From Fusobacterium sp. DD2 (GTDB taxonomy: Bacteria; Fusobacteriota; Fusobacteriia; Fusobacteriales; Fusobacteriaceae), in assembly GCF_018205345.1 (NCBI RefSeq), contig NZ_JADRHM010000011.1:1-45884 (forward strand): a stretch of DNA of 45,884 nucleotides. Direction: 5' to 3'. A program made the translations under genes and the position numbers. Below are positions 1 to 45,884 of this stretch, piece by piece. The notes below the pieces were generated by a model, which was not told the DNA's origin, searched no databases, and saw only the letters and a program-made list of their open reading frames with translations. Within the stretch, counting starts at the first letter, position 1. The number at the start of each line of letters is the position of its first letter.

Positions 1-78
1 TATCGTTGCTTTTCTAACTTCAAAAAACGTATTCTGATAATTAAAGAATTAATAGATATTAATACATGTAATATTTGA
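1..78 (+). pseudogene. ISL3 transposase, C-terminal fragment (partial at window edge)
   Basis: The frame gives the conserved 'CFSNFKKRI' end of ISL3 transposases followed by a stop codon. It is 5'-truncated by the window, so whether the complete gene is intact upstream cannot be seen. Its eroded terminal repeat suggests an inactive copy. Confidence 0.65.
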
Positions 79-162
79 AGTTTGAATTTATTCAGCTTTT
101 TTTGTAATGCCAAAATTTAAACATTAATGAAGATAAAGAATGATTTAATAGAAAAAGAAAAA

Positions 163-200
163 GATTTTGATAACTCAGTTAGATCTGAATCATCAAAATC
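163..200. repeat. Hairpin in the ISL3 tail, copy A
   Basis: GATTTTGA and TCAAAATC close an imperfect stem whose inner pairing is TCAG/CTGA around a 6-base loop. The equivalent hairpin in copy B (12193-12230) has TCGG/CCGA at the same place, so two bases changed together and pairing was kept. Confidence 0.5.
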
Positions 201-350
201 TTATGAATTTTTATTTTATTTTAGTTCATTGACATTATTTGACAATAAATCTTTTTATTTTAATCTAGTACATAAACGGAATTTAACAAATAAGTACTTT
301 TTCTTCAATAATTATCTGCCATCTTTTGGTCTTCAATAAATAATTATTAA

Positions 351-3300
351 TTAAAATTTTAAATTGAAATGTATTCCATAATTAATATCTGATTTACGAC
401 CTTTATTGTATTCCGCTCTCAAAGTTACTCCATAATTATCTGTTTTTTCTATTCCTATCTCTGCTCCAAGTGATAATCCAAGTCTATCTGCCTTTGGTTC
501 AGAAAGTTTATAATATTCTGTATCTGCTTTTTTAAGTTTTGCTTCATTTGCTTTGGTATAAAGTTTATTCATATCATAATCTACTTCAGAGTCAGCCTTC
601 AAAATAACTTGTTTATTCTCTCCAAATGGAATTCTATATTTTGTTTCTACTCCAACATTAGGTGTAGTGATAAAATAATTATTATCTTTTATCTCTAAAG
701 CTAAAGTATCATCTTTTTCCTTTACTGTACTGAAATGTCCATAAGAGAAATCTACTCCTGCATATGGTTTAATTGTCCATTGAGTAGTTATATCATAATC
801 ATACATAACTCTATTTTTCCAAGATAAATTTGTAGAGTAATATGTACTTCTAACTCTATAAACATCATTTCCCAATTGCATATATCTTTTTGCCGAATGT
901 CTATTAAGTGTTAATTCTGCTCTTGTCAAATATTTAAGTTTTACATCTTCATCGTGTTTATTCAATGCTTTTTGATAATGAACACCTACTTTTCCAGATA
1001 ATATTCTCTCTTTTGAACCTCTATTTGTTTTTCCTTCAAAATCAAACTTAGTTTCTGTAATTCCAGCAGACCAACCAAATTTTCCACCATAAGAATAACG
1101 TTCATTATCACGTAAATATAGAAGTCCTGTTGAGTTATATTTGTATCCAGCCACACCAAGTGTATTATCTCTATGTTTTCCTCTTGCATTTATAACACTA
1201 AATTTATTTACATTTCTTGTAACATTATATGATGACAATAATTCTTCATAAGATCTGTCATAAATATTTTCCACAGTTCTCATTCTCTCTTGAATATTTG
1301 AATATATATCCCCTCTTATATCTGCCAAGGCACTTGCAAATTCTTCATGAGTAGTTATTTCATCTAGAGATTTAAATTCATTTGAAACTTCAGTCTTAGG
1401 TATTGAAAGTCTAACTTTTTCTAAACCTAAACCTAAGTTTTTATATCTTTCACCTTTGATAAGATTTTGATATGGAATTCTTACCATAGTTATATCTCTA
1501 GTTTCTGTAGGTGGTACCAAGTTTGGATCACTAGATATCTTAGCAATCCATGATACAGAAGCAGATTTGATATCTCCAGTAAATGTTCCTATTCCCTCTG
1601 GAGCTACTCTAAATACATCAGGAATTGTATATTTTTGTATTGAATTTCCAGAAGTAAAGTTTGGAAGAATATATGCCAATCCTTCAACATTATCAGCTTT
1701 AATTACTGGTTTTGAAGTACTTATATCAATTCCCAAACCATCCATTGTCAAATCACCTTTTATGTGAACAATTCCCCCTGTTATTATTCTATTATCAATA
1801 GTAACTTTTCCAATTGATGTTATCTTTATTCCGCCTACATTTGCATCACGAACACCTTTTAATTGAATTTTATTACTTGTAGCGTCTACTGTTATTTTTC
1901 CTTCACTTACAAGACTTGCTATCCCACCAAGATATACTCCAGATGCTCCATTAGATAAATTAATTTCACCCTTATTTATAATATTTCCACTATAAGAAAC
2001 TATACCCATAGATGGATTCTTTCCTTCATTTGTACTTCCGTCTACATTTATTTTAGCATTTTCTTCAATTAATATTTCATGAATTCCAGAACCTCCCATG
2101 ATACCTATACCACCATTTGATACATCGAGAACTGCCCCTGATTTCAATGTTATTGATGCTGTTGGAACTCCGCTTCCATTTTGCTCTTTATATGCATATA
2201 GCCCTACTGATAGAGGTTTATCAACAATCATATGTCCAGTGTATTCTACTTGTGAATTTTCTCCAAAAATACCTATTGAGTTCTTATTTAATGCAGGATT
2301 ATCAAATCCACCTTTACCTATAGTTGTTTCTCCTACATGAATATCTCCTTTGTAAGAGATAATTGTTTTCTGTCCATATACACCTACAGCTTCCTTTCCA
2401 AGATTCATATTTGTATTTTCTACCTGCAGTCCATCTTTATTTGTTCCTAAATAATAGATTCCATACCCTTTATCTAAAACTTCTAAATTTGAATTACTTA
2501 CCTTCATGTTTCCTGTTCCTTTTTTGTAGATACCGATAGAATCTTTTCCTACTGTCATACTTCCAGATATTCCATTAATAGTTATATTTCCAGATCCTAG
2601 AGATAAAACCCCTATACTATCATGTTCACCAATTGTCATTTTACTTCTCGATTTTACATTGATATTAACATTTTCACCATAGATACCAATTGCTTTATCA
2701 TTACCAATTGTATGAATTCCTGAAGATACTACATTTGCTCCACTATCTTTTGCATAGAGTCCAACTCCACCATCACCAACAATTATATCACCATTTGAAG
2801 TTATATTTTTAGTACCTGCAACTCCAATACCGTTCTTGCCTACCTTGATATTTGAATTATTTACAATTTCGGAATTTTCAGTAAATATTCCATATGAATT
2901 CTCTCCAATACTAATATTTTTGCCAGAAGTAGTTTCTATCTTTCCACTTCCGTTTTTATATATTCCTATTGAATTATCACCAACTGTCATATCTCCTACA
3001 ATATTTATATTTCCTTTTTCACTTGCATAGATTCCTTTAGCTCCGTTATTTCCTACATTTAAATTATTAGCAAGTTTTATATCAGCATTTTTACTTCGAA
3101 TACCAATACCACTATCTTTTACAGTAATGTTTCCTTTAACATCGATATTTCCTTTTCCATAGTAAGAATCGATATTTTCAGATAAAATACCTATACCATT
3201 GGAATCAACAGTTATATCTTTATCAACTGTTTGTTCCACTCCAGTATTTATACCATATATACCTACATTATTTTCTCCAACTATTATCTTTCCAGCTGTT

Positions 3301-6300
3301 GATATTTTTCTAATATTAGAAGTATCAGAATTTGTCGAATATATTCCAACTGAAGTATCTGCAGAATTATTGTTTATTACAATTATATCTCCATTATTCA
3401 TAATATTTTGATCAGCTGTATTATATACTCCTATATTTTTTCCAGAATTTATTCTTAGTCCTCTAAGCTTAATTCCATGTCCAATTCCTTTTGCATATAC
3501 ACCTATTTGTCCTGTAGCGTTGCCTTCCCCAAGTACAATTTCTGATGCATCGACCATATGTGTAATATCTTCAAAAATATACCCCTTTGTATTATTTCCA
3601 CTTAAATGAGTCAATGTTCCATAAGATGTAACATTTCCTTTAGCATATATACCTACTCCACCATTAGAAACATTTACTTTAAAATTTTCCGATATGTCAG
3701 CAGGATTACTAGTATCACCTTTTGCATAGATTCCTATTCCGTTAACACCATTTACTTTAATGTCTGTAGGATTTGTCGTACTTACTTTACCTCCACTGAC
3801 TGCAAGAGCAATTCCATTTTCTCTAACAGCTAGACCACCATCTAGATTTTCCAATTCAATATTACTTTTTTTGTCAGCATAAACAAGAATTGAATCTCCA
3901 GAATCTGATTTTATACTTCCACTATCAAATTTTACTGTACTCTCTTTTACATAAACTCCTATTGAATCTTTTCCAAGGACAATATCTGTTTTTGAAATAG
4001 TTCCATGAGCTTTTTCTGTGACAATTCCGATTCCTCTTTTTTCTTTATTCTCTGTATTTCCAATTACAATCTTATTTTTATTAGTAGAATCAAGAGCGAA
4101 TTCTCCATTTTCAAATATTACTCCTATTCCATCTTTTAAAGAAGTAAATTCAAAATCTTTAATACTTGTTTTAGATTGGTTACCTTTTACATAAAGTCCT
4201 TTTTGTCCTGTCCCTTTTGACTCTATTTTTCCAGGATTAATAATTTCATTTGAATCAAATTTATTTGCAAATATTCCTATTGAATCATCACCTGTTAAAA
4301 TAATGCTTTTACTTTCTACTTTAGTATTTTTATCAGCATCTTCATTTGTTGTATATATACCTATACCAGAAGTTCCCACCTCTATTTTATTATTTCTTAC
4401 TGTGGCACCTTTTGCATAGATTCCTATTCCATTTTTTCCTGATAAAGAAACTATTGATCCATCATTTCTAATTTCAACCTTATTAGGACTAACTCCTTTT
4501 ACAGACGCTGCCATTCCTATAGAATTATCTCCATTCAGATTTATCTTTCCATTAGGTCCAAGATTCAATAAATAATTTTGTAATGAACTATTGTATACTC
4601 CATATACCCCTACTCCATCTTTGGCAACAGGTATAACAGAGTCAATCGTTGAATTTGAATTATTTAGAGTTATAAAACTTCCCTGTCCTTCAATTATAAG
4701 ATTTGAACCAACATTAATTTCTCCATCTTCTTGATAGATTGCTGTCCCTTTAGAATCTCCAAAGACCATTTTTGTATTTCCAGCATTTCCTATATCAACT
4801 TTTCCTTTTTTGATGACAATTCCTGCCCCGCCATCAATATTAAATGTTGCATTATCTGTTTTAAATTCTGTTTTTTCAGGAACTAATACTCCTATTCCTT
4901 TTCCAACATTTAATTCTCCACTATATACAACTTTTGTTGTCGTACTCACATCACCACTCTCAAGTGATATTCCAATAGTTTTTTCTCCCTGTTGTTTAAC
5001 ATTTGCTTTTATAGGTCCATTATAGCCTTTTCCTACATAGATTCCTATTCCAAAATTATTTCTTTCTCCATTACCAACTATTATCTTTGAATTATTTCCA
5101 AAAATTACACTTGAATCTTTCAGATACACACCTATATTTCCTATTCCATTCACTGCTGAAATCTTTCCATCAATCTTTGTTCCTTCGTCTGCATACAGAG
5201 ATATGGCATTTTTTATACCTGAATTTACTATTGGCATAATATCAAAATCTATTACTGAATTAGCTGCATATACTCCAACTGCTGAATTAGCTGTTAATTT
5301 TAAATTTCCAGCTTTAATATTATTTTCTTTTGTATTTTTAAGAGCTAGAGCAATATTTTGTGATTCTATTTCTCCTTTATTTTTAAAATGAGCATTTTGT
5401 CCATTTACATAAACTCCTGTTGATTTAAGAGTATCTTTATTTAAAGAAATAATTTTTCCACTATTTTCTCCCACTGAAGAATCAGCAACATACATTCCAA
5501 CTGCATCTCCAGTTACTTCTATATCTTTATTATTTATAACTTCACTTTTCAATGCTCCTGAGTCTTTTACAGCTGCCATACCAACAGAAAGAGAACTAGG
5601 TGTTATAAGATCCTTTATAACTATTTTTCCACTATTAATTCCAGTTCCATTTGCCACATAAATTCCTGAAGATTTATCACTATTTCCCTCTATATTTATT
5701 CCAGCAATATTTTCAAATTGAGAATTTCCTGTCAAATATGTAGCAACATTTTCAGTTCCTGCTAATATTCCTATATTTTTAGAATTCTTAATATGTACTC
5801 CTCCAGCGATATATAGAGCCATAAGATTATTTCCACTACCAATATTTAATTCAGTATCATGATTAAGTTCTCCATTTACAGTTCCCTTGTTATAATATAC
5901 TCCAACTGCATTTGTTCCAGTTGTATCATTTTTTAAAGAAAGAACCCCTCCTTTAAGATTACTTCCATTTGTAAGATAAATTCCTGTTCCACCTTTAGAA
6001 ATTTCAATATTATTAGTTCCATCAATATTAATAGTTCCATGATTTCCATATATTCCTATCCCTTTATCTTGAGCCTTTATCGCAGAATTTTTTATTTTAA
6101 TATTACCATCTGCAAATATTCCAGCTGTTCCTTCATTTTTAGACAGTATTTCTGAATTTTCAAAACTATTATAAATATTTTTTTCATTTCCACTATTTTT
6201 AGCATAGATTCCTATACCCTTATTTTCAGTTTCTACTTTACCTTTAAAAGTATTTACTACGCTACCATTATTATTGGCAACTGATGTGTCCATGTATACT

Positions 6301-9300
6301 CCTATAGTTCTATTATCTCCTACAGAAGTTTCACTAGGATTTACATGAAGATTCTTCAAAGTAATTGTACTTCCTTCTGTATTATATCCTTGTAGATATA
6401 TCAATATATTTTTGTTTTCAGGCTTTTGATTAAAAGTCAAATCAGAGTCTGTTATATTGGCATTTGATCCAGCAAGATATACTCCTATACTTTCTTTTGA
6501 ATCTGAGCTAAATTCGATATTCGAAGTATCTTTCAATTCCACTTTTGCTTTATTTCTTCCATAAATTCCAACTGTATTCTTATTTTCTAAAGTTATCTTA
6601 CCTAAATCTTCAACTTTCTTTTCACCTTCAGCATATATTCCTACACTTTTTTCTCCTTTAAGCTGAATTTGGGCATTTTTTTGTAAAACTATATCATTAT
6701 TTTTACCTACTATTCCTGTAGAATTATTACCAACTTCAAATGTAAACGAATCATTTCCATTACCATAAGTCAACTTCTTCTCAGTAGCACCTGCAACTCC
6801 AACACTATTTTCATTAATCTTTCCAGATACAAGTAGATTTATATCCCCAGATTTTGAATAATATGCTGTTATATTATTCGAATCCCCCACATTTACTTTT
6901 GTTTTCATATCATACGAAGCCAAATTTTGAGTATAATCAACAAATAATCCAATATTTCCATTCTTTGCATTTGGATTTGAAAGAGTTAGGGTACCTGATG
7001 AAACTGTACTTTTATTTTGATCTCCTGCTAAATATATACCAATTCCATTATCACCATTAAAAGTAACTGTTCCCAGATCTTTTGTTTCTTTTCCAACTTT
7101 TGAATCGCTACTATATATTCCAATTCCTTTGTTACTGATATTTATATTTCCTAATTCTGGTGTTATTATAACATTATGTCCATATATTCCTATCCCTTTA
7201 TCTCCAGTTGTTATATTTCCAGTATTTATTATTACATGATTTGAATCTGCTAAGTTTGTATTATTATTTTCAGCATATATTCCTATTGCGTTTTCTCCAG
7301 ACATTTTTATGTCTTTGCTATTTGTTATAGAAATATTTCCTTCTCCAGTTTTCCCACCAAATTCATTTTTTATTAGAGCTCCATTATCAAGTCTATATGC
7401 CAGTCCTAAAATACCTATAGAATTGTTTCCTCCAACTTCTATTGCTCCTTTATTTGTAACAATTGAACCATCTACTGCATACACTCCTATGGCTTTATTA
7501 TTTACTGTATTGCTTCCTTTTTCTACTAGTATTTTAGATTTATCATCTATATCCACTTTTCCATAGTTTATAAATAATCCAACTGCACCATTTCCTGCAT
7601 CAGTTCTATCTGCTTCTACTGTAGCATTTGCTAAATTTATCTGTGTTTCTTCAACTGAAGTTGCCTTTTTACTTGAATTTCCTTCTAATGCCACAACTTG
7701 ATCATTAAAAAATTCTGAATCCTTTGAATTTAGCTTTGCAGTAACATTATTATTAACATTTATTTTTAATCTTTGTCCTAAAAATCTTCTAAAGTAATAG
7801 TTAGATGGACTCTCTAAATTATTATCACTCTTATTTAAAGCAACATCTATATCTAAATTTCCACCATCTACAGCTGCTAATCTATATTTATCATATTTAC
7901 TTCCATCAGCCTTCGTTCCTGCTTCAATAGTTATATTGGTTCCAACTTGATTTTTTACATCATCTTTTATTTGAGATACTCTAATTGTTCCTATATTTAC
8001 AAGATTAAATACATTTACATCATCTGACATGACTGTTATTTTACCATTTGTGAATGTAACAGGGTTACTTATATTTTTATTCAATTCCATCGCTATAGAT
8101 TTCCCACGTAAAATAATATTCCCATTTGTAAGATTTATTGTTCCACCATCTTTTGCAAATACAGAATATCCATTTCCATCATAATCCAAAGTAGCACCTT
8201 GTGCATTTACCTGCGAATTATTACCAATTGCTAAAATTGATGTAGCTCCTTTATCGATTTTTATACGTTGATTGGATATATTTATTATTCCACCATCTTT
8301 TGCAATAACTGCTGTTCCTTGATTATCATCACTTTTTATAGTAATCGTTGGATTTCCATTTTTATTTATTCTTGAAAAATCAATAGTTCCACTATTCTGA
8401 GCATAAAGTGCTACTGAATTACCACTTAAATAAAATAAGCTGTTTTCTGGTAACTTAACTTGAGAGCCTTCTGTGTACATTACAACTGAATTATTTAAAA
8501 ATTTATTTTCGCTACCAACCTTTACATTCCCAGTGATTTTTAAAGAAGATGAAGTATTTCCCTTAAGAAGTCCTATTCCATTTCCTTCCCCATCACTTAT
8601 AATTATATCTCCATCGAAAATAATTTTTGCCGAATTTTCGATTCCAAAAGCGATATTATTTTTTCCGCCATCTATAACAATTTTATTTTTTATATTTAAA
8701 TCTTTATTTTGAACCGTGTTAAAAGTTCCTTCTTTAGCATAAATACCTATACTTTCTTTTGCATAATTATTTATTGCTATCAAAGTAGCTGCTTTAGTTT
8801 CCTTTCTTTGATCTTGCAATATTCCTATAGCTTTTTCTACATAACTTGCGTCATTTCCATTAATGTTTCCAAAATCTTGAGGAGGTTCTTTTCCAATTGT
8901 AAAATTCACAAGATTTTTTACATTTCTAGCTCCTTCTCCTGTATTTTTTGAAACAAATCCTATAGACTCGTCTCCTAATAAATCTATAGATTTTTTAAGG
9001 TATACAAGATGACCATCTCTCATGGCACTATTACCTTCATCTTGTGAAAAGAATACTCCTATCCCCTTTTGTCCTCTAACTTTTATTTCTCCATCATTTA
9101 TAAATCCTGCTCTTCCAGAAGATAGATATTTATATGCCCAACCAACAATTATTGACCTTTCTCCATCAGCATACATTTTCCCTGTATTCGAGTATATCCA
9201 TGCTTTTGCCTGACTTGTATCTGGACTATGCTTAATTATAATGCTATCAGTTCCCTTAGCAGTTATTATTCCCTCATTATCAATAAAATTCGTTCTATAA

Positions 9301-10766
9301 TTACCGTCATTATGTGAAGTAGTAAAGAAATAATTTGATTTACTTGCATTTAAATTTATTTTTCCTTTATTAATAAATAATAACTCCTCGTCAGGGTTAT
9401 CTCCTACTATTCCTGAATATGCTTTATAAGTTTTTAATAGCTTATTTTTATCAGAATCTATATATCCTCTATTTTTATATTTTTCTATAGTCCCATACTC
9501 ACCAGTTTTTAATTTAACTCGACCTTCAGTTTCTAAATCTATCACTTTATATTCTGGTTTATTTACATTTATTACAACATCTCTACTAAATTCTGAATAC
9601 GGTACATTTAGAAGAGTACTAAAAAATATCTGGTTTTCGTATGTTCCATTAGAAACTGTCTCGCTTTGATTACTTTGAGATTTTATATATCCTATATCTT
9701 TTGCAATACTGGCATCTCCTTCATAACCTTCAACTTTTGTATTATCAGCAATTGTGATAATACCTTTTTTTACAGATATTTGAGATATCATCCCAGCATT
9801 AGTTCCCCACCAAATAGAATATCTATTATAACTAGGATTGGCACCTCCTCCTGTAAGCTCAGGGGATTCAATTTGGGGTACTACTATCTCTTTTATTTTT
9901 GGTATATCCGGTTGAGCTATAAGTCTAGGGTTGAATCCACCAGGCACAGACGGAGCCTCTACAGTTGGTGCATTAACTTTTACTGGCTCAACTACTTTAG
10001 GCTCATTTATTTTTATATTGATTGCTTTAATTTCTGCTACATTTACAGGTGTCAAACTTGAAATATCACTTGGTTTATCCACATGGACACTTGGTATATT
10101 AGGTGTTACAGTCTTTACCAGTTGTGGATTTTTAACATTTGGAGTTTCAATCTCTATTACTGGCTCTAAAGGAGGATTAAAACTTACCAATGAAACCTCT
10201 TTTTTAATTATGTTTGGTACAGATAACTGTTTTTCATCAACACTTTTTGGTTTTATGTTAGCTCCAAAATCAATACTATCTGTAAATTCTATCCTATTTT
10301 TTATGACTCCATTACTTCCATAATATGTTCCATCGTATATAGTATCCCATTTGTTTAATGATTGTGGAATATTTGATGTATATTCGCTAGAATTAAAATT
10401 TGCTTTTGTTCTATTTTTATTCTCTGTTCTTTTGTTCCAAATTCCATTGAAAAACACTTGGTAAGAAGAATCTAATGACTTTATCCAAAAGGCTCCTCTT
10501 CTTAACAATTTTTCAATTTCTAGATTTAAGTTATCTATCTCACTTTTATTTTCTTTTATTATTTTTTCAACATGTTCTTTTTCAATTGAAACCTTAGCTG
10601 CTAATTCTTCTCTTGTAGGTATAGCTTCACTTATCTCTGCTGAATATCCTATCGCTCCTGTGATTAGAAAACTTACCAAAAGTGATGTTGAATAAGTTAT
10701 TCTAGATGATTTTTTCACAAATCGTTTTAATATTTTTTGACTTTCATTTAAATATTTATTCCCCAT
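351..10766 (-). CDS. Giant type Va autotransporter adhesin, 3471 aa
   Basis: This is a secreted surface protein of the large fusobacterial autotransporter kind (the size class of RadD and Fap2; neither identity is claimed). Residues 1-43 form a long basic signal peptide ending near GAIGYSA. Residues 50-90 are charged and probably helical; about 180-305 are proline- and valine-rich. From about 330 to 3100 the passenger is a very long beta-helix-like repeat in which GIGIY, SIGIY or AVGVY motifs recur dozens of times. The last roughly 280 residues look like the outer-membrane barrel and end in aromatic FNLKF, as expected for BAM recognition. The start follows GGGAGG. The frame is intact over 10.4 kb despite flanking IS decay, so it is presumably functional. 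Likely role: adhesion or coaggregation; ligand unknown. It is transcribed alone, from a promoter near 10.82 kb. Confidence 0.93.
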   Translation of the reverse strand: MGNKYLNESQKILKRFVKKSSRITYSTSLLVSFLITGAIGYSAEISEAIPTREELAAKVSIEKEHVEKIIKENKSEIDNLNLEIEKLLRRGAFWIKSLDSSYQVFFNGIWNKRTENKNRTKANFNSSEYTSNIPQSLNKWDTIYDGTYYGSNGVIKNRIEFTDSIDFGANIKPKSVDEKQLSVPNIIKKEVSLVSFNPPLEPVIEIETPNVKNPQLVKTVTPNIPSVHVDKPSDISSLTPVNVAEIKAINIKINEPKVVEPVKVNAPTVEAPSVPGGFNPRLIAQPDIPKIKEIVVPQIESPELTGGGANPSYNRYSIWWGTNAGMISQISVKKGIITIADNTKVEGYEGDASIAKDIGYIKSQSNQSETVSNGTYENQIFFSTLLNVPYSEFSRDVVINVNKPEYKVIDLETEGRVKLKTGEYGTIEKYKNRGYIDSDKNKLLKTYKAYSGIVGDNPDEELLFINKGKINLNASKSNYFFTTSHNDGNYRTNFIDNEGIITAKGTDSIIIKHSPDTSQAKAWIYSNTGKMYADGERSIIVGWAYKYLSSGRAGFINDGEIKVRGQKGIGVFFSQDEGNSAMRDGHLVYLKKSIDLLGDESIGFVSKNTGEGARNVKNLVNFTIGKEPPQDFGNINGNDASYVEKAIGILQDQRKETKAATLIAINNYAKESIGIYAKEGTFNTVQNKDLNIKNKIVIDGGKNNIAFGIENSAKIIFDGDIIISDGEGNGIGLLKGNTSSSLKITGNVKVGSENKFLNNSVVMYTEGSQVKLPENSLFYLSGNSVALYAQNSGTIDFSRINKNGNPTITIKSDDNQGTAVIAKDGGIINISNQRIKIDKGATSILAIGNNSQVNAQGATLDYDGNGYSVFAKDGGTINLTNGNIILRGKSIAMELNKNISNPVTFTNGKITVMSDDVNVFNLVNIGTIRVSQIKDDVKNQVGTNITIEAGTKADGSKYDKYRLAAVDGGNLDIDVALNKSDNNLESPSNYYFRRFLGQRLKINVNNNVTAKLNSKDSEFFNDQVVALEGNSSKKATSVEETQINLANATVEADRTDAGNGAVGLFINYGKVDIDDKSKILVEKGSNTVNNKAIGVYAVDGSIVTNKGAIEVGGNNSIGILGLAYRLDNGALIKNEFGGKTGEGNISITNSKDIKMSGENAIGIYAENNNTNLADSNHVIINTGNITTGDKGIGIYGHNVIITPELGNINISNKGIGIYSSDSKVGKETKDLGTVTFNGDNGIGIYLAGDQNKSTVSSGTLTLSNPNAKNGNIGLFVDYTQNLASYDMKTKVNVGDSNNITAYYSKSGDINLLVSGKINENSVGVAGATEKKLTYGNGNDSFTFEVGNNSTGIVGKNNDIVLQKNAQIQLKGEKSVGIYAEGEKKVEDLGKITLENKNTVGIYGRNKAKVELKDTSNIEFSSDSKESIGVYLAGSNANITDSDLTFNQKPENKNILIYLQGYNTEGSTITLKNLHVNPSETSVGDNRTIGVYMDTSVANNNGSVVNTFKGKVETENKGIGIYAKNSGNEKNIYNSFENSEILSKNEGTAGIFADGNIKIKNSAIKAQDKGIGIYGNHGTINIDGTNNIEISKGGTGIYLTNGSNLKGGVLSLKNDTTGTNAVGVYYNKGTVNGELNHDTELNIGSGNNLMALYIAGGVHIKNSKNIGILAGTENVATYLTGNSQFENIAGINIEGNSDKSSGIYVANGTGINSGKIVIKDLITPSSLSVGMAAVKDSGALKSEVINNKDIEVTGDAVGMYVADSSVGENSGKIISLNKDTLKSTGVYVNGQNAHFKNKGEIESQNIALALKNTKENNIKAGNLKLTANSAVGVYAANSVIDFDIMPIVNSGIKNAISLYADEGTKIDGKISAVNGIGNIGVYLKDSSVIFGNNSKIIVGNGERNNFGIGIYVGKGYNGPIKANVKQQGEKTIGISLESGDVSTTTKVVYSGELNVGKGIGVLVPEKTEFKTDNATFNIDGGAGIVIKKGKVDIGNAGNTKMVFGDSKGTAIYQEDGEINVGSNLIIEGQGSFITLNNSNSTIDSVIPVAKDGVGVYGVYNSSLQNYLLNLGPNGKINLNGDNSIGMAASVKGVSPNKVEIRNDGSIVSLSGKNGIGIYAKGATVRNNKIEVGTSGIGIYTTNEDADKNTKVESKSIILTGDDSIGIFANKFDSNEIINPGKIESKGTGQKGLYVKGNQSKTSIKDFEFTSLKDGIGVIFENGEFALDSTNKNKIVIGNTENKEKRGIGIVTEKAHGTISKTDIVLGKDSIGVYVKESTVKFDSGSIKSDSGDSILVYADKKSNIELENLDGGLAVRENGIALAVSGGKVSTTNPTDIKVNGVNGIGIYAKGDTSNPADISENFKVNVSNGGVGIYAKGNVTSYGTLTHLSGNNTKGYIFEDITHMVDASEIVLGEGNATGQIGVYAKGIGHGIKLRGLRINSGKNIGVYNTADQNIMNNGDIIVINNNSADTSVGIYSTNSDTSNIRKISTAGKIIVGENNVGIYGINTGVEQTVDKDITVDSNGIGILSENIDSYYGKGNIDVKGNITVKDSGIGIRSKNADIKLANNLNVGNNGAKGIYASEKGNINIVGDMTVGDNSIGIYKNGSGKIETTSGKNISIGENSYGIFTENSEIVNNSNIKVGKNGIGVAGTKNITSNGDIIVGDGGVGLYAKDSGANVVSSGIHTIGNDKAIGIYGENVNINVKSRSKMTIGEHDSIGVLSLGSGNITINGISGSMTVGKDSIGIYKKGTGNMKVSNSNLEVLDKGYGIYYLGTNKDGLQVENTNMNLGKEAVGVYGQKTIISYKGDIHVGETTIGKGGFDNPALNKNSIGIFGENSQVEYTGHMIVDKPLSVGLYAYKEQNGSGVPTASITLKSGAVLDVSNGGIGIMGGSGIHEILIEENAKINVDGSTNEGKNPSMGIVSYSGNIINKGEINLSNGASGVYLGGIASLVSEGKITVDATSNKIQLKGVRDANVGGIKITSIGKVTIDNRIITGGIVHIKGDLTMDGLGIDISTSKPVIKADNVEGLAYILPNFTSGNSIQKYTIPDVFRVAPEGIGTFTGDIKSASVSWIAKISSDPNLVPPTETRDITMVRIPYQNLIKGERYKNLGLGLEKVRLSIPKTEVSNEFKSLDEITTHEEFASALADIRGDIYSNIQERMRTVENIYDRSYEELLSSYNVTRNVNKFSVINARGKHRDNTLGVAGYKYNSTGLLYLRDNERYSYGGKFGWSAGITETKFDFEGKTNRGSKERILSGKVGVHYQKALNKHDEDVKLKYLTRAELTLNRHSAKRYMQLGNDVYRVRSTYYSTNLSWKNRVMYDYDITTQWTIKPYAGVDFSYGHFSTVKEKDDTLALEIKDNNYFITTPNVGVETKYRIPFGENKQVILKADSEVDYDMNKLYTKANEAKLKKADTEYYKLSEPKADRLGLSLGAEIGIEKTDNYGVTLRAEYNKGRKSDINYGIHFNLKF

Positions 10767-10812
10767 TTTTCCTCCCTTGTAATAGTTTGATATTTTATTT
10801 ATTTAAATGTAT

Positions 10813-10839
10813 ATTATAACTAACACTATTTATCCACAA
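10813..10839 (-). promoter_or_regulatory. Probable promoter of the autotransporter gene
   Basis: On the minus strand a perfect TATAAT (10813-10818) lies about 47 bases before the start codon. A possible -35 TTGTGG (10834-10839) is separated from it by a short 15-base spacer. Only the -10 is convincing. The stretch 10840-10990 shows no gene: a 64-codon minus-strand frame runs into the IS end and lacks family features. Confidence 0.45.
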
Positions 10840-10990
10840 TAGAATCATTATTTAGTTGTATTATACCTCTTTTTCTAAACTTTTCAAACAATAAATTATA
10901 AAATATAATGTGACACAAAAATATAAAGCCCATAACTATTTCATGTGACATGTTAATAACCACAAAAATGATATGATAATAATAAAAAGG

Positions 10991-11018
10991 TATGTAATGA
11001 ACCCTTTTTCTTAGACAC
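10991..11018. repeat. Terminal inverted repeat of the IS3-like element, distal end
   Basis: It is an imperfect match to the opposite end (11860-11885), sharing an ACCC core and TCTTAGAC. No clear target duplication was found outside the two ends. Confidence 0.5.
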
Positions 11019-11023
11019 ATATT

Positions 11024-11340
11024 TTACTTATTAACTGACAAGGATTGATTCCTGTATTTTGCAGGACTTAATCCTTTTAATTTTTCCTTAGTTCTTCTGT
11101 TATTATAATAATCTATATACTCTTCTATCGCTAATTTTAATTCTTTTATATTCCTATAATTATTTTTTGTCCATAAAATATTTCTTTGATTTTATCAATG
11201 ATATCTTTATTTTTTAAATCAGTATCCTGCTTATTCAGATAAAAATAGTATGTAGCTCTTGCTATACCAGATATTAAAAGTAATATTTTTAAAGGATATT
11301 TAGCTCTAAGTTCAGTTATTACTCTGACTTTTTGTTCTTT
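11024..11340 (-). pseudogene. IS3-family transposase OrfB, internally deleted
   Basis: The first part (about 11178-11340) encodes a normal OrfB N-terminus (VRVITELRAKYPLKILL...IARATYYFYL). The last part (11024-about 11176) encodes the usual C-terminus (AIEEYIDYYNNRRTKEKLKG...SPAKYRNQS). They are joined in different frames near 11177, so the central DDE catalytic core is missing. The product cannot transpose the element. OrfA lies upstream in the overlapping arrangement typical of the family. Confidence 0.8.
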
Positions 11341-11834
11341 GCTAACTCTTCTTCCTGAACAAGAGCATTCAACTTTTTTAAATACTCATTTTCTGCTTCT
11401 AAATACAAAATTTTATTTTCTAATTCTTTAATTTTATCTTCTTTAGTTAGTGTTTTCTTAGTTTTTTTTATTTTAGTCATAGTTTTAGCCTTTCTTCCTC
11501 TTTTCTTTTCTATGACATTATAGCAGTTTTCTTTGTATTTTTTAATCCAATTTATTAACTGTCCATCTGAACTAAGCCCAACATCAAGCGCTACTGACAA
11601 AATAGCCTCATTATTCAATAAAACCCTATTAATTGTAGATTCTTTAAATTCCTTAGAATAATGGTTATTTTTGCCTTGTCTAAGAATACCATATCCATGT
11701 TTTTTTAGAAGTCTAACTAAATACTCCAATCTATGAAAATTTACCTTAAATTCTCGACCTAACTTTCTTAAAGATTCACCTTTTAATTTTCTTTCATAAA
11801 TTTCAATTTTTTGTTCATTTGTTAATTTAGCCAT
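11319..11834 (-). CDS. IS3-family transposase OrfA (helix-turn-helix protein), 171 aa
   Basis: The protein starts MAKLTNEQKIEIYERKLKGES and carries two helix-turn-helix stretches (about residues 1-60 and 65-105). A lysine-rich linker (115-130) and a leucine-zipper-like coiled coil (about 132-160) follow. This is the usual layout of IS150-type OrfA, which binds the element ends. It is full length, but its partner OrfB is deleted, so the element is defective. A weak AAGGTG precedes the start. Confidence 0.85.
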   Translation of the reverse strand: MAKLTNEQKIEIYERKLKGESLRKLGREFKVNFHRLEYLVRLLKKHGYGILRQGKNNHYSKEFKESTINRVLLNNEAILSVALDVGLSSDGQLINWIKKYKENCYNVIEKKRGRKAKTMTKIKKTKKTLTKEDKIKELENKILYLEAENEYLKKLNALVQEEELAKNKKSE

Positions 11835-11881
11835 AAAAAAATTACACCTTCCATCTTAGTCGTCTAAGATTTTGGGTGCAG

Positions 11882-12115
11882 TATAGAAAAGAAACTTACC
11901 ATTATATGAGAACTGAGCCAAAAACATTGAAAAAATATAAAGAATTTGTTACCAATACTCTTCTAACGACATACAATAATGGAATGATAGAAGGACCTAA
12001 TAATTTAATAAAGAGTGTTAAAACATTTTCTTGTAGATATTATTGCTTTTCTAACTTCAGAAAACGTATTATGATAATTAGAGGATTAATAGATTTTAAT
12101 ACATACAATATTTAA
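11882..12115 (+). pseudogene. ISL3 transposase, C-terminal fragment
   Basis: The frame encodes YNNGMIEGPNNLIKSVK followed by CFSNFRKRIMIIRGL, the signature C-terminus of ISL3 transposases (the 'NG-IEG-N--IK' and 'F-NFR-RI' motifs). A nominal ATG at 11876 lies in the neighbouring IS3 end, so the apparent start is an accident of the junction. Confidence 0.8.
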
Positions 12116-12192
12116 AGTTTGATTCTCTTCAGATTTTTTATAATAATAAAATTTAAATATTAATGAAAGTAAAAAGTGATTTAATAGAGAAA

Positions 12193-12230
12193 GATTTTGA
12201 CGACTCGGTTAAACCCGAATCATCAAAATC
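12193..12230. repeat. Hairpin in the ISL3 tail, copy B
   Basis: GATTTTGA and TCAAAATC form the base of the stem, with inner TCGG/CCGA pairing. It is the counterpart of the hairpin at 163-200. No U-run follows, so it is not a classic terminator. Confidence 0.5.
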
Positions 12231-12347
12231 TTATGAATTTTTACCTTATTTTGGTTCAGCAATACTATTTGACAAAGAACCTTAATCTTTTACTATTTAC
12301 AGAAAAAGTTTCACATACTCACTACTTGAAGATAGTTTGATTATCTA

Positions 12348-12704
12348 CTATTTTATCTTTGATATTGCATCATTTACAGCATCTATAAATCCTTCAGATG
12401 TGTATGAAGCTCCAGAAACTATATCAAGACTGTCAACGTCATGAGTTTCTTTTAACTTAGCAATAAGTTCTTCTATTGCTGGAGTTGCTACTGCATCAGT
12501 ATCTCCATGTTCGTATTTAACATCAAGTATTTTTACTTTTCCATTTTCTTTTTTAGCAGCGATTTGCACTTTTATAGTATCAGCAAATCCATCTCCTTCA
12601 CCTTCATATATCTCAGGAGCATTTATTTTTTCCATAACAAATGCAACCAATCCAACTACGATAAACGCAATTACGCAATACTTTCTTATTTTTTCTACGT
12701 TCAA
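12348..12704 (-). CDS. FMN-binding domain protein, membrane-anchored, 118 aa
   Basis: A single N-terminal hydrophobic segment (about residues 9-25) is followed by an FMN-binding domain. Its hallmark SGASYTS (about residues 99-105) has the threonine to which FMN is covalently attached by ApbE-type transferases in this family. Such proteins carry electrons at or outside the cytoplasmic membrane, as in RnfG/NqrC-like systems and extracellular flavin reductases. The chosen start is TTG at 12704, preceded at 4 bases by AAGGA; no ATG is available in frame before an upstream stop. A second, stronger AAGGAGGT lies 33 bases further up behind a perfect hairpin. The gene stands alone and its electron partner is not in the window. 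Confidence 0.82.
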   Translation of the reverse strand: MNVEKIRKYCVIAFIVVGLVAFVMEKINAPEIYEGEGDGFADTIKVQIAAKKENGKVKILDVKYEHGDTDAVATPAIEELIAKLKETHDVDSLDIVSGASYTSEGFIDAVNDAISKIK

Positions 12705-12713
12705 TTTTTCCTT

Positions 12714-12733
12714 GCTATCTTGATTCAGATAGC
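12714..12733 (-). promoter_or_regulatory. Hairpin between AAGGAGGT and the TTG start
   Basis: GCTATCT and AGATAGC form a perfect 7-bp stem with a 6-base loop. It separates AAGGAGGT (12737-12744) from the AAGGA that serves the TTG start. It may bring the strong ribosome site nearer to the start or control translation. Confidence 0.5.
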
Positions 12734-12750
12734 TCTACCTCCTTGTTTTT

Positions 12751-12756
12751 ATTATA
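12751..12756 (-). promoter_or_regulatory. -10 element of the FMN-binding gene
   Basis: A perfect TATAAT on the minus strand lies 7 bases before AAGGAGGT. No convincing -35 was found, and the position would leave an extremely short leader before that ribosome site. Confidence 0.3.
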
Positions 12757-12775
12757 TAAAATTGAAATATTATTT

Positions 12776-13474
12776 TTATAATGTAACATCCTCTATATCA
12801 CCATATGTAAGGTACATATCGTCAGTTTCATTGACACTTGCACTATATTCACAGTCAAGTCTTATATTTTCCTTTAGAGGAACTCTCTTTATCTTAAACT
12901 CTTTTGACTTTTTAATATTCTTTTCAAAATCATCATCAGACAGCATAAAAGGCTCTCCAAATACCTCATCCTTTTCTAAAAGAGCTCCACAGTGCTCACA
13001 GTGGTTGGCAAAAACCTTTCCAGATATCTCTGAAATTCCTGTTTTCACTGGATAGTTCTCCTTTAGGTATTTTAGCATAAATGGAGGAATCTCCTTCTCA
13101 TTTTCAATCCAGGTGATATACATATTCTGCTCACCATCAAATCCTGACATCTCATTGATGTACACAGGCTTTGTCTTTTCATCATCACCATATATGGCAA
13201 ATATCTCTACGAATTTTTCTATTCCAAGGCCTATTATACCAGTCTCCTGATTACAGTTTTTACATGTTTTGGTACCTTGGATAATATAAATATAGTCACA
13301 CACTATTGTAGTAACATCTTTTTTCTCTCTGATTATCCATTTGGCAAAATTGATATATTTTTCAGGGTCTGCATCTGTATACCATAGCTTCCTTCTCTTA
13401 TCAAATTTTGCTCCAAGTTTCTTTGCTGTTTCCTCATCAGAAGATGATACGTCTAAATACAGTTTCTTATTCAT
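12776..13474 (-). CDS. DUF5710-like protein with two CxxC zinc motifs, 232 aa
   Basis: Residues 1-45 (LYLDVSSSDEETAKKLGAKF, then KLWYT) match the short DUF5710 fold, which is often found joined to DNA-processing or primase-like proteins. Further on, CKNC (about 70) and CEHC (about 160) suggest a zinc-binding site. The remaining acidic C-terminus is not recognised. The ATG at 13474 is preferred over one at 13570 because it follows GGGGAAAG and the extra 32 residues have no family character. It has its own strong promoter at 13579-13606. Function unknown; a nucleic-acid role is only a guess. Confidence 0.75.
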   Translation of the reverse strand: MNKKLYLDVSSSDEETAKKLGAKFDKRRKLWYTDADPEKYINFAKWIIREKKDVTTIVCDYIYIIQGTKTCKNCNQETGIIGLGIEKFVEIFAIYGDDEKTKPVYINEMSGFDGEQNMYITWIENEKEIPPFMLKYLKENYPVKTGISEISGKVFANHCEHCGALLEKDEVFGEPFMLSDDDFEKNIKKSKEFKIKRVPLKENIRLDCEYSASVNETDDMYLTYGDIEDVTL

Positions 13475-13491
13475 ACTTTCCCCACCTTTAC

Positions 13492-13504
13492 AGGTCCCAG
13501 ACCT
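13492..13504 (-). promoter_or_regulatory. Small hairpin upstream of the DUF5710 gene
   Basis: AGGTC and GACCT pair around a 3-base loop just before the GGTGGGGAAAG ribosome site, within a leader of about 98 bases. It may influence translation. Confidence 0.3.
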
Positions 13505-13578
13505 TAAAAAATTCCACGATAAAATAACCATATATATCTTAATATTACTTCTTAATGAAAATGTGAACATTTTTTATA

Positions 13579-13606
13579 ATTATAACATATTTTTTCCCAT
13601 TGACAA
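13579..13606 (-). promoter_or_regulatory. Strong promoter for the DUF5710 gene
   Basis: TTGTCA (13601-13606), a 16-base spacer and a perfect TATAAT (13579-13584) preceded by TG one base away (extended -10). This is one of the best promoter matches in the window. Confidence 0.65.
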
Positions 13607-13622
13607 CAATTTATTTACGAAT

Positions 13623-14330
13623 TTAGTTCTGATTTAATTCCTGTTCCAAATAGTACTCTATTTTTCTGATATCCAGATATGTATCTATATCTACAGAGTA
13701 TCTTTCCTCAATTATGTAAGAAAGACGACCATCATTTAGACTTGTATTTAATCCGAAATCCTTATCAAGCTTCTGAATATAGATTGCTCCATCTACTCTA
13801 TAGAATTTTGGAAAGTCCTGTCTTCTCATTGTACTATTGACATTTAGAAGGTTGTGAACTGTACCATCTTCATTGATTGTTCTCATAAGTACAGGGTTTT
13901 CATCTACCTCAGTAACACTTACAAGGGATTTTTCATTACTTGCAAATAGCTTTTCAATGGCCTCATCTATATGCCATGGCTTTCTAAGTGGCACTGTATT
14001 TTGAAGAAGTACAAGATAGTCATACTCCTCTCCATGTTCCTTTAACCAGTTTATTGCATGAACTACAGCATCTATGGTCTTTGATGTATCAAGAGCAAGT
14101 TCAGGTGGTCTCATAAATGGTACATCTCCACCACATTTTACTGCTACATCCTTTATTTTTATATCATCAGTAGAAATAATGGTTCTATCTAAGTATTTAG
14201 AACCTTTTGCACACTCAATAGAGTACTGGATAAGAGGTTTTCCATATATCTCTATTATATTTTTAGAAGGTATACCCTTACTCCCACCTCTTGCTGGGAT
14301 AAGACCTAATATTTTTTTCCCTTTATACAT
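13623..14330 (-). CDS. CMP-sugar synthetase (acylneuraminate cytidylyltransferase family), 235 aa
   Basis: The enzyme transfers CMP from CTP to a nonulosonic acid. Residues 11-27 (IPARGGSKGIPSKNI) form the CTP-binding loop, with ISTDD near 53 and RVDGAIYIQ near 178, as in NeuA, PseF and LegF. The usual LLQPTSPLR appears here as LLQNTVPLRK. The length is normal. It sits 19 bases after the flippase gene in the same operon as a GT52 transferase, so it most likely supplies that transferase with CMP-sialic acid or a relative. No NeuB or NeuC synthase is present in the window, so the exact sugar (Neu5Ac, legionaminic or pseudaminic acid) cannot be decided. Confidence 0.85.
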   Translation of the reverse strand: MYKGKKILGLIPARGGSKGIPSKNIIEIYGKPLIQYSIECAKGSKYLDRTIISTDDIKIKDVAVKCGGDVPFMRPPELALDTSKTIDAVVHAINWLKEHGEEYDYLVLLQNTVPLRKPWHIDEAIEKLFASNEKSLVSVTEVDENPVLMRTINEDGTVHNLLNVNSTMRRQDFPKFYRVDGAIYIQKLDKDFGLNTSLNDGRLSYIIEERYSVDIDTYLDIRKIEYYLEQELNQN

Positions 14331-14349
14331 TTTAAATCACCTTCAAAAT

Positions 14350-15669
14350 TTATTTCTTCCTTAATCTATTATACAACATTTTTCCAAATAACAGGGTATT
14401 ATATGACTTTAGTTGTATCATTGCATGCTCTCTATACTCTGGTATAAAGAAATCTATAACAAACAGTGCTATTATCTGAGTTAAAAGTGTAGCTATTGCA
14501 GCACCATTTACACCATATTTCTGAATGAGTACCATATTTAACACTATATTTATTAAAAGTCCTAAAAAAGACTTATAAAAGCTCTTTTTTGTAATATTTC
14601 TAATTGTCATATGCCCTGTTTGAAGTGATGCATTTGCCTTGACAAGTATTGAAAAAGCAAGTATTGAGTACACCATAATTGCTCCGTTATACTCAGGTGC
14701 ATAGACATATTTAAATAGTATCTTTACTACTGCTATTGAAAGCAGGGTAGCAAACAGGTAAAACTGTGTCACTCCACTATTTATAAAAAGATAAAACTTC
14801 CTGTATTTTGCCATATCCTCTCTATGAAGCTCCAGCATCTTGGGAAATATGGAGTTCTGCACAGGACCAATAAGTATAGATAGTATTATAGATAGCTGTA
14901 CCCCTATTGTGTACACTCCTACCTGGGCAACTCCTAAATACTGCTCTATCATAAGCTTATCTATCTGGGTATATACAAGAAATGAGATAAAGGTAATCCA
15001 TAAAAACTTGCTCTCATCTATCATTTTAAATATCAGAGACTTATCAAATCTTTCCTTTTTCTTCTGAGTTTCAGATACTTTGCTTAAGTAATCTTTTCTG
15101 TACTGATACTTTAAAAGGCACATCCTTATAAAGTTACCAATACATCTTATAGCTGGAATCATAATTATTCCAATATGAAGATATATACAGAGATACTGGA
15201 GTGAATATGAAAGTATCTTCACTATATTATTGGATATAACTATCCTTTTAGACTCAAGCTTAAACTCAAAGAAGTTCTCTATTCCAGATGTAGATGTAAC
15301 CAGAATATTATCAAATGCCATAAGAACCAGCATATAGAATAGAAGGCTATCCATAGGAACAAATATCTGAATAGCTATTGGTACAAAAAATAGAACAATT
15401 GCAAGGGTGTTACGAAACAGATTTACATTGTATACAACCCTGTCAAAGCTCTCATCAGTATAGAATTTTTTAATTACCCTTCCATTGATAAGTTCGAAAA
15501 ATATTGCTGAAAAGGCTATCAGTGACGCAGCATAATTATACTTACCATATAGTGTTGCACCATAAAAATTGGCAACCTTTATACCTACTACAAACTGCAG
15601 AAAAAGTATAAAAAAGCTGTCAAACATAAGCCAACCAATGTTTTTACCTATCTTTTTTCCATCTTTCAT
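14350..15669 (-). CDS. Polysaccharide flippase (Wzx/MOP superfamily), 439 aa
   Basis: About 12-14 hydrophobic segments are spread over the whole length, with the N-terminal pattern of Wzx proteins (IGWLMFDSFFILFLQFVVGIK) and a late NIVLNMVLIQKYGVNGAA motif typical of the family. It would move a lipid-linked oligosaccharide across the inner membrane. It starts after GAGGG and is 8 bases downstream of the GT52 gene. It is the first of two flippases in this window; the other (24.3 kb) belongs to the AT-richer operon, so two different glycans may be exported. Confidence 0.88.
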   Translation of the reverse strand: MKDGKKIGKNIGWLMFDSFFILFLQFVVGIKVANFYGATLYGKYNYAASLIAFSAIFFELINGRVIKKFYTDESFDRVVYNVNLFRNTLAIVLFFVPIAIQIFVPMDSLLFYMLVLMAFDNILVTSTSGIENFFEFKLESKRIVISNNIVKILSYSLQYLCIYLHIGIIMIPAIRCIGNFIRMCLLKYQYRKDYLSKVSETQKKKERFDKSLIFKMIDESKFLWITFISFLVYTQIDKLMIEQYLGVAQVGVYTIGVQLSIILSILIGPVQNSIFPKMLELHREDMAKYRKFYLFINSGVTQFYLFATLLSIAVVKILFKYVYAPEYNGAIMVYSILAFSILVKANASLQTGHMTIRNITKKSFYKSFLGLLINIVLNMVLIQKYGVNGAAIATLLTQIIALFVIDFFIPEYREHAMIQLKSYNTLLFGKMLYNRLRKK

Positions 15670-15677
15670 ATATCCCT

Positions 15678-16688
15678 CTATAGAAAACTATTCCTTTTCA
15701 TTATATTATCACAGCTCCCAAATCTGGCTAGAAGCTTAGGATCCACTTCACTTCCATAAAAATCAATTACAACATCTTTACCAAGTCCAAATACTGCAGT
15801 TGAAAAAAGAGTCACAGCCCTTGTCATCCTAACTCCCATCACTGTTAAAAGCTCAATTGGGTATCTCTCCTTCATTACATAGCAGTGTGGAAAATACTTT
15901 CCATAGTCAGTTTTTTCCCTTGGATGCCCTTTTATAATAAGAGACTGTCCTTTGTATTTTTCAATTATCTTTCCATATAGAGCTATTTTCTCCTCTTCAC
16001 TTAACACTCCATCCTCAGATAATGGCTGAGTAAATAGCATTACAGTTTCATCATGGACCTTATCTAAGATTTCACCATTAAATCCAAATACATTTTTAAT
16101 AAGGTCCTGCTCTTTTAAAGATTTTTTATCCCACAGAGCTTTAAGGTCCAATACCTCTGCCTTGAATTCTAATCCTTTAGGTATCTCTTTACACAGATCC
16201 TTTGTAAGATATACCTTTTTAATAAGATCTCCATATCCCATAAAGACTCTTCTCTCTCCAAGTCCATATAGGGAAAGTATGGTATTCTGGATAAATCTTT
16301 TCCACTTGGATTCTACAACCTTGTAAGGCATATAGTTTAGAAGTCCCTCTTCAATTATATTTATCTTCTCCCTGTAAAATACCCTTTTTCCAAGTTCCAG
16401 ATTATCCATTCCATATAGCTCTATATCATCACCTGCTATACCTTTTAGCATATCTTTATACTCATTTCTTAAAGATTTTATGTACCCTGACATCTTAAAT
16501 CTGTTTAAGAAGCTGTATTTTGAATACATCCTGCTATTTTTAAGTATTATCTTATCCCCTGGTAAATTTTTGACCTTATCCTCTTTATTTTCATATGTTA
16601 CATAGGTAATCTCATCCACTTCTAAGTTAACAAGTAATAGAAATATAAAGAGGACTCGATCCATATCATATAGAAAAACTCTTTTCAT
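15678..16688 (-). CDS. GT52-family glycosyltransferase (sialyltransferase-like), 336 aa
   Basis: The protein resembles the lipooligosaccharide sialyltransferase group (GT52). Visible features are the FTQPLSEDG segment near residue 222, IIKGHPREKTDYGKYF near 258, the YPIELL stretch near 283 and the TLFSTAVFG end of the donor site near 302. These match the CMP-donor half of that family. The C-terminus ends a little early (RNSFL). Its neighbours are the CMP-sugar synthetase and a flippase, which supports transfer of a CMP-activated nonulosonate. Acceptor unknown. The ribosome site AAAGGAG can pair with CTCC just upstream. Confidence 0.75.
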   Translation of the reverse strand: MKRVFLYDMDRVLFIFLLLVNLEVDEITYVTYENKEDKVKNLPGDKIILKNSRMYSKYSFLNRFKMSGYIKSLRNEYKDMLKGIAGDDIELYGMDNLELGKRVFYREKINIIEEGLLNYMPYKVVESKWKRFIQNTILSLYGLGERRVFMGYGDLIKKVYLTKDLCKEIPKGLEFKAEVLDLKALWDKKSLKEQDLIKNVFGFNGEILDKVHDETVMLFTQPLSEDGVLSEEEKIALYGKIIEKYKGQSLIIKGHPREKTDYGKYFPHCYVMKERYPIELLTVMGVRMTRAVTLFSTAVFGLGKDVVIDFYGSEVDPKLLARFGSCDNIMKRNSFL

Positions 16689-16694
16689 TATTTT

Positions 16695-16714
16695 CTCCTT
16701 TAAAAAAAGAGGAG
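16695..16714 (-). promoter_or_regulatory. Hairpin covering the ribosome site of the GT52 gene
   Basis: On the minus strand CTCCTCTTT can pair with AAAGGAG (one bulged C), hiding the Shine-Dalgarno of the following gene. It may also act as a weak terminator after wzz. The stem is short, so this is tentative. Confidence 0.35.
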
Positions 16715-16734
16715 GTTTACTACCTACTCAATCA

Positions 16735-18057
16735 CTATTTAGAATATCTTTTCTTGTAATCTTTTTTGAACTCACTTGCAAATGCCAAGAATATTCCAAA
16801 GCATCCACCTAATACTAAACCAACAACTAGATACATATATAATGGTTTTCCAGTAGTTGTAGTAATAACTGGTGAACTGATTGATATCATGTTTGAGTAA
16901 GTTACACGAGTATATTCATCATTTAACTGATTTACTTCATCTATTATCTTATTAAGTTTATTTACTAAAATATCAAGTTTTTCATTTATAGCTTTCTGCT
17001 GTTCTTCAGTTGGATATGTTAATGTAAGTTTGCTCTCTTCTGTAAGTCTTGATATTGTGCTTTCTTTAGCAATTATCTCTTTATTTAAAGCAAAATACTC
17101 ATCAAGCATTTTTCCATAGTATGCATCACCTTGAGTTACTTTCTTATCAAGCTCTCCAACATTTGCAAGTACAAAGCTCTTTTCACTAGGTTTGTACTCA
17201 TCTATCATTGATTTTAGTACTGCTGCTTGAGATTTAAGTGCATCTCTTTGCATTTTTAGTACTTGAATATCAGATTTAAATCTTAAATCTCTTGTTTTAC
17301 TGTCAAGACTTAACTGATGTACTGTATAGTATGAATAGTAGTCTTGAAGCTCTATTTTTTCAAGACTTGCTATATTTTGCATAATCTTATCAAATGAGAA
17401 TCCTGATTTATTTGATATGAACTTCTTCTCTTCTCTATCTGCAATCAAAACCTTTAAAGCTTCTATCTTATCATCTATAAGCTGATAAACAACTGGATAA
17501 TCATAATCTTTCTTTATGCTTATAGGATCAATTACATAATTAGGTCTATATTTATTTAAAAAACTCTCAAGTGCATCATTAGCTAATGCTCCAACTACCT
17601 TAGTGTTTTCTTTCGAATTTATCTGGAAGTCTATAGGAGTATACTCATACTTTTCTCCTCTGTTAGCTGCATCTTTTATTCTCTTTTGAATATAATCTGG
17701 TACCATCCATACCAACTGATTATTCTTTACAAACTCTTTAAAATCTTTACTTTTTATCTGATCTTTATACTCTTCATATACTGATTGAAATGCCTCTAAT
17801 GGCAATATAGAATCTGATGTAAGAATTCCACCATCAGGTGTTAATCCTTTTTCTCTTCCTGGATAGTCTAAAGTCAGTACTGCTGTAGTTACAGCTTTAC
17901 TTTTATTGTAAAAATATCCCCCAAATAGTGATACAACCATAAATATAATTGTAGTTATTACAATTAACCCCTTATGTTGCATTACTGTTCTTACAAGATC
18001 CAATAGATCTATTTCGTCTTCCTCATAATATTTTCTTTCCTCTAACTGATTATTCAT
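16735..18057 (-). CDS. wzz: Wzz-type chain-length determinant, 440 aa
   Basis: A short cytoplasmic tail (EIDLLDLVRTVMQHKG) leads to a first membrane helix at about residues 31-52. A large periplasmic domain with coiled-coil content (about 180-370) follows. The second helix near residue 408 is preceded by TTTGKPLYM, the proline-containing motif of Wzz proteins. It sets the modal length of Wzy-made polymers. No C-terminal kinase domain is present. The ATG at 18057 is chosen because it follows GGAGG; an in-frame start at 18117 would overlap the permease gene and adds residues foreign to the family. It is cotranscribed with the glycan genes that follow. Confidence 0.88.
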   Translation of the reverse strand: MNNQLEERKYYEEDEIDLLDLVRTVMQHKGLIVITTIIFMVVSLFGGYFYNKSKAVTTAVLTLDYPGREKGLTPDGGILTSDSILPLEAFQSVYEEYKDQIKSKDFKEFVKNNQLVWMVPDYIQKRIKDAANRGEKYEYTPIDFQINSKENTKVVGALANDALESFLNKYRPNYVIDPISIKKDYDYPVVYQLIDDKIEALKVLIADREEKKFISNKSGFSFDKIMQNIASLEKIELQDYYSYYTVHQLSLDSKTRDLRFKSDIQVLKMQRDALKSQAAVLKSMIDEYKPSEKSFVLANVGELDKKVTQGDAYYGKMLDEYFALNKEIIAKESTISRLTEESKLTLTYPTEEQQKAINEKLDILVNKLNKIIDEVNQLNDEYTRVTYSNMISISSPVITTTTGKPLYMYLVVGLVLGGCFGIFLAFASEFKKDYKKRYSK

Positions 18058-18094
18058 TCCATCCTCCACTAATAATTTATTCATAAAAATTATA

Positions 18095-19426
18095 CTATTT
18101 AAGCCTATCTTTGTCAATTTTTAAAAGATAAATATAGGCAACTATAATAAAGATTAGGCAGATTCCAAGATAGATAAATGTCATTGGATTTTGCATTCCA
18201 CCTACTATTATCATTAGAGACCCTAATATAGCTATTATAGGGATAATTACTCCTCTTGCTATACTTGGTACCTCTTTTGTAAAATACATCTTTATAACGC
18301 ATATATATAGGATTATATACAAAATATAACTTGCTATTATAGGTATCTCTGACACATCAGAGTTAGGTATCATATTGTATTTTTGTGTCACGTAGTTAAG
18401 TATTATCCATAGAATGGCAAGTACAAATGATATCTTAGCTGAATATTTAGGTACATGGTGACCTGGTGCAATATATCCTACCTTCTCACTCATTGGAAAC
18501 ATATTTCTTATTGCTAGAGAATATGGCATTCTAAGTGAACCTAAAGTAAATCCATTTAAAGTACCAAGAACTGATATAATAATAAAGATTAAAAAGACTT
18601 TTGCTCCTGCATTACCAAATAGCATGGTAACTGCCCTATTTACATGAGCATCTCCAAGCCTTATGATCTCCTGAGGGCCCACTAATATAGATACTCCTAC
18701 AAAATAGAATATATATGCTAAAAGAACAAATATTGGTCCCACTATCAATGCTATTGGAAGATTCTTTTTAGAATCTCTTATTTCATGAGAGATTGAAGTA
18801 GATACTACCCATCCATCATATGAAAATGCAATAGGTGCAAGTGCTGCAAGCCATGAAAAACTTCCATGTGCAGTAGCTGAACTTTGGATAAATTTAGGAT
18901 CTCCATATATAAATCCTGCAGTAGATAGTACTGCAAGTAATAGTACCTTTGATATAGTAGAGAAGTTCTGGAAAAATCCTCCCATAACTGCTGAAAAATA
19001 GTTCATTGCAAAGCATACTAAAAATGCTATTGTCCCTATTATTGCCATATTTTCAAATGATGCTTCCCATCCAAATAGCATACACATATATACTCCAGCT
19101 ACCCATGATACTACTGCTATAAGGGAAGGATAATAGATAAATACCTGGAACCATCCAAAACAACCTGCTGTCTTTCTTCCTACATACTCATCTGCATAAG
19201 TAATTAATCCTCCAGCTTTAGTAGTCTTAGAGGCCAGTACTGCAATAGTTAAAGATCCAAATATTATCCCAACTGCTGCAAGGCAAAATAGTGCCACTCC
19301 CTTTATAATACTTCCATTTGTATACACAAGGATATTATCACTTTTAAAGAATATCCCTGAACCGATAACTATTCCAACTATCATTGTAATAGCTGTAAAT
19401 AGCCCATACTCTTTTTCATTTTTCAT
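18095..19426 (-). CDS. APC-family amino acid permease, 443 aa
   Basis: Twelve hydrophobic segments and the N-terminal motif MIVGIVIGSGIFF mark the amino acid-polyamine-organocation superfamily. The pattern is closest to LAT-like exchangers such as the serine/threonine exchanger SteT (FSYDGWVVSTSISHEI, then NLPIAL). It would import or exchange an amino acid. It is the first gene of the permease-wzz-GT52-wzx-cytidylyltransferase group and lies 37 bases before wzz. A metabolic link to the glycan genes is not evident. Substrate cannot be read from sequence. Confidence 0.88.
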   Translation of the reverse strand: MKNEKEYGLFTAITMIVGIVIGSGIFFKSDNILVYTNGSIIKGVALFCLAAVGIIFGSLTIAVLASKTTKAGGLITYADEYVGRKTAGCFGWFQVFIYYPSLIAVVSWVAGVYMCMLFGWEASFENMAIIGTIAFLVCFAMNYFSAVMGGFFQNFSTISKVLLLAVLSTAGFIYGDPKFIQSSATAHGSFSWLAALAPIAFSYDGWVVSTSISHEIRDSKKNLPIALIVGPIFVLLAYIFYFVGVSILVGPQEIIRLGDAHVNRAVTMLFGNAGAKVFLIFIIISVLGTLNGFTLGSLRMPYSLAIRNMFPMSEKVGYIAPGHHVPKYSAKISFVLAILWIILNYVTQKYNMIPNSDVSEIPIIASYILYIILYICVIKMYFTKEVPSIARGVIIPIIAILGSLMIIVGGMQNPMTFIYLGICLIFIIVAYIYLLKIDKDRLK

Positions 19427-19504
19427 TAATTTATCTCCTAATTTCTAATTTATGAACATTTTTTTATTATACTAAAAAATAGATACAAAATAAAGAAAAA
19501 TATA

Positions 19505-19538
19505 AAAGAGGCACAGAAAAAATTCTGTGCTCTCCTCT
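19505..19538 (-). terminator. Rho-independent terminator after the helix-turn-helix gene
   Basis: GCACAGAA, a 4-base A loop and TTCTGTGC form a perfect 8-bp stem (19511-19530). Read on the minus strand it is followed by CCTCTTTTATATTTTTC. It isolates the small regulator gene from the permease operon. Confidence 0.7.
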
Positions 19539-19559
19539 TTATACTATTAAAACTTTTTT

Positions 19560-19883
19560 CTATAAAACAAAAATCAAACTTCTGGTGTAAACAGATATAA
19601 CTCTGTCATTCTGACGATAAATAATGAGGTCATTGTTCTTGTACATATACATAGTACTTCGACTTCTTTTAACTATCTTCGCTGCTTCCTTCATAGTAAC
19701 CCACATTCCATATTTGTCAACCATTTCTTCCTGTAATTTCTGAGATGACTCTGAACTTTCAGCCAACTTCTTCATCAAGTATTCCTGAATTTCAGCTCTG
19801 TATTTCTCTTCATCCTTCGAATCTTTTTGTGCAGCCAATAACTTTTTCAATAATTCCTCATTTTCCTTTTTAGAATCTTCCAT
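19560..19883 (-). CDS. Small helix-turn-helix DNA-binding protein, 107 aa
   Basis: The first 50 residues are a charged coiled coil (KKENEELLKKLLAAQKDSK). From about residue 56 comes an excisionase/MerR-like helix-turn-helix (WVTMKEAAKIVKRSRSTMYM, then YRQNDRVISVYT). The start at 19883 follows AGAGGGGGAT; a longer frame from 19952 would run through the operator-like palindromes and is not favoured. Three GTAC-centred sites lie upstream, one over the predicted -10, which suggests autoregulation. It sits at the junction between the AT-rich glycan operon and the conserved wzz group, so it may regulate either, but this is inference. Confidence 0.7.
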   Translation of the reverse strand: MEDSKKENEELLKKLLAAQKDSKDEEKYRAEIQEYLMKKLAESSESSQKLQEEMVDKYGMWVTMKEAAKIVKRSRSTMYMYKNNDLIIYRQNDRVISVYTRSLIFVL

Positions 19884-19905
19884 GTATCCCCCTCTTGATA
19901 TTTTA

Positions 19906-19951
19906 TGTACAGTACATTTGAACACCGTACTGTTTATATGTACATAGTACA
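19906..19951. promoter_or_regulatory. Cluster of GTAC-centred operator-like palindromes
   Basis: Palindromes TGTACAGTACA (19906-19916) and TGTACATAGTACA (19939-19951) flank a half-conserved ACCGTACTGT (19925-19934). Centres are spaced by about 17 bases. The outer one contains the predicted -10 of the helix-turn-helix gene. Confidence 0.55.
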
Positions 19952-19972
19952 CCTTTAAGTGGGATTTGTAAA
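19944..19972 (-). promoter_or_regulatory. Predicted promoter of the helix-turn-helix gene
   Basis: TTTACA (19967-19972), a 17-base spacer and TACTAT (19944-19949) on the minus strand. The -10 is imperfect and lies inside a TGTAC-N3-GTACA palindrome. Confidence 0.4.
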
Positions 19973-20057
19973 GAATTATTTTTATAAATATTGCAATAAT
20001 TGAGATTTGTTTATATTAGTTAATTAAAAACAATAACTTGTTAAATGATATTTATCA

Positions 20058-21389
20058 TTAATCTTTATAAAATTTTTCTATAACTTTACTAATTTCAAAT
20101 GAAACTTTTCTATCAACACAATTATTAAAACTTTTTCCAGTATTAATATATCTTAAAAAAGAAACTAATTGAAACCTTATTCCTTCTCCATCTAATTTAT
20201 AAAAATATCTCTTATTATCCAAAGGATTCTCATATCTTAATTCAAAATAATCAGTTTTCCACCAAGGAGCTGGTACATAAATATAACCTTTTGTTCCTGA
20301 AATTACTAAATTTCCTTCTGATTTAATTCCTCGTCCTACTTTAAAAGACGCTACAGCATCTCTGTATTTGAAATTTGCCTTTGTAAATAAATCAAATTTA
20401 CTACCCTCTGAAATAAATTGACTATACAAATCTACCTGTTCATAATCAGTACCCAAAATATCAAAAATAGGTAACATTGCAGTTGGACCCCATGAAGTAA
20501 TACTATTCCAAATATTCGATGATTTTAAATCTACTTTTTCTAAATCTAATAAACTTGTACATGTTGTATCAACTGATACTACTTTACCTATACGTCCACT
20601 TTTTGCAAGTAAAATTAGACGATTATATGCCATTGAATACGCTGTTTTTATCGCCTCCATAAGAACTAATTTTTTTTTGTCAGCAAGTTCAAACAACTCC
20701 TTTGTTTCTTCTAAAGTCAATGAAATTGGTGATTCACATAGTACATGTTTTCCTTTTAATAAAGCTTTCTTTATCTCTTGATAATGCGAAGATGGATGTG
20801 AAATGATATACACTGCATCACAAGTATCTAGAAATGTATCATAATCTTTTGTTATAACTTTAATATCTTTTTGTAATTCCTGCATTATTTCTAAATTGTT
20901 TGTACATAAAGATTTAACTTTTGCTCCATTAACATATAAAAATTCATCACAATATTTTTTTAAAATTCTGCTTTCACTATTTCCTACAAGTCCTATACTT
21001 AGTAATTGTTGTTCTGATCTTAATTTTGATGATGAAATTCCCTTAGTTCTTTCAAGATACTGAACTTTACAATATTCATTTAAATAATCAAAATGTCCTT
21101 TCCAATCAGAACCAACAGTAAAAATATCTACGCCATATCTTTTAATATCATCAATTTTTTGCCCTTCATACTCTTCTATAATAATCATGTCAGCTAATCC
21201 AGTAGCCTTTACGTTTGCAACTCTTTCCATTAAAGATTCTTGAACATTTATTTTTCCTCTCCCACGATCAAAATCATCTGAAGTTACTCCAACAATTAAA
21301 TAATCTCCAAGTTTTTTAGCTCTTTCAAGTAATTTTATATGTCCATAATGTAACAAATCATATGTCCCATAAGTTATAACTTTAGTCAT
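20058..21389 (-). CDS. Fused TagD-like cytidylyltransferase and Gfo/Idh-type oxidoreductase, 443 aa
   Basis: Residues 1-130 are a glycerol-3-phosphate cytidylyltransferase-like domain: YGTYDLLHYGHIKLL has the HxGH nucleotide site, and RTKGISSSKLR is the closing motif. Such domains make CDP-alditols or CDP-amino alcohols. From about 131 a Gfo/Idh/MocA dehydrogenase follows (IGLVGNSES binding loop; dimer domain from about 255). The conserved EKP motif of that family, whose lysine is normally catalytic, reads ESP here (LCESPISL). The fusion suggests that reduction or oxidation and CMP activation occur on one substrate. It is the last gene of the long operon, 13 bases after the class V aminotransferase. 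The product may be a CDP-linked amino alditol used by the LicD proteins; the substrate is unknown. Confidence 0.82.
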   Translation of the reverse strand: MTKVITYGTYDLLHYGHIKLLERAKKLGDYLIVGVTSDDFDRGRGKINVQESLMERVANVKATGLADMIIIEEYEGQKIDDIKRYGVDIFTVGSDWKGHFDYLNEYCKVQYLERTKGISSSKLRSEQQLLSIGLVGNSESRILKKYCDEFLYVNGAKVKSLCTNNLEIMQELQKDIKVITKDYDTFLDTCDAVYIISHPSSHYQEIKKALLKGKHVLCESPISLTLEETKELFELADKKKLVLMEAIKTAYSMAYNRLILLAKSGRIGKVVSVDTTCTSLLDLEKVDLKSSNIWNSITSWGPTAMLPIFDILGTDYEQVDLYSQFISEGSKFDLFTKANFKYRDAVASFKVGRGIKSEGNLVISGTKGYIYVPAPWWKTDYFELRYENPLDNKRYFYKLDGEGIRFQLVSFLRYINTGKSFNNCVDRKVSFEISKVIEKFYKD

Positions 21390-21402
21390 GCAATTCTCCT
21401 TT

Positions 21403-22476
21403 TTAAATTATTCCTCGATTTTGTAAGTCTTTAAATACTTCAAATAATCTATCATAATCTTTTATAGATAGGTCTCCTATATGACCAACTCTAAATATTT
21501 TGTCTTTTAGCTCTCCTCCATTGGGACATATCCAAATTCCATATTCATCTTTAAGTATTTCAAAGATATCACTCGCCTTTGCTGTTGTTGGGTGTAAAGA
21601 TGTTACTGCATTAGACATAGATTCTGACACAAATTCAAATGGAAATGCCTGGATTTTTTGTCTAAAATACTTTGCAAGAGCTTCCACTTTCTTTATTTCG
21701 TTTTCAACTCCACCTTGAAGTTTAATCTCTCTCAAACGTCCATTTATTTGTAGTAATATTCCTACTGCTGGTGTAAATGGTGTTTGTCCTCTTTCACCAT
21801 TTTTTAAAGCACTTTTTAAATCAAAATAAAAACTTTTTACTTTACTTTTTTCTATTCTCTCTAATGCCCTTGTTGACAAAACAATTATAGATATTCCCGG
21901 AGGGCAAGCAAGAGCTTTTTGAGATCCTGTTATCATTATATCTACCCCCAATTTAGACATGTTAAATTCATCTGCTAAAAAAGAGGAAATAGAATCTACA
22001 ATTAAAAATAGATTGTTTCTTTTACAAAATTCACTAATCATCTCAATATCATAATATACACCTGTTGAAGTTTCATGAAGATTCACTAAAAATGCTGTAT
22101 ACCCTTTATGTTCAAATTTTTTTAAATCATTATAGACTAATTTTTTACCAGTTTCCAATTTTATTTCATCATATGGAATTTCATGTAATTTTAAAATATC
22201 TATAAAACGCTGTCCAAAGCTTCCTCCATTTATTACCAATACTTTATCTTTATCACTTAATGTATTTATAATTGATGCCTCCATTGCCCCCGTTCCAGAA
22301 GCAGTCATAAATACCGCTCTTGAGTTCTTAGGAGCCCTTGAAAATTCTAACATTAGTCTTTCATTTTCTTTCATAATTTCTGAAAATTCTGCAGTTCTAA
22401 AATATGGTACTTGTTCTGATCCTATTTTTCTAACAATATTATTTGATTGTACTGGTCCTACTGTCAAATTAAGCAT
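21403..22476 (-). CDS. Class V aminotransferase (AGT/PhnW-like), 357 aa
   Basis: This is a PLP enzyme of the alanine-glyoxylate, serine-pyruvate and 2-aminoethylphosphonate transaminase group. It begins with the typical LTVGPVQ, has the cofactor loop ASGTGAMEA near 60, [12 protein letters not shown] near 164 with the PLP aspartate, and the Schiff-base lysine in TGSQKAL near 187. Length and domain order are normal. Between two cytidylyltransferase genes it probably aminates a small keto compound before or after activation. PhnW-like action is possible, but no phosphoenolpyruvate mutase is visible in the window, so a phosphonate product is not supported. The start follows AAAGGAGAA. Confidence 0.85.
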
Positions 22477-22499
22477 TTTTATATTCTCCTTTTATCAAA

Positions 22500-23216
22500 C
22501 TATAATCCAAATACATCTATATTTCTTTTTGCATCTAAAATTGCCTTAAATATATAAAAATCTATCGGTGTTGTTATTTTTATATTTTCGCTTGGTCCTT
22601 CAACTATATTTAAATTATTTCCATAGTAGTCCATTAAAGAAGCTGAATCTATGAACTCTTTCTTTTCTAATTTTGCCTTCTCATGACACTTTAAAATATC
22701 TCGCAAATAAAACGACTGAGGTGCTCTTGCTAAAAAACATTCATTCCGAGATAATATTTTTTTTACTTTATCATCTTTTATATTTACAACTGTTTCAACA
22801 GCTGGAGCTACTGTTATTGAATTTCCTTTAGTCTCCACCATAACAATATTATCATCTATAGTTTTTTGTAATATTAATGGTCTCACACCATCATGTATCA
22901 GTACTATATCCTTTTCCGAAATAGATTCTTTTTTTGCGCTCTGTAATGCATTATAAATTGACTCTTGACCTGTATTTCCACCTTTTACTATGCTTACTAC
23001 TTTAGTTAAATTAAATTTTTTTATTAACTCCTTTAAATATTCTATTTTTTCTTCTAAACAACTAATAATAATTTTATCAATTTTTTCATTATTTTGGAAT
23101 AATTCAAGAGTATAAATAATAATTTCCTTGTCATATAATCTTAAAAATTGTTTTGGTGTTCCATTAGTTTTCATTCTCTTTCCAACACCGCCTGCAAAAA
23201 TAACCGCCATATTCAT
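22500..23216 (-). CDS. IspD/TarI-like cytidylyltransferase, 238 aa
   Basis: The fold is that of 2-C-methylerythritol-4-phosphate and ribitol-5-phosphate cytidylyltransferases: CTP loop FAGGVGKRM then KQFL (residues 6-24), GGNTGQESIYNAL near 79, VLIHDGVRPLI near 104 and GPSENIKITTPID near 209. The surface-glycan context argues for a TarI/Bcs1-like role, making a CDP-alditol phosphate, rather than isoprenoid synthesis. The ribitol partner enzyme (TarJ or its SDR equivalent) is not beside it; an extended NAD epimerase and the class V aminotransferase are. Two different CDP-making domains in one operon are unusual. It may serve the LicD-type transferases. Confidence 0.82.
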   Translation of the reverse strand: MNMAVIFAGGVGKRMKTNGTPKQFLRLYDKEIIIYTLELFQNNEKIDKIIISCLEEKIEYLKELIKKFNLTKVVSIVKGGNTGQESIYNALQSAKKESISEKDIVLIHDGVRPLILQKTIDDNIVMVETKGNSITVAPAVETVVNIKDDKVKKILSRNECFLARAPQSFYLRDILKCHEKAKLEKKEFIDSASLMDYYGNNLNIVEGPSENIKITTPIDFYIFKAILDAKRNIDVFGL

Positions 23217-23237
23217 AATAATTTAACTCCTTTTTAT

Positions 23238-24287
23238 TTAATTAAAACTCTTAACTGTATTTTCGATTCCCTCTTTTAATGAAATTTTCGGGCTCCAACC
23301 TAAAGAATTTAATTTTTTATTATTTAAACCAACTCTTTTATAATTTGTATATAAATTATTAGAAGAATGTTGAGGAATGCACTTTACTTTTATTTTTTTA
23401 TCTGGAAAAATATCAACACATAAATTTGCCAAATTTTTAATCGAAACTTCTTCCACTTCATTAGATATATTATATACTTCATTTTCTAAACCTTCTAATA
23501 ATATTAGCATCATCGCTTCTATAGCATCAGTAATGTAGCAAAACGATCTTATAGCAGAGCCATCACTTTTTAATATTATGTCTTCATTTTTTACGACATT
23601 TGATATAATATCAGACATTATTCTACCATCATTATCAATATTCATTCCTGGACCATATACATGAGCAATTCTTGCTATTTGATATCTTACCCCATATTGT
23701 AAAAAATAACTCCTACAAATAGTTTCGCTCATTCTTTTGCTTTCAGGATAACACGCCCTATCTTCAAGAGGATTTAATGTTCCCATGTCATTCTCAGCAA
23801 TATAATCTCTATTTTCAATTTTTCCATACACTTCTCTAGTTGAAGCAAAAAATACTCTTGAATTTTTATGTCTTGCAAATTCAAATACATTTAAAGTCCC
23901 TATCGTATTTGCTTTTATTATGCTAAGAGGATCCTTTTTTATAGTTTGTGGATTCGCAGAACTTGCTAAATGAAAAATATAATCAATTGACTCATTTAAA
24001 TCTATTGGAGATGTTATATCCTGAGTAATCAAATGAAAATTCTTCTCATTTAATATATCCTTAAACTGTCTTAATCCCTTCTCTTTATTTCTTACTAATG
24101 CAAAAATATTAATGTTATAGTTTTTTTTCATATTTAATTCCACAAATAAAAAAGTAATATATGTGGCCAACATTCCTGTTGCACCTGTTATCAAAATACT
24201 TTTCCCTTTTAATTTTTCAAAAGCAATATTTGAATTAATTATTTTTTTTAAATCCTCTTTTAATACATGATTTGAAAAAGTTATCAT
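23238..24287 (-). CDS. NAD-dependent epimerase/dehydratase (extended SDR), 349 aa
   Basis: The cofactor loop TGATGMLATYI lies near residue 34, the active-site serine region FFASTREVYG near 146, and the catalytic YPESK near 181. RSFCYITDAIEAM near 246 is the family's substrate-domain motif. It resembles UDP-glucuronate decarboxylase-like and other sugar nucleotide epimerases, but the exact reaction cannot be set. Its ATG overlaps the flippase stop by four bases (ATGA), so the two are translationally coupled. It lies between assembly genes and the CDP-precursor genes and may act on either pathway. Confidence 0.82.
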   Translation of the reverse strand: MITFSNHVLKEDLKKIINSNIAFEKLKGKSILITGATGMLATYITFLFVELNMKKNYNINIFALVRNKEKGLRQFKDILNEKNFHLITQDITSPIDLNESIDYIFHLASSANPQTIKKDPLSIIKANTIGTLNVFEFARHKNSRVFFASTREVYGKIENRDYIAENDMGTLNPLEDRACYPESKRMSETICRSYFLQYGVRYQIARIAHVYGPGMNIDNDGRIMSDIISNVVKNEDIILKSDGSAIRSFCYITDAIEAMMLILLEGLENEVYNISNEVEEVSIKNLANLCVDIFPDKKIKVKCIPQHSSNNLYTNYKRVGLNNKKLNSLGWSPKISLKEGIENTVKSFN

Positions 24288-25756
24288 TTTTCCTCCTTAT
24301 TTTTATTCAAAATCCGAAATATAATTTCTTTATTTTTATAAACTTCTAATAAACTAATTCCTAAAATTAAACTTATTACAAAGTATCTTAAATACAAATA
24401 GTCATACAGTATTACCGCAATGACTGAAAATAATATCATTATCATTGATGTTAATATGAAAAAAAACTTATCATAGAGCTGAGTGTTTATTTCCGCATCA
24501 CATATTTTCATTACAAATATAAAATGTGATATCCCATAAAAAAAATAACTAACCAATGTAGTATATCCAGCTGCTATAAATCCATATTTAGGAATAAATA
24601 TTAAATTTAATATCACATTAAGAGTTGCTGCTATCATCGAGGAAATTAATATGAACTTATTTTTCAAATAAAAAAACTCTACATTGGATACTAAATTATA
24701 AATTAACTGGTAATAAGTACTTACTGCTACTGCTGGAATTATATAAATAACTTGATGATAATTAGGTGGTAAAATAAATTGTATATATTCCGGTGCTAAT
24801 AGCACTAAAAGTATGATACAAAACATCCCCCCTATTAAAATTACATTAGAAGCTGTTTTTACTTTTTTATAATCTTTAATTCTTAAAACTTTAAATAACC
24901 ATGGTCCATAAACTTGCCCAACAGAAGTCACTAATAAATTAGCTATTAAACCAATTGTATAGCCAGCACTATAAATAGCTACATCAGTTCTATTGCATAA
25001 CTTATCTATCATTATTCTATCTGATTGAGTCAAAATTATTTGGGATAAATAATGAGGTATTAAAGGGATTGAAAAAAATAAGGCAAATTTCCAATAAGTT
25101 TTGTTATAAAAGAAATTTTTAATATGTATTCTTTTAGCAAAAGGCAAAACAAAAATTAAAGTTAAAATCGCTTGAACGACAATCCTTGTTATTAATTTAT
25201 TTTTAGAAATACCCATTAAAAATATAGTTACTAAAGGAGTGAATAGATAAACTAATATTGTTATAACTAATATCGAAATATATTTATAGGCAAATCTTTG
25301 CCGTGCATTCCAAAGCAAAACTAAACTACTTCCTAAAATTTCAATAAACATTGAAAGCATAATTAAAAATGGTAAACCAATCACTCTTGTTATAAAGTTA
25401 TTAAATATTAAATATATAAATATAAATATTATGCTTAACGTTATTAATAACCCTTGTATTGCAGAAGTAAACTCATTCTTTTTTTCATTAAATTTATTAA
25501 ATCCAGCATTATAAGTTCCTGAATATAAATTTAAAGTACAAAATATAACAAAAATTGTTTTCCAAGAAATATATAAACTCAATTTCCCATAATCTTCTGG
25601 AGACAGCCATCTTGTAAATAACGGTAATGTTACTAAATTTGCTATTTTTTGTAAAACTATACAAAGAAAATAGCCAATTGATACTTTAAAAGTTATAGGT
25701 AATGCCCTATACTTACTCATAAAACTAGTTATAAAATTTTTGAATGTTTTAACCAT
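24284..25756 (-). CDS. wzx: Polysaccharide flippase (Wzx), 490 aa
   Basis: About 14 hydrophobic segments run through the protein; the segment KIANLVTLPLFTRWLSPEDY near 45 is the classic Wzx N-terminal signature. It would flip the lipid-linked unit made by this operon. I prefer the ATG at 25756, which overlaps the end of the polymerase gene as ATGGTTAA and has GGAGAAG upstream; an ATG six codons earlier lacks a ribosome site. It is very AT-rich, as are its neighbours, unlike the other flippase at 14.4 kb. Confidence 0.88.
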   Translation of the reverse strand: MVKTFKNFITSFMSKYRALPITFKVSIGYFLCIVLQKIANLVTLPLFTRWLSPEDYGKLSLYISWKTIFVIFCTLNLYSGTYNAGFNKFNEKKNEFTSAIQGLLITLSIIFIFIYLIFNNFITRVIGLPFLIMLSMFIEILGSSLVLLWNARQRFAYKYISILVITILVYLFTPLVTIFLMGISKNKLITRIVVQAILTLIFVLPFAKRIHIKNFFYNKTYWKFALFFSIPLIPHYLSQIILTQSDRIMIDKLCNRTDVAIYSAGYTIGLIANLLVTSVGQVYGPWLFKVLRIKDYKKVKTASNVILIGGMFCIILLVLLAPEYIQFILPPNYHQVIYIIPAVAVSTYYQLIYNLVSNVEFFYLKNKFILISSMIAATLNVILNLIFIPKYGFIAAGYTTLVSYFFYGISHFIFVMKICDAEINTQLYDKFFFILTSMIMILFSVIAVILYDYLYLRYFVISLILGISLLEVYKNKEIIFRILNKNKEEK

Positions 25757-26915
25757 AAGTACTTTCTTCTCCATTTTTGAAAATATAGTTTAAATAATAA
25801 GCTAAAATTAAAGTAATATAGAAATAATATGAATTCTTTCTTGATTCAACTAAAAATTCTATAAAATATCCACATATTACTATTCTAGTCATATTCGTTA
25901 TAAATAAATTTTCATTTACCTTAATATTTTTATTAATTAAATATATTATAAATATAAAAATTATAATTAATGCAACTCCACCGATATACAACATATCTAA
26001 AAATTGATTATGTAAGTGATCATAACCCAAAATTCTTTCTATGTATGCCTTTTTTTCAATTCCTACACCAAAAGTAAAATGTTTTTTTATATACTCCACT
26101 CCGCATTCCCAAATATATTCACGCTTCGATAGTGTAACTTTTCGCTTTAAATATCCTTCAATAATAAATCTAAAATGATACTGTATTTTCAAATAAACAA
26201 ACAAATACGAAACAAAAAAATACATTCCCATAACAAAAAAAATGTCTAATATTTTTTTTATTATTTTTTTTTCAATAAAAATCATTAATATACATACAAA
26301 CGAAACTACCAACAATGATGCTGCTGACCAAACTAAATAACTAGATATAATAATAATTGCTATTATGAATTTAGGAATCTTTAGTTTGCCTTTTCCTAAT
26401 AAATTTATTTTTAAAAAATTACAATAAATTGTCAATAAGTATAAGAAGATAAAACCATTTCTGTTCCCTAAAAACCAATTATCGGGTTGAACTGTATAAT
26501 ATAACCCATTGGGAAAAATTACTACAGATATCAAATTTATTATCACTAAAGTATTACATAACATAGTTACTGCTGTCAAAAATTCCATTTTATGGTTTAA
26601 AATACCTTGCTCTGTTATAAGTACAATTGTTAAACTCATTACAAGCTTTATAATTACGGAAAAAATATCTCCTTCAGGATTAAAAATTGTTGAAAGTAAA
26701 ATAATTCCCCAATAAAAAAATATTGAGAAAAAAATTTTGCTCGCTGTCCTTTGTTTTAAAAATATCATAAATGCTATTACAACTGAGAAAATTTGAAAGA
26801 TATCATATATACAATTTATAATAAAAAAATTAGTGTTCTCTATAAAATACTTTGGTTCAAAAAATGGAAATAACAATAACAAATAAAAAATTACCTTTTT
26901 TTTATTTAATAGCAT
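25749..26915 (-). CDS. wzy: O-antigen/capsule polymerase (Wzy-like), 388 aa
   Basis: About ten membrane segments surround one larger outside loop. The LGYDHLHNQFLDMLYIGG stretch near 298 is the conserved histidine-containing part of Wzy/O-antigen ligase proteins. It would join flipped repeat units in the periplasm, with chain length set by Wzz. The start codon overlaps the preceding LicD stop (TAATG). Three homopolymer tracts (T8, T8 or A8, and T9) lie within 60 bases at about 26235-26272 inside the gene and could be slippage-prone. Confidence 0.85.
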   Translation of the reverse strand: MLLNKKKVIFYLLLLFPFFEPKYFIENTNFFIINCIYDIFQIFSVVIAFMIFLKQRTASKIFFSIFFYWGIILLSTIFNPEGDIFSVIIKLVMSLTIVLITEQGILNHKMEFLTAVTMLCNTLVIINLISVVIFPNGLYYTVQPDNWFLGNRNGFIFLYLLTIYCNFLKINLLGKGKLKIPKFIIAIIIISSYLVWSAASLLVVSFVCILMIFIEKKIIKKILDIFFVMGMYFFVSYLFVYLKIQYHFRFIIEGYLKRKVTLSKREYIWECGVEYIKKHFTFGVGIEKKAYIERILGYDHLHNQFLDMLYIGGVALIIIFIFIIYLINKNIKVNENLFITNMTRIVICGYFIEFLVESRKNSYYFYITLILAYYLNYIFKNGEESTYG

Positions 26916-27826
26916 TATTTTTCCCTCAAATCAAATTCCACATAAAAATGTTGTTCACGCTTTTCTATTGGTGGTATTTCCATATAATTTCTATATAATT
27001 TTTTTAAATATTTGTCGTAATTATTTGGAACATATACATTTAAATTTTCAAATAATAAAACCTTTTTGGGAGTCATATCTTCTCTTAATTGTATCTCGCC
27101 TATATATCCTTTCCTTCCAGTAGGAACCGTTACCTCTGAACTCTCAGGATATTTCGAAACTATCCTATCAAATAAATTATTCAATTTTTCGTACTTAATT
27201 AATTCTACTAAACTTCCTATTAATACAACTCTTAAATAGTAATATAACTTTCCTAAAAAAGTCTCTAAAAGAATATCTTTTAAAATTTTATTTTTAAATC
27301 TATTCATTTTTCCTGATGTTGCTAAAAAACTTAAAATTTTACATAAAATTGCATTTCTATATATTAACAATTTTGACTTTGGCAAGTTATCTATCGGAAA
27401 AATTTCTATCGTAATTCCTTGGGGATAAGTAGAACCAAAGTTTGTCAGATTACTAATTTTAATTCCAGGTTTTATTACTTTCGCAAACGTTGATGTATTC
27501 CCTTTCCCATCATTAGGCCTAGAAATAAAATATTTATTTCCATAATCACTCTCTATTTGCTGTAATAATTTTTCATAGTCTTTACGAAAAATCATTAAAT
27601 CAACATCATCATCCCATGGAATGAATCCTTTATGTCTTACTGCTCCTAGTAACGATCCTCCTCCAAGCATAACTTTTATTCCACTTTTATTTGCTGAGTC
27701 TAATACATCAGTTAATACTTTTAAAAGACATTGCTGTAACAATTTCAATTCTTCAGTTGTTAATATATATTGATCACATTTTTTCTTTTTTATTTCATCA
27801 AATATTTTCCTGCTATTTATAAACAT
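26915..27826 (-). CDS. LicD-family phosphotransferase, 303 aa (second copy)
   Basis: The catalytic region MLGGGSLLGAVRHKGFIPWD then DDVDLMIF lies at about residues 52-80. This is the nucleotidyltransferase-fold core of LicD and fukutin-like enzymes, which move a phospho-group (phosphocholine, ribitol phosphate and similar) from a CDP donor to a glycan. The DDD cluster is intact. It is 20 bases downstream of another LicD gene with which it shares the core motif but little else, so each may place a group at a different site. It likely uses the CDP product of the IspD/TagD-type enzymes. Confidence 0.88.
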   Translation of the reverse strand: MFINSRKIFDEIKKKKCDQYILTTEELKLLQQCLLKVLTDVLDSANKSGIKVMLGGGSLLGAVRHKGFIPWDDDVDLMIFRKDYEKLLQQIESDYGNKYFISRPNDGKGNTSTFAKVIKPGIKISNLTNFGSTYPQGITIEIFPIDNLPKSKLLIYRNAILCKILSFLATSGKMNRFKNKILKDILLETFLGKLYYYLRVVLIGSLVELIKYEKLNNLFDRIVSKYPESSEVTVPTGRKGYIGEIQLREDMTPKKVLLFENLNVYVPNNYDKYLKKLYRNYMEIPPIEKREQHFYVEFDLREK

Positions 27827-27846
27827 TACTAGCTCCTTTTAGATAT

Positions 27847-28674
27847 TCATTTTTTTAAAACTTCATCATCTACCCAAATAGAAAAAGAATGCTTTGGAAT
27901 TCTCTCATCTTCAGGTGGTAGTTCCATGAAATTTCCATAATATTTTTCTAAATGCTCTAAGTAATTACTAGGAACCAAACATTTTATTCCTTCAAATTCA
28001 ATTTCTTTTGCATCTTCATAAACACTTTTTAAAACTGTCTCTTTTTTTGCTCCTGCATCAGCATTTGGAGCTACATATTTTGCAACTTTATAATCATATT
28101 TTTTCTGATAACTTAAAATTTTTGCCTTGTATTTATAGACATCATGTAATGAAAAAAATGGTTGCAATATTGGTCCAACTAATTTTGCTATATTTGTATT
28201 TACATATTTAAAATTAGCTCTACATAACGCATGACAACTTCTTAAAAAATACATTTTTTTTAAATATAACCATTGAAAAAATCTGTTTTCTGTAATACCA
28301 TCATAAATGAATATACTTATACCAAGCTTCAATTCCTCTTGTATTCTGTATTGTTTAGAAATCATCTTTGAATTATTATATGCAAATATTGGTATATATC
28401 CCCTGAATTTTTTATCTTCCTCTGGATCTATTAGTATGAACTCATTTTGTTTTTTACTCGCCATTATTTTTTTTAATCTTTCATAATCTGTACGAGTCAT
28501 GCTTACATCTACGTCATCATCCCAAGGAATAAAACCTTTGTGTCTAACTGCTCCTAATAAAGTTCCTCCAAGCAAATATAATCTTATCTTATTTTCATTA
28601 CAAATTTTATACATTGCTTCTAATATTTTTAAATTTATTCTTTGTAACTCTACAAGGTTATCTACTTTTTTCAT
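27847..28674 (-). CDS. LicD-family phosphotransferase, 275 aa (first copy)
   Basis: LLGGTLLGAVRHKGFIPWDD then DVDVS at residues 34-58 is a complete LicD catalytic core; the C-terminus (YYGNFMELPPEDERIPKH) is also typical. It should transfer an alcohol phosphate from a CDP donor to a sugar. It follows the hydroxyacid dehydrogenase and precedes the second LicD gene. With no ordinary glycosyltransferase in the operon, the two LicD enzymes may build phosphodiester links of the polymer itself rather than only decorate it; this is inference. Confidence 0.88.
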   Translation of the reverse strand: MKKVDNLVELQRINLKILEAMYKICNENKIRLYLLGGTLLGAVRHKGFIPWDDDVDVSMTRTDYERLKKIMASKKQNEFILIDPEEDKKFRGYIPIFAYNNSKMISKQYRIQEELKLGISIFIYDGITENRFFQWLYLKKMYFLRSCHALCRANFKYVNTNIAKLVGPILQPFFSLHDVYKYKAKILSYQKKYDYKVAKYVAPNADAGAKKETVLKSVYEDAKEIEFEGIKCLVPSNYLEHLEKYYGNFMELPPEDERIPKHSFSIWVDDEVLKK

Positions 28675-28703
28675 AATTAATTTTACCTCTCTTATTTTCT
28701 AAA

Positions 28704-29609
28704 TTAATATCCTAATCCCTCTATATTTTCAATAATTCTCTTCTCTAATCGCTCATTATTATCTATTGAAACAAAAGAATTATGTGGCAATATTAATACA
28801 TTATCTAATTCCCATAATTCATTTTCCTCTTCCAATGGTTCTTTTTCAAAAACATCTAACATAACTTGAAGTTCAGATTTTTTCTTCAATAAATCAATTA
28901 ACACTTTTTCATCTATTAATCCACCTCTAGAAACATTTATCAATATACTATCCTCTTTAAGTAAATATAAATTATCCTTATTTATAATATGATGAGTACT
29001 TTCTGTTAGTGGAACTGTCAATATTACTATATCAGCAGTTTTTAAAATCTGATTTAACATTTCTATAGAATATATTTTATCAAAATATAATTTTTCATCT
29101 TTATAAATATCTATCCCTATTATTTTACAATCAAATGATTTAAGACGTTTTGCGCATTCAATTCCTATCTGTCCACAGCCTATAATACAAATTTTTTTAT
29201 CGTTTAACTCTCGTAAATTCCTTTTTTTCTCCCAGCGTTTTTCTTTCATATTTTTTATAAAAAATGGTAAATTTTTATAAAAATATAGTATTCCTAATAC
29301 CACCCATTCACTAATTGGAACATCATATACGTGAGATGCCCTAAATAAAGCTATATTATTATTATTTATATAATTTAACGGCAGACGATCTAATCCTGCA
29401 CTTGTAACCTGTATAAACTTTAAATTTTTAAATTTCCTAATATCATTATACTTAAAAAAATTATTACAAATAACTCCAACTATATCATTAAAATTTGAAT
29501 CTATTTTTTCTAATTCATTTTTAATATAAATAATTTCAAAACCTTTCTTTTCTAATTTTTTTTTTAAATATGTAGTTAATTTAAGTGCTCCTGTTATTAA
29601 TATTTTCAC
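28704..29609 (-). CDS. D-2-hydroxyacid dehydrogenase family protein, 301 aa
   Basis: This NAD(P)-linked enzyme interconverts 2-keto and 2-hydroxy acids. It has the cofactor loop IIGCGQIGIECA near 141, the arginine motif LINVSRGGLID near 224 and the catalytic glutamate and histidine in FEKEPLEEE and ILPHNS (about 255-277), so it looks active. The start chosen is GTG at 29609, with GAGG eight bases upstream; an earlier GTG at 29618 lies inside that ribosome site. Together with the aldolase two genes upstream it may make or use a small keto acid for the glycan. Substrate unknown. Confidence 0.85.
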   Translation of the reverse strand: MKILITGALKLTTYLKKKLEKKGFEIIYIKNELEKIDSNFNDIVGVICNNFFKYNDIRKFKNLKFIQVTSAGLDRLPLNYINNNNIALFRASHVYDVPISEWVVLGILYFYKNLPFFIKNMKEKRWEKKRNLRELNDKKICIIGCGQIGIECAKRLKSFDCKIIGIDIYKDEKLYFDKIYSIEMLNQILKTADIVILTVPLTESTHHIINKDNLYLLKEDSILINVSRGGLIDEKVLIDLLKKKSELQVMLDVFEKEPLEEENELWELDNVLILPHNSFVSIDNNERLEKRIIENIEGLGY

Positions 29610-29619
29610 TGTAATCACC

Positions 29620-30207
29620 TCATTTATTAGTATTATTTTTATTTAAAAGCACTTTATATACTGTCATTATTACTATTTTACAATCTAAAAGAAAAGAAAT
29701 ATGATCTACATACCAAATATTTAATTCAATCCTTGTTGGCCAATCAATCTGTTTTCTCCCATTAACTTGTGCCCAGCCAGTAACTCCTGGTCTTAAGATA
29801 AACATTCTTTTTTGCTCATTAGAATAATCTTCATATTTATGAGGGTGATAAGTTAATGGTGGTCTAAATCCTATAAGTGACATATCACCTTTTAAAATAT
29901 TTATAAACTGAGGCAACTCATCAATACTAGTATTTCTTAATATTTTGCCTACTCTTGTTATTCGTGGATCTCCTTCAAAAGAATACTGTTTAGAACCTTT
30001 ATTTTCTGCTCCTTCGCACATACTTCTAAATTTATATATTTCAAATACTTTGCCATTTTTTCCTAGTCTTTTCTGTTTAAAAAAAACTGGTCCTTTAGAA
30101 TCTATTTTTATAAATAAGGCAACAACTAAAAATAAAGGTAATAAAACTACCAAGCCTAAAAAAGAAACAACTATATCTATTAATCTTTTAAAAAACAACT
30201 TATACAT
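29620..30207 (-). CDS. Initiating phosphoglycosyl transferase (PglC/WcaJ-type), 195 aa
   Basis: An N-terminal membrane helix (residues 8-32) is followed by FFKQKRLGKNGKVFEIYKFR and the catalytic SIDELPQ dyad near 96. RPGVTGWAQVNGR comes near 140. This is the short, monotopic core form that transfers a sugar phosphate from a UDP-sugar to undecaprenyl phosphate and so starts repeat-unit assembly. The CapD-like dehydratase at the start of the operon suggests a modified UDP-HexNAc as its substrate. The gene lies 2 bases after the aldolase gene. Confidence 0.92.
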   Translation of the reverse strand: MYKLFFKRLIDIVVSFLGLVVLLPLFLVVALFIKIDSKGPVFFKQKRLGKNGKVFEIYKFRSMCEGAENKGSKQYSFEGDPRITRVGKILRNTSIDELPQFINILKGDMSLIGFRPPLTYHPHKYEDYSNEQKRMFILRPGVTGWAQVNGRKQIDWPTRIELNIWYVDHISFLLDCKIVIMTVYKVLLNKNNTNK

Positions 30208-30209
30208 TT

Positions 30210-31028
30210 TTATCTCCTGCTTTTTACTATTTCTTTTATCATGTTCTCTGTTTTTAATTTATTTTCTATGAATCTCTGCTCTTCAATTCCAGAAATTTTT
30301 TTCTCAAATTCTTTCATTTTACAAATATTCGTTGAAAATATTCTTTCTATTTCATCTATATTTTTTAGCATTTCAGTGTTACAAAAACTTCGTGATAAAA
30401 TAACTCTAGTCGAACCTAATCTATAATGTTCTAATATTATATTTTCAGCTGGAAGAAGACCTTCCCCTATCTGAGCAACTCCACCAAACCCATATGGAAT
30501 ATTAAACTTTCTTATTTTATTACAAATCTCTTCCACTATTCCATTAGCAAGAGGTTCAAACATAAATTTCATTCCATAACTTAAATGCAAATCATTTAAT
30601 CCTATATGAATTTCATCGACTGCTTTCATTGAAAGTATTTCTTCTAATATTTCAACACCTTCTTTCGTTTCAAGTAATAAAGTCGTTTTTACTCTTCCAT
30701 CAACATACTCTAAAAATTTTTTAACTTCCTCTAAAGTTTTCCACATTGGCAACATTATTATATCTGCTCCATTTTTAATAACGGCATCTATTTCTCTCTG
30801 TGAATTAATATTTATTGGATTAACCCTTACTAAAAGTTCTGATTTTTTTAAAAAAGGCCTTAGTTTTTTTATGTCTTCAATCGTATGCTTTGATTTTACT
30901 GTGTTCATATTTTTTTGTCTTTCTTCTTTTCCTAGTGTCTCCAGGTCAATCCAAATTCTATCTACACCATATTTTTGTGCAATTAATGCCACTTTAGGAT
31001 CATTAGTAATATACATTGTTTTCAACAT
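30210..31028 (-). CDS. HpcH/HpaI-type aldolase or citrate-lyase-like protein, 272 aa
   Basis: A TIM-barrel of the HpcH/HpaI class: IWIDLETLGKEERQ near 25, the metal-binding glutamate in LLLETKEGVEIL near 117 and the aspartate in IHIGLNDLHLSYG near 140. Known relatives add pyruvate to, or cleave it from, an aldehyde using a divalent metal. The PEP-mutase signature is not seen, so it should not be read as a phosphonate enzyme. It is the second gene of the glycan operon and may supply a keto-acid building block with the hydroxyacid dehydrogenase. Actual reaction unknown. Confidence 0.82.
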   Translation of the reverse strand: MLKTMYITNDPKVALIAQKYGVDRIWIDLETLGKEERQKNMNTVKSKHTIEDIKKLRPFLKKSELLVRVNPININSQREIDAVIKNGADIIMLPMWKTLEEVKKFLEYVDGRVKTTLLLETKEGVEILEEILSMKAVDEIHIGLNDLHLSYGMKFMFEPLANGIVEEICNKIRKFNIPYGFGGVAQIGEGLLPAENIILEHYRLGSTRVILSRSFCNTEMLKNIDEIERIFSTNICKMKEFEKKISGIEEQRFIENKLKTENMIKEIVKSRR

Positions 31029-31042
31029 TTCATTTGCTCTCC

Positions 31043-33181
31043 TTATTTATAGTCTGCTTCTCTATATGTAACTATAACTCTTTTCATTAATTCTTTAATT
31101 TTATCTATATCTGGATTGTTGGTTACTTTCATTAGTTCCTCGTAAAATTTTGTAATATCTGTATGTCCTTGTATTTTAGTTATAAATATCTTCTTGTTTT
31201 CTGTTTTAATCGCATTATTTACATCATAAAGAAGTTCTTCATATAGTTTCTCACCTGGTCTAAGTCCTACTATATCTATTCCTACATTAGCATTTGAAAG
31301 CTTTATCATAGATTGTGCCAGCTCATATATTTTTACAGGTTTTCCCATATCGAGAATAAATATCTCTCCACCTTCTCCAATAGATCCAGCTTCTATTACA
31401 AGTTGAGCTGCTTCTGGTATAGTCATAAAGTATCTTGTAATATCTCTATGAGTTACCGTTAAATTTTTACCCTGCTCTATCAAGTTTCTAAATATTGGTA
31501 TAACTGAACCATGACTTCCAAGTACATTTCCAAATCTTACTGCCATAAATTTAGTATTTTTAGATACTCTGTTCATATGCTCTATTACAAGTTCACATGC
31601 TCTTTTGCTTGCTCCCATAAGGTTAGTAGGATTTACTGCCTTGTCAGTAGATATTAGTACCATTCTTTGGACTCCATATTTATCAGCGCACTCTGCTACA
31701 TTTTTAGTTCCAAATATATTATTTTTAATAGCCTCTTCTGGATTATGTTCCATCAGAGGTACATGTTTATGAGCTGCTGCGTGGAACACTATATTTGGTT
31801 TATACTTATTAAATAAAAACTCCAGTTTATCTTTCTCTCTGATATTACATATCTCAGATACATAATTAAGATTTGGATAAAGTCTATGTAGTTCCAATTC
31901 TAAGAAATATATGTCATTTTCATTTACATCTATTGCTACAAGCTGTCTTGGATTAAATTTAGCTATCTGTCTTGCTAACTCTGATCCTATGCTTCCAGCT
32001 CCACCTGTCACAAATATAGTTTTTCCTTCTATTAGGGATCTAATGTTTGAATCATTTATACTTATTTCATCTCTTCCTAAAAGATCTTCTATCTTTACAC
32101 TTCTAAGTTGAGTAGCTAGTTCTCTATCTTCAAGTATTTCAGGTATTCCTGATACTGTTTTAATCTTAATATTCTCAATACCCTGAATTTTTTCTACTAT
32201 ACTTCTAATCTGCTCTCCTTTAATTGATGGAAGAGCAAGTAAAATCTCATCTATCTTTTCATTCTCAATTATCTTCTGTATTGCTTTCATTGTTCCCAGT
32301 ACTTTTACCTTATAAATCTCTGTTCCAACCTTTTTAAAGTCATCATCTATAAACCCTACTATCTTGTATGGAAAAGTAGGACTTGTAAATGATTCTCTTG
32401 CAAGTATTGCTCCTGCCTCTCCAGCTCCATATATAAGGGCTCTTTTTATTACTTTTCCCTTTCTTTTAGTTCCAGCATAGTATCTATTTAATCTAAATAA
32501 ATATCTTCCGAAAAGCTGTAATGAAACAGAGATAAGCATAATCATAAAAAGTATAACCCATGGATATGATCCTGTTTTTTGAAACAAGACAAAAATAGTG
32601 AAAACAGCTGCAGTAAATATATTTAGGCACAACAAATTAAATACGTCTAATATATTCGTATAACTCCAACTCTTTTCACTAATCTTCTTAAATACATACC
32701 CTAATAAGAATATGCTTAAATATATAAAGAAATAATCTTTTTTAATATATTTCATCCAATCTGTATCATACTTCATCATAAACGAAAGTACTATTGCTGC
32801 ACAAACACTTCCTGTATCAAGTAAAAGCTTTACTCCACCTCTTATGTTCACAAGTGATGGATTATATCTCTCCTCTTTATCCATATGTAATTTTTTAAAT
32901 AATCTTTGTATCACTATCTGAAAAATAGAAAAAAGTAAAAAAGCTACAAAAATATACGGATTCTTATAGAAAAAAAGAAATATTAAAAATATCACTGCAT
33001 TTACATACACCGATTTATACTTAGCTTTTTTATTAAAATTCAGATTATCTGTTAAATAGTAAAAGAAAAGAAGAATGGCAAAAAGTCCATACATGGCAGT
33101 ATTAATACTTAAATCTACCATATGAAACACTGTTCTATATACAATAAATAATAAAATTACATAAACTATTTCAAATTTCAT
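31043..33181 (-). CDS. CapD/WbpM-type membrane nucleotide-sugar 4,6-dehydratase, 712 aa
   Basis: After several membrane helices comes a first nucleotide-binding fold (YGAGEAGAILARE near 250) and then the catalytic SDR domain (VTGGAGSIGSELARQI near 390, STDKAVNPTNLMGASKR near 510). Methionine in place of the usual SDR tyrosine is normal for this large family. It should convert UDP-GlcNAc to a 4-keto-6-deoxy sugar. It is longer than the usual 600-650 residues because of about 110 extra N-terminal residues with further membrane helices. It opens the operon: promoter at 33218-33245 and GGGGAG ribosome site. Confidence 0.9.
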   Translation of the reverse strand: MKFEIVYVILLFIVYRTVFHMVDLSINTAMYGLFAILLFFYYLTDNLNFNKKAKYKSVYVNAVIFLIFLFFYKNPYIFVAFLLFSIFQIVIQRLFKKLHMDKEERYNPSLVNIRGGVKLLLDTGSVCAAIVLSFMMKYDTDWMKYIKKDYFFIYLSIFLLGYVFKKISEKSWSYTNILDVFNLLCLNIFTAAVFTIFVLFQKTGSYPWVILFMIMLISVSLQLFGRYLFRLNRYYAGTKRKGKVIKRALIYGAGEAGAILARESFTSPTFPYKIVGFIDDDFKKVGTEIYKVKVLGTMKAIQKIIENEKIDEILLALPSIKGEQIRSIVEKIQGIENIKIKTVSGIPEILEDRELATQLRSVKIEDLLGRDEISINDSNIRSLIEGKTIFVTGGAGSIGSELARQIAKFNPRQLVAIDVNENDIYFLELELHRLYPNLNYVSEICNIREKDKLEFLFNKYKPNIVFHAAAHKHVPLMEHNPEEAIKNNIFGTKNVAECADKYGVQRMVLISTDKAVNPTNLMGASKRACELVIEHMNRVSKNTKFMAVRFGNVLGSHGSVIPIFRNLIEQGKNLTVTHRDITRYFMTIPEAAQLVIEAGSIGEGGEIFILDMGKPVKIYELAQSMIKLSNANVGIDIVGLRPGEKLYEELLYDVNNAIKTENKKIFITKIQGHTDITKFYEELMKVTNNPDIDKIKELMKRVIVTYREADYK

Positions 33182-33217
33182 CAGTTGTTACTCCCCATTT
33201 TTTAGTTTTCCTCTTAC

Positions 33218-33245
33218 ATTTTACTATATTTACCATAAATGTCAA
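33218..33245 (-). promoter_or_regulatory. Promoter of the 20-33 kb glycan operon
   Basis: A perfect TTGACA (33240-33245), 16-base spacer and TAAAAT (33218-33223) on the minus strand lie about 37 bases before the capD-like start. The remaining intergenic stretch (33246-33658) holds an rmlA remnant and the divergent promoter, and no other gene. Confidence 0.65.
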
Positions 33246-33381
33246 TCAATATATTATTACAAAACCTTTAATTTTAGCTAAAACTCACAATATTTTTGCA
33301 CTAAATATCCTATAAGTTTTTTTACCACCATTGATTACTAACACACCACCTTATTTCCACTGACAAAAGATGTCTCAGGTC

Positions 33382-33424
33382 ATAGCCTTGTTCCACTTCC
33401 TCCACCTAATATAATTCCTTTTAT
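33382..33424 (-). pseudogene. Remnant of the 5' end of an rmlA-like gene
   Basis: Read on the minus strand it encodes IKGIILGGGSGTRL then a stop. The DNA matches the start of rmlA (43842-43881) over about 40 bases with one internal mismatch; the start codon is ATA instead of ATG. It is a footprint of a lost or recombined rmlA copy. Confidence 0.75.
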
Positions 33425-33562
33425 TTCTCATTTCATTTTTAATTTGTATTTTATTATATAACAAAATATAAAATGTTTGTAAATTAAAAGATGATTATTT
33501 TCTAATAAAAATATAGTTTCCAGATAAACCTTGCTTATTTTACCTCATAAATATAAATTATT

Positions 33563-33590
33563 TTGGTATTTTTTTATTACATGTTATAAT
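33563..33590 (+). promoter_or_regulatory. Promoter of the PHP-ATPase operon
   Basis: A perfect TATAAT at 33585-33590 preceded by TG (extended -10), with a possible -35 TTGGTA 16 bases upstream. The gene starts at 33659 after GAGGAGGGAG. Confidence 0.6.
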
Positions 33591-33658
33591 GAAGCTTATT
33601 AATACTTACTTATGTATTTACTAAAATATCTACAAATATTTTAAAGAGGAGGGAGTTT

Positions 33659-35932
33659 ATGTTTTTTGACTTACATATTCACTCCAAAGCAAGTGAATAT
33701 AAAGAAGATAAAGAAGTCATAAAAAATTCTACAATAGAAAATATAGATGTGCTTTTAGAAAAATTAAATGAGTATAATGTAGGATTATTTTCTATTACAG
33801 ACCATAACAGATTCGATAATGAATTATATAAACAATTAGATATTCAAATAAAAACTAATAAATATCCAAACGTAAAAGGATTGGTTGCTGGAATAGAATT
33901 TGATGTTTCATTAGATGATAAGATGAAGAGTTGTCATATCATCGCAATTTTTGATGCAAAAAATAAAGAAGATAACTATAAAAAAATTAACGATGTTCTC
34001 AATAAAAATTTATTAAAACAACAAGATGAAGCATATAAGAAAGATCAATTTGAAGCAATATTGAAAGAAATTGGACTTAACGTTATTTTAATTGCCTGTC
34101 AAAGAAATAACTTAGATCAACATGATGGTAGACATAATTCTTTAAGTGAATCTACTGAAGAACCTAAAGAATTTATTAAAACTAAATATATAAGCGCTCT
34201 AGAATTTCAAAAACCCGCTGTAGAAGGAATTCTAAAAAATAATTTAAAAACTATACCTGTTCAAATTGGGTTAGTAACAGGAAGTGATTGTCATGAATGG
34301 ACTGAGTACCCAAATCATAGCAAAGACAAGAAAAATGATAATTTTCATCATTCATCTGCTAAAATTTTGCCAACTTTCAAAGGATTATTAATGGCAATTA
34401 CATCTCCTGAAACACGAATTAATCAACCATCTAATAAAAATACCAAGTACATCGAACACTTCAATATACAAGGTAAAAAAATTAAACTAGCAACTGGAAT
34501 CAATGCTATAATTGGTGAAAATGGTTCTGGTAAATCCACTTTATTAAATCTACTAAATGATACTAATTCTTCACCAAAATATATAAAAGATTTAATTAAG
34601 ACCAACCAATTGGTATGTGAAAATCAATATCCAGGAAAAAAATTATTTATTGGACAAGGAGATATTGTCACAAAATTTCAAAACTCTGAACTATTTCCTA
34701 AAACACAATTTAAACAAATACAACACGAAAATTTTCGCTCTATGTATAAGGATTACGCAAGCAAAATATACAAATATATTCAACAAAAAATAGACCAAAA
34801 TGAAGCAACACAAAATTTAAAACAAAAAAAATTAGCATATAATAGCTTAATTGAGGAATCAACTTATTTTATACAAATCATTTGTGATAAAAATTATGAT
34901 AATATTGACAATCCACACGCTGAACCAGCAAATAAATTATCTAACATTTTTAATGCTTTAAAACTACTGTTAGAAGATCAATATTTTCAACAAGATAAAG
35001 AAGAAATTGAAAAAGCTATTCACATTTTAAATCCCCTTTTAGAAAAAATAAAAACTAAATCAGAAAAAGTAGATATAGAAAAAAACATTAAAAATACAAT
35101 ATCATCTCAAATAGCAAATTATAGTCTTAGCACCACTGCAGCTGCGTCAACAAGAGACAACCAGCAACAAGATTATACTCAAGAAATAATGGAATTTATT
35201 AATAATATTGTTAGTACAATAGTAAAAACAACTACAAATCCAGTTTTTCCAACATGTCCTCCAAAAATATCTGGTTTCACAGAAAATAAATTACACGGAT
35301 TTAGTTTTAATTCTGAAGCTTACTATCATGACAAAAATGTTCACGATGAGTTTTTAGCTCAAATGTTTAATAAAAATTATTCAAATTTAAAAAAATTACA
35401 ATCAATAACTACTAATGAAGAGTTTGTTTCTGCAGTAACAGGCTGTACATCTGTAAATAAATTAAGCGACATCTATAATAATAATTTAGAAAAATTTTTG
35501 AATAATATGTGTAAAGAACAAAACTTTATTATAGATGTGTCTAGTGAAAATAAAACTCTTGGTAGTACTCTCGGTGAACAATCCTTAGCATATTTTAAAT
35601 ACATTACAAAACATGAAAATGAAAAATGTATTTTTTTAATTGACCAACCAGAAGATCACATTTCTAATAATAATATTAGTAAAAATCTTATAAAATATTT
35701 AAATTCAATTAGATATAATAAACAAATTATAATTGTAACACATAACCCATTACTTGTTGTAAATCAAGATGTTGATCAACTTATTTTTGTAAAGAACAAT
35801 AATAACAAAATAACAATTACTGCTGGATGTTTAGAGTTAGAAGATGATGAAACTAACATATTAGACATAGTTGCCCATAACATGGACGGTGGAAAAGATT
35901 CTATAGAAAAGAGGTTAAGAGTTTATGGATAA
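33659..35932 (+). CDS. PHP phosphoesterase-ABC/SMC-like ATPase (TrlF-like), probable defence protein, 757 aa
   Basis: Residues 1-250 form a PHP domain: DLHIHS (4-9), ITDHN (46-50), GIEFD and GSDCH (208-212) give the metal ligands of a nuclease or phosphatase. An ABC/SMC-type ATPase follows, with Walker A IGENGSGKST at about 285-294, a signature-like LGEQS near 640, Walker B FLIDQPEDH (D662) and VTHNP. The middle is helical with weak coiled coils. Such PHP-ATPase fusions occur in defence islands and are thought to cut nucleic acid or nucleotides upon infection; direct function of this protein is not known. The next gene overlaps by eight bases. It is much more lysine/asparagine-rich than the glycan genes, consistent with transfer. 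Confidence 0.82.
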   Translation: MFFDLHIHSKASEYKEDKEVIKNSTIENIDVLLEKLNEYNVGLFSITDHNRFDNELYKQLDIQIKTNKYPNVKGLVAGIEFDVSLDDKMKSCHIIAIFDAKNKEDNYKKINDVLNKNLLKQQDEAYKKDQFEAILKEIGLNVILIACQRNNLDQHDGRHNSLSESTEEPKEFIKTKYISALEFQKPAVEGILKNNLKTIPVQIGLVTGSDCHEWTEYPNHSKDKKNDNFHHSSAKILPTFKGLLMAITSPETRINQPSNKNTKYIEHFNIQGKKIKLATGINAIIGENGSGKSTLLNLLNDTNSSPKYIKDLIKTNQLVCENQYPGKKLFIGQGDIVTKFQNSELFPKTQFKQIQHENFRSMYKDYASKIYKYIQQKIDQNEATQNLKQKKLAYNSLIEESTYFIQIICDKNYDNIDNPHAEPANKLSNIFNALKLLLEDQYFQQDKEEIEKAIHILNPLLEKIKTKSEKVDIEKNIKNTISSQIANYSLSTTAAASTRDNQQQDYTQEIMEFINNIVSTIVKTTTNPVFPTCPPKISGFTENKLHGFSFNSEAYYHDKNVHDEFLAQMFNKNYSNLKKLQSITTNEEFVSAVTGCTSVNKLSDIYNNNLEKFLNNMCKEQNFIIDVSSENKTLGSTLGEQSLAYFKYITKHENEKCIFLIDQPEDHISNNNISKNLIKYLNSIRYNKQIIIVTHNPLLVVNQDVDQLIFVKNNNNKITITAGCLELEDDETNILDIVAHNMDGGKDSIEKRLRVYG

Positions 35933-36170
35933 AAAAATCATACTTGAAATGCAAGAAAATAAAAATATCGAAATCACTGTTAATGGTGAAATAAAGTTAA
36001 CAATAGAAAAAAAAGAAAGAACAATTAAGGCAGACGACATCTATATGTTATTAGATCATTCCCCTGGTGATAAGTATTCAATAGAAATTGTAAATAAAAA
36101 AGGCATTGATAAACCAGTCATTGAATTTTTTAGCGACTTATTAAATGATATTACAGAACAACTGCCTTAA
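35925..36170 (+). CDS. Small partner protein of the PHP-ATPase, 81 aa, unknown
   Basis: The start codon lies inside the end of the ATPase gene (ATGGATAA overlap), behind AGAGG, so the two are translationally coupled. The protein is acidic at its C-terminus, has a beta-rich start (IEITVNGEIKLTIEKKE) and no recognised motif. Tight coupling suggests that it is a subunit, sensor or inhibitor of the ATPase. I do not recognise a family. Confidence 0.7.
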   Translation: MDKKIILEMQENKNIEITVNGEIKLTIEKKERTIKADDIYMLLDHSPGDKYSIEIVNKKGIDKPVIEFFSDLLNDITEQLP

Positions 36171-36171
36171 A

Positions 36172-36255
36172 GAAAATGTTTTAATTTTTGATGATTTATT
36201 TGATTCTGGTGCTACACTAACCGCAGTGTGTAATGAATTTAAAAACAAAAAATAA
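36172..36255 (+). pseudogene. Phosphoribosyltransferase C-terminal remnant
   Basis: Two bases after the preceding stop, the frame reads ENVLIFDDLFDSGATLTAV, then CNEFKNKK and a stop. The VLIFDD-x3-SGATL piece is the PRPP-binding motif of ComF-like phosphoribosyltransferases. The rest of the enzyme is missing, so this is a deletion remnant fused behind the defence operon. Confidence 0.65.
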
Positions 36256-36259
36256 AAAA

Positions 36260-36409
36260 ATGTCTGAAGAGGCTGATGTAGGTTTTATGATTTGGAATAA
36301 ACTAAGCGAGGGAACTCTAAATAATATGGTAAATATGCTAGTTCAAAAGAAAAATGTTTGCTTATTCCTTCATCATGAAAACCAAGTGGTAATATTAAAT
36401 AATAGCAAT
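36260..36409 (+). pseudogene. Remnant of a 'GFMIWxxxSxGTLNN' protein
   Basis: The frame gives EADVGFMIWNKLSEGTLNN and a following NVCLFLHHENQVVIL. This resembles the end of small nucleotide-hydrolase or SLOG-like proteins that follow phosphoribosyltransferases in some bacteria. It runs without a stop into the terminator of the fic gene, so its true end is lost. It may originally have followed the phosphoribosyltransferase remnant. Confidence 0.45.
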
Positions 36410-36436
36410 AAAGGCTGTTGGAAACCAACAGCCTTT
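36410..36436. terminator. Bidirectional terminator between the defence operon and fic
   Basis: AAAGGCTGTTGG and CCAACAGCCTTT form a perfect 12-bp stem with a 3-base loop, five bases from the fic stop. On the minus strand it is followed by ATTGCTATTATTT. Confidence 0.8.
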
Positions 36437-36441
36437 AAAAT

Positions 36442-37671
36442 CTATATAATACTTTTTATTTCATCACTTACAACTCTTGTTAAAGGTTTCTTATTAACAG
36501 TGGTAATTAAACCAAGATCAGTTAAGTTATTTAAATATTTTCGTAAAGTTCTAACTGACTTCATTCCTTCTATATATCTTAACAATTCCTCATCAGTCAA
36601 TGGATTTTGTTTAGCAAAGATATAGTTTTGCATATAAATATATAGTGCATCTGCTTCAATTTCATCAAGATTTTTTTCTTTTTTCAATTTTTTTAAATAA
36701 TCCTTTGCATAATCAAGTTGCAGCCTTTTATCTTTCAGCATCTCAATTATACTTTCCTGACCATTGAGAATAAACTCCAACATACCAAGAACAAAAAATG
36801 TCAATTCTCCCTTATTACGTGGAGATGATGTTTCTTTAAAAAGATTTGAATATTTATTTTTATCTCCAAAAATACTGTAAGAGAGTGAAAGACCTGTAAA
36901 TATATCAATTTTACGTGCTAAATACATTGAAAATAGAAATCTTCCAAATCTTCCATTTCCATCATAAAAAGGGTGAATATATTCAAAATAGTAATGAACT
37001 ATAGATGCCTTTATAAGAGATGGAACATCTTTTCTATTCATAAATTCTATAAGTTCTTCTAAATGCTTTATAATAAGTTCTTCTGAGGAATCACCAGTAT
37101 GGACATTACTCATACCACTGTGTATATATACTCCTTCTTTTCTAAATAGCTTTCCATCCAGCTCATTTTCTGGATTTTTTAATATATCCTCTGCAAAAAT
37201 ATCGTCATACATCTTTCTTACTTCTTCTGGAAAATCAATTGTTTCTATATTCCCTTTAGTAATCTGAATATATTTATTTACTATTCCAGAAAATCTAGTA
37301 GTCTTACGAGATGTCATACTTTCATATATATCTTTTTTAGTGGAGTGAACCCCTTCAAGCCCATTTGTCTTTACGATCTCATTTGACATAATATCAATAA
37401 TGCAAGCCTGGTGTGCAGCATTTGGCAACTTACTGCTGATTTCCATAATCTTTTTACTATTTAAAAATATTTTTTCCTGTTTCATTAAAAGTTCACTTAC
37501 AGGAAGACAAAAAAGCTTATACTCCTCCTGAGTCACTTTATTCCCCTTTAATACAGGATAAATTTTTAATTCGGTATTATATGCACATGGATTATTGATT
37601 CTAAGAGCATATTCCTTATCTATATCCTGCTTTTTATAGTATAACTTTTCGAGAGCTTCATACTTTGTCAT
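36442..37671 (-). CDS. Fic-family protein with C-terminal winged helix, 409 aa
   Basis: The core motif HPFYDGNGRFGR (about residues 234-245) is a full Fic active site, HxFx(D/E)GNGRxxR, which transfers AMP or another nucleotide to proteins. The inhibitory helix motif [S/T]xxxE[G/N] appears before the core as TNGLEG near 100, so activity is probably self-restrained. The last about 65 residues look like a winged helix (LLRYIEGMKSVRTLRKYLNN). Stand-alone Fic proteins of this build are reported in anti-phage defence. It is transcribed towards the PHP-ATPase operon and ends at a shared terminator. The start follows AGGAGGTGC. Confidence 0.88.
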   Translation of the reverse strand: MTKYEALEKLYYKKQDIDKEYALRINNPCAYNTELKIYPVLKGNKVTQEEYKLFCLPVSELLMKQEKIFLNSKKIMEISSKLPNAAHQACIIDIMSNEIVKTNGLEGVHSTKKDIYESMTSRKTTRFSGIVNKYIQITKGNIETIDFPEEVRKMYDDIFAEDILKNPENELDGKLFRKEGVYIHSGMSNVHTGDSSEELIIKHLEELIEFMNRKDVPSLIKASIVHYYFEYIHPFYDGNGRFGRFLFSMYLARKIDIFTGLSLSYSIFGDKNKYSNLFKETSSPRNKGELTFFVLGMLEFILNGQESIIEMLKDKRLQLDYAKDYLKKLKKEKNLDEIEADALYIYMQNYIFAKQNPLTDEELLRYIEGMKSVRTLRKYLNNLTDLGLITTVNKKPLTRVVSDEIKSII

Positions 37672-37770
37672 ACTGCTGCACCTCCTGTTTTTTTACATAT
37701 TCTATATATAAATTATATATCATAATGTAAAAAAGTCAATTTTTTTACACATTAATTAGTATTTTTATTA

Positions 37771-37806
37771 TAATAATGTATAATTATTGCTTTTTATACA
37801 TTATTA
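37771..37806. repeat. Perfect 13-bp inverted repeat upstream of fic
   Basis: TAATAATGTATAA (37771-37783) and TTATACATTATTA (37794-37806) are separated by ten bases. It may be an operator for fic or a hairpin. The stretch 37672-37883 otherwise holds the fic promoter region and the terminator below. Confidence 0.5.
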
Positions 37807-37834
37807 TTCCAAATATTGACTTTTATTTGTAAAA

Positions 37835-37866
37835 AAAATCAGAGCAACATACATCACTCTGATTTT
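37835..37866 (-). terminator. Terminator after the UDP-glucuronate epimerase gene
   Basis: AAAATCAGAG and CTCTGATTTT give a 10-bp stem with a 12-base loop. On the minus strand it runs into eight T residues. Confidence 0.85.
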
Positions 37867-37883
37867 AATCTATATTCTTCTAT

Positions 37884-38978
37884 CTATAATTCCACCTTGT
37901 AAAACTCTTTATACCACTGAGCAAACTTTCTTAGTCCTGTTCTCAGATCTGTTTGTGGTTTAAATCCAAAGTCACGTTCAAGGGCACTTGTATCAGCATA
38001 AGTTACAGGTACATCTCCTGGTTGCATAGGTACAAGCTTTTTATGAGCTTCAAAGTCATAATCATGAGGTAATACCTCTGCTCTTACCAGTTCTTCCTGA
38101 AGGATTGTCACAAAATCAAGCAGGTTTTCAGGACTGCTGTTTCCTATGTTATACACTGAGTATGGAGGTATTGGAAGTCCATCTTCTCCATTTTTTCTAA
38201 CTGGTGCACTTTGCATTATACGTTTTATTCCCTCTACTATATCATCTACATATGTAAAGTCACGTTTACAGTTACCATAGTTAAATATCTGGATATTTTC
38301 TCCCTTTATGAGCTTATTAGTAAATCCAAAATATGCCATATCTGGACGTCCTGCAGGACCATACACTGTAAAGAATCTAAGTCCTGTTGATGGGATATTA
38401 TATAGTTTTGAATAAGCATGTGCCATTAGCTCATTGCTCTTTTTAGTAGCTGCATACAGTGATACTGGATTGTCCACCTTGTCATCTGTTGAATAAGGTA
38501 CTTTCTTATTAGTTCCATATACAGATGATGAAGATGCATATACAAGATGCTCTACACCTTTCCCATCATCATATGAGTGTCTGCAAGCCTCTAGAATATT
38601 ATAGAACCCAATTATATTAGCCTCTATATAGGCATCTGGATTGGATATAGAGTAACGTACTCCTGCCTGAGCAGCAAGGTTTACCACTACCTGAGGTTTA
38701 AACTCCTCAAATATCTTATCAATTAAATCTCTATCTGCTATGCTTCCCTTTACAAATTTCCAAGTTGAATCTTTATGATTTGCTGCTTCTTTTTGGATCT
38801 CTTCCAATCTCCACTCTTTTATTCTCACATCATAGTAGTCATTAACACTGTCTATTCCTATGATATTTACGGATTTCTGAGTTTTTAAAAGTTCCAGTAC
38901 AAGATTTGATCCAATAAATCCTGCAGCTCCTGTAACTAATATATTTTTCCCCTCTAAGTTAATATTTTTATCTAACAT
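37884..38978 (-). CDS. UDP-glucuronate 4-epimerase, 364 aa
   Basis: This extended SDR converts UDP-GlcA to UDP-GalA for capsule or O-antigen. The cofactor loop TGAAGFIGSN, the VNLAAQAGVRYSI stretch near 98 that is typical of GlcA epimerases, SSSSVYG near 147 and catalytic YAATK near 173 are all present. GPAGRPDMAYF near 208 is a further hallmark. The ATG at 38978 is used because it has AAGGAG eight bases upstream; a GTG nine bases earlier lies within that site. It directly follows the UDP-glucose dehydrogenase gene that makes its substrate and shares its transcript. Confidence 0.9.
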   Translation of the reverse strand: MLDKNINLEGKNILVTGAAGFIGSNLVLELLKTQKSVNIIGIDSVNDYYDVRIKEWRLEEIQKEAANHKDSTWKFVKGSIADRDLIDKIFEEFKPQVVVNLAAQAGVRYSISNPDAYIEANIIGFYNILEACRHSYDDGKGVEHLVYASSSSVYGTNKKVPYSTDDKVDNPVSLYAATKKSNELMAHAYSKLYNIPSTGLRFFTVYGPAGRPDMAYFGFTNKLIKGENIQIFNYGNCKRDFTYVDDIVEGIKRIMQSAPVRKNGEDGLPIPPYSVYNIGNSSPENLLDFVTILQEELVRAEVLPHDYDFEAHKKLVPMQPGDVPVTYADTSALERDFGFKPQTDLRTGLRKFAQWYKEFYKVEL

Positions 38979-38996
38979 ATTATCCACTCCTTTGGA

Positions 38997-40475
38997 TTAG
39001 TCTCTTCTAAACAAATCTCTTGAATATACCTTCTCTTGAACGTCATCAAGGCAACTATCATATCTGTTAGCTATTATACTTTGGCTAAGCTCTTTAAATT
39101 TAGCAAGGTCATTTACCACTTCACTTCCAAAGAATGTAGTACCATCTTCAAGTGTTGGTTCATAGATAATTACTCTTGCACCTTTAGCCTTTACTCTTTT
39201 CATTACTCCCTGAATAGATGATTGACGGAAGTTATCTGAATTGGATTTCATAGTAAGACGATATACTCCTATTACTACCTCTTTTTCCTTAGACTCACAC
39301 CATGTACTGTTTGGTCCATATCCTCCAGAAAGCTCTAATACACGGTTAGCTATAAAGTCCTTTCTGGTTCTATTTGATTCAACTATTGCTGACATCATGT
39401 TTTGTGGTACATTGTCATAGTTAGCAAGAAGCTGTTTTGTATCCTTTGGAAGACAGTATCCACCATAACCAAATGATGGGTTATTGTAGTGAGAACCTAT
39501 TCTTGGGTCAAGGCATACTCCATTTATGATGTCTACAGTGTTTAATCCCTTCATTTCAGCATATGTATCAAGCTCATTGAAGTAACTTACCCTTAAAGCA
39601 AGATATGTGTTTGCAAATAGTTTTACAGCCTCTGCTTCAGTAAATCCCATAAACAGTGTATCTATATTCTCTTTTATTGCTCCTTCCTGAAGAAGTGCTG
39701 CAAATGTATGAGCTGCTTTTACTATTTTTTCATCTTTTTTGTCCATTGATACTATAATACGTGATGGATAAAGGTTATCATAAAGTGCCTTTGATTCACG
39801 TAAAAACTCTGGACTGAATATTATATTTTGTGTTCCATATTTTTCTCTTACTGACTCTGTATAACCTACTGGAATAGTAGATTTGATAATCATTATTGCA
39901 TCTTTATTTACTTTTAATACCTCTTCTATTACAGATTCTACTGCTGAAGTATCAAAGTAGTTTCTCTTTGGATCATAGTTAGTAGGTGCTGCAATTACTA
40001 CAAAGTCTGCATTTTTGTATGCTGATGCACCATCTAATGTTGCTACAAGATCTAATTCTTTTGTAGCTAGATACTCCTCTATATAGTCGTCCTGAATAGG
40101 AGATTTTTTACTGTTTATCATCTCTACCTTTTCAGGAATAATATCTACTGCTGTAACGTGATTATTTTGAGCAAGCAATACTGCAAGTGAAAGCCCAACA
40201 TATCCTGTTCCTGCCACAGCTATATTAAGCGGTGAACATTTCTCAAACTGTGGTCCTTTTACCTCTTCTACAAATAAAGATACAGGTTCAAATCCAAGTA
40301 CCTCTCCTAAGCTTTCTAACTGCTGAATAGATGGAACATAATCTCCAGTCTCAAGTCTGCTTAGGATTCCTCTATTCATTCCTGTTCTATCTGCAACTTC
40401 CTGTTGTGTAAGTTTCTTTTCTTTTCTTTTTTCTACTACTATTTTCCTCAAAAGTGCTTCAGACAATTTTTTCAT
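38997..40475 (-). CDS. XRE helix-turn-helix fused to UDP-glucose 6-dehydrogenase, 492 aa
   Basis: Residues 9-66 are an XRE/Cro-type DNA-binding domain ([20 protein letters not shown]). From about 82 a complete nucleotide-sugar dehydrogenase follows: [33 protein letters not shown], and the active cysteine in [12 protein letters not shown]. The enzyme part should oxidise UDP-glucose to UDP-GlcA for the epimerase downstream. Fusion with a DNA-binding domain suggests that the enzyme senses its substrate or product and controls its own operon. A TGAC-N9-GTCA dyad lies over the likely promoter. An eight-codon open frame (MKFNEKIV) overlaps the start codon. Confidence 0.9.
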
Positions 40476-40559
40476 TAAATTTCATCTCTTTCCCCTTGTG
40501 ATATTTTAAATAACATAATTTTTATATTCTCCTGATATTAATAAATATTTTTATTATTT

Positions 40560-40576
40560 TGACGTCTTAAATGTCA
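40560..40576. promoter_or_regulatory. TGAC-N9-GTCA dyad, candidate operator of the XRE-dehydrogenase gene
   Basis: TGACGTCTTAAATGTCA lies in the 230-base divergent region, overlapping a possible minus-strand promoter (TTGTGA, 17 bases, TAATAA). It is the best dyad symmetry there and a plausible binding site for the XRE domain. The match to any known operator is unproven. Confidence 0.4.
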
Positions 40577-40645
40577 CAAAAGTTTAATTATCTTTTAAAA
40601 TAAATCTTTCTTTCCATCTGTTCACAGTAGTTAACATTACTTCTG

Positions 40646-40674
40646 TTACAAAATCTGTGCAAGTGACTTATCAT
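40646..40674 (+). promoter_or_regulatory. Possible promoter of the replication-initiator-like gene
   Basis: TTACAA, a 17-base spacer and TATCAT lie 33 bases before the start codon. Both boxes are imperfect. Confidence 0.35.
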
Positions 40675-40706
40675 ATATAAAAGGAAACAGATATAAAGGA
40701 GGAGCT

Positions 40707-41798
40707 ATGGCTATTTTAAAAATAAAAAAGAGAAAAGATCTATTTGTACAAATTGACAAGAAAACTTTGGAGGATAAAAATCTATCATTTAAGGCTACTG
40801 GACTTTTAGCATATCTAATGGGAAGACCTGAAGACTGGAAGATAATACCATCTCACCTGGAAAAGTGTAAAACTGACGGATTAAGCTCTATTAAAAGTGC
40901 TCTGTTAGAATTAAGAAGAAATGATTACTGCCACTATTTCGAAGTTAGAGAAAAAGGTATCATCAAAGAAACCTTCTACTATGTTTTTGAAATTCCCACT
41001 CCTTACAGTGATGATATGTTAATGGAAATACTTGAACATTTTAAAGATACATCTGAACCTGTTACAGTAAATTATAAAGCTGCAAAAACAAAATCAGAAA
41101 ATACAACTCCAGAAATAAAAGAACAAGATAATGAAGTTAAACCTGAGAATCAATTTTCATCACAACCAGAAATTGAAAAACCATTAGTGGATAATCCGTT
41201 AGCGGATAAACCGTTAGCAGAAAAACCGCTAACGGAAAATCACCCACTACTAATAATAGATAGTACTAATAACAGAGTTAGTAATAAAAGAGATACTAAA
41301 GAAAGAATTACTAATAACAGAACTACTACTAAAGAAACTAATAAAGAAAGTAGTAGTAGCCTTTATAGTTTTCTTGATGAAGATAAATACCCTAGAATTA
41401 ATGAGGCAACTATCAAAAATATCAGAAATAATATTCAAGATTTAACTGAAGATAGATTTAAAACTTTGTACCTTTTGACTGAGGAGTATGTCCTGTCTGG
41501 TAAAGGGAATAATTTTAATGCTATTTTATACAAAGCTCTTAAAAATGAGTGGAGTTTTAAAGCACCAGTACGTAAAGAAACAGAAAGTGTTCTAAGTGAA
41601 GATAAGAGAAAATGGCTATCTAGATACAGTGGAATTACTACCAACAAGACCCTTAAAAAAGAGATAGAAGGTATAATCTGTGAGATTCCTATTGAAGAGC
41701 TTCGTAAAAATAGAAGTGTTCTTTCTTCTATGGATACTTTCCAGTTTAAGATGTTTTTAATTTCTCTTAAATCTAGATGCAGAGCTACGAGAGGGTAA
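40707..41798 (+). CDS. Replication-initiator/replisome-organiser-like protein, 363 aa
   Basis: Residues 1-95 (LSFKATGLLAYLMGRPEDWK, then KTDGLSSIKSALLELRRNDY) are the winged-helix of phage and plasmid replication proteins. A long low-complexity linker follows (about 125-225) with repeats such as NPLADKPLAEKPLTENHP and many asparagine/threonine/arginine residues. The C-terminal part (about 228-363) is a helical DnaD-like region. In phages such genes often contain the replication origin in their own linker. No integrase, relaxase or other phage gene is nearby, so this is an orphan. The ribosome site is AAAGGAGGAG. It is one of the few plus-strand genes here. Confidence 0.7.
   Translation: MAILKIKKRKDLFVQIDKKTLEDKNLSFKATGLLAYLMGRPEDWKIIPSHLEKCKTDGLSSIKSALLELRRNDYCHYFEVREKGIIKETFYYVFEIPTPYSDDMLMEILEHFKDTSEPVTVNYKAAKTKSENTTPEIKEQDNEVKPENQFSSQPEIEKPLVDNPLADKPLAEKPLTENHPLLIIDSTNNRVSNKRDTKERITNNRTTTKETNKESSSSLYSFLDEDKYPRINEATIKNIRNNIQDLTEDRFKTLYLLTEEYVLSGKGNNFNAILYKALKNEWSFKAPVRKETESVLSEDKRKWLSRYSGITTNKTLKKEIEGIICEIPIEELRKNRSVLSSMDTFQFKMFLISLKSRCRATRG
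41196..41235. repeat. Iteron-like repeats and 10-bp inverted repeat within the replication-like gene
   Basis: CCGTTAGCGG (41196-41205), a related CCGTTAGCAG (41211-41220) and CCGCTAACGG (41226-41235) are spaced 15 bases apart. The outer two are exact inverted copies. They encode the PLAxKPL repeats but are GC-rich for this region. Confidence 0.6.
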
Positions 41799-41806
41799 AA
41801 GAAAAA

Positions 41807-41847
41807 AGGCTGTATAAGCCTATAAAATTATAGAATTATAACAGCCT
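41807..41847. terminator. Terminator shared by the replication-like gene and rmlB
   Basis: AGGCTGT and ACAGCCT with ATAA/TTAT pairing inside form a long stem. On the minus strand it is followed by six T residues and so ends the rmlAB transcript; on the plus strand CATTTTATCTT follows. Confidence 0.65.
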
Positions 41848-41856
41848 CATTTTATC

Positions 41857-43011
41857 TTATTTATCTACGTTTTTTACCCAATCCTGATTATTCAGATACC
41901 ATCTGATAGTAAGCTCTATTCCCTTTTCAAATGGTGTCTCAGGATACCAGCCAAGTTCTGTTGCTATTTTAGTTGGGTCTATTGCATATCTTGCATCATG
42001 ACCTAATCTGTCCTGAACATACTCTATAAGGTCATAACTGATGTTTTGGATATCAGTTTGAAGAGTCTTTTGATATTCAGGTTCCGTAGTCATTATTCTT
42101 GCTATGGTATCTATGGTGAGTTTAACTATATTAATATTTTTTTCTTCATTAAAACCACCTATATTATAGACTTCTCCAACTTGTCCATTATTGATTACCA
42201 TATCTACTGCTTTATTATGGTCTCTTACATAAAGCCAGTCTCTTACATTGGCTCCATCTCCGTAAACTGGAAGTTTCTTACCAGCAAGAATATTTTTAAT
42301 GATAAGAGGTATCAGTTTTTCTGGGTACTGATATGGTCCATAGTTGTTAGAGCATCTTGTGATGTTAACAGGTAGTTTGTAAGTATGATAATATGCCATA
42401 ACTATCATATCAGCTGATGCTTTTGATGCTGAGTATGGTGATCTTGGATCCAGTGGAGTTGTTTCAACAAAGAAATCATCTCCATAAGTTTGTAGATTTT
42501 TTCTTCCTTCTACCACTTTTTTTACTTTTTCATCTAAAATCAGCTCTACAGCTTCACTGTAATCTCTTTTTAAAGAGCCATAAACCTCATCAGTAGATAT
42601 CTGAAGATACTTTTTCCCCTCTCTGTAGACAGGATACCCTTTATCATCATATCCTGTTGTCCAGAATTTTTTAGCCACATCAAGAAGATTTTGTGTTCCT
42701 AAAATATTAGTTTCTAAAAACACTCTAGGTCCTGTGATACTTCTATCTACATGAGATTCTGCAGCAAAGTTAACTACATAATCTATATCATATCTTGTAA
42801 ATATATCCTCTACAAGCTCTTTATTCGCTATATCTCCATGTACAAAATCTATCTTATGTTCATCTATCTCTTTTTGTATATTTTCTTTATTTCCAGCATA
42901 TGTAAGCTTATCAAGGACTACTATCTCAATATCTTCGCATTTCTCAAGCATATATTTTACAAAGTTAGTCCCTATAAAGCCTGCTCCTCCTGTTACTAAA
43001 TAAGTTTTCAT
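41857..43011 (-). CDS. rmlB: dTDP-glucose 4,6-dehydratase, 384 aa
   Basis: It makes dTDP-4-keto-6-deoxyglucose. The cofactor loop VTGGAGFIGTNFV, NFAAESHVDRSI near 83, ISTDEVYG near 140, catalytic YSASKASADM near 193 and NNYGPYQYPEKLIPLI near 217 are all the classic RmlB motifs. It is slightly longer than usual because of an insert near residues 115-165. It follows rmlA after one base and starts behind GAGGAG. No rmlC or rmlD is in the window, so the final sugar (rhamnose or another deoxyhexose) is open. Confidence 0.95.
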   Translation of the reverse strand: MKTYLVTGGAGFIGTNFVKYMLEKCEDIEIVVLDKLTYAGNKENIQKEIDEHKIDFVHGDIANKELVEDIFTRYDIDYVVNFAAESHVDRSITGPRVFLETNILGTQNLLDVAKKFWTTGYDDKGYPVYREGKKYLQISTDEVYGSLKRDYSEAVELILDEKVKKVVEGRKNLQTYGDDFFVETTPLDPRSPYSASKASADMIVMAYYHTYKLPVNITRCSNNYGPYQYPEKLIPLIIKNILAGKKLPVYGDGANVRDWLYVRDHNKAVDMVINNGQVGEVYNIGGFNEEKNINIVKLTIDTIARIMTTEPEYQKTLQTDIQNISYDLIEYVQDRLGHDARYAIDPTKIATELGWYPETPFEKGIELTIRWYLNNQDWVKNVDK

Positions 43012-43881
43012 CTATATCTCCTCACTGATATCAACCAGGTATTTTCCATAATCTGATTTCAGAAGTGGTTTAGCAAGAGTCAAAAGTCTCTCTTTAGTTA
43101 TCCAACCATTTCTATAGGCAATCTCCTCTATACAGGCAACATAGTTCCCCTGTCTTTCCTGGATTGTTTCTATAAAGTTGGAAGCCTGCAGAAGATTCTT
43201 ATGAGTTCCTGTATCAAGCCATGCAAATCCTCTTCCTAAAAGATTTACTTTTAGACTTTTCTCCTCCAGATACATCCTATTTATATCTGTAATCTCAAGT
43301 TCTCCTCTTCCACTTGGTCTGACTTTTTTAGCTTTTTCAACTACTGTATTATCATAAAAATAGAGTCCAGGTATTGCAAATTTAGATTTTGGATTTTGAG
43401 GTTTTTCCTCAATTGATAGTACATTCATATCCTTATCAAATTCAACAACACCATAATCATTGGCATTTTTTACTGCATAGCCAAAAATCTGAGCTCCTTT
43501 TGTTAAACTTGCTGATTTTCTAAGAAGAGCTGTAAAAGATTGTCCAAAGAATATATTATCTCCAAGAATAAGTGCAACACTTTCATTTCCAATAAACTCT
43601 TCTCCAATTAGAAAAGCCTCAGCAAGTCCATTTGGTTCTTCCTGAATAGCATATTCTATACTCATTCCTATATCACTGCCATTCTCTAAAAGCTCTTCAA
43701 AACACTTAATATCTCTAGGTGTAGAGATTATTAGTATCTCTCTTATTCCAGCCAGCATAAGTACTGATAAAGGATAATATATCATGGGTTTATCATATAT
43801 TGGAAGTATCTGCTTTGATACACTTCTTGTAAGAGGATATAGCCTTGTTCCACTTCCTCCAGCTAATATAATTCCTTTCAT
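43012..43881 (-). CDS. rmlA: Glucose-1-phosphate thymidylyltransferase, 289 aa
   Basis: [16 protein letters not shown] (residues 3-18), [16 protein letters not shown] near 23 and the LGDNIFFG stretch near 105 identify RmlA, which joins glucose-1-phosphate and dTTP. The length is standard. Its ribosome site AAAGGAG lies only 10 bases from the end of the 54-bp repeat array, so any promoter of its own must lie in or beyond the array. A 40-bp copy of its first codons survives at 33382-33424. Confidence 0.95.
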
Positions 43882-43904
43882 CTCTTCTTCTCCTTTACTT
43901 ATCT

Positions 43905-44304
43905 CGAAATCGTTCGAAAACTTTTTTCCCGCCTATGTTTCGTAAAATAGTGAATATTCGAAACCGTTCGAAAACTTTTTTCCCGCCTATGTTTCGTAAA
44001 ATAGTGAATATTCGAAACCGTTCGAAAACTTTTTTCCCGCTTATATTTCGTAAAATAATGAATATTCGAAACCGTTCGAAAACTTTTTTCCCGCTTATAT
44101 TTCGTAATATAGTGAATATTCGAAACCGTTCGAAAACTTTTTTCCCGCTTATATTTCGTAATATAGTGAATATTCGAAACCGTTCGAAAACTTTTTTCCC
44201 GCTTACGTTTCGTAAAATAGTGAATATTCGAAACCGTTCGAAAACTTTTTTCCCGCTTACGTTTCGTAAAATAGTGAATATTCGAAACCGTTCGAAAACT
44301 TTTT
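43905..44304. repeat. Tandem array of 54-bp repeats, 7.4 copies
   Basis: Full units start at 43905, 43959, 44013, 44067, 44121, 44175 and 44229, with a 22-base partial unit at 44283. Each has CGAAACCGTTCGAAAAC, a T-run, CCCGC and TTTCGTAA. The pair TTCGAA-N4-TTCGAA and a GTTTCG/CGAAAC dyad recur in each unit. Differences cluster in one short segment and neighbouring units tend to match, as expected for local duplication. Because 54 is divisible by three, long frames stay open on both strands; these are not considered genes. The array fills the whole space between the Schlafen-like gene and rmlA. Confidence 0.95.
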
Positions 44305-45748
44305 ATTTTGCCCAAAATGGAATATAAGTTTTATTAGGTCCTGTTTTAATTATTCCTATTTTTTTTGCCTTTCTTATTAAATTTGTTATCTTATCCACAG
44401 ATGATTTAGTATCATCAAGTAAAAATCTAGCTCTTAATGAAGAATTTGACATATAATCTTCTATAGAGTATCTATAACAGCAATGATAAAATAATATATT
44501 AATCTTATCATCATCTTCCATTTGTTGAAAACCTTTTTCTTTGAACAATTTTACATTTACATACTCATCTGTCATTATAAATTTTGGAGTAAATAAATTA
44601 TTTTTTTCAGAAATTTCAACGATTCTGTCAATTCCGCTTCCCAATTCTTCACATAATTTTAATTGTCTCATATAATAAGCTAATTTTTGATTTCGACTCT
44701 TATTACAATCATAGAATCTTAAAATATCTATCACTGCTTTTCCTGGATTTGTAATTTCTAGTCGATTATCATAAACTTCTATTTTTATTTCAGAACCAGT
44801 AATACTTAAATCTTGATGAATAATTGCATTTGCAATCAATTCTCTGACTATTGAACTGTCATAATATTCAAATGTTGTCATACGACCATCTACAGAACGC
44901 TGCTCTCTAGGTAAAAAATCTTTCAAGTATCTAATCATTCCCTCGAATCCTACAGCATATCCCTTTCTCCCTTGGATTTGCTCTTTTATTGAAGTTTTTG
45001 TCAATCCATTATAGATTATAACTCTTACACCTTTTCTTCCTAAATTTAATTTTTTTAAATCCTTTGCTAAAAGCAATGCCCCTAAACCTGTTATGTGATA
45101 TTTATTGTCTGCTTGTACTATAAATCCATCATTTTCCATTTCATTTAAAATTTCTATAAAATCTAAATCTTTCTTACAATGTTTCATACGAAAATAAACT
45201 GAAATATCTAATAAATCATATATGTCTTTTGGAGTTAAATTTTTCTTTACTATGTTCGCTTCATAATTAAATCCACTTGCTTTTTGCCATAACTTTTTAG
45301 CTTTTTCTGGATAATCTCTTATATTTTTATTATTAGATCCTATTCTAATATATATTTCTTTTTTAAAACTTACTGGCGTGTGACTAGCACAATTTATTTT
45401 AATCACTGATACTGTTTTATTATTTATTTTTTCATCATCGAAAAATTCAAAATCAATAGTTGGAGACAACAAACTTGTAATGTACATCTTTCCTTCTTGA
45501 TTTCCCTTTTTGTAACTTGATAAACGCTTCTGTGTTCCTACTACTTCCCAAGTAGTATCTTTTATTCCAAAAATTATATATCCGTATTCCTTGTCATCCA
45601 TCAAGCAACTATTAGCAATAGCAGCAATAGTCTGTCCCATTTTATCTAATTCTAACTCATGTTCTTTGACTTCTATCCAACCTGTTTCTGAGTCATTCTC
45701 TTTTAAATAATTATAAACAATTTCTAATTCTTCCTTAGTAAGCGTCAT
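44303..45748 (-). CDS. AlbA_2/Schlafen-type ATP-binding protein, 481 aa
   Basis: The N-terminal domain (ESDTGWIEVKEHELELDKMG near 15 to VVGTQKRL near 70) is the AlbA_2/Schlafen fold, which binds nucleic acid in relatives. A C-terminal HATPase-like domain follows near 295-345 (ELIANAIIHQDLSITGSEIK, then RLEITNPG), and the last 80 residues look like a helix-turn-helix. Such proteins are described as putative transcriptional regulators and occur often in defence or mobile regions. The stop codon overlaps the partial repeat unit. The start follows AAAGGAG. Specific role unknown. Confidence 0.85.
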   Translation of the reverse strand: MTLTKEELEIVYNYLKENDSETGWIEVKEHELELDKMGQTIAAIANSCLMDDKEYGYIIFGIKDTTWEVVGTQKRLSSYKKGNQEGKMYITSLLSPTIDFEFFDDEKINNKTVSVIKINCASHTPVSFKKEIYIRIGSNNKNIRDYPEKAKKLWQKASGFNYEANIVKKNLTPKDIYDLLDISVYFRMKHCKKDLDFIEILNEMENDGFIVQADNKYHITGLGALLLAKDLKKLNLGRKGVRVIIYNGLTKTSIKEQIQGRKGYAVGFEGMIRYLKDFLPREQRSVDGRMTTFEYYDSSIVRELIANAIIHQDLSITGSEIKIEVYDNRLEITNPGKAVIDILRFYDCNKSRNQKLAYYMRQLKLCEELGSGIDRIVEISEKNNLFTPKFIMTDEYVNVKLFKEKGFQQMEDDDKINILFYHCCYRYSIEDYMSNSSLRARFLLDDTKSSVDKITNLIRKAKKIGIIKTGPNKTYIPFWAK

Positions 45749-45884
45749 CTTTTCTCCTTTACTTCATAGTTTCTTACATTATTAATTAAATTCTTTACTC
45801 ATTTTATTTACAAGTTTTACTATTTTATCCTCAATTTTTATATTTTCCACATACTCCATTATACCTTAAGTTCATCAATAATTA
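45749..45884 (-). other. Upstream region at the window edge; possible end of a further gene
   Basis: On the minus strand a frame reads MEYVENIKIEDKIVKLVNKM, then SKEFN and a stop (ending near 45784), preceded by another frame ending IIDELKV. Either could be the tail of a gene beyond the window or a frameshifted remnant. Nothing more can be supported. Confidence 0.25.

What the first reader, a model, noticed from the sequence alone, without database searches (positions are those of the whole stretch)
20058..28674. A glycan operon with two CDP-forming enzymes, an aminotransferase and two LicD transferases, but no ordinary glycosyltransferase
The operon has an initiating transferase, a flippase, a polymerase, two LicD proteins, an IspD/TarI-like cytidylyltransferase, a TagD-like domain and a class V aminotransferase. 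I see no GT2 or GT4 gene. This suggests a teichoic-acid-like polymer in which LicD enzymes form phosphodiester links using a CDP-activated (amino)alditol. Families are established; the product is inference.
Basis: partly seen in the sequence, partly recalled or inferred. Interest (0 to 1): 0.75.

Follow-up and report, generated by a model that had tools for sequence, protein, structure and literature searches.

The report
Gut-bacterial operon with two CDP-activated alditols
A bacterial surface-sugar operon appears to build a teichoic-acid-like polymer from a CDP-activated sugar alcohol (a known kind) and a CDP-activated small amino alcohol, and the second part is a widespread aminotransferase-cytidylyltransferase gene pair of gut microbes for which I found no description.

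Summary
A tight 12-gene minus-strand operon (33181 to 20058, wider than the stated span) encodes an initiating sugar transferase, flippase, polymerase, two LicDs and two cytidylyltransferases, with no GT2 or GT4 by Pfam. The genome has GT2/GT4 genes on other contigs, and a GT52 lies 3.4 kb downstream.

Two modules emerge. (1) IspD-like plus extended SDR matches the published CDP-6-glucitol/CDP-mannitol pairs. The SDR keeps the cytosine, NADP and catalytic residues of C. jejuni HS5.17, and a separate stronger IspD match exists elsewhere. (2) Class V aminotransferase plus a TagD-Gfo/Idh fusion is a conserved cassette. In 80 outside loci the slot beside the fusion holds this aminotransferase (~53) or an unrelated HisC-like one (20), exchanged about 16 times on the tree. 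Fusions paired with aminotransferases have lost the NAD motif; a sister clade keeps it and lacks them. The same aminotransferase is also paired with a bare TagD (Bacteroides) or a MobA-like transferase (F. vincentii). This genome has no PEP mutase or choline kinase match.

Best reading: dihydroxyacetone phosphate to serinol phosphate to CDP-serinol, transferred by LicD. The CDP-aminoalcohol logic is well supported; the exact substrate is inferred, and no chemistry was tested.

The parts
31043..33181 (-). Membrane-anchored UDP-HexNAc 4,6-dehydratase (FlaA1/CapD/PseB superfamily), first gene of operon
   Evidence: Polysacc_synt_2 2e-114; PseB 201 bits, below equivalog cut-off
30210..31028 (-). 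HpcH/HpaI-type aldolase family protein; role unknown
   Evidence: PF03328 2e-13; next to the same dehydratase and initiating transferase in two other genomes of the family
29620..30207 (-). Initiating polyprenyl-phosphate sugar-1-phosphate transferase
   Evidence: Bac_transf 1e-69
28704..29618 (-). D-2-hydroxyacid dehydrogenase; role unknown
   Evidence: PF02826 5e-52
27847..28674 (-). LicD phosphotransferase 1
   Evidence: PF04991 7e-39; motif GGTLLGAVRHKGFIPWDDD
26915..27826 (-). LicD phosphotransferase 2
   Evidence: PF04991 8e-43; motif GGSLLGAVRHKGFIPWDDD; the only two LicD matches in the genome are these
25749..26915 (-). Wzy/O-antigen polymerase-like
   Evidence: PF04932 1e-11
24284..25774 (-). 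Wzx/MOP flippase
   Evidence: PF01943 4e-21
23238..24287 (-). Extended SDR, proposed CDP-ketose reductase (CDP-hexitol synthase), with N-terminal extension
   Evidence: PF01370 8e-43; aligns to PDB 8v4h including the N-terminal helix region; keeps R56,K60,E140,R164,Y167,K171,R208,D212,R233
22500..23216 (-). IspD/TarI-type cytidylyltransferase, proposed ketose-phosphate cytidylyltransferase
   Evidence: PF01128 9e-47; NF001183 182.6 bits over cut-off 166
21403..22476 (-). Class V aminotransferase, proposed to aminate DHAP to serinol phosphate
   Evidence: PF00266 3e-21; closest solved relative 3f0h over full length, E 7e-150; conserved cassette partner
20058..21389 (-). TagD-type cytidylyltransferase (residues 1-127) fused to a Gfo/Idh-like domain (about 130-443) lacking the NAD glycine motif and the EKP lysine
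   Evidence: PF01467 2e-18 and PF01408 1e-16; motif comparison and tree; AF2 pLDDT 87, Gfo/Idh fold
19511..19530 (-). Hairpin at the end of the operon (terminator-like)
   Evidence: consensus scan; 3 found vs 2.4 in shuffles, so weak

Best explanation
The operon builds a Wzx/Wzy-assembled surface polysaccharide whose repeat carries two phosphodiester-linked alditols. Proposed sequence: (1) the dehydratase and Bac_transf make and load the first sugar phosphate on undecaprenyl phosphate. (2) The IspD-like enzyme joins CTP to a ketose phosphate (most likely fructose-6-P) and the extended SDR reduces it with NADPH to a CDP-hexitol (glucitol or mannitol). (3) The class V aminotransferase aminates dihydroxyacetone phosphate to serinol phosphate (2-amino-2-deoxyglycerol-P), and the TagD domain of the fusion cytidylylates it to CDP-serinol. 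(4) The two LicD proteins transfer hexitol-P and serinol-P. (5) Wzx flips and Wzy polymerises. Shown here: gene content, conserved pairing of aminotransferase with cytidylyltransferase, loss of the NAD and lysine motifs in that clade, and active-site residues of the SDR. Inferred: both substrates, the order of steps, LicD assignments, and the polymer.
For: Module 1: IspD (PF01128) next to an extended SDR (PF01370) is the published signature of CDP-6-glucitol/CDP-mannitol pairs (PMC10918830). The SDR keeps the NADP-phosphate, cytosine (D212), diphosphate and catalytic residues. A separate IspD match exists elsewhere. The paper cites F. nucleatum LPS with mannitol phosphate. Module 2: the aminotransferase lies beside the fusion in about 53 of 80 outside loci, and a non-homologous HisC-like aminotransferase takes that slot in 20. 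The two types exchange 16 times over 76 tips (shuffles 14-22). Of 23 genomes whose fusion lacks an adjacent class V enzyme, 3 have one elsewhere. In 297 genomes of one family, 11/11 with the aminotransferase also carry the fusion within 2.4 kb (30 carry the fusion; hypergeometric 1.7e-12, relatedness ignored). The aminotransferase is also paired with bare TagD plus a Glyphos_transf protein (L111), or with LicD plus a MobA-like transferase (L109). LicD or Glyphos_transf occur in 57/80 loci. Serinol-P from DHAP by an aminotransferase is known: C. jejuni Cj1437 and RtxA.
Against: No enzyme was assayed. The fusion scores below the TagD equivalog cut-off (114 vs 165 bits) and differs from B. subtilis TagD at K44->R and R63->T (TagD residues from memory). 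The SDR differs from HS5.17 around the sugar (M139R, T195A, Q196H) and its best PDB score is UDP-glucuronate decarboxylase. The role of the Gfo-like domain is unexplained. Whether Cj1437 is a HisC-like protein I could not verify. The HpcH aldolase and hydroxyacid dehydrogenase are not accounted for. 23 of 80 loci show neither LicD nor Glyphos_transf in the DNA held, though several are short contigs.
Confidence: 0.5

Rival explanations
1. The aminotransferase cassette makes a different CDP-amino alcohol: CDP-ethanolamine from phosphoglycolaldehyde, 3-amino-1,2-propanediol phosphate from glyceraldehyde-3-P, or a C4 amino-alditol. The logic (aminate a carbonyl phosphate, cytidylylate, LicD transfer) is the same but the product differs.
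For: The aminotransferase's closest named families act on aldehydes such as phosphonoacetaldehyde and glyoxylate (PhnW/AepZ 170 bits, BhcA 171 bits, both far below cut-offs). F. vincentii pairs it with a MobA-like transferase, the family that handles phosphocholine/AEP (PMC6697681).
Against: Replacement by HisC-like enzymes, whose substrates are acetol phosphates (established family knowledge), pairing with TagD, and Glyphos_transf neighbours point to a glycerol-like C3 ketone.
Confidence: 0.27
2. Amination happens after cytidylylation: the TagD domain makes CDP-glycerol or CDP-dihydroxyacetone, the Gfo/Idh domain oxidises or holds it, and the aminotransferase aminates the CDP-ketone to CDP-serinol.
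For: Gfo/Idh fusion, and the parallel with cytidylylate-first, reduce-later CDP-fructose chemistry (PMC10918830). The sister clade has an intact NAD motif and often a short-chain dehydrogenase next to it.
Against: The aminotransferase-linked clade has lost the GxG motif and the EKP lysine, and B. finegoldii does without the Gfo domain.
Confidence: 0.13
3. The cassette is a 2-aminoethylphosphonate (AEP) tailoring pathway like PntC.
For: Class V aminotransferase next to a cytidylyltransferase and LicD, as in phosphonate tailoring; PntC of T. denticola contains such an aminotransferase domain (PMC6697681).
Against: No PEP mutase in this genome (99.95% complete), none in the F. vincentii record, and only 1 of 18 cassette genomes/records has one over the cut-off.
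Confidence: 0.02
4. Module 1 makes a CDP-pentitol (ribitol), or the SDR is a separate UDP-sugar enzyme (4-keto reductase or UDP-glucuronate decarboxylase) unrelated to the IspD-like gene.
For: NCBIfam calls the IspD-like protein ribitol-5-P cytidylyltransferase; the SDR's best PDB score is UXS1; the operon has a 4,6-dehydratase but no other obvious 4-keto reductase.
Against: The SDR has the NADP-type R/K residues and the cytosine Asp, where UXS1 has other residues by the same alignments, and the HS5.17-type N-terminal extension. No TarJ-type dehydrogenase was found in the operon.
Confidence: 0.25
5. The operon lacks GTs because sugars are added in trans by GTs encoded elsewhere; LicD proteins only decorate an ordinary polysaccharide.
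For: The genome has 4 GT2 and 6 GT4 matches on other contigs and a GT52 nearby.
Against: Wzy-type operons usually carry their own transferases (general knowledge), and this one carries two CDP donors and two LicD.
Confidence: 0.3

Closest known systems
CDP-6-D-glucitol pathway of C. jejuni HS:5 (HS5.18/HS5.17) and CDP-mannitol pathway of S. pneumoniae 35A (Mnp1/Mnp2)
   Same: Adjacent IspD-type and extended SDR genes; NADP, cytosine and catalytic residues; N-terminal helical extension
   Different: About 30% identity over the SDR; sugar-pocket residues differ, so which hexitol is open
Lic phosphocholine tailoring (LicABCD)
   Same: CDP-activated amino alcohol used by LicD
   Different: No choline kinase match in the genome; the amine is proposed to be made de novo by transamination and activated by TagD rather than LicC
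Pnt phosphonate tailoring (PntC)
   Same: Class V aminotransferase paired with a cytidylyltransferase
   Different: No PEP mutase; TagD family rather than MobA-like here
C. jejuni serinol amidation (Cj1437/Cj1438/Cj1435)
   Same: DHAP transamination to serinol phosphate for a surface glycan (proposed here, shown there)
   Different: There serinol-P is joined by an amide bond and dephosphorylated; here a CDP donor and phosphodiester are proposed
Wall teichoic acid synthesis (TagD/TagF, TarI/TarJ)
   Same: CDP-alditol donors; TagD- and TarI-type enzymes
   Different: Initiating transferase and Wzx/Wzy assembly, LicD instead of TagF/TarL

Membership tests
CDP-hexitol synthase pair | PF01128 next to PF01370 | tested here: met
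   22500-24287, gap 21 nt
CDP-hexitol synthase pair | SDR with N-terminal helix, NADP-phosphate Arg/Lys, cytosine Asp, YxxxK | tested here: met
   alignment from residue 5; R66,K70,D226,Y180,K184 of the window protein
CDP-hexitol synthase pair | Same sugar-contact residues as HS5.17 | tested here: not met
   M139R, T195A, Q196H; E140 kept. This bears on which alditol, not on the fold or cofactor
CDP-hexitol synthase pair | Activity on fructose-6-P/CDP-fructose | not testable with these tools
   needs assay
TagD (glycerol-3-P cytidylyltransferase equivalog) | Score over TIGR01518 cut-off | tested here: not met
   114.3 vs 165.4 bits
AepZ/PhnW AEP aminotransferase | Score over TIGR03301/TIGR02326 cut-off | tested here: not met
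   170.5 vs 360.8; 120 vs 400.8
Phosphonate (Pnt) tailoring | PEP mutase in genome | tested here: not met
   no PF13714 match in a 99.95% complete genome
Lic phosphocholine pathway | Choline kinase (LicA) | tested here: not met
   no PF01633 match in genome; PF01636 not searched
Gfo/Idh/MocA oxidoreductase | Glycine-rich NAD motif and EKP lysine | tested here: not met
   window and its clade lack GxG and have ESP in most members; sister clade keeps GxGR. Fold is Gfo/Idh
Teichoic acid machinery | TagF/TarL polymerase (Glyphos_transf) | tested here: not met
   no PF04464 match among the operon proteins
LicD | PF04991 over cut-off with GGxLLGAVRHKGFIPWDDD motif | tested here: met
   both proteins

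The most novel reading that the evidence does not exclude
A third route beside Lic and Pnt by which microbes activate a small amino alcohol with CTP for surface glycans: an aminotransferase (either of two unrelated families) makes an amino-glycerol phosphate de novo, a TagD-type enzyme (usually carrying a Gfo/Idh-like domain that has lost its NAD site) activates it, and LicD or TagF-like enzymes transfer it. It is spread over gut Firmicutes, Bacteroidales, Fusobacteria, Treponema and Methanobrevibacter.
Probability: 0.55. Interest if true: 0.75.

Novelty: new variant of a known kind. Interest (0 to 1): 0.6.

Why it matters
If right, hundreds of gut bacteria and archaea (at least 541 relatives of the fusion matched one scan) put a positively charged amino-alcohol phosphate on their surface by a route that current annotation names only as 'aminotransferase' and 'cytidyltransferase'. 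Such zwitterionic groups, like phosphocholine, typically bear on host recognition and phage binding (general knowledge). The prediction is directly testable with two or three purified enzymes. [quoted passage not shown]

Tried and rejected
AEP/phosphonate pathway (no PEP mutase). Phosphocholine pathway (no choline kinase match). IspD copy serving isoprenoid synthesis (separate IspD match on C68). Hidden GT in the operon (no Pfam match at E<=0.1). Aminotransferase acting with an active Gfo/Idh domain as in oxidise-then-aminate pathways: disfavoured by motif loss and by the Bacteroides pair without the domain. Literature searches found no description of the aminotransferase-TagD-Gfo cassette in the held library. 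Searches for Fusobacterium O-chain papers gave only citations, not the structures. The original Cj1437 paper is not held. PDB hits for the SDR alone are ambiguous (UXS1 scores best), so residues were used instead.
Full report
WHAT IS THERE. The window is one whole contig of a 2.36 Mb genome (99.95% complete). Its phylum set holds 98 genomes and is probably Fusobacteriota, to judge by size and gene content; this was not proven. The finding lies in a 12-gene minus-strand operon from 33181 to 20058 with gaps of -26 to +29 nt. In order: 4,6-dehydratase, HpcH aldolase family, initiating transferase, D-2-hydroxyacid dehydrogenase, LicD, LicD, Wzy, Wzx, extended SDR, IspD-like, class V aminotransferase, TagD-Gfo/Idh fusion. 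The only two LicD matches in the genome are these. No operon protein matches a GT family at E<=0.1. GT2 and GT4 matches lie on other contigs, and a GT52 gene with a PseF-like cytidylyltransferase, a second flippase and a Wzz lies just downstream.

MODULE 1, CDP-HEXITOL. In C. jejuni HS:5 such a pair was shown to make CDP-6-fructose and reduce it to CDP-6-glucitol; in S. pneumoniae 35A a similar pair makes CDP-mannitol; about 400 such pairs are predicted, and F. nucleatum LPS is cited as holding mannitol phosphate (PMC10918830). The window SDR aligns with the solved enzyme (8v4h) from residue 5, covering the unusual N-terminal helix. It is 30% identical and keeps R56, K60, E140, R164, Y167, K171, R208, D212 and R233, with T227 as Ser. 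It differs at M139, T195 and Q196 next to the sugar, so the alditol may differ. UDP-glucuronate decarboxylase scores better overall, but by the same alignments it lacks the NADP-type and cytosine-specific residues. The genome has another, stronger IspD match on contig 68, so this copy need not serve isoprenoid synthesis.

MODULE 2, AMINOTRANSFERASE AND TagD-Gfo. One scan of 84,980 species genomes with the fusion gave at least 541 relatives; the best 80 loci were kept. They span Lachnospiraceae, Oscillospiraceae, Bacteroidales, Erysipelotrichaceae, Treponema and Methanobrevibacter, by record titles. The class V aminotransferase lies beside the fusion in about 53 of the 80. In 20 others the slot is held by a HisC-like class I/II aminotransferase, an unrelated family. 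On a tree of 94 fusions the two aminotransferase types change places 16 times over 76 tips, close to shuffled labels (mean 19.4, range 14-22). Of 23 genomes whose fusion lacks an adjacent class V enzyme, only 3 have one elsewhere. In 297 genomes of one family, 30 carry the fusion and 11 the aminotransferase; all 11 carry both within 2.4 kb (hypergeometric 1.7e-12 ignoring relatedness).

THE Gfo DOMAIN. Fusions with aminotransferases lack the GxG of the NAD site and in most cases have ESP for EKP. Eleven fusions in a separate clade keep GxGR and E(K/T/I)P and have no adjacent aminotransferase found. Of their downstream neighbours, the three scanned are short-chain dehydrogenases by Pfam and three more read alike by eye, while two Fusobacterium relatives have TagF-like transferases nearby. 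The AlphaFold model (pLDDT 87) is a full Gfo/Idh fold. So in this clade the domain looks like a former oxidoreductase. In Bacteroides finegoldii the aminotransferase is followed by a bare TagD-like protein and preceded by a Glyphos_transf protein; in F. vincentii SB055 it sits between LicD and a MobA-like nucleotidyltransferase. The domain is therefore dispensable for the pairing.

WHICH SUBSTRATE. LicD or Glyphos_transf genes occur in 57 of 80 loci, GNAT acetyltransferases in 13 and a methyltransferase in 5, as expected for a transferable amine. This genome has no PEP mutase or choline kinase match, so AEP and phosphocholine by known routes are disfavoured. DHAP transamination to serinol phosphate is known in C. 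jejuni (Cj1437) and in RtxA. HisC enzymes act on an acetol phosphate, the same shape as DHAP, and TagD acts on glycerol-3-phosphate, the same shape as serinol phosphate (established family knowledge). Serinol is therefore the best guess at about 0.55-0.6 among amino alcohols; ethanolamine or aminopropanediol remain open.

POLYMER. With one initiating transferase, two LicD, Wzx and Wzy and no GT in the operon, the simplest repeat is one amino-deoxy sugar with hexitol phosphate and serinol phosphate, polymerised by Wzy (inference). GTs acting in trans cannot be excluded. HpcH and D-2-hydroxyacid dehydrogenase travel with the dehydratase and initiating transferase in another genome of the family and may make an acid substituent.

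LIMITS. Everything rests on sequence and neighbourhood. E-values and counts ignore relatedness except where a tree was used. The 80 loci are the best-scoring ones, so they favour the aminotransferase clade. Record titles of metagenome bins can be wrong.

Noticed in passing
window 38997-40475: UDP-glucose/GDP-mannose dehydrogenase ORF carries an N-terminal HTH_3 (Xre-type) domain in the same reading frame.
   Followed up: no
L104:13107-15158 (genome G029): HpcH aldolase relative fused to a LysA-like PLP decarboxylase, with a branched-chain aminotransferase two genes away; in G055 (L105) HpcH goes with a D-2-hydroxyacid dehydrogenase as in the window. Suggests HpcH makes a 2-oxo acid that is either reduced or aminated and decarboxylated.
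   Followed up: partly
window 12776-19426: Downstream glycan genes: GT52/polysialyltransferase-like, PseF-like cytidylyltransferase, second flippase, Wzz and an amino acid permease; probably a second nonulosonate-related module.
   Followed up: partly
L109 (NZ_CP084075.1): A 2.1 Mb Fusobacterium vincentii SB055 record is filed as a plasmid in PLSDB and carries almost no annotation; it looks like a chromosome.
   Followed up: no
window 351-10766: A 3471-aa autotransporter.
   Followed up: no
L088-L097: Sister clade of TagD-Gfo fusions with intact NAD motif, in the loci read followed by a short-chain dehydrogenase-type gene: possibly a CDP-alditol pathway of its own.
   Followed up: partly

Follow-up and report, generated by a model that had tools for sequence, protein, structure and literature searches.

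Organization of the locus

The locus described here lies in a window of 45,884 nucleotides from Fusobacterium sp. DD2 (the whole stretch of DNA analyzed; all window coordinates are counted from its first letter). The genome is of fusobacterial type, 2.36 Mb in 155 contigs, and the surroundings of the locus are devoted to surface glycans. Three ORFs named in a preliminary description of this DNA were present, intact and correctly placed. An uninterrupted ORF at 33659-35932 (+) encodes a 757 aa protein in which a PHP domain is joined to an ABC/SMC-type ATPase. It is followed at 35925-36170 (+) by an ORF for a small acidic protein of 81 aa, here called the partner, which has homologues at the equivalent position in other genomes. 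The partner ORF starts at 35925 within the ATPase stop (ATGGATAA); the resulting overlap of 8 bases bears out the coupling of the two genes that had been claimed. A 409 aa Fic-domain protein is encoded by an intact ORF on the opposite strand (36442-37671, -). Convergence of the pair on the Fic gene was correctly described, and a sequence scan places a bidirectional terminator-like hairpin (36409-36437) between the partner side and the Fic gene.

A strong ribosome-binding site of the ATPase gene, AGAGGAGGGA, can be read at 33645-33654 (+). A consensus scan gave a possible promoter, TTGGTA-16-TATAAT with an extended -10, at 33563-33590 (+); the number of matches in that scan was not above chance. 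An Rfam scan of the region found no RNA. Elsewhere in the window, two ORFs were judged by eye: a plasmid/phage-type replication-organizer/HTH-like protein (40707-41798, +) inside the rml glycan locus and on the strand opposite to it, and a very large fusobacterial-type autotransporter of 3471 aa (351-10766, -).

Rearrangement around the two genes

Self-BLAST of the window revealed a 47 bp scar of the rmlA 5'-end at 33382-33428 (-), which forms the left edge of a rearranged insert. It is 94% identical to 43839-43885 over 47 bp, and its translated remnant reads KGIILGGGSGTRL. On the other side, outside the ATPase-partner unit, similarity searches identified the relic of a two-gene PRTase-SLOG-like cassette at 36163-36400 (+). 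What remains is the C-terminal 30 aa of the PRTase and, from the second gene, about 50 aa; the middle is deleted. The PRTase part scores 19 bits with Pfam Pribosyltran and is PsyrT/ShosT-like in PADLOC, and the second gene is SLOG-like, an assignment made by eye. Plasmids of Pantoea ananatis and Serratia marcescens (L138, L139) carry intact PRTase and SLOG-like genes side by side, and the intact cassette is possibly a defense module of its own. Neither the rmlA scar nor the relic had been noted in the preliminary description. Together they mark the insert as a patchwork of several events. Of the "defense-like insert in a glycan locus" proposed there, the glycan setting stands; a clean defense module does not, given the gene scar and the wrecked second cassette.

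The PHP-ATPase

Alignment assigns the PHP ligands of the window ATPase to H6, H8, D48, H49, E80, H93, D210 and H212; Cys147 replaces one further usual PHP His, which is kept in the other sub-branch. The ATPase half carries a Walker A motif GENGSGKS (286-293), Q333, the signature LGEQS (638-642), a Walker B motif LIDQPED (D662/E665) and H695. A Pfam scan recognized the ATPase half alone (AAA_21, ABC_tran) and found no TOPRIM domain. The top NCBIfam match is TrlF, beginning at residue 3, followed by Spaf_1101 and Ppl, all far under their cut-offs. A single-chain AlphaFold model had a pLDDT of 48.5 and was left out of the fold search. In a motif alignment, several PHP ligands are altered in the canonical TrlF of Pantoea and intact here; the ATPase clade to which the window protein belongs thus looks more clearly catalytic than canonical TrlF.

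The small partner protein

The 81 aa window partner has a pI of 4.8. It is not a chance ORF, because homologues of 100-101 aa that are 42-52% identical to it occur at the same position in Eubacterium callanderi and one Negativicutes genome. All members of the partner family are acidic (pI 4.2-5.1), with a mutual identity of about 20-50%. A model built from three sequences (pLDDT 83) has the order beta-beta-beta-alpha-beta-alpha with a long final helix. No convincing family match was found in Pfam, NCBIfam, PHROG, PADLOC or the PDB, and Foldseek of the model against PDB and BFVD gave no match at E < 0.001, in keeping with the earlier designation of the protein as unknown. Matches to Lnu(P) (19.9 bits), YfhO and PDC-S17 were rejected as chance since they are below the cut-offs and mutually inconsistent; so was an RPA14-like match (17 bits) of the E. 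callanderi homologue.

One homologue, in genome G153 (L021:677-1339, -), is a fusion: the partner domain continues in frame into an S24 domain (Pfam S24, 68 bits), and the gene adjoins the ATPase. The S24 domain resembles UmuD, LexA and the CI repressor, with an ACAG (Ala-Gly) site, the Ser of GKSM and the Lys of KRLK, and lacks an HTH. The fusion was seen once, on a contig of 4.5 kb; further searches did not turn up another.

Pairing of ATPase and partner

Relatives of the ATPase were gathered from GTDB contigs, genome searches and IMG/VR. At all nine loci of the clade whose 3' side is intact (9/9), the ORF of a homologous acidic partner begins before the ATPase ORF ends, with an overlap that is mostly 7-31 bases. 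These loci come from Fusobacteriota, Clostridia, Negativicutes and one IMG/VR contig. The partners span 81-104 aa: 81 aa in the window, 101 in E. callanderi, 100 in G627, 84 in G1116, 99 in G508, 94 in G486, 104 in G1070 and 103 on the IMG/VR contig, the G153 partner being fused to the longer protein described above. A profile of six partner sequences retrieved the remaining three (L077, E 2e-21; L131, 1e-13; L132, 3e-4). Neither this profile nor a version of nine sequences gave a match at any of the TrlF-like loci collected, roughly 60 in number. In a tree built from 33 ATPases, the partner-bearing members form one clade (SH-aLRT 100) apart from all partnerless ATPases. The clade takes in L005 and L076, whose contigs end too early on the 3' side; the G153 fragment was too short and was left out.

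At the window locus, an ATPase belonging to this clade stands next to a small partner homologous to the others. Conservation of the small protein beside such ATPases had been set beforehand as the check that could refute the proposal, and the pairing proved to be without exception at the intact clade loci. Judged from these genomes, ATPase and partner make up a two-gene unit that is conserved and moves horizontally.

Three to four more distant PHP-ATPases (L133, L134, L084, L089) are each followed by an acidic protein of 78-107 aa. Homology of these proteins to the partner was not demonstrable (hhalign E 0.08-0.2). The L134 ATPase and its small acidic protein adjoin HsdM/HsdS.

Defense neighbors and mobility

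On the IMG/VR contig (L077:283-7647), 8 nt separate the unit from BREX pglZ-brxL (PADLOC, 920 and 1122 bits) directly 5' of it, an arrangement that suggests an accessory cassette of BREX. The ATPase ORF of this contig has a break in frame near 7160. Other neighbors of clade members are a GajA-type OLD nuclease (846 bits), the C-terminus of a type I R-M HsdR, PDC-M45/DUF488 genes, and a DUF4365 gene with similarity to an Aga-type REase. By genomic co-occurrence alone, the ATPase-partner unit is thus found repeatedly beside known defense systems in several bacterial groups.

The copies of E. callanderi (L004:5742-8058) and Veillonella (L005:5742-8058) share 93.7% DNA identity over 2317 bp, from the HTH gene onward, which indicates recent transfer of the unit between classes. 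Relaxase-bearing elements carry the E. callanderi and G486 copies. The G627 and G486 copies, both in elements, are close to guaA, an integration site of mobile elements. Glycosyltransferase genes adjoin the Veillonella copy, as they do at the window locus. The window ATPase has no close copy in the 99 relatives of the window genome that were searched (0/99), and when the window clade was first used as query against phage records and viral contigs, no close relative came up.

The Fic neighbor

The Fic protein has the active site HPFYDGNGRFGR and an N-terminal inhibitory motif of the (T/S)xxxEG type, TNGLEG, both complete as described before. A Fic core with an N-terminal inhibitory motif is common to it and to SoFic and other class II Fic proteins; its score with the SoFic model NF046030 is 57.5 bits, and the curated cut-off of 550 is not reached. 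Its subfamily is present at E < 1e-20 in 15 of 61 fusobacterial genomes, the window genome included; its surroundings vary, with pyrimidine biosynthesis and phage-like genes among them. Two copies are frameshifted (L058:6477-7558, L059:7965-9003) and hence dispensable in those genomes. Among the 15 carriers, a window-clade ATPase occurs in the window genome and in no other, and no Fic gene of the subfamily was found beside a PHP-ATPase in the other genomes examined.

ATPase, small protein and Fic had been grouped together. That they form one defense insert is very improbable: the Fic gene is adjacent and convergent, shares the terminator-like hairpin, and has SoFic among its PADLOC candidates (119 bits), yet in other genomes the surroundings of its relatives are unrelated, housekeeping or phage-like, and never include a window-clade ATPase, and the PRTase-SLOG relic separates it from the partner. 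On genomic context, Fic was rejected as a component of the unit and is judged to be an independent bystander.

Proposed function

The reading we favor, with a probability of about 0.6, is a mobile two-gene anti-phage (anti-invader) system, in which an ATPase with a PHP nuclease effector is accompanied by a bound regulatory partner that most likely restrains the nuclease. A defense role of the unit is regarded as probable. The ATPase would serve as an SMC/Rad50-like sensor and its N-terminal PHP metallo-phosphoesterase as the nuclease effector, so that phage-specific DNA or nucleotide states would be sensed and DNA cut via the PHP site. By analogy with what is known of the Ppl family, the protein probably has nuclease activity and responds to DNA ends or nucleotide levels. 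Translational coupling would yield near-equal amounts of partner and ATPase, and the small acidic partner, as a bound regulatory subunit, may hold the nuclease in check until infection. An inhibitory or sensing subunit is tentatively suggested by the coupling, the acidity, the minimal fold without a catalytic motif and the one autoprotease-fused homologue.

The partner might instead be an activator, a target-recognition subunit or a folding partner, needed for cutting by an ATPase that is inert alone; the defense role would be unchanged. Strict pairing and translational coupling would suit any stoichiometric subunit, and the fast divergence of the partners (about 20-50% identity) would suit a sensor of varying phage triggers. 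We regard this as a possible reading to be taken seriously. The autoprotease fusion and the acidity of all partners suit a removable inhibitor somewhat better, neither of them strongly, and we consider such an inhibitor somewhat likelier than an activator. In a bolder version, which we regard as speculative, the partner would act on the PHP nuclease as a lock that can be removed, and in some bacteria this lock would be tied to the SOS signal via the LexA/UmuD-type autoprotease fusion. RecA filaments on damaged or invading DNA would then lead to cleavage of the fusion and release of the nuclease, and a defense effector would be gated directly and post-translationally by the DNA-damage response.

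Two further readings are unlikely. Since the only known setting of TrlF itself is a temperature-restriction locus, the unit could have a non-defense role, as a stress or DNA-repair/housekeeping module like TrlR-TrlF-TrlG of Photorhabdus. Among the named families TrlF comes closest (119-173 bits), and an HTH gene lies just upstream of the E. callanderi and Veillonella copies, as a small regulator does in the trl operon; the patchy distribution, the cross-class transfer, the BREX, R-M and Gabija neighbors, and the lack of a TrlG-like helicase adjoining any copy examined argue against such a module. It is likewise doubtful that the window copy is a decaying relic, possibly non-functional, whose partner, where it meets the PRTase relic, has lost an acidic tail of 20 aa. 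The partners of E. callanderi and G627 have 100-101 aa and the window ORF stops where the relic starts, but the 84 aa partner of G1116 is naturally tailless, and in the window the ATPase is fully intact and both the ribosome-binding site and the overlap are retained.

With Ppl, TrlF and Spaf_1101, the PHP-ATPases are emerging as a group of defense-type nucleases whose control is poorly understood. The partner-bearing branch, with one S24-linked and one BREX-appended case, is a compact system for studying how such a nuclease is silenced and what fires it, and the partner profile lets annotators tell this branch from TrlF.

Comparison with known systems

TrlF is known only from the Photorhabdus temperature-restriction locus, not from phage defense, and the mutations there hit trlG (PMC7554251). 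Like TrlF, the clade has an N-terminal PHP domain followed by an ABC-type ATPase with a DQPED Walker B, and some of its copies have a small HTH gene upstream, as in Photorhabdus trlR-trlF-trlG. The window ATPase scores 159.7 bits with the TrlF model (NF045780) and its clade 119-173, under the cut-off of 350. In the ORF lists of the loci inspected, no TrlG-like helicase gene is adjacent; the small partner is found instead. The PHP motifs, degenerate in Pantoea TrlF, are intact in the window ATPase, and the two fall in separate clades.

Ppl has been described as a 3'-5' ssDNA exonuclease that responds to 3'-OH ends, with NTPs inhibiting both its PHP and its NTPase domain (PMC12904381). As in the clade, PHP and ATPase are in one chain and the PHP domain is likely the nuclease effector. 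Ppl is described as a single-gene system, whereas the clade has the partner at every intact locus, and the window ATPase reaches 44 bits with the Ppl model (NF042955; cut-off 1000). With Spaf_1101 (NF045781) it aligns over nearly its full length at 82.4 bits, below the cut-off of 475. Gabija GajA/OLD, Septu PtuA and PARIS AriA share the ABC/SMC-type ATPase half (PADLOC, about 30-42 bits); in contrast to these, the unit has a PHP domain in place of TOPRIM, and has no UvrD, HNH or AriB partner.

Of the undescribed form of PHP-ATPase system that had been proposed, a conserved mobile pair distinct from TrlF, Ppl and Spaf_1101 is upheld, and the Fic protein is not part of it. As far as sequence comparison goes, the unit is a branch of the PHP-ATPase group with an unclassified partner, and not a separate kind of system.
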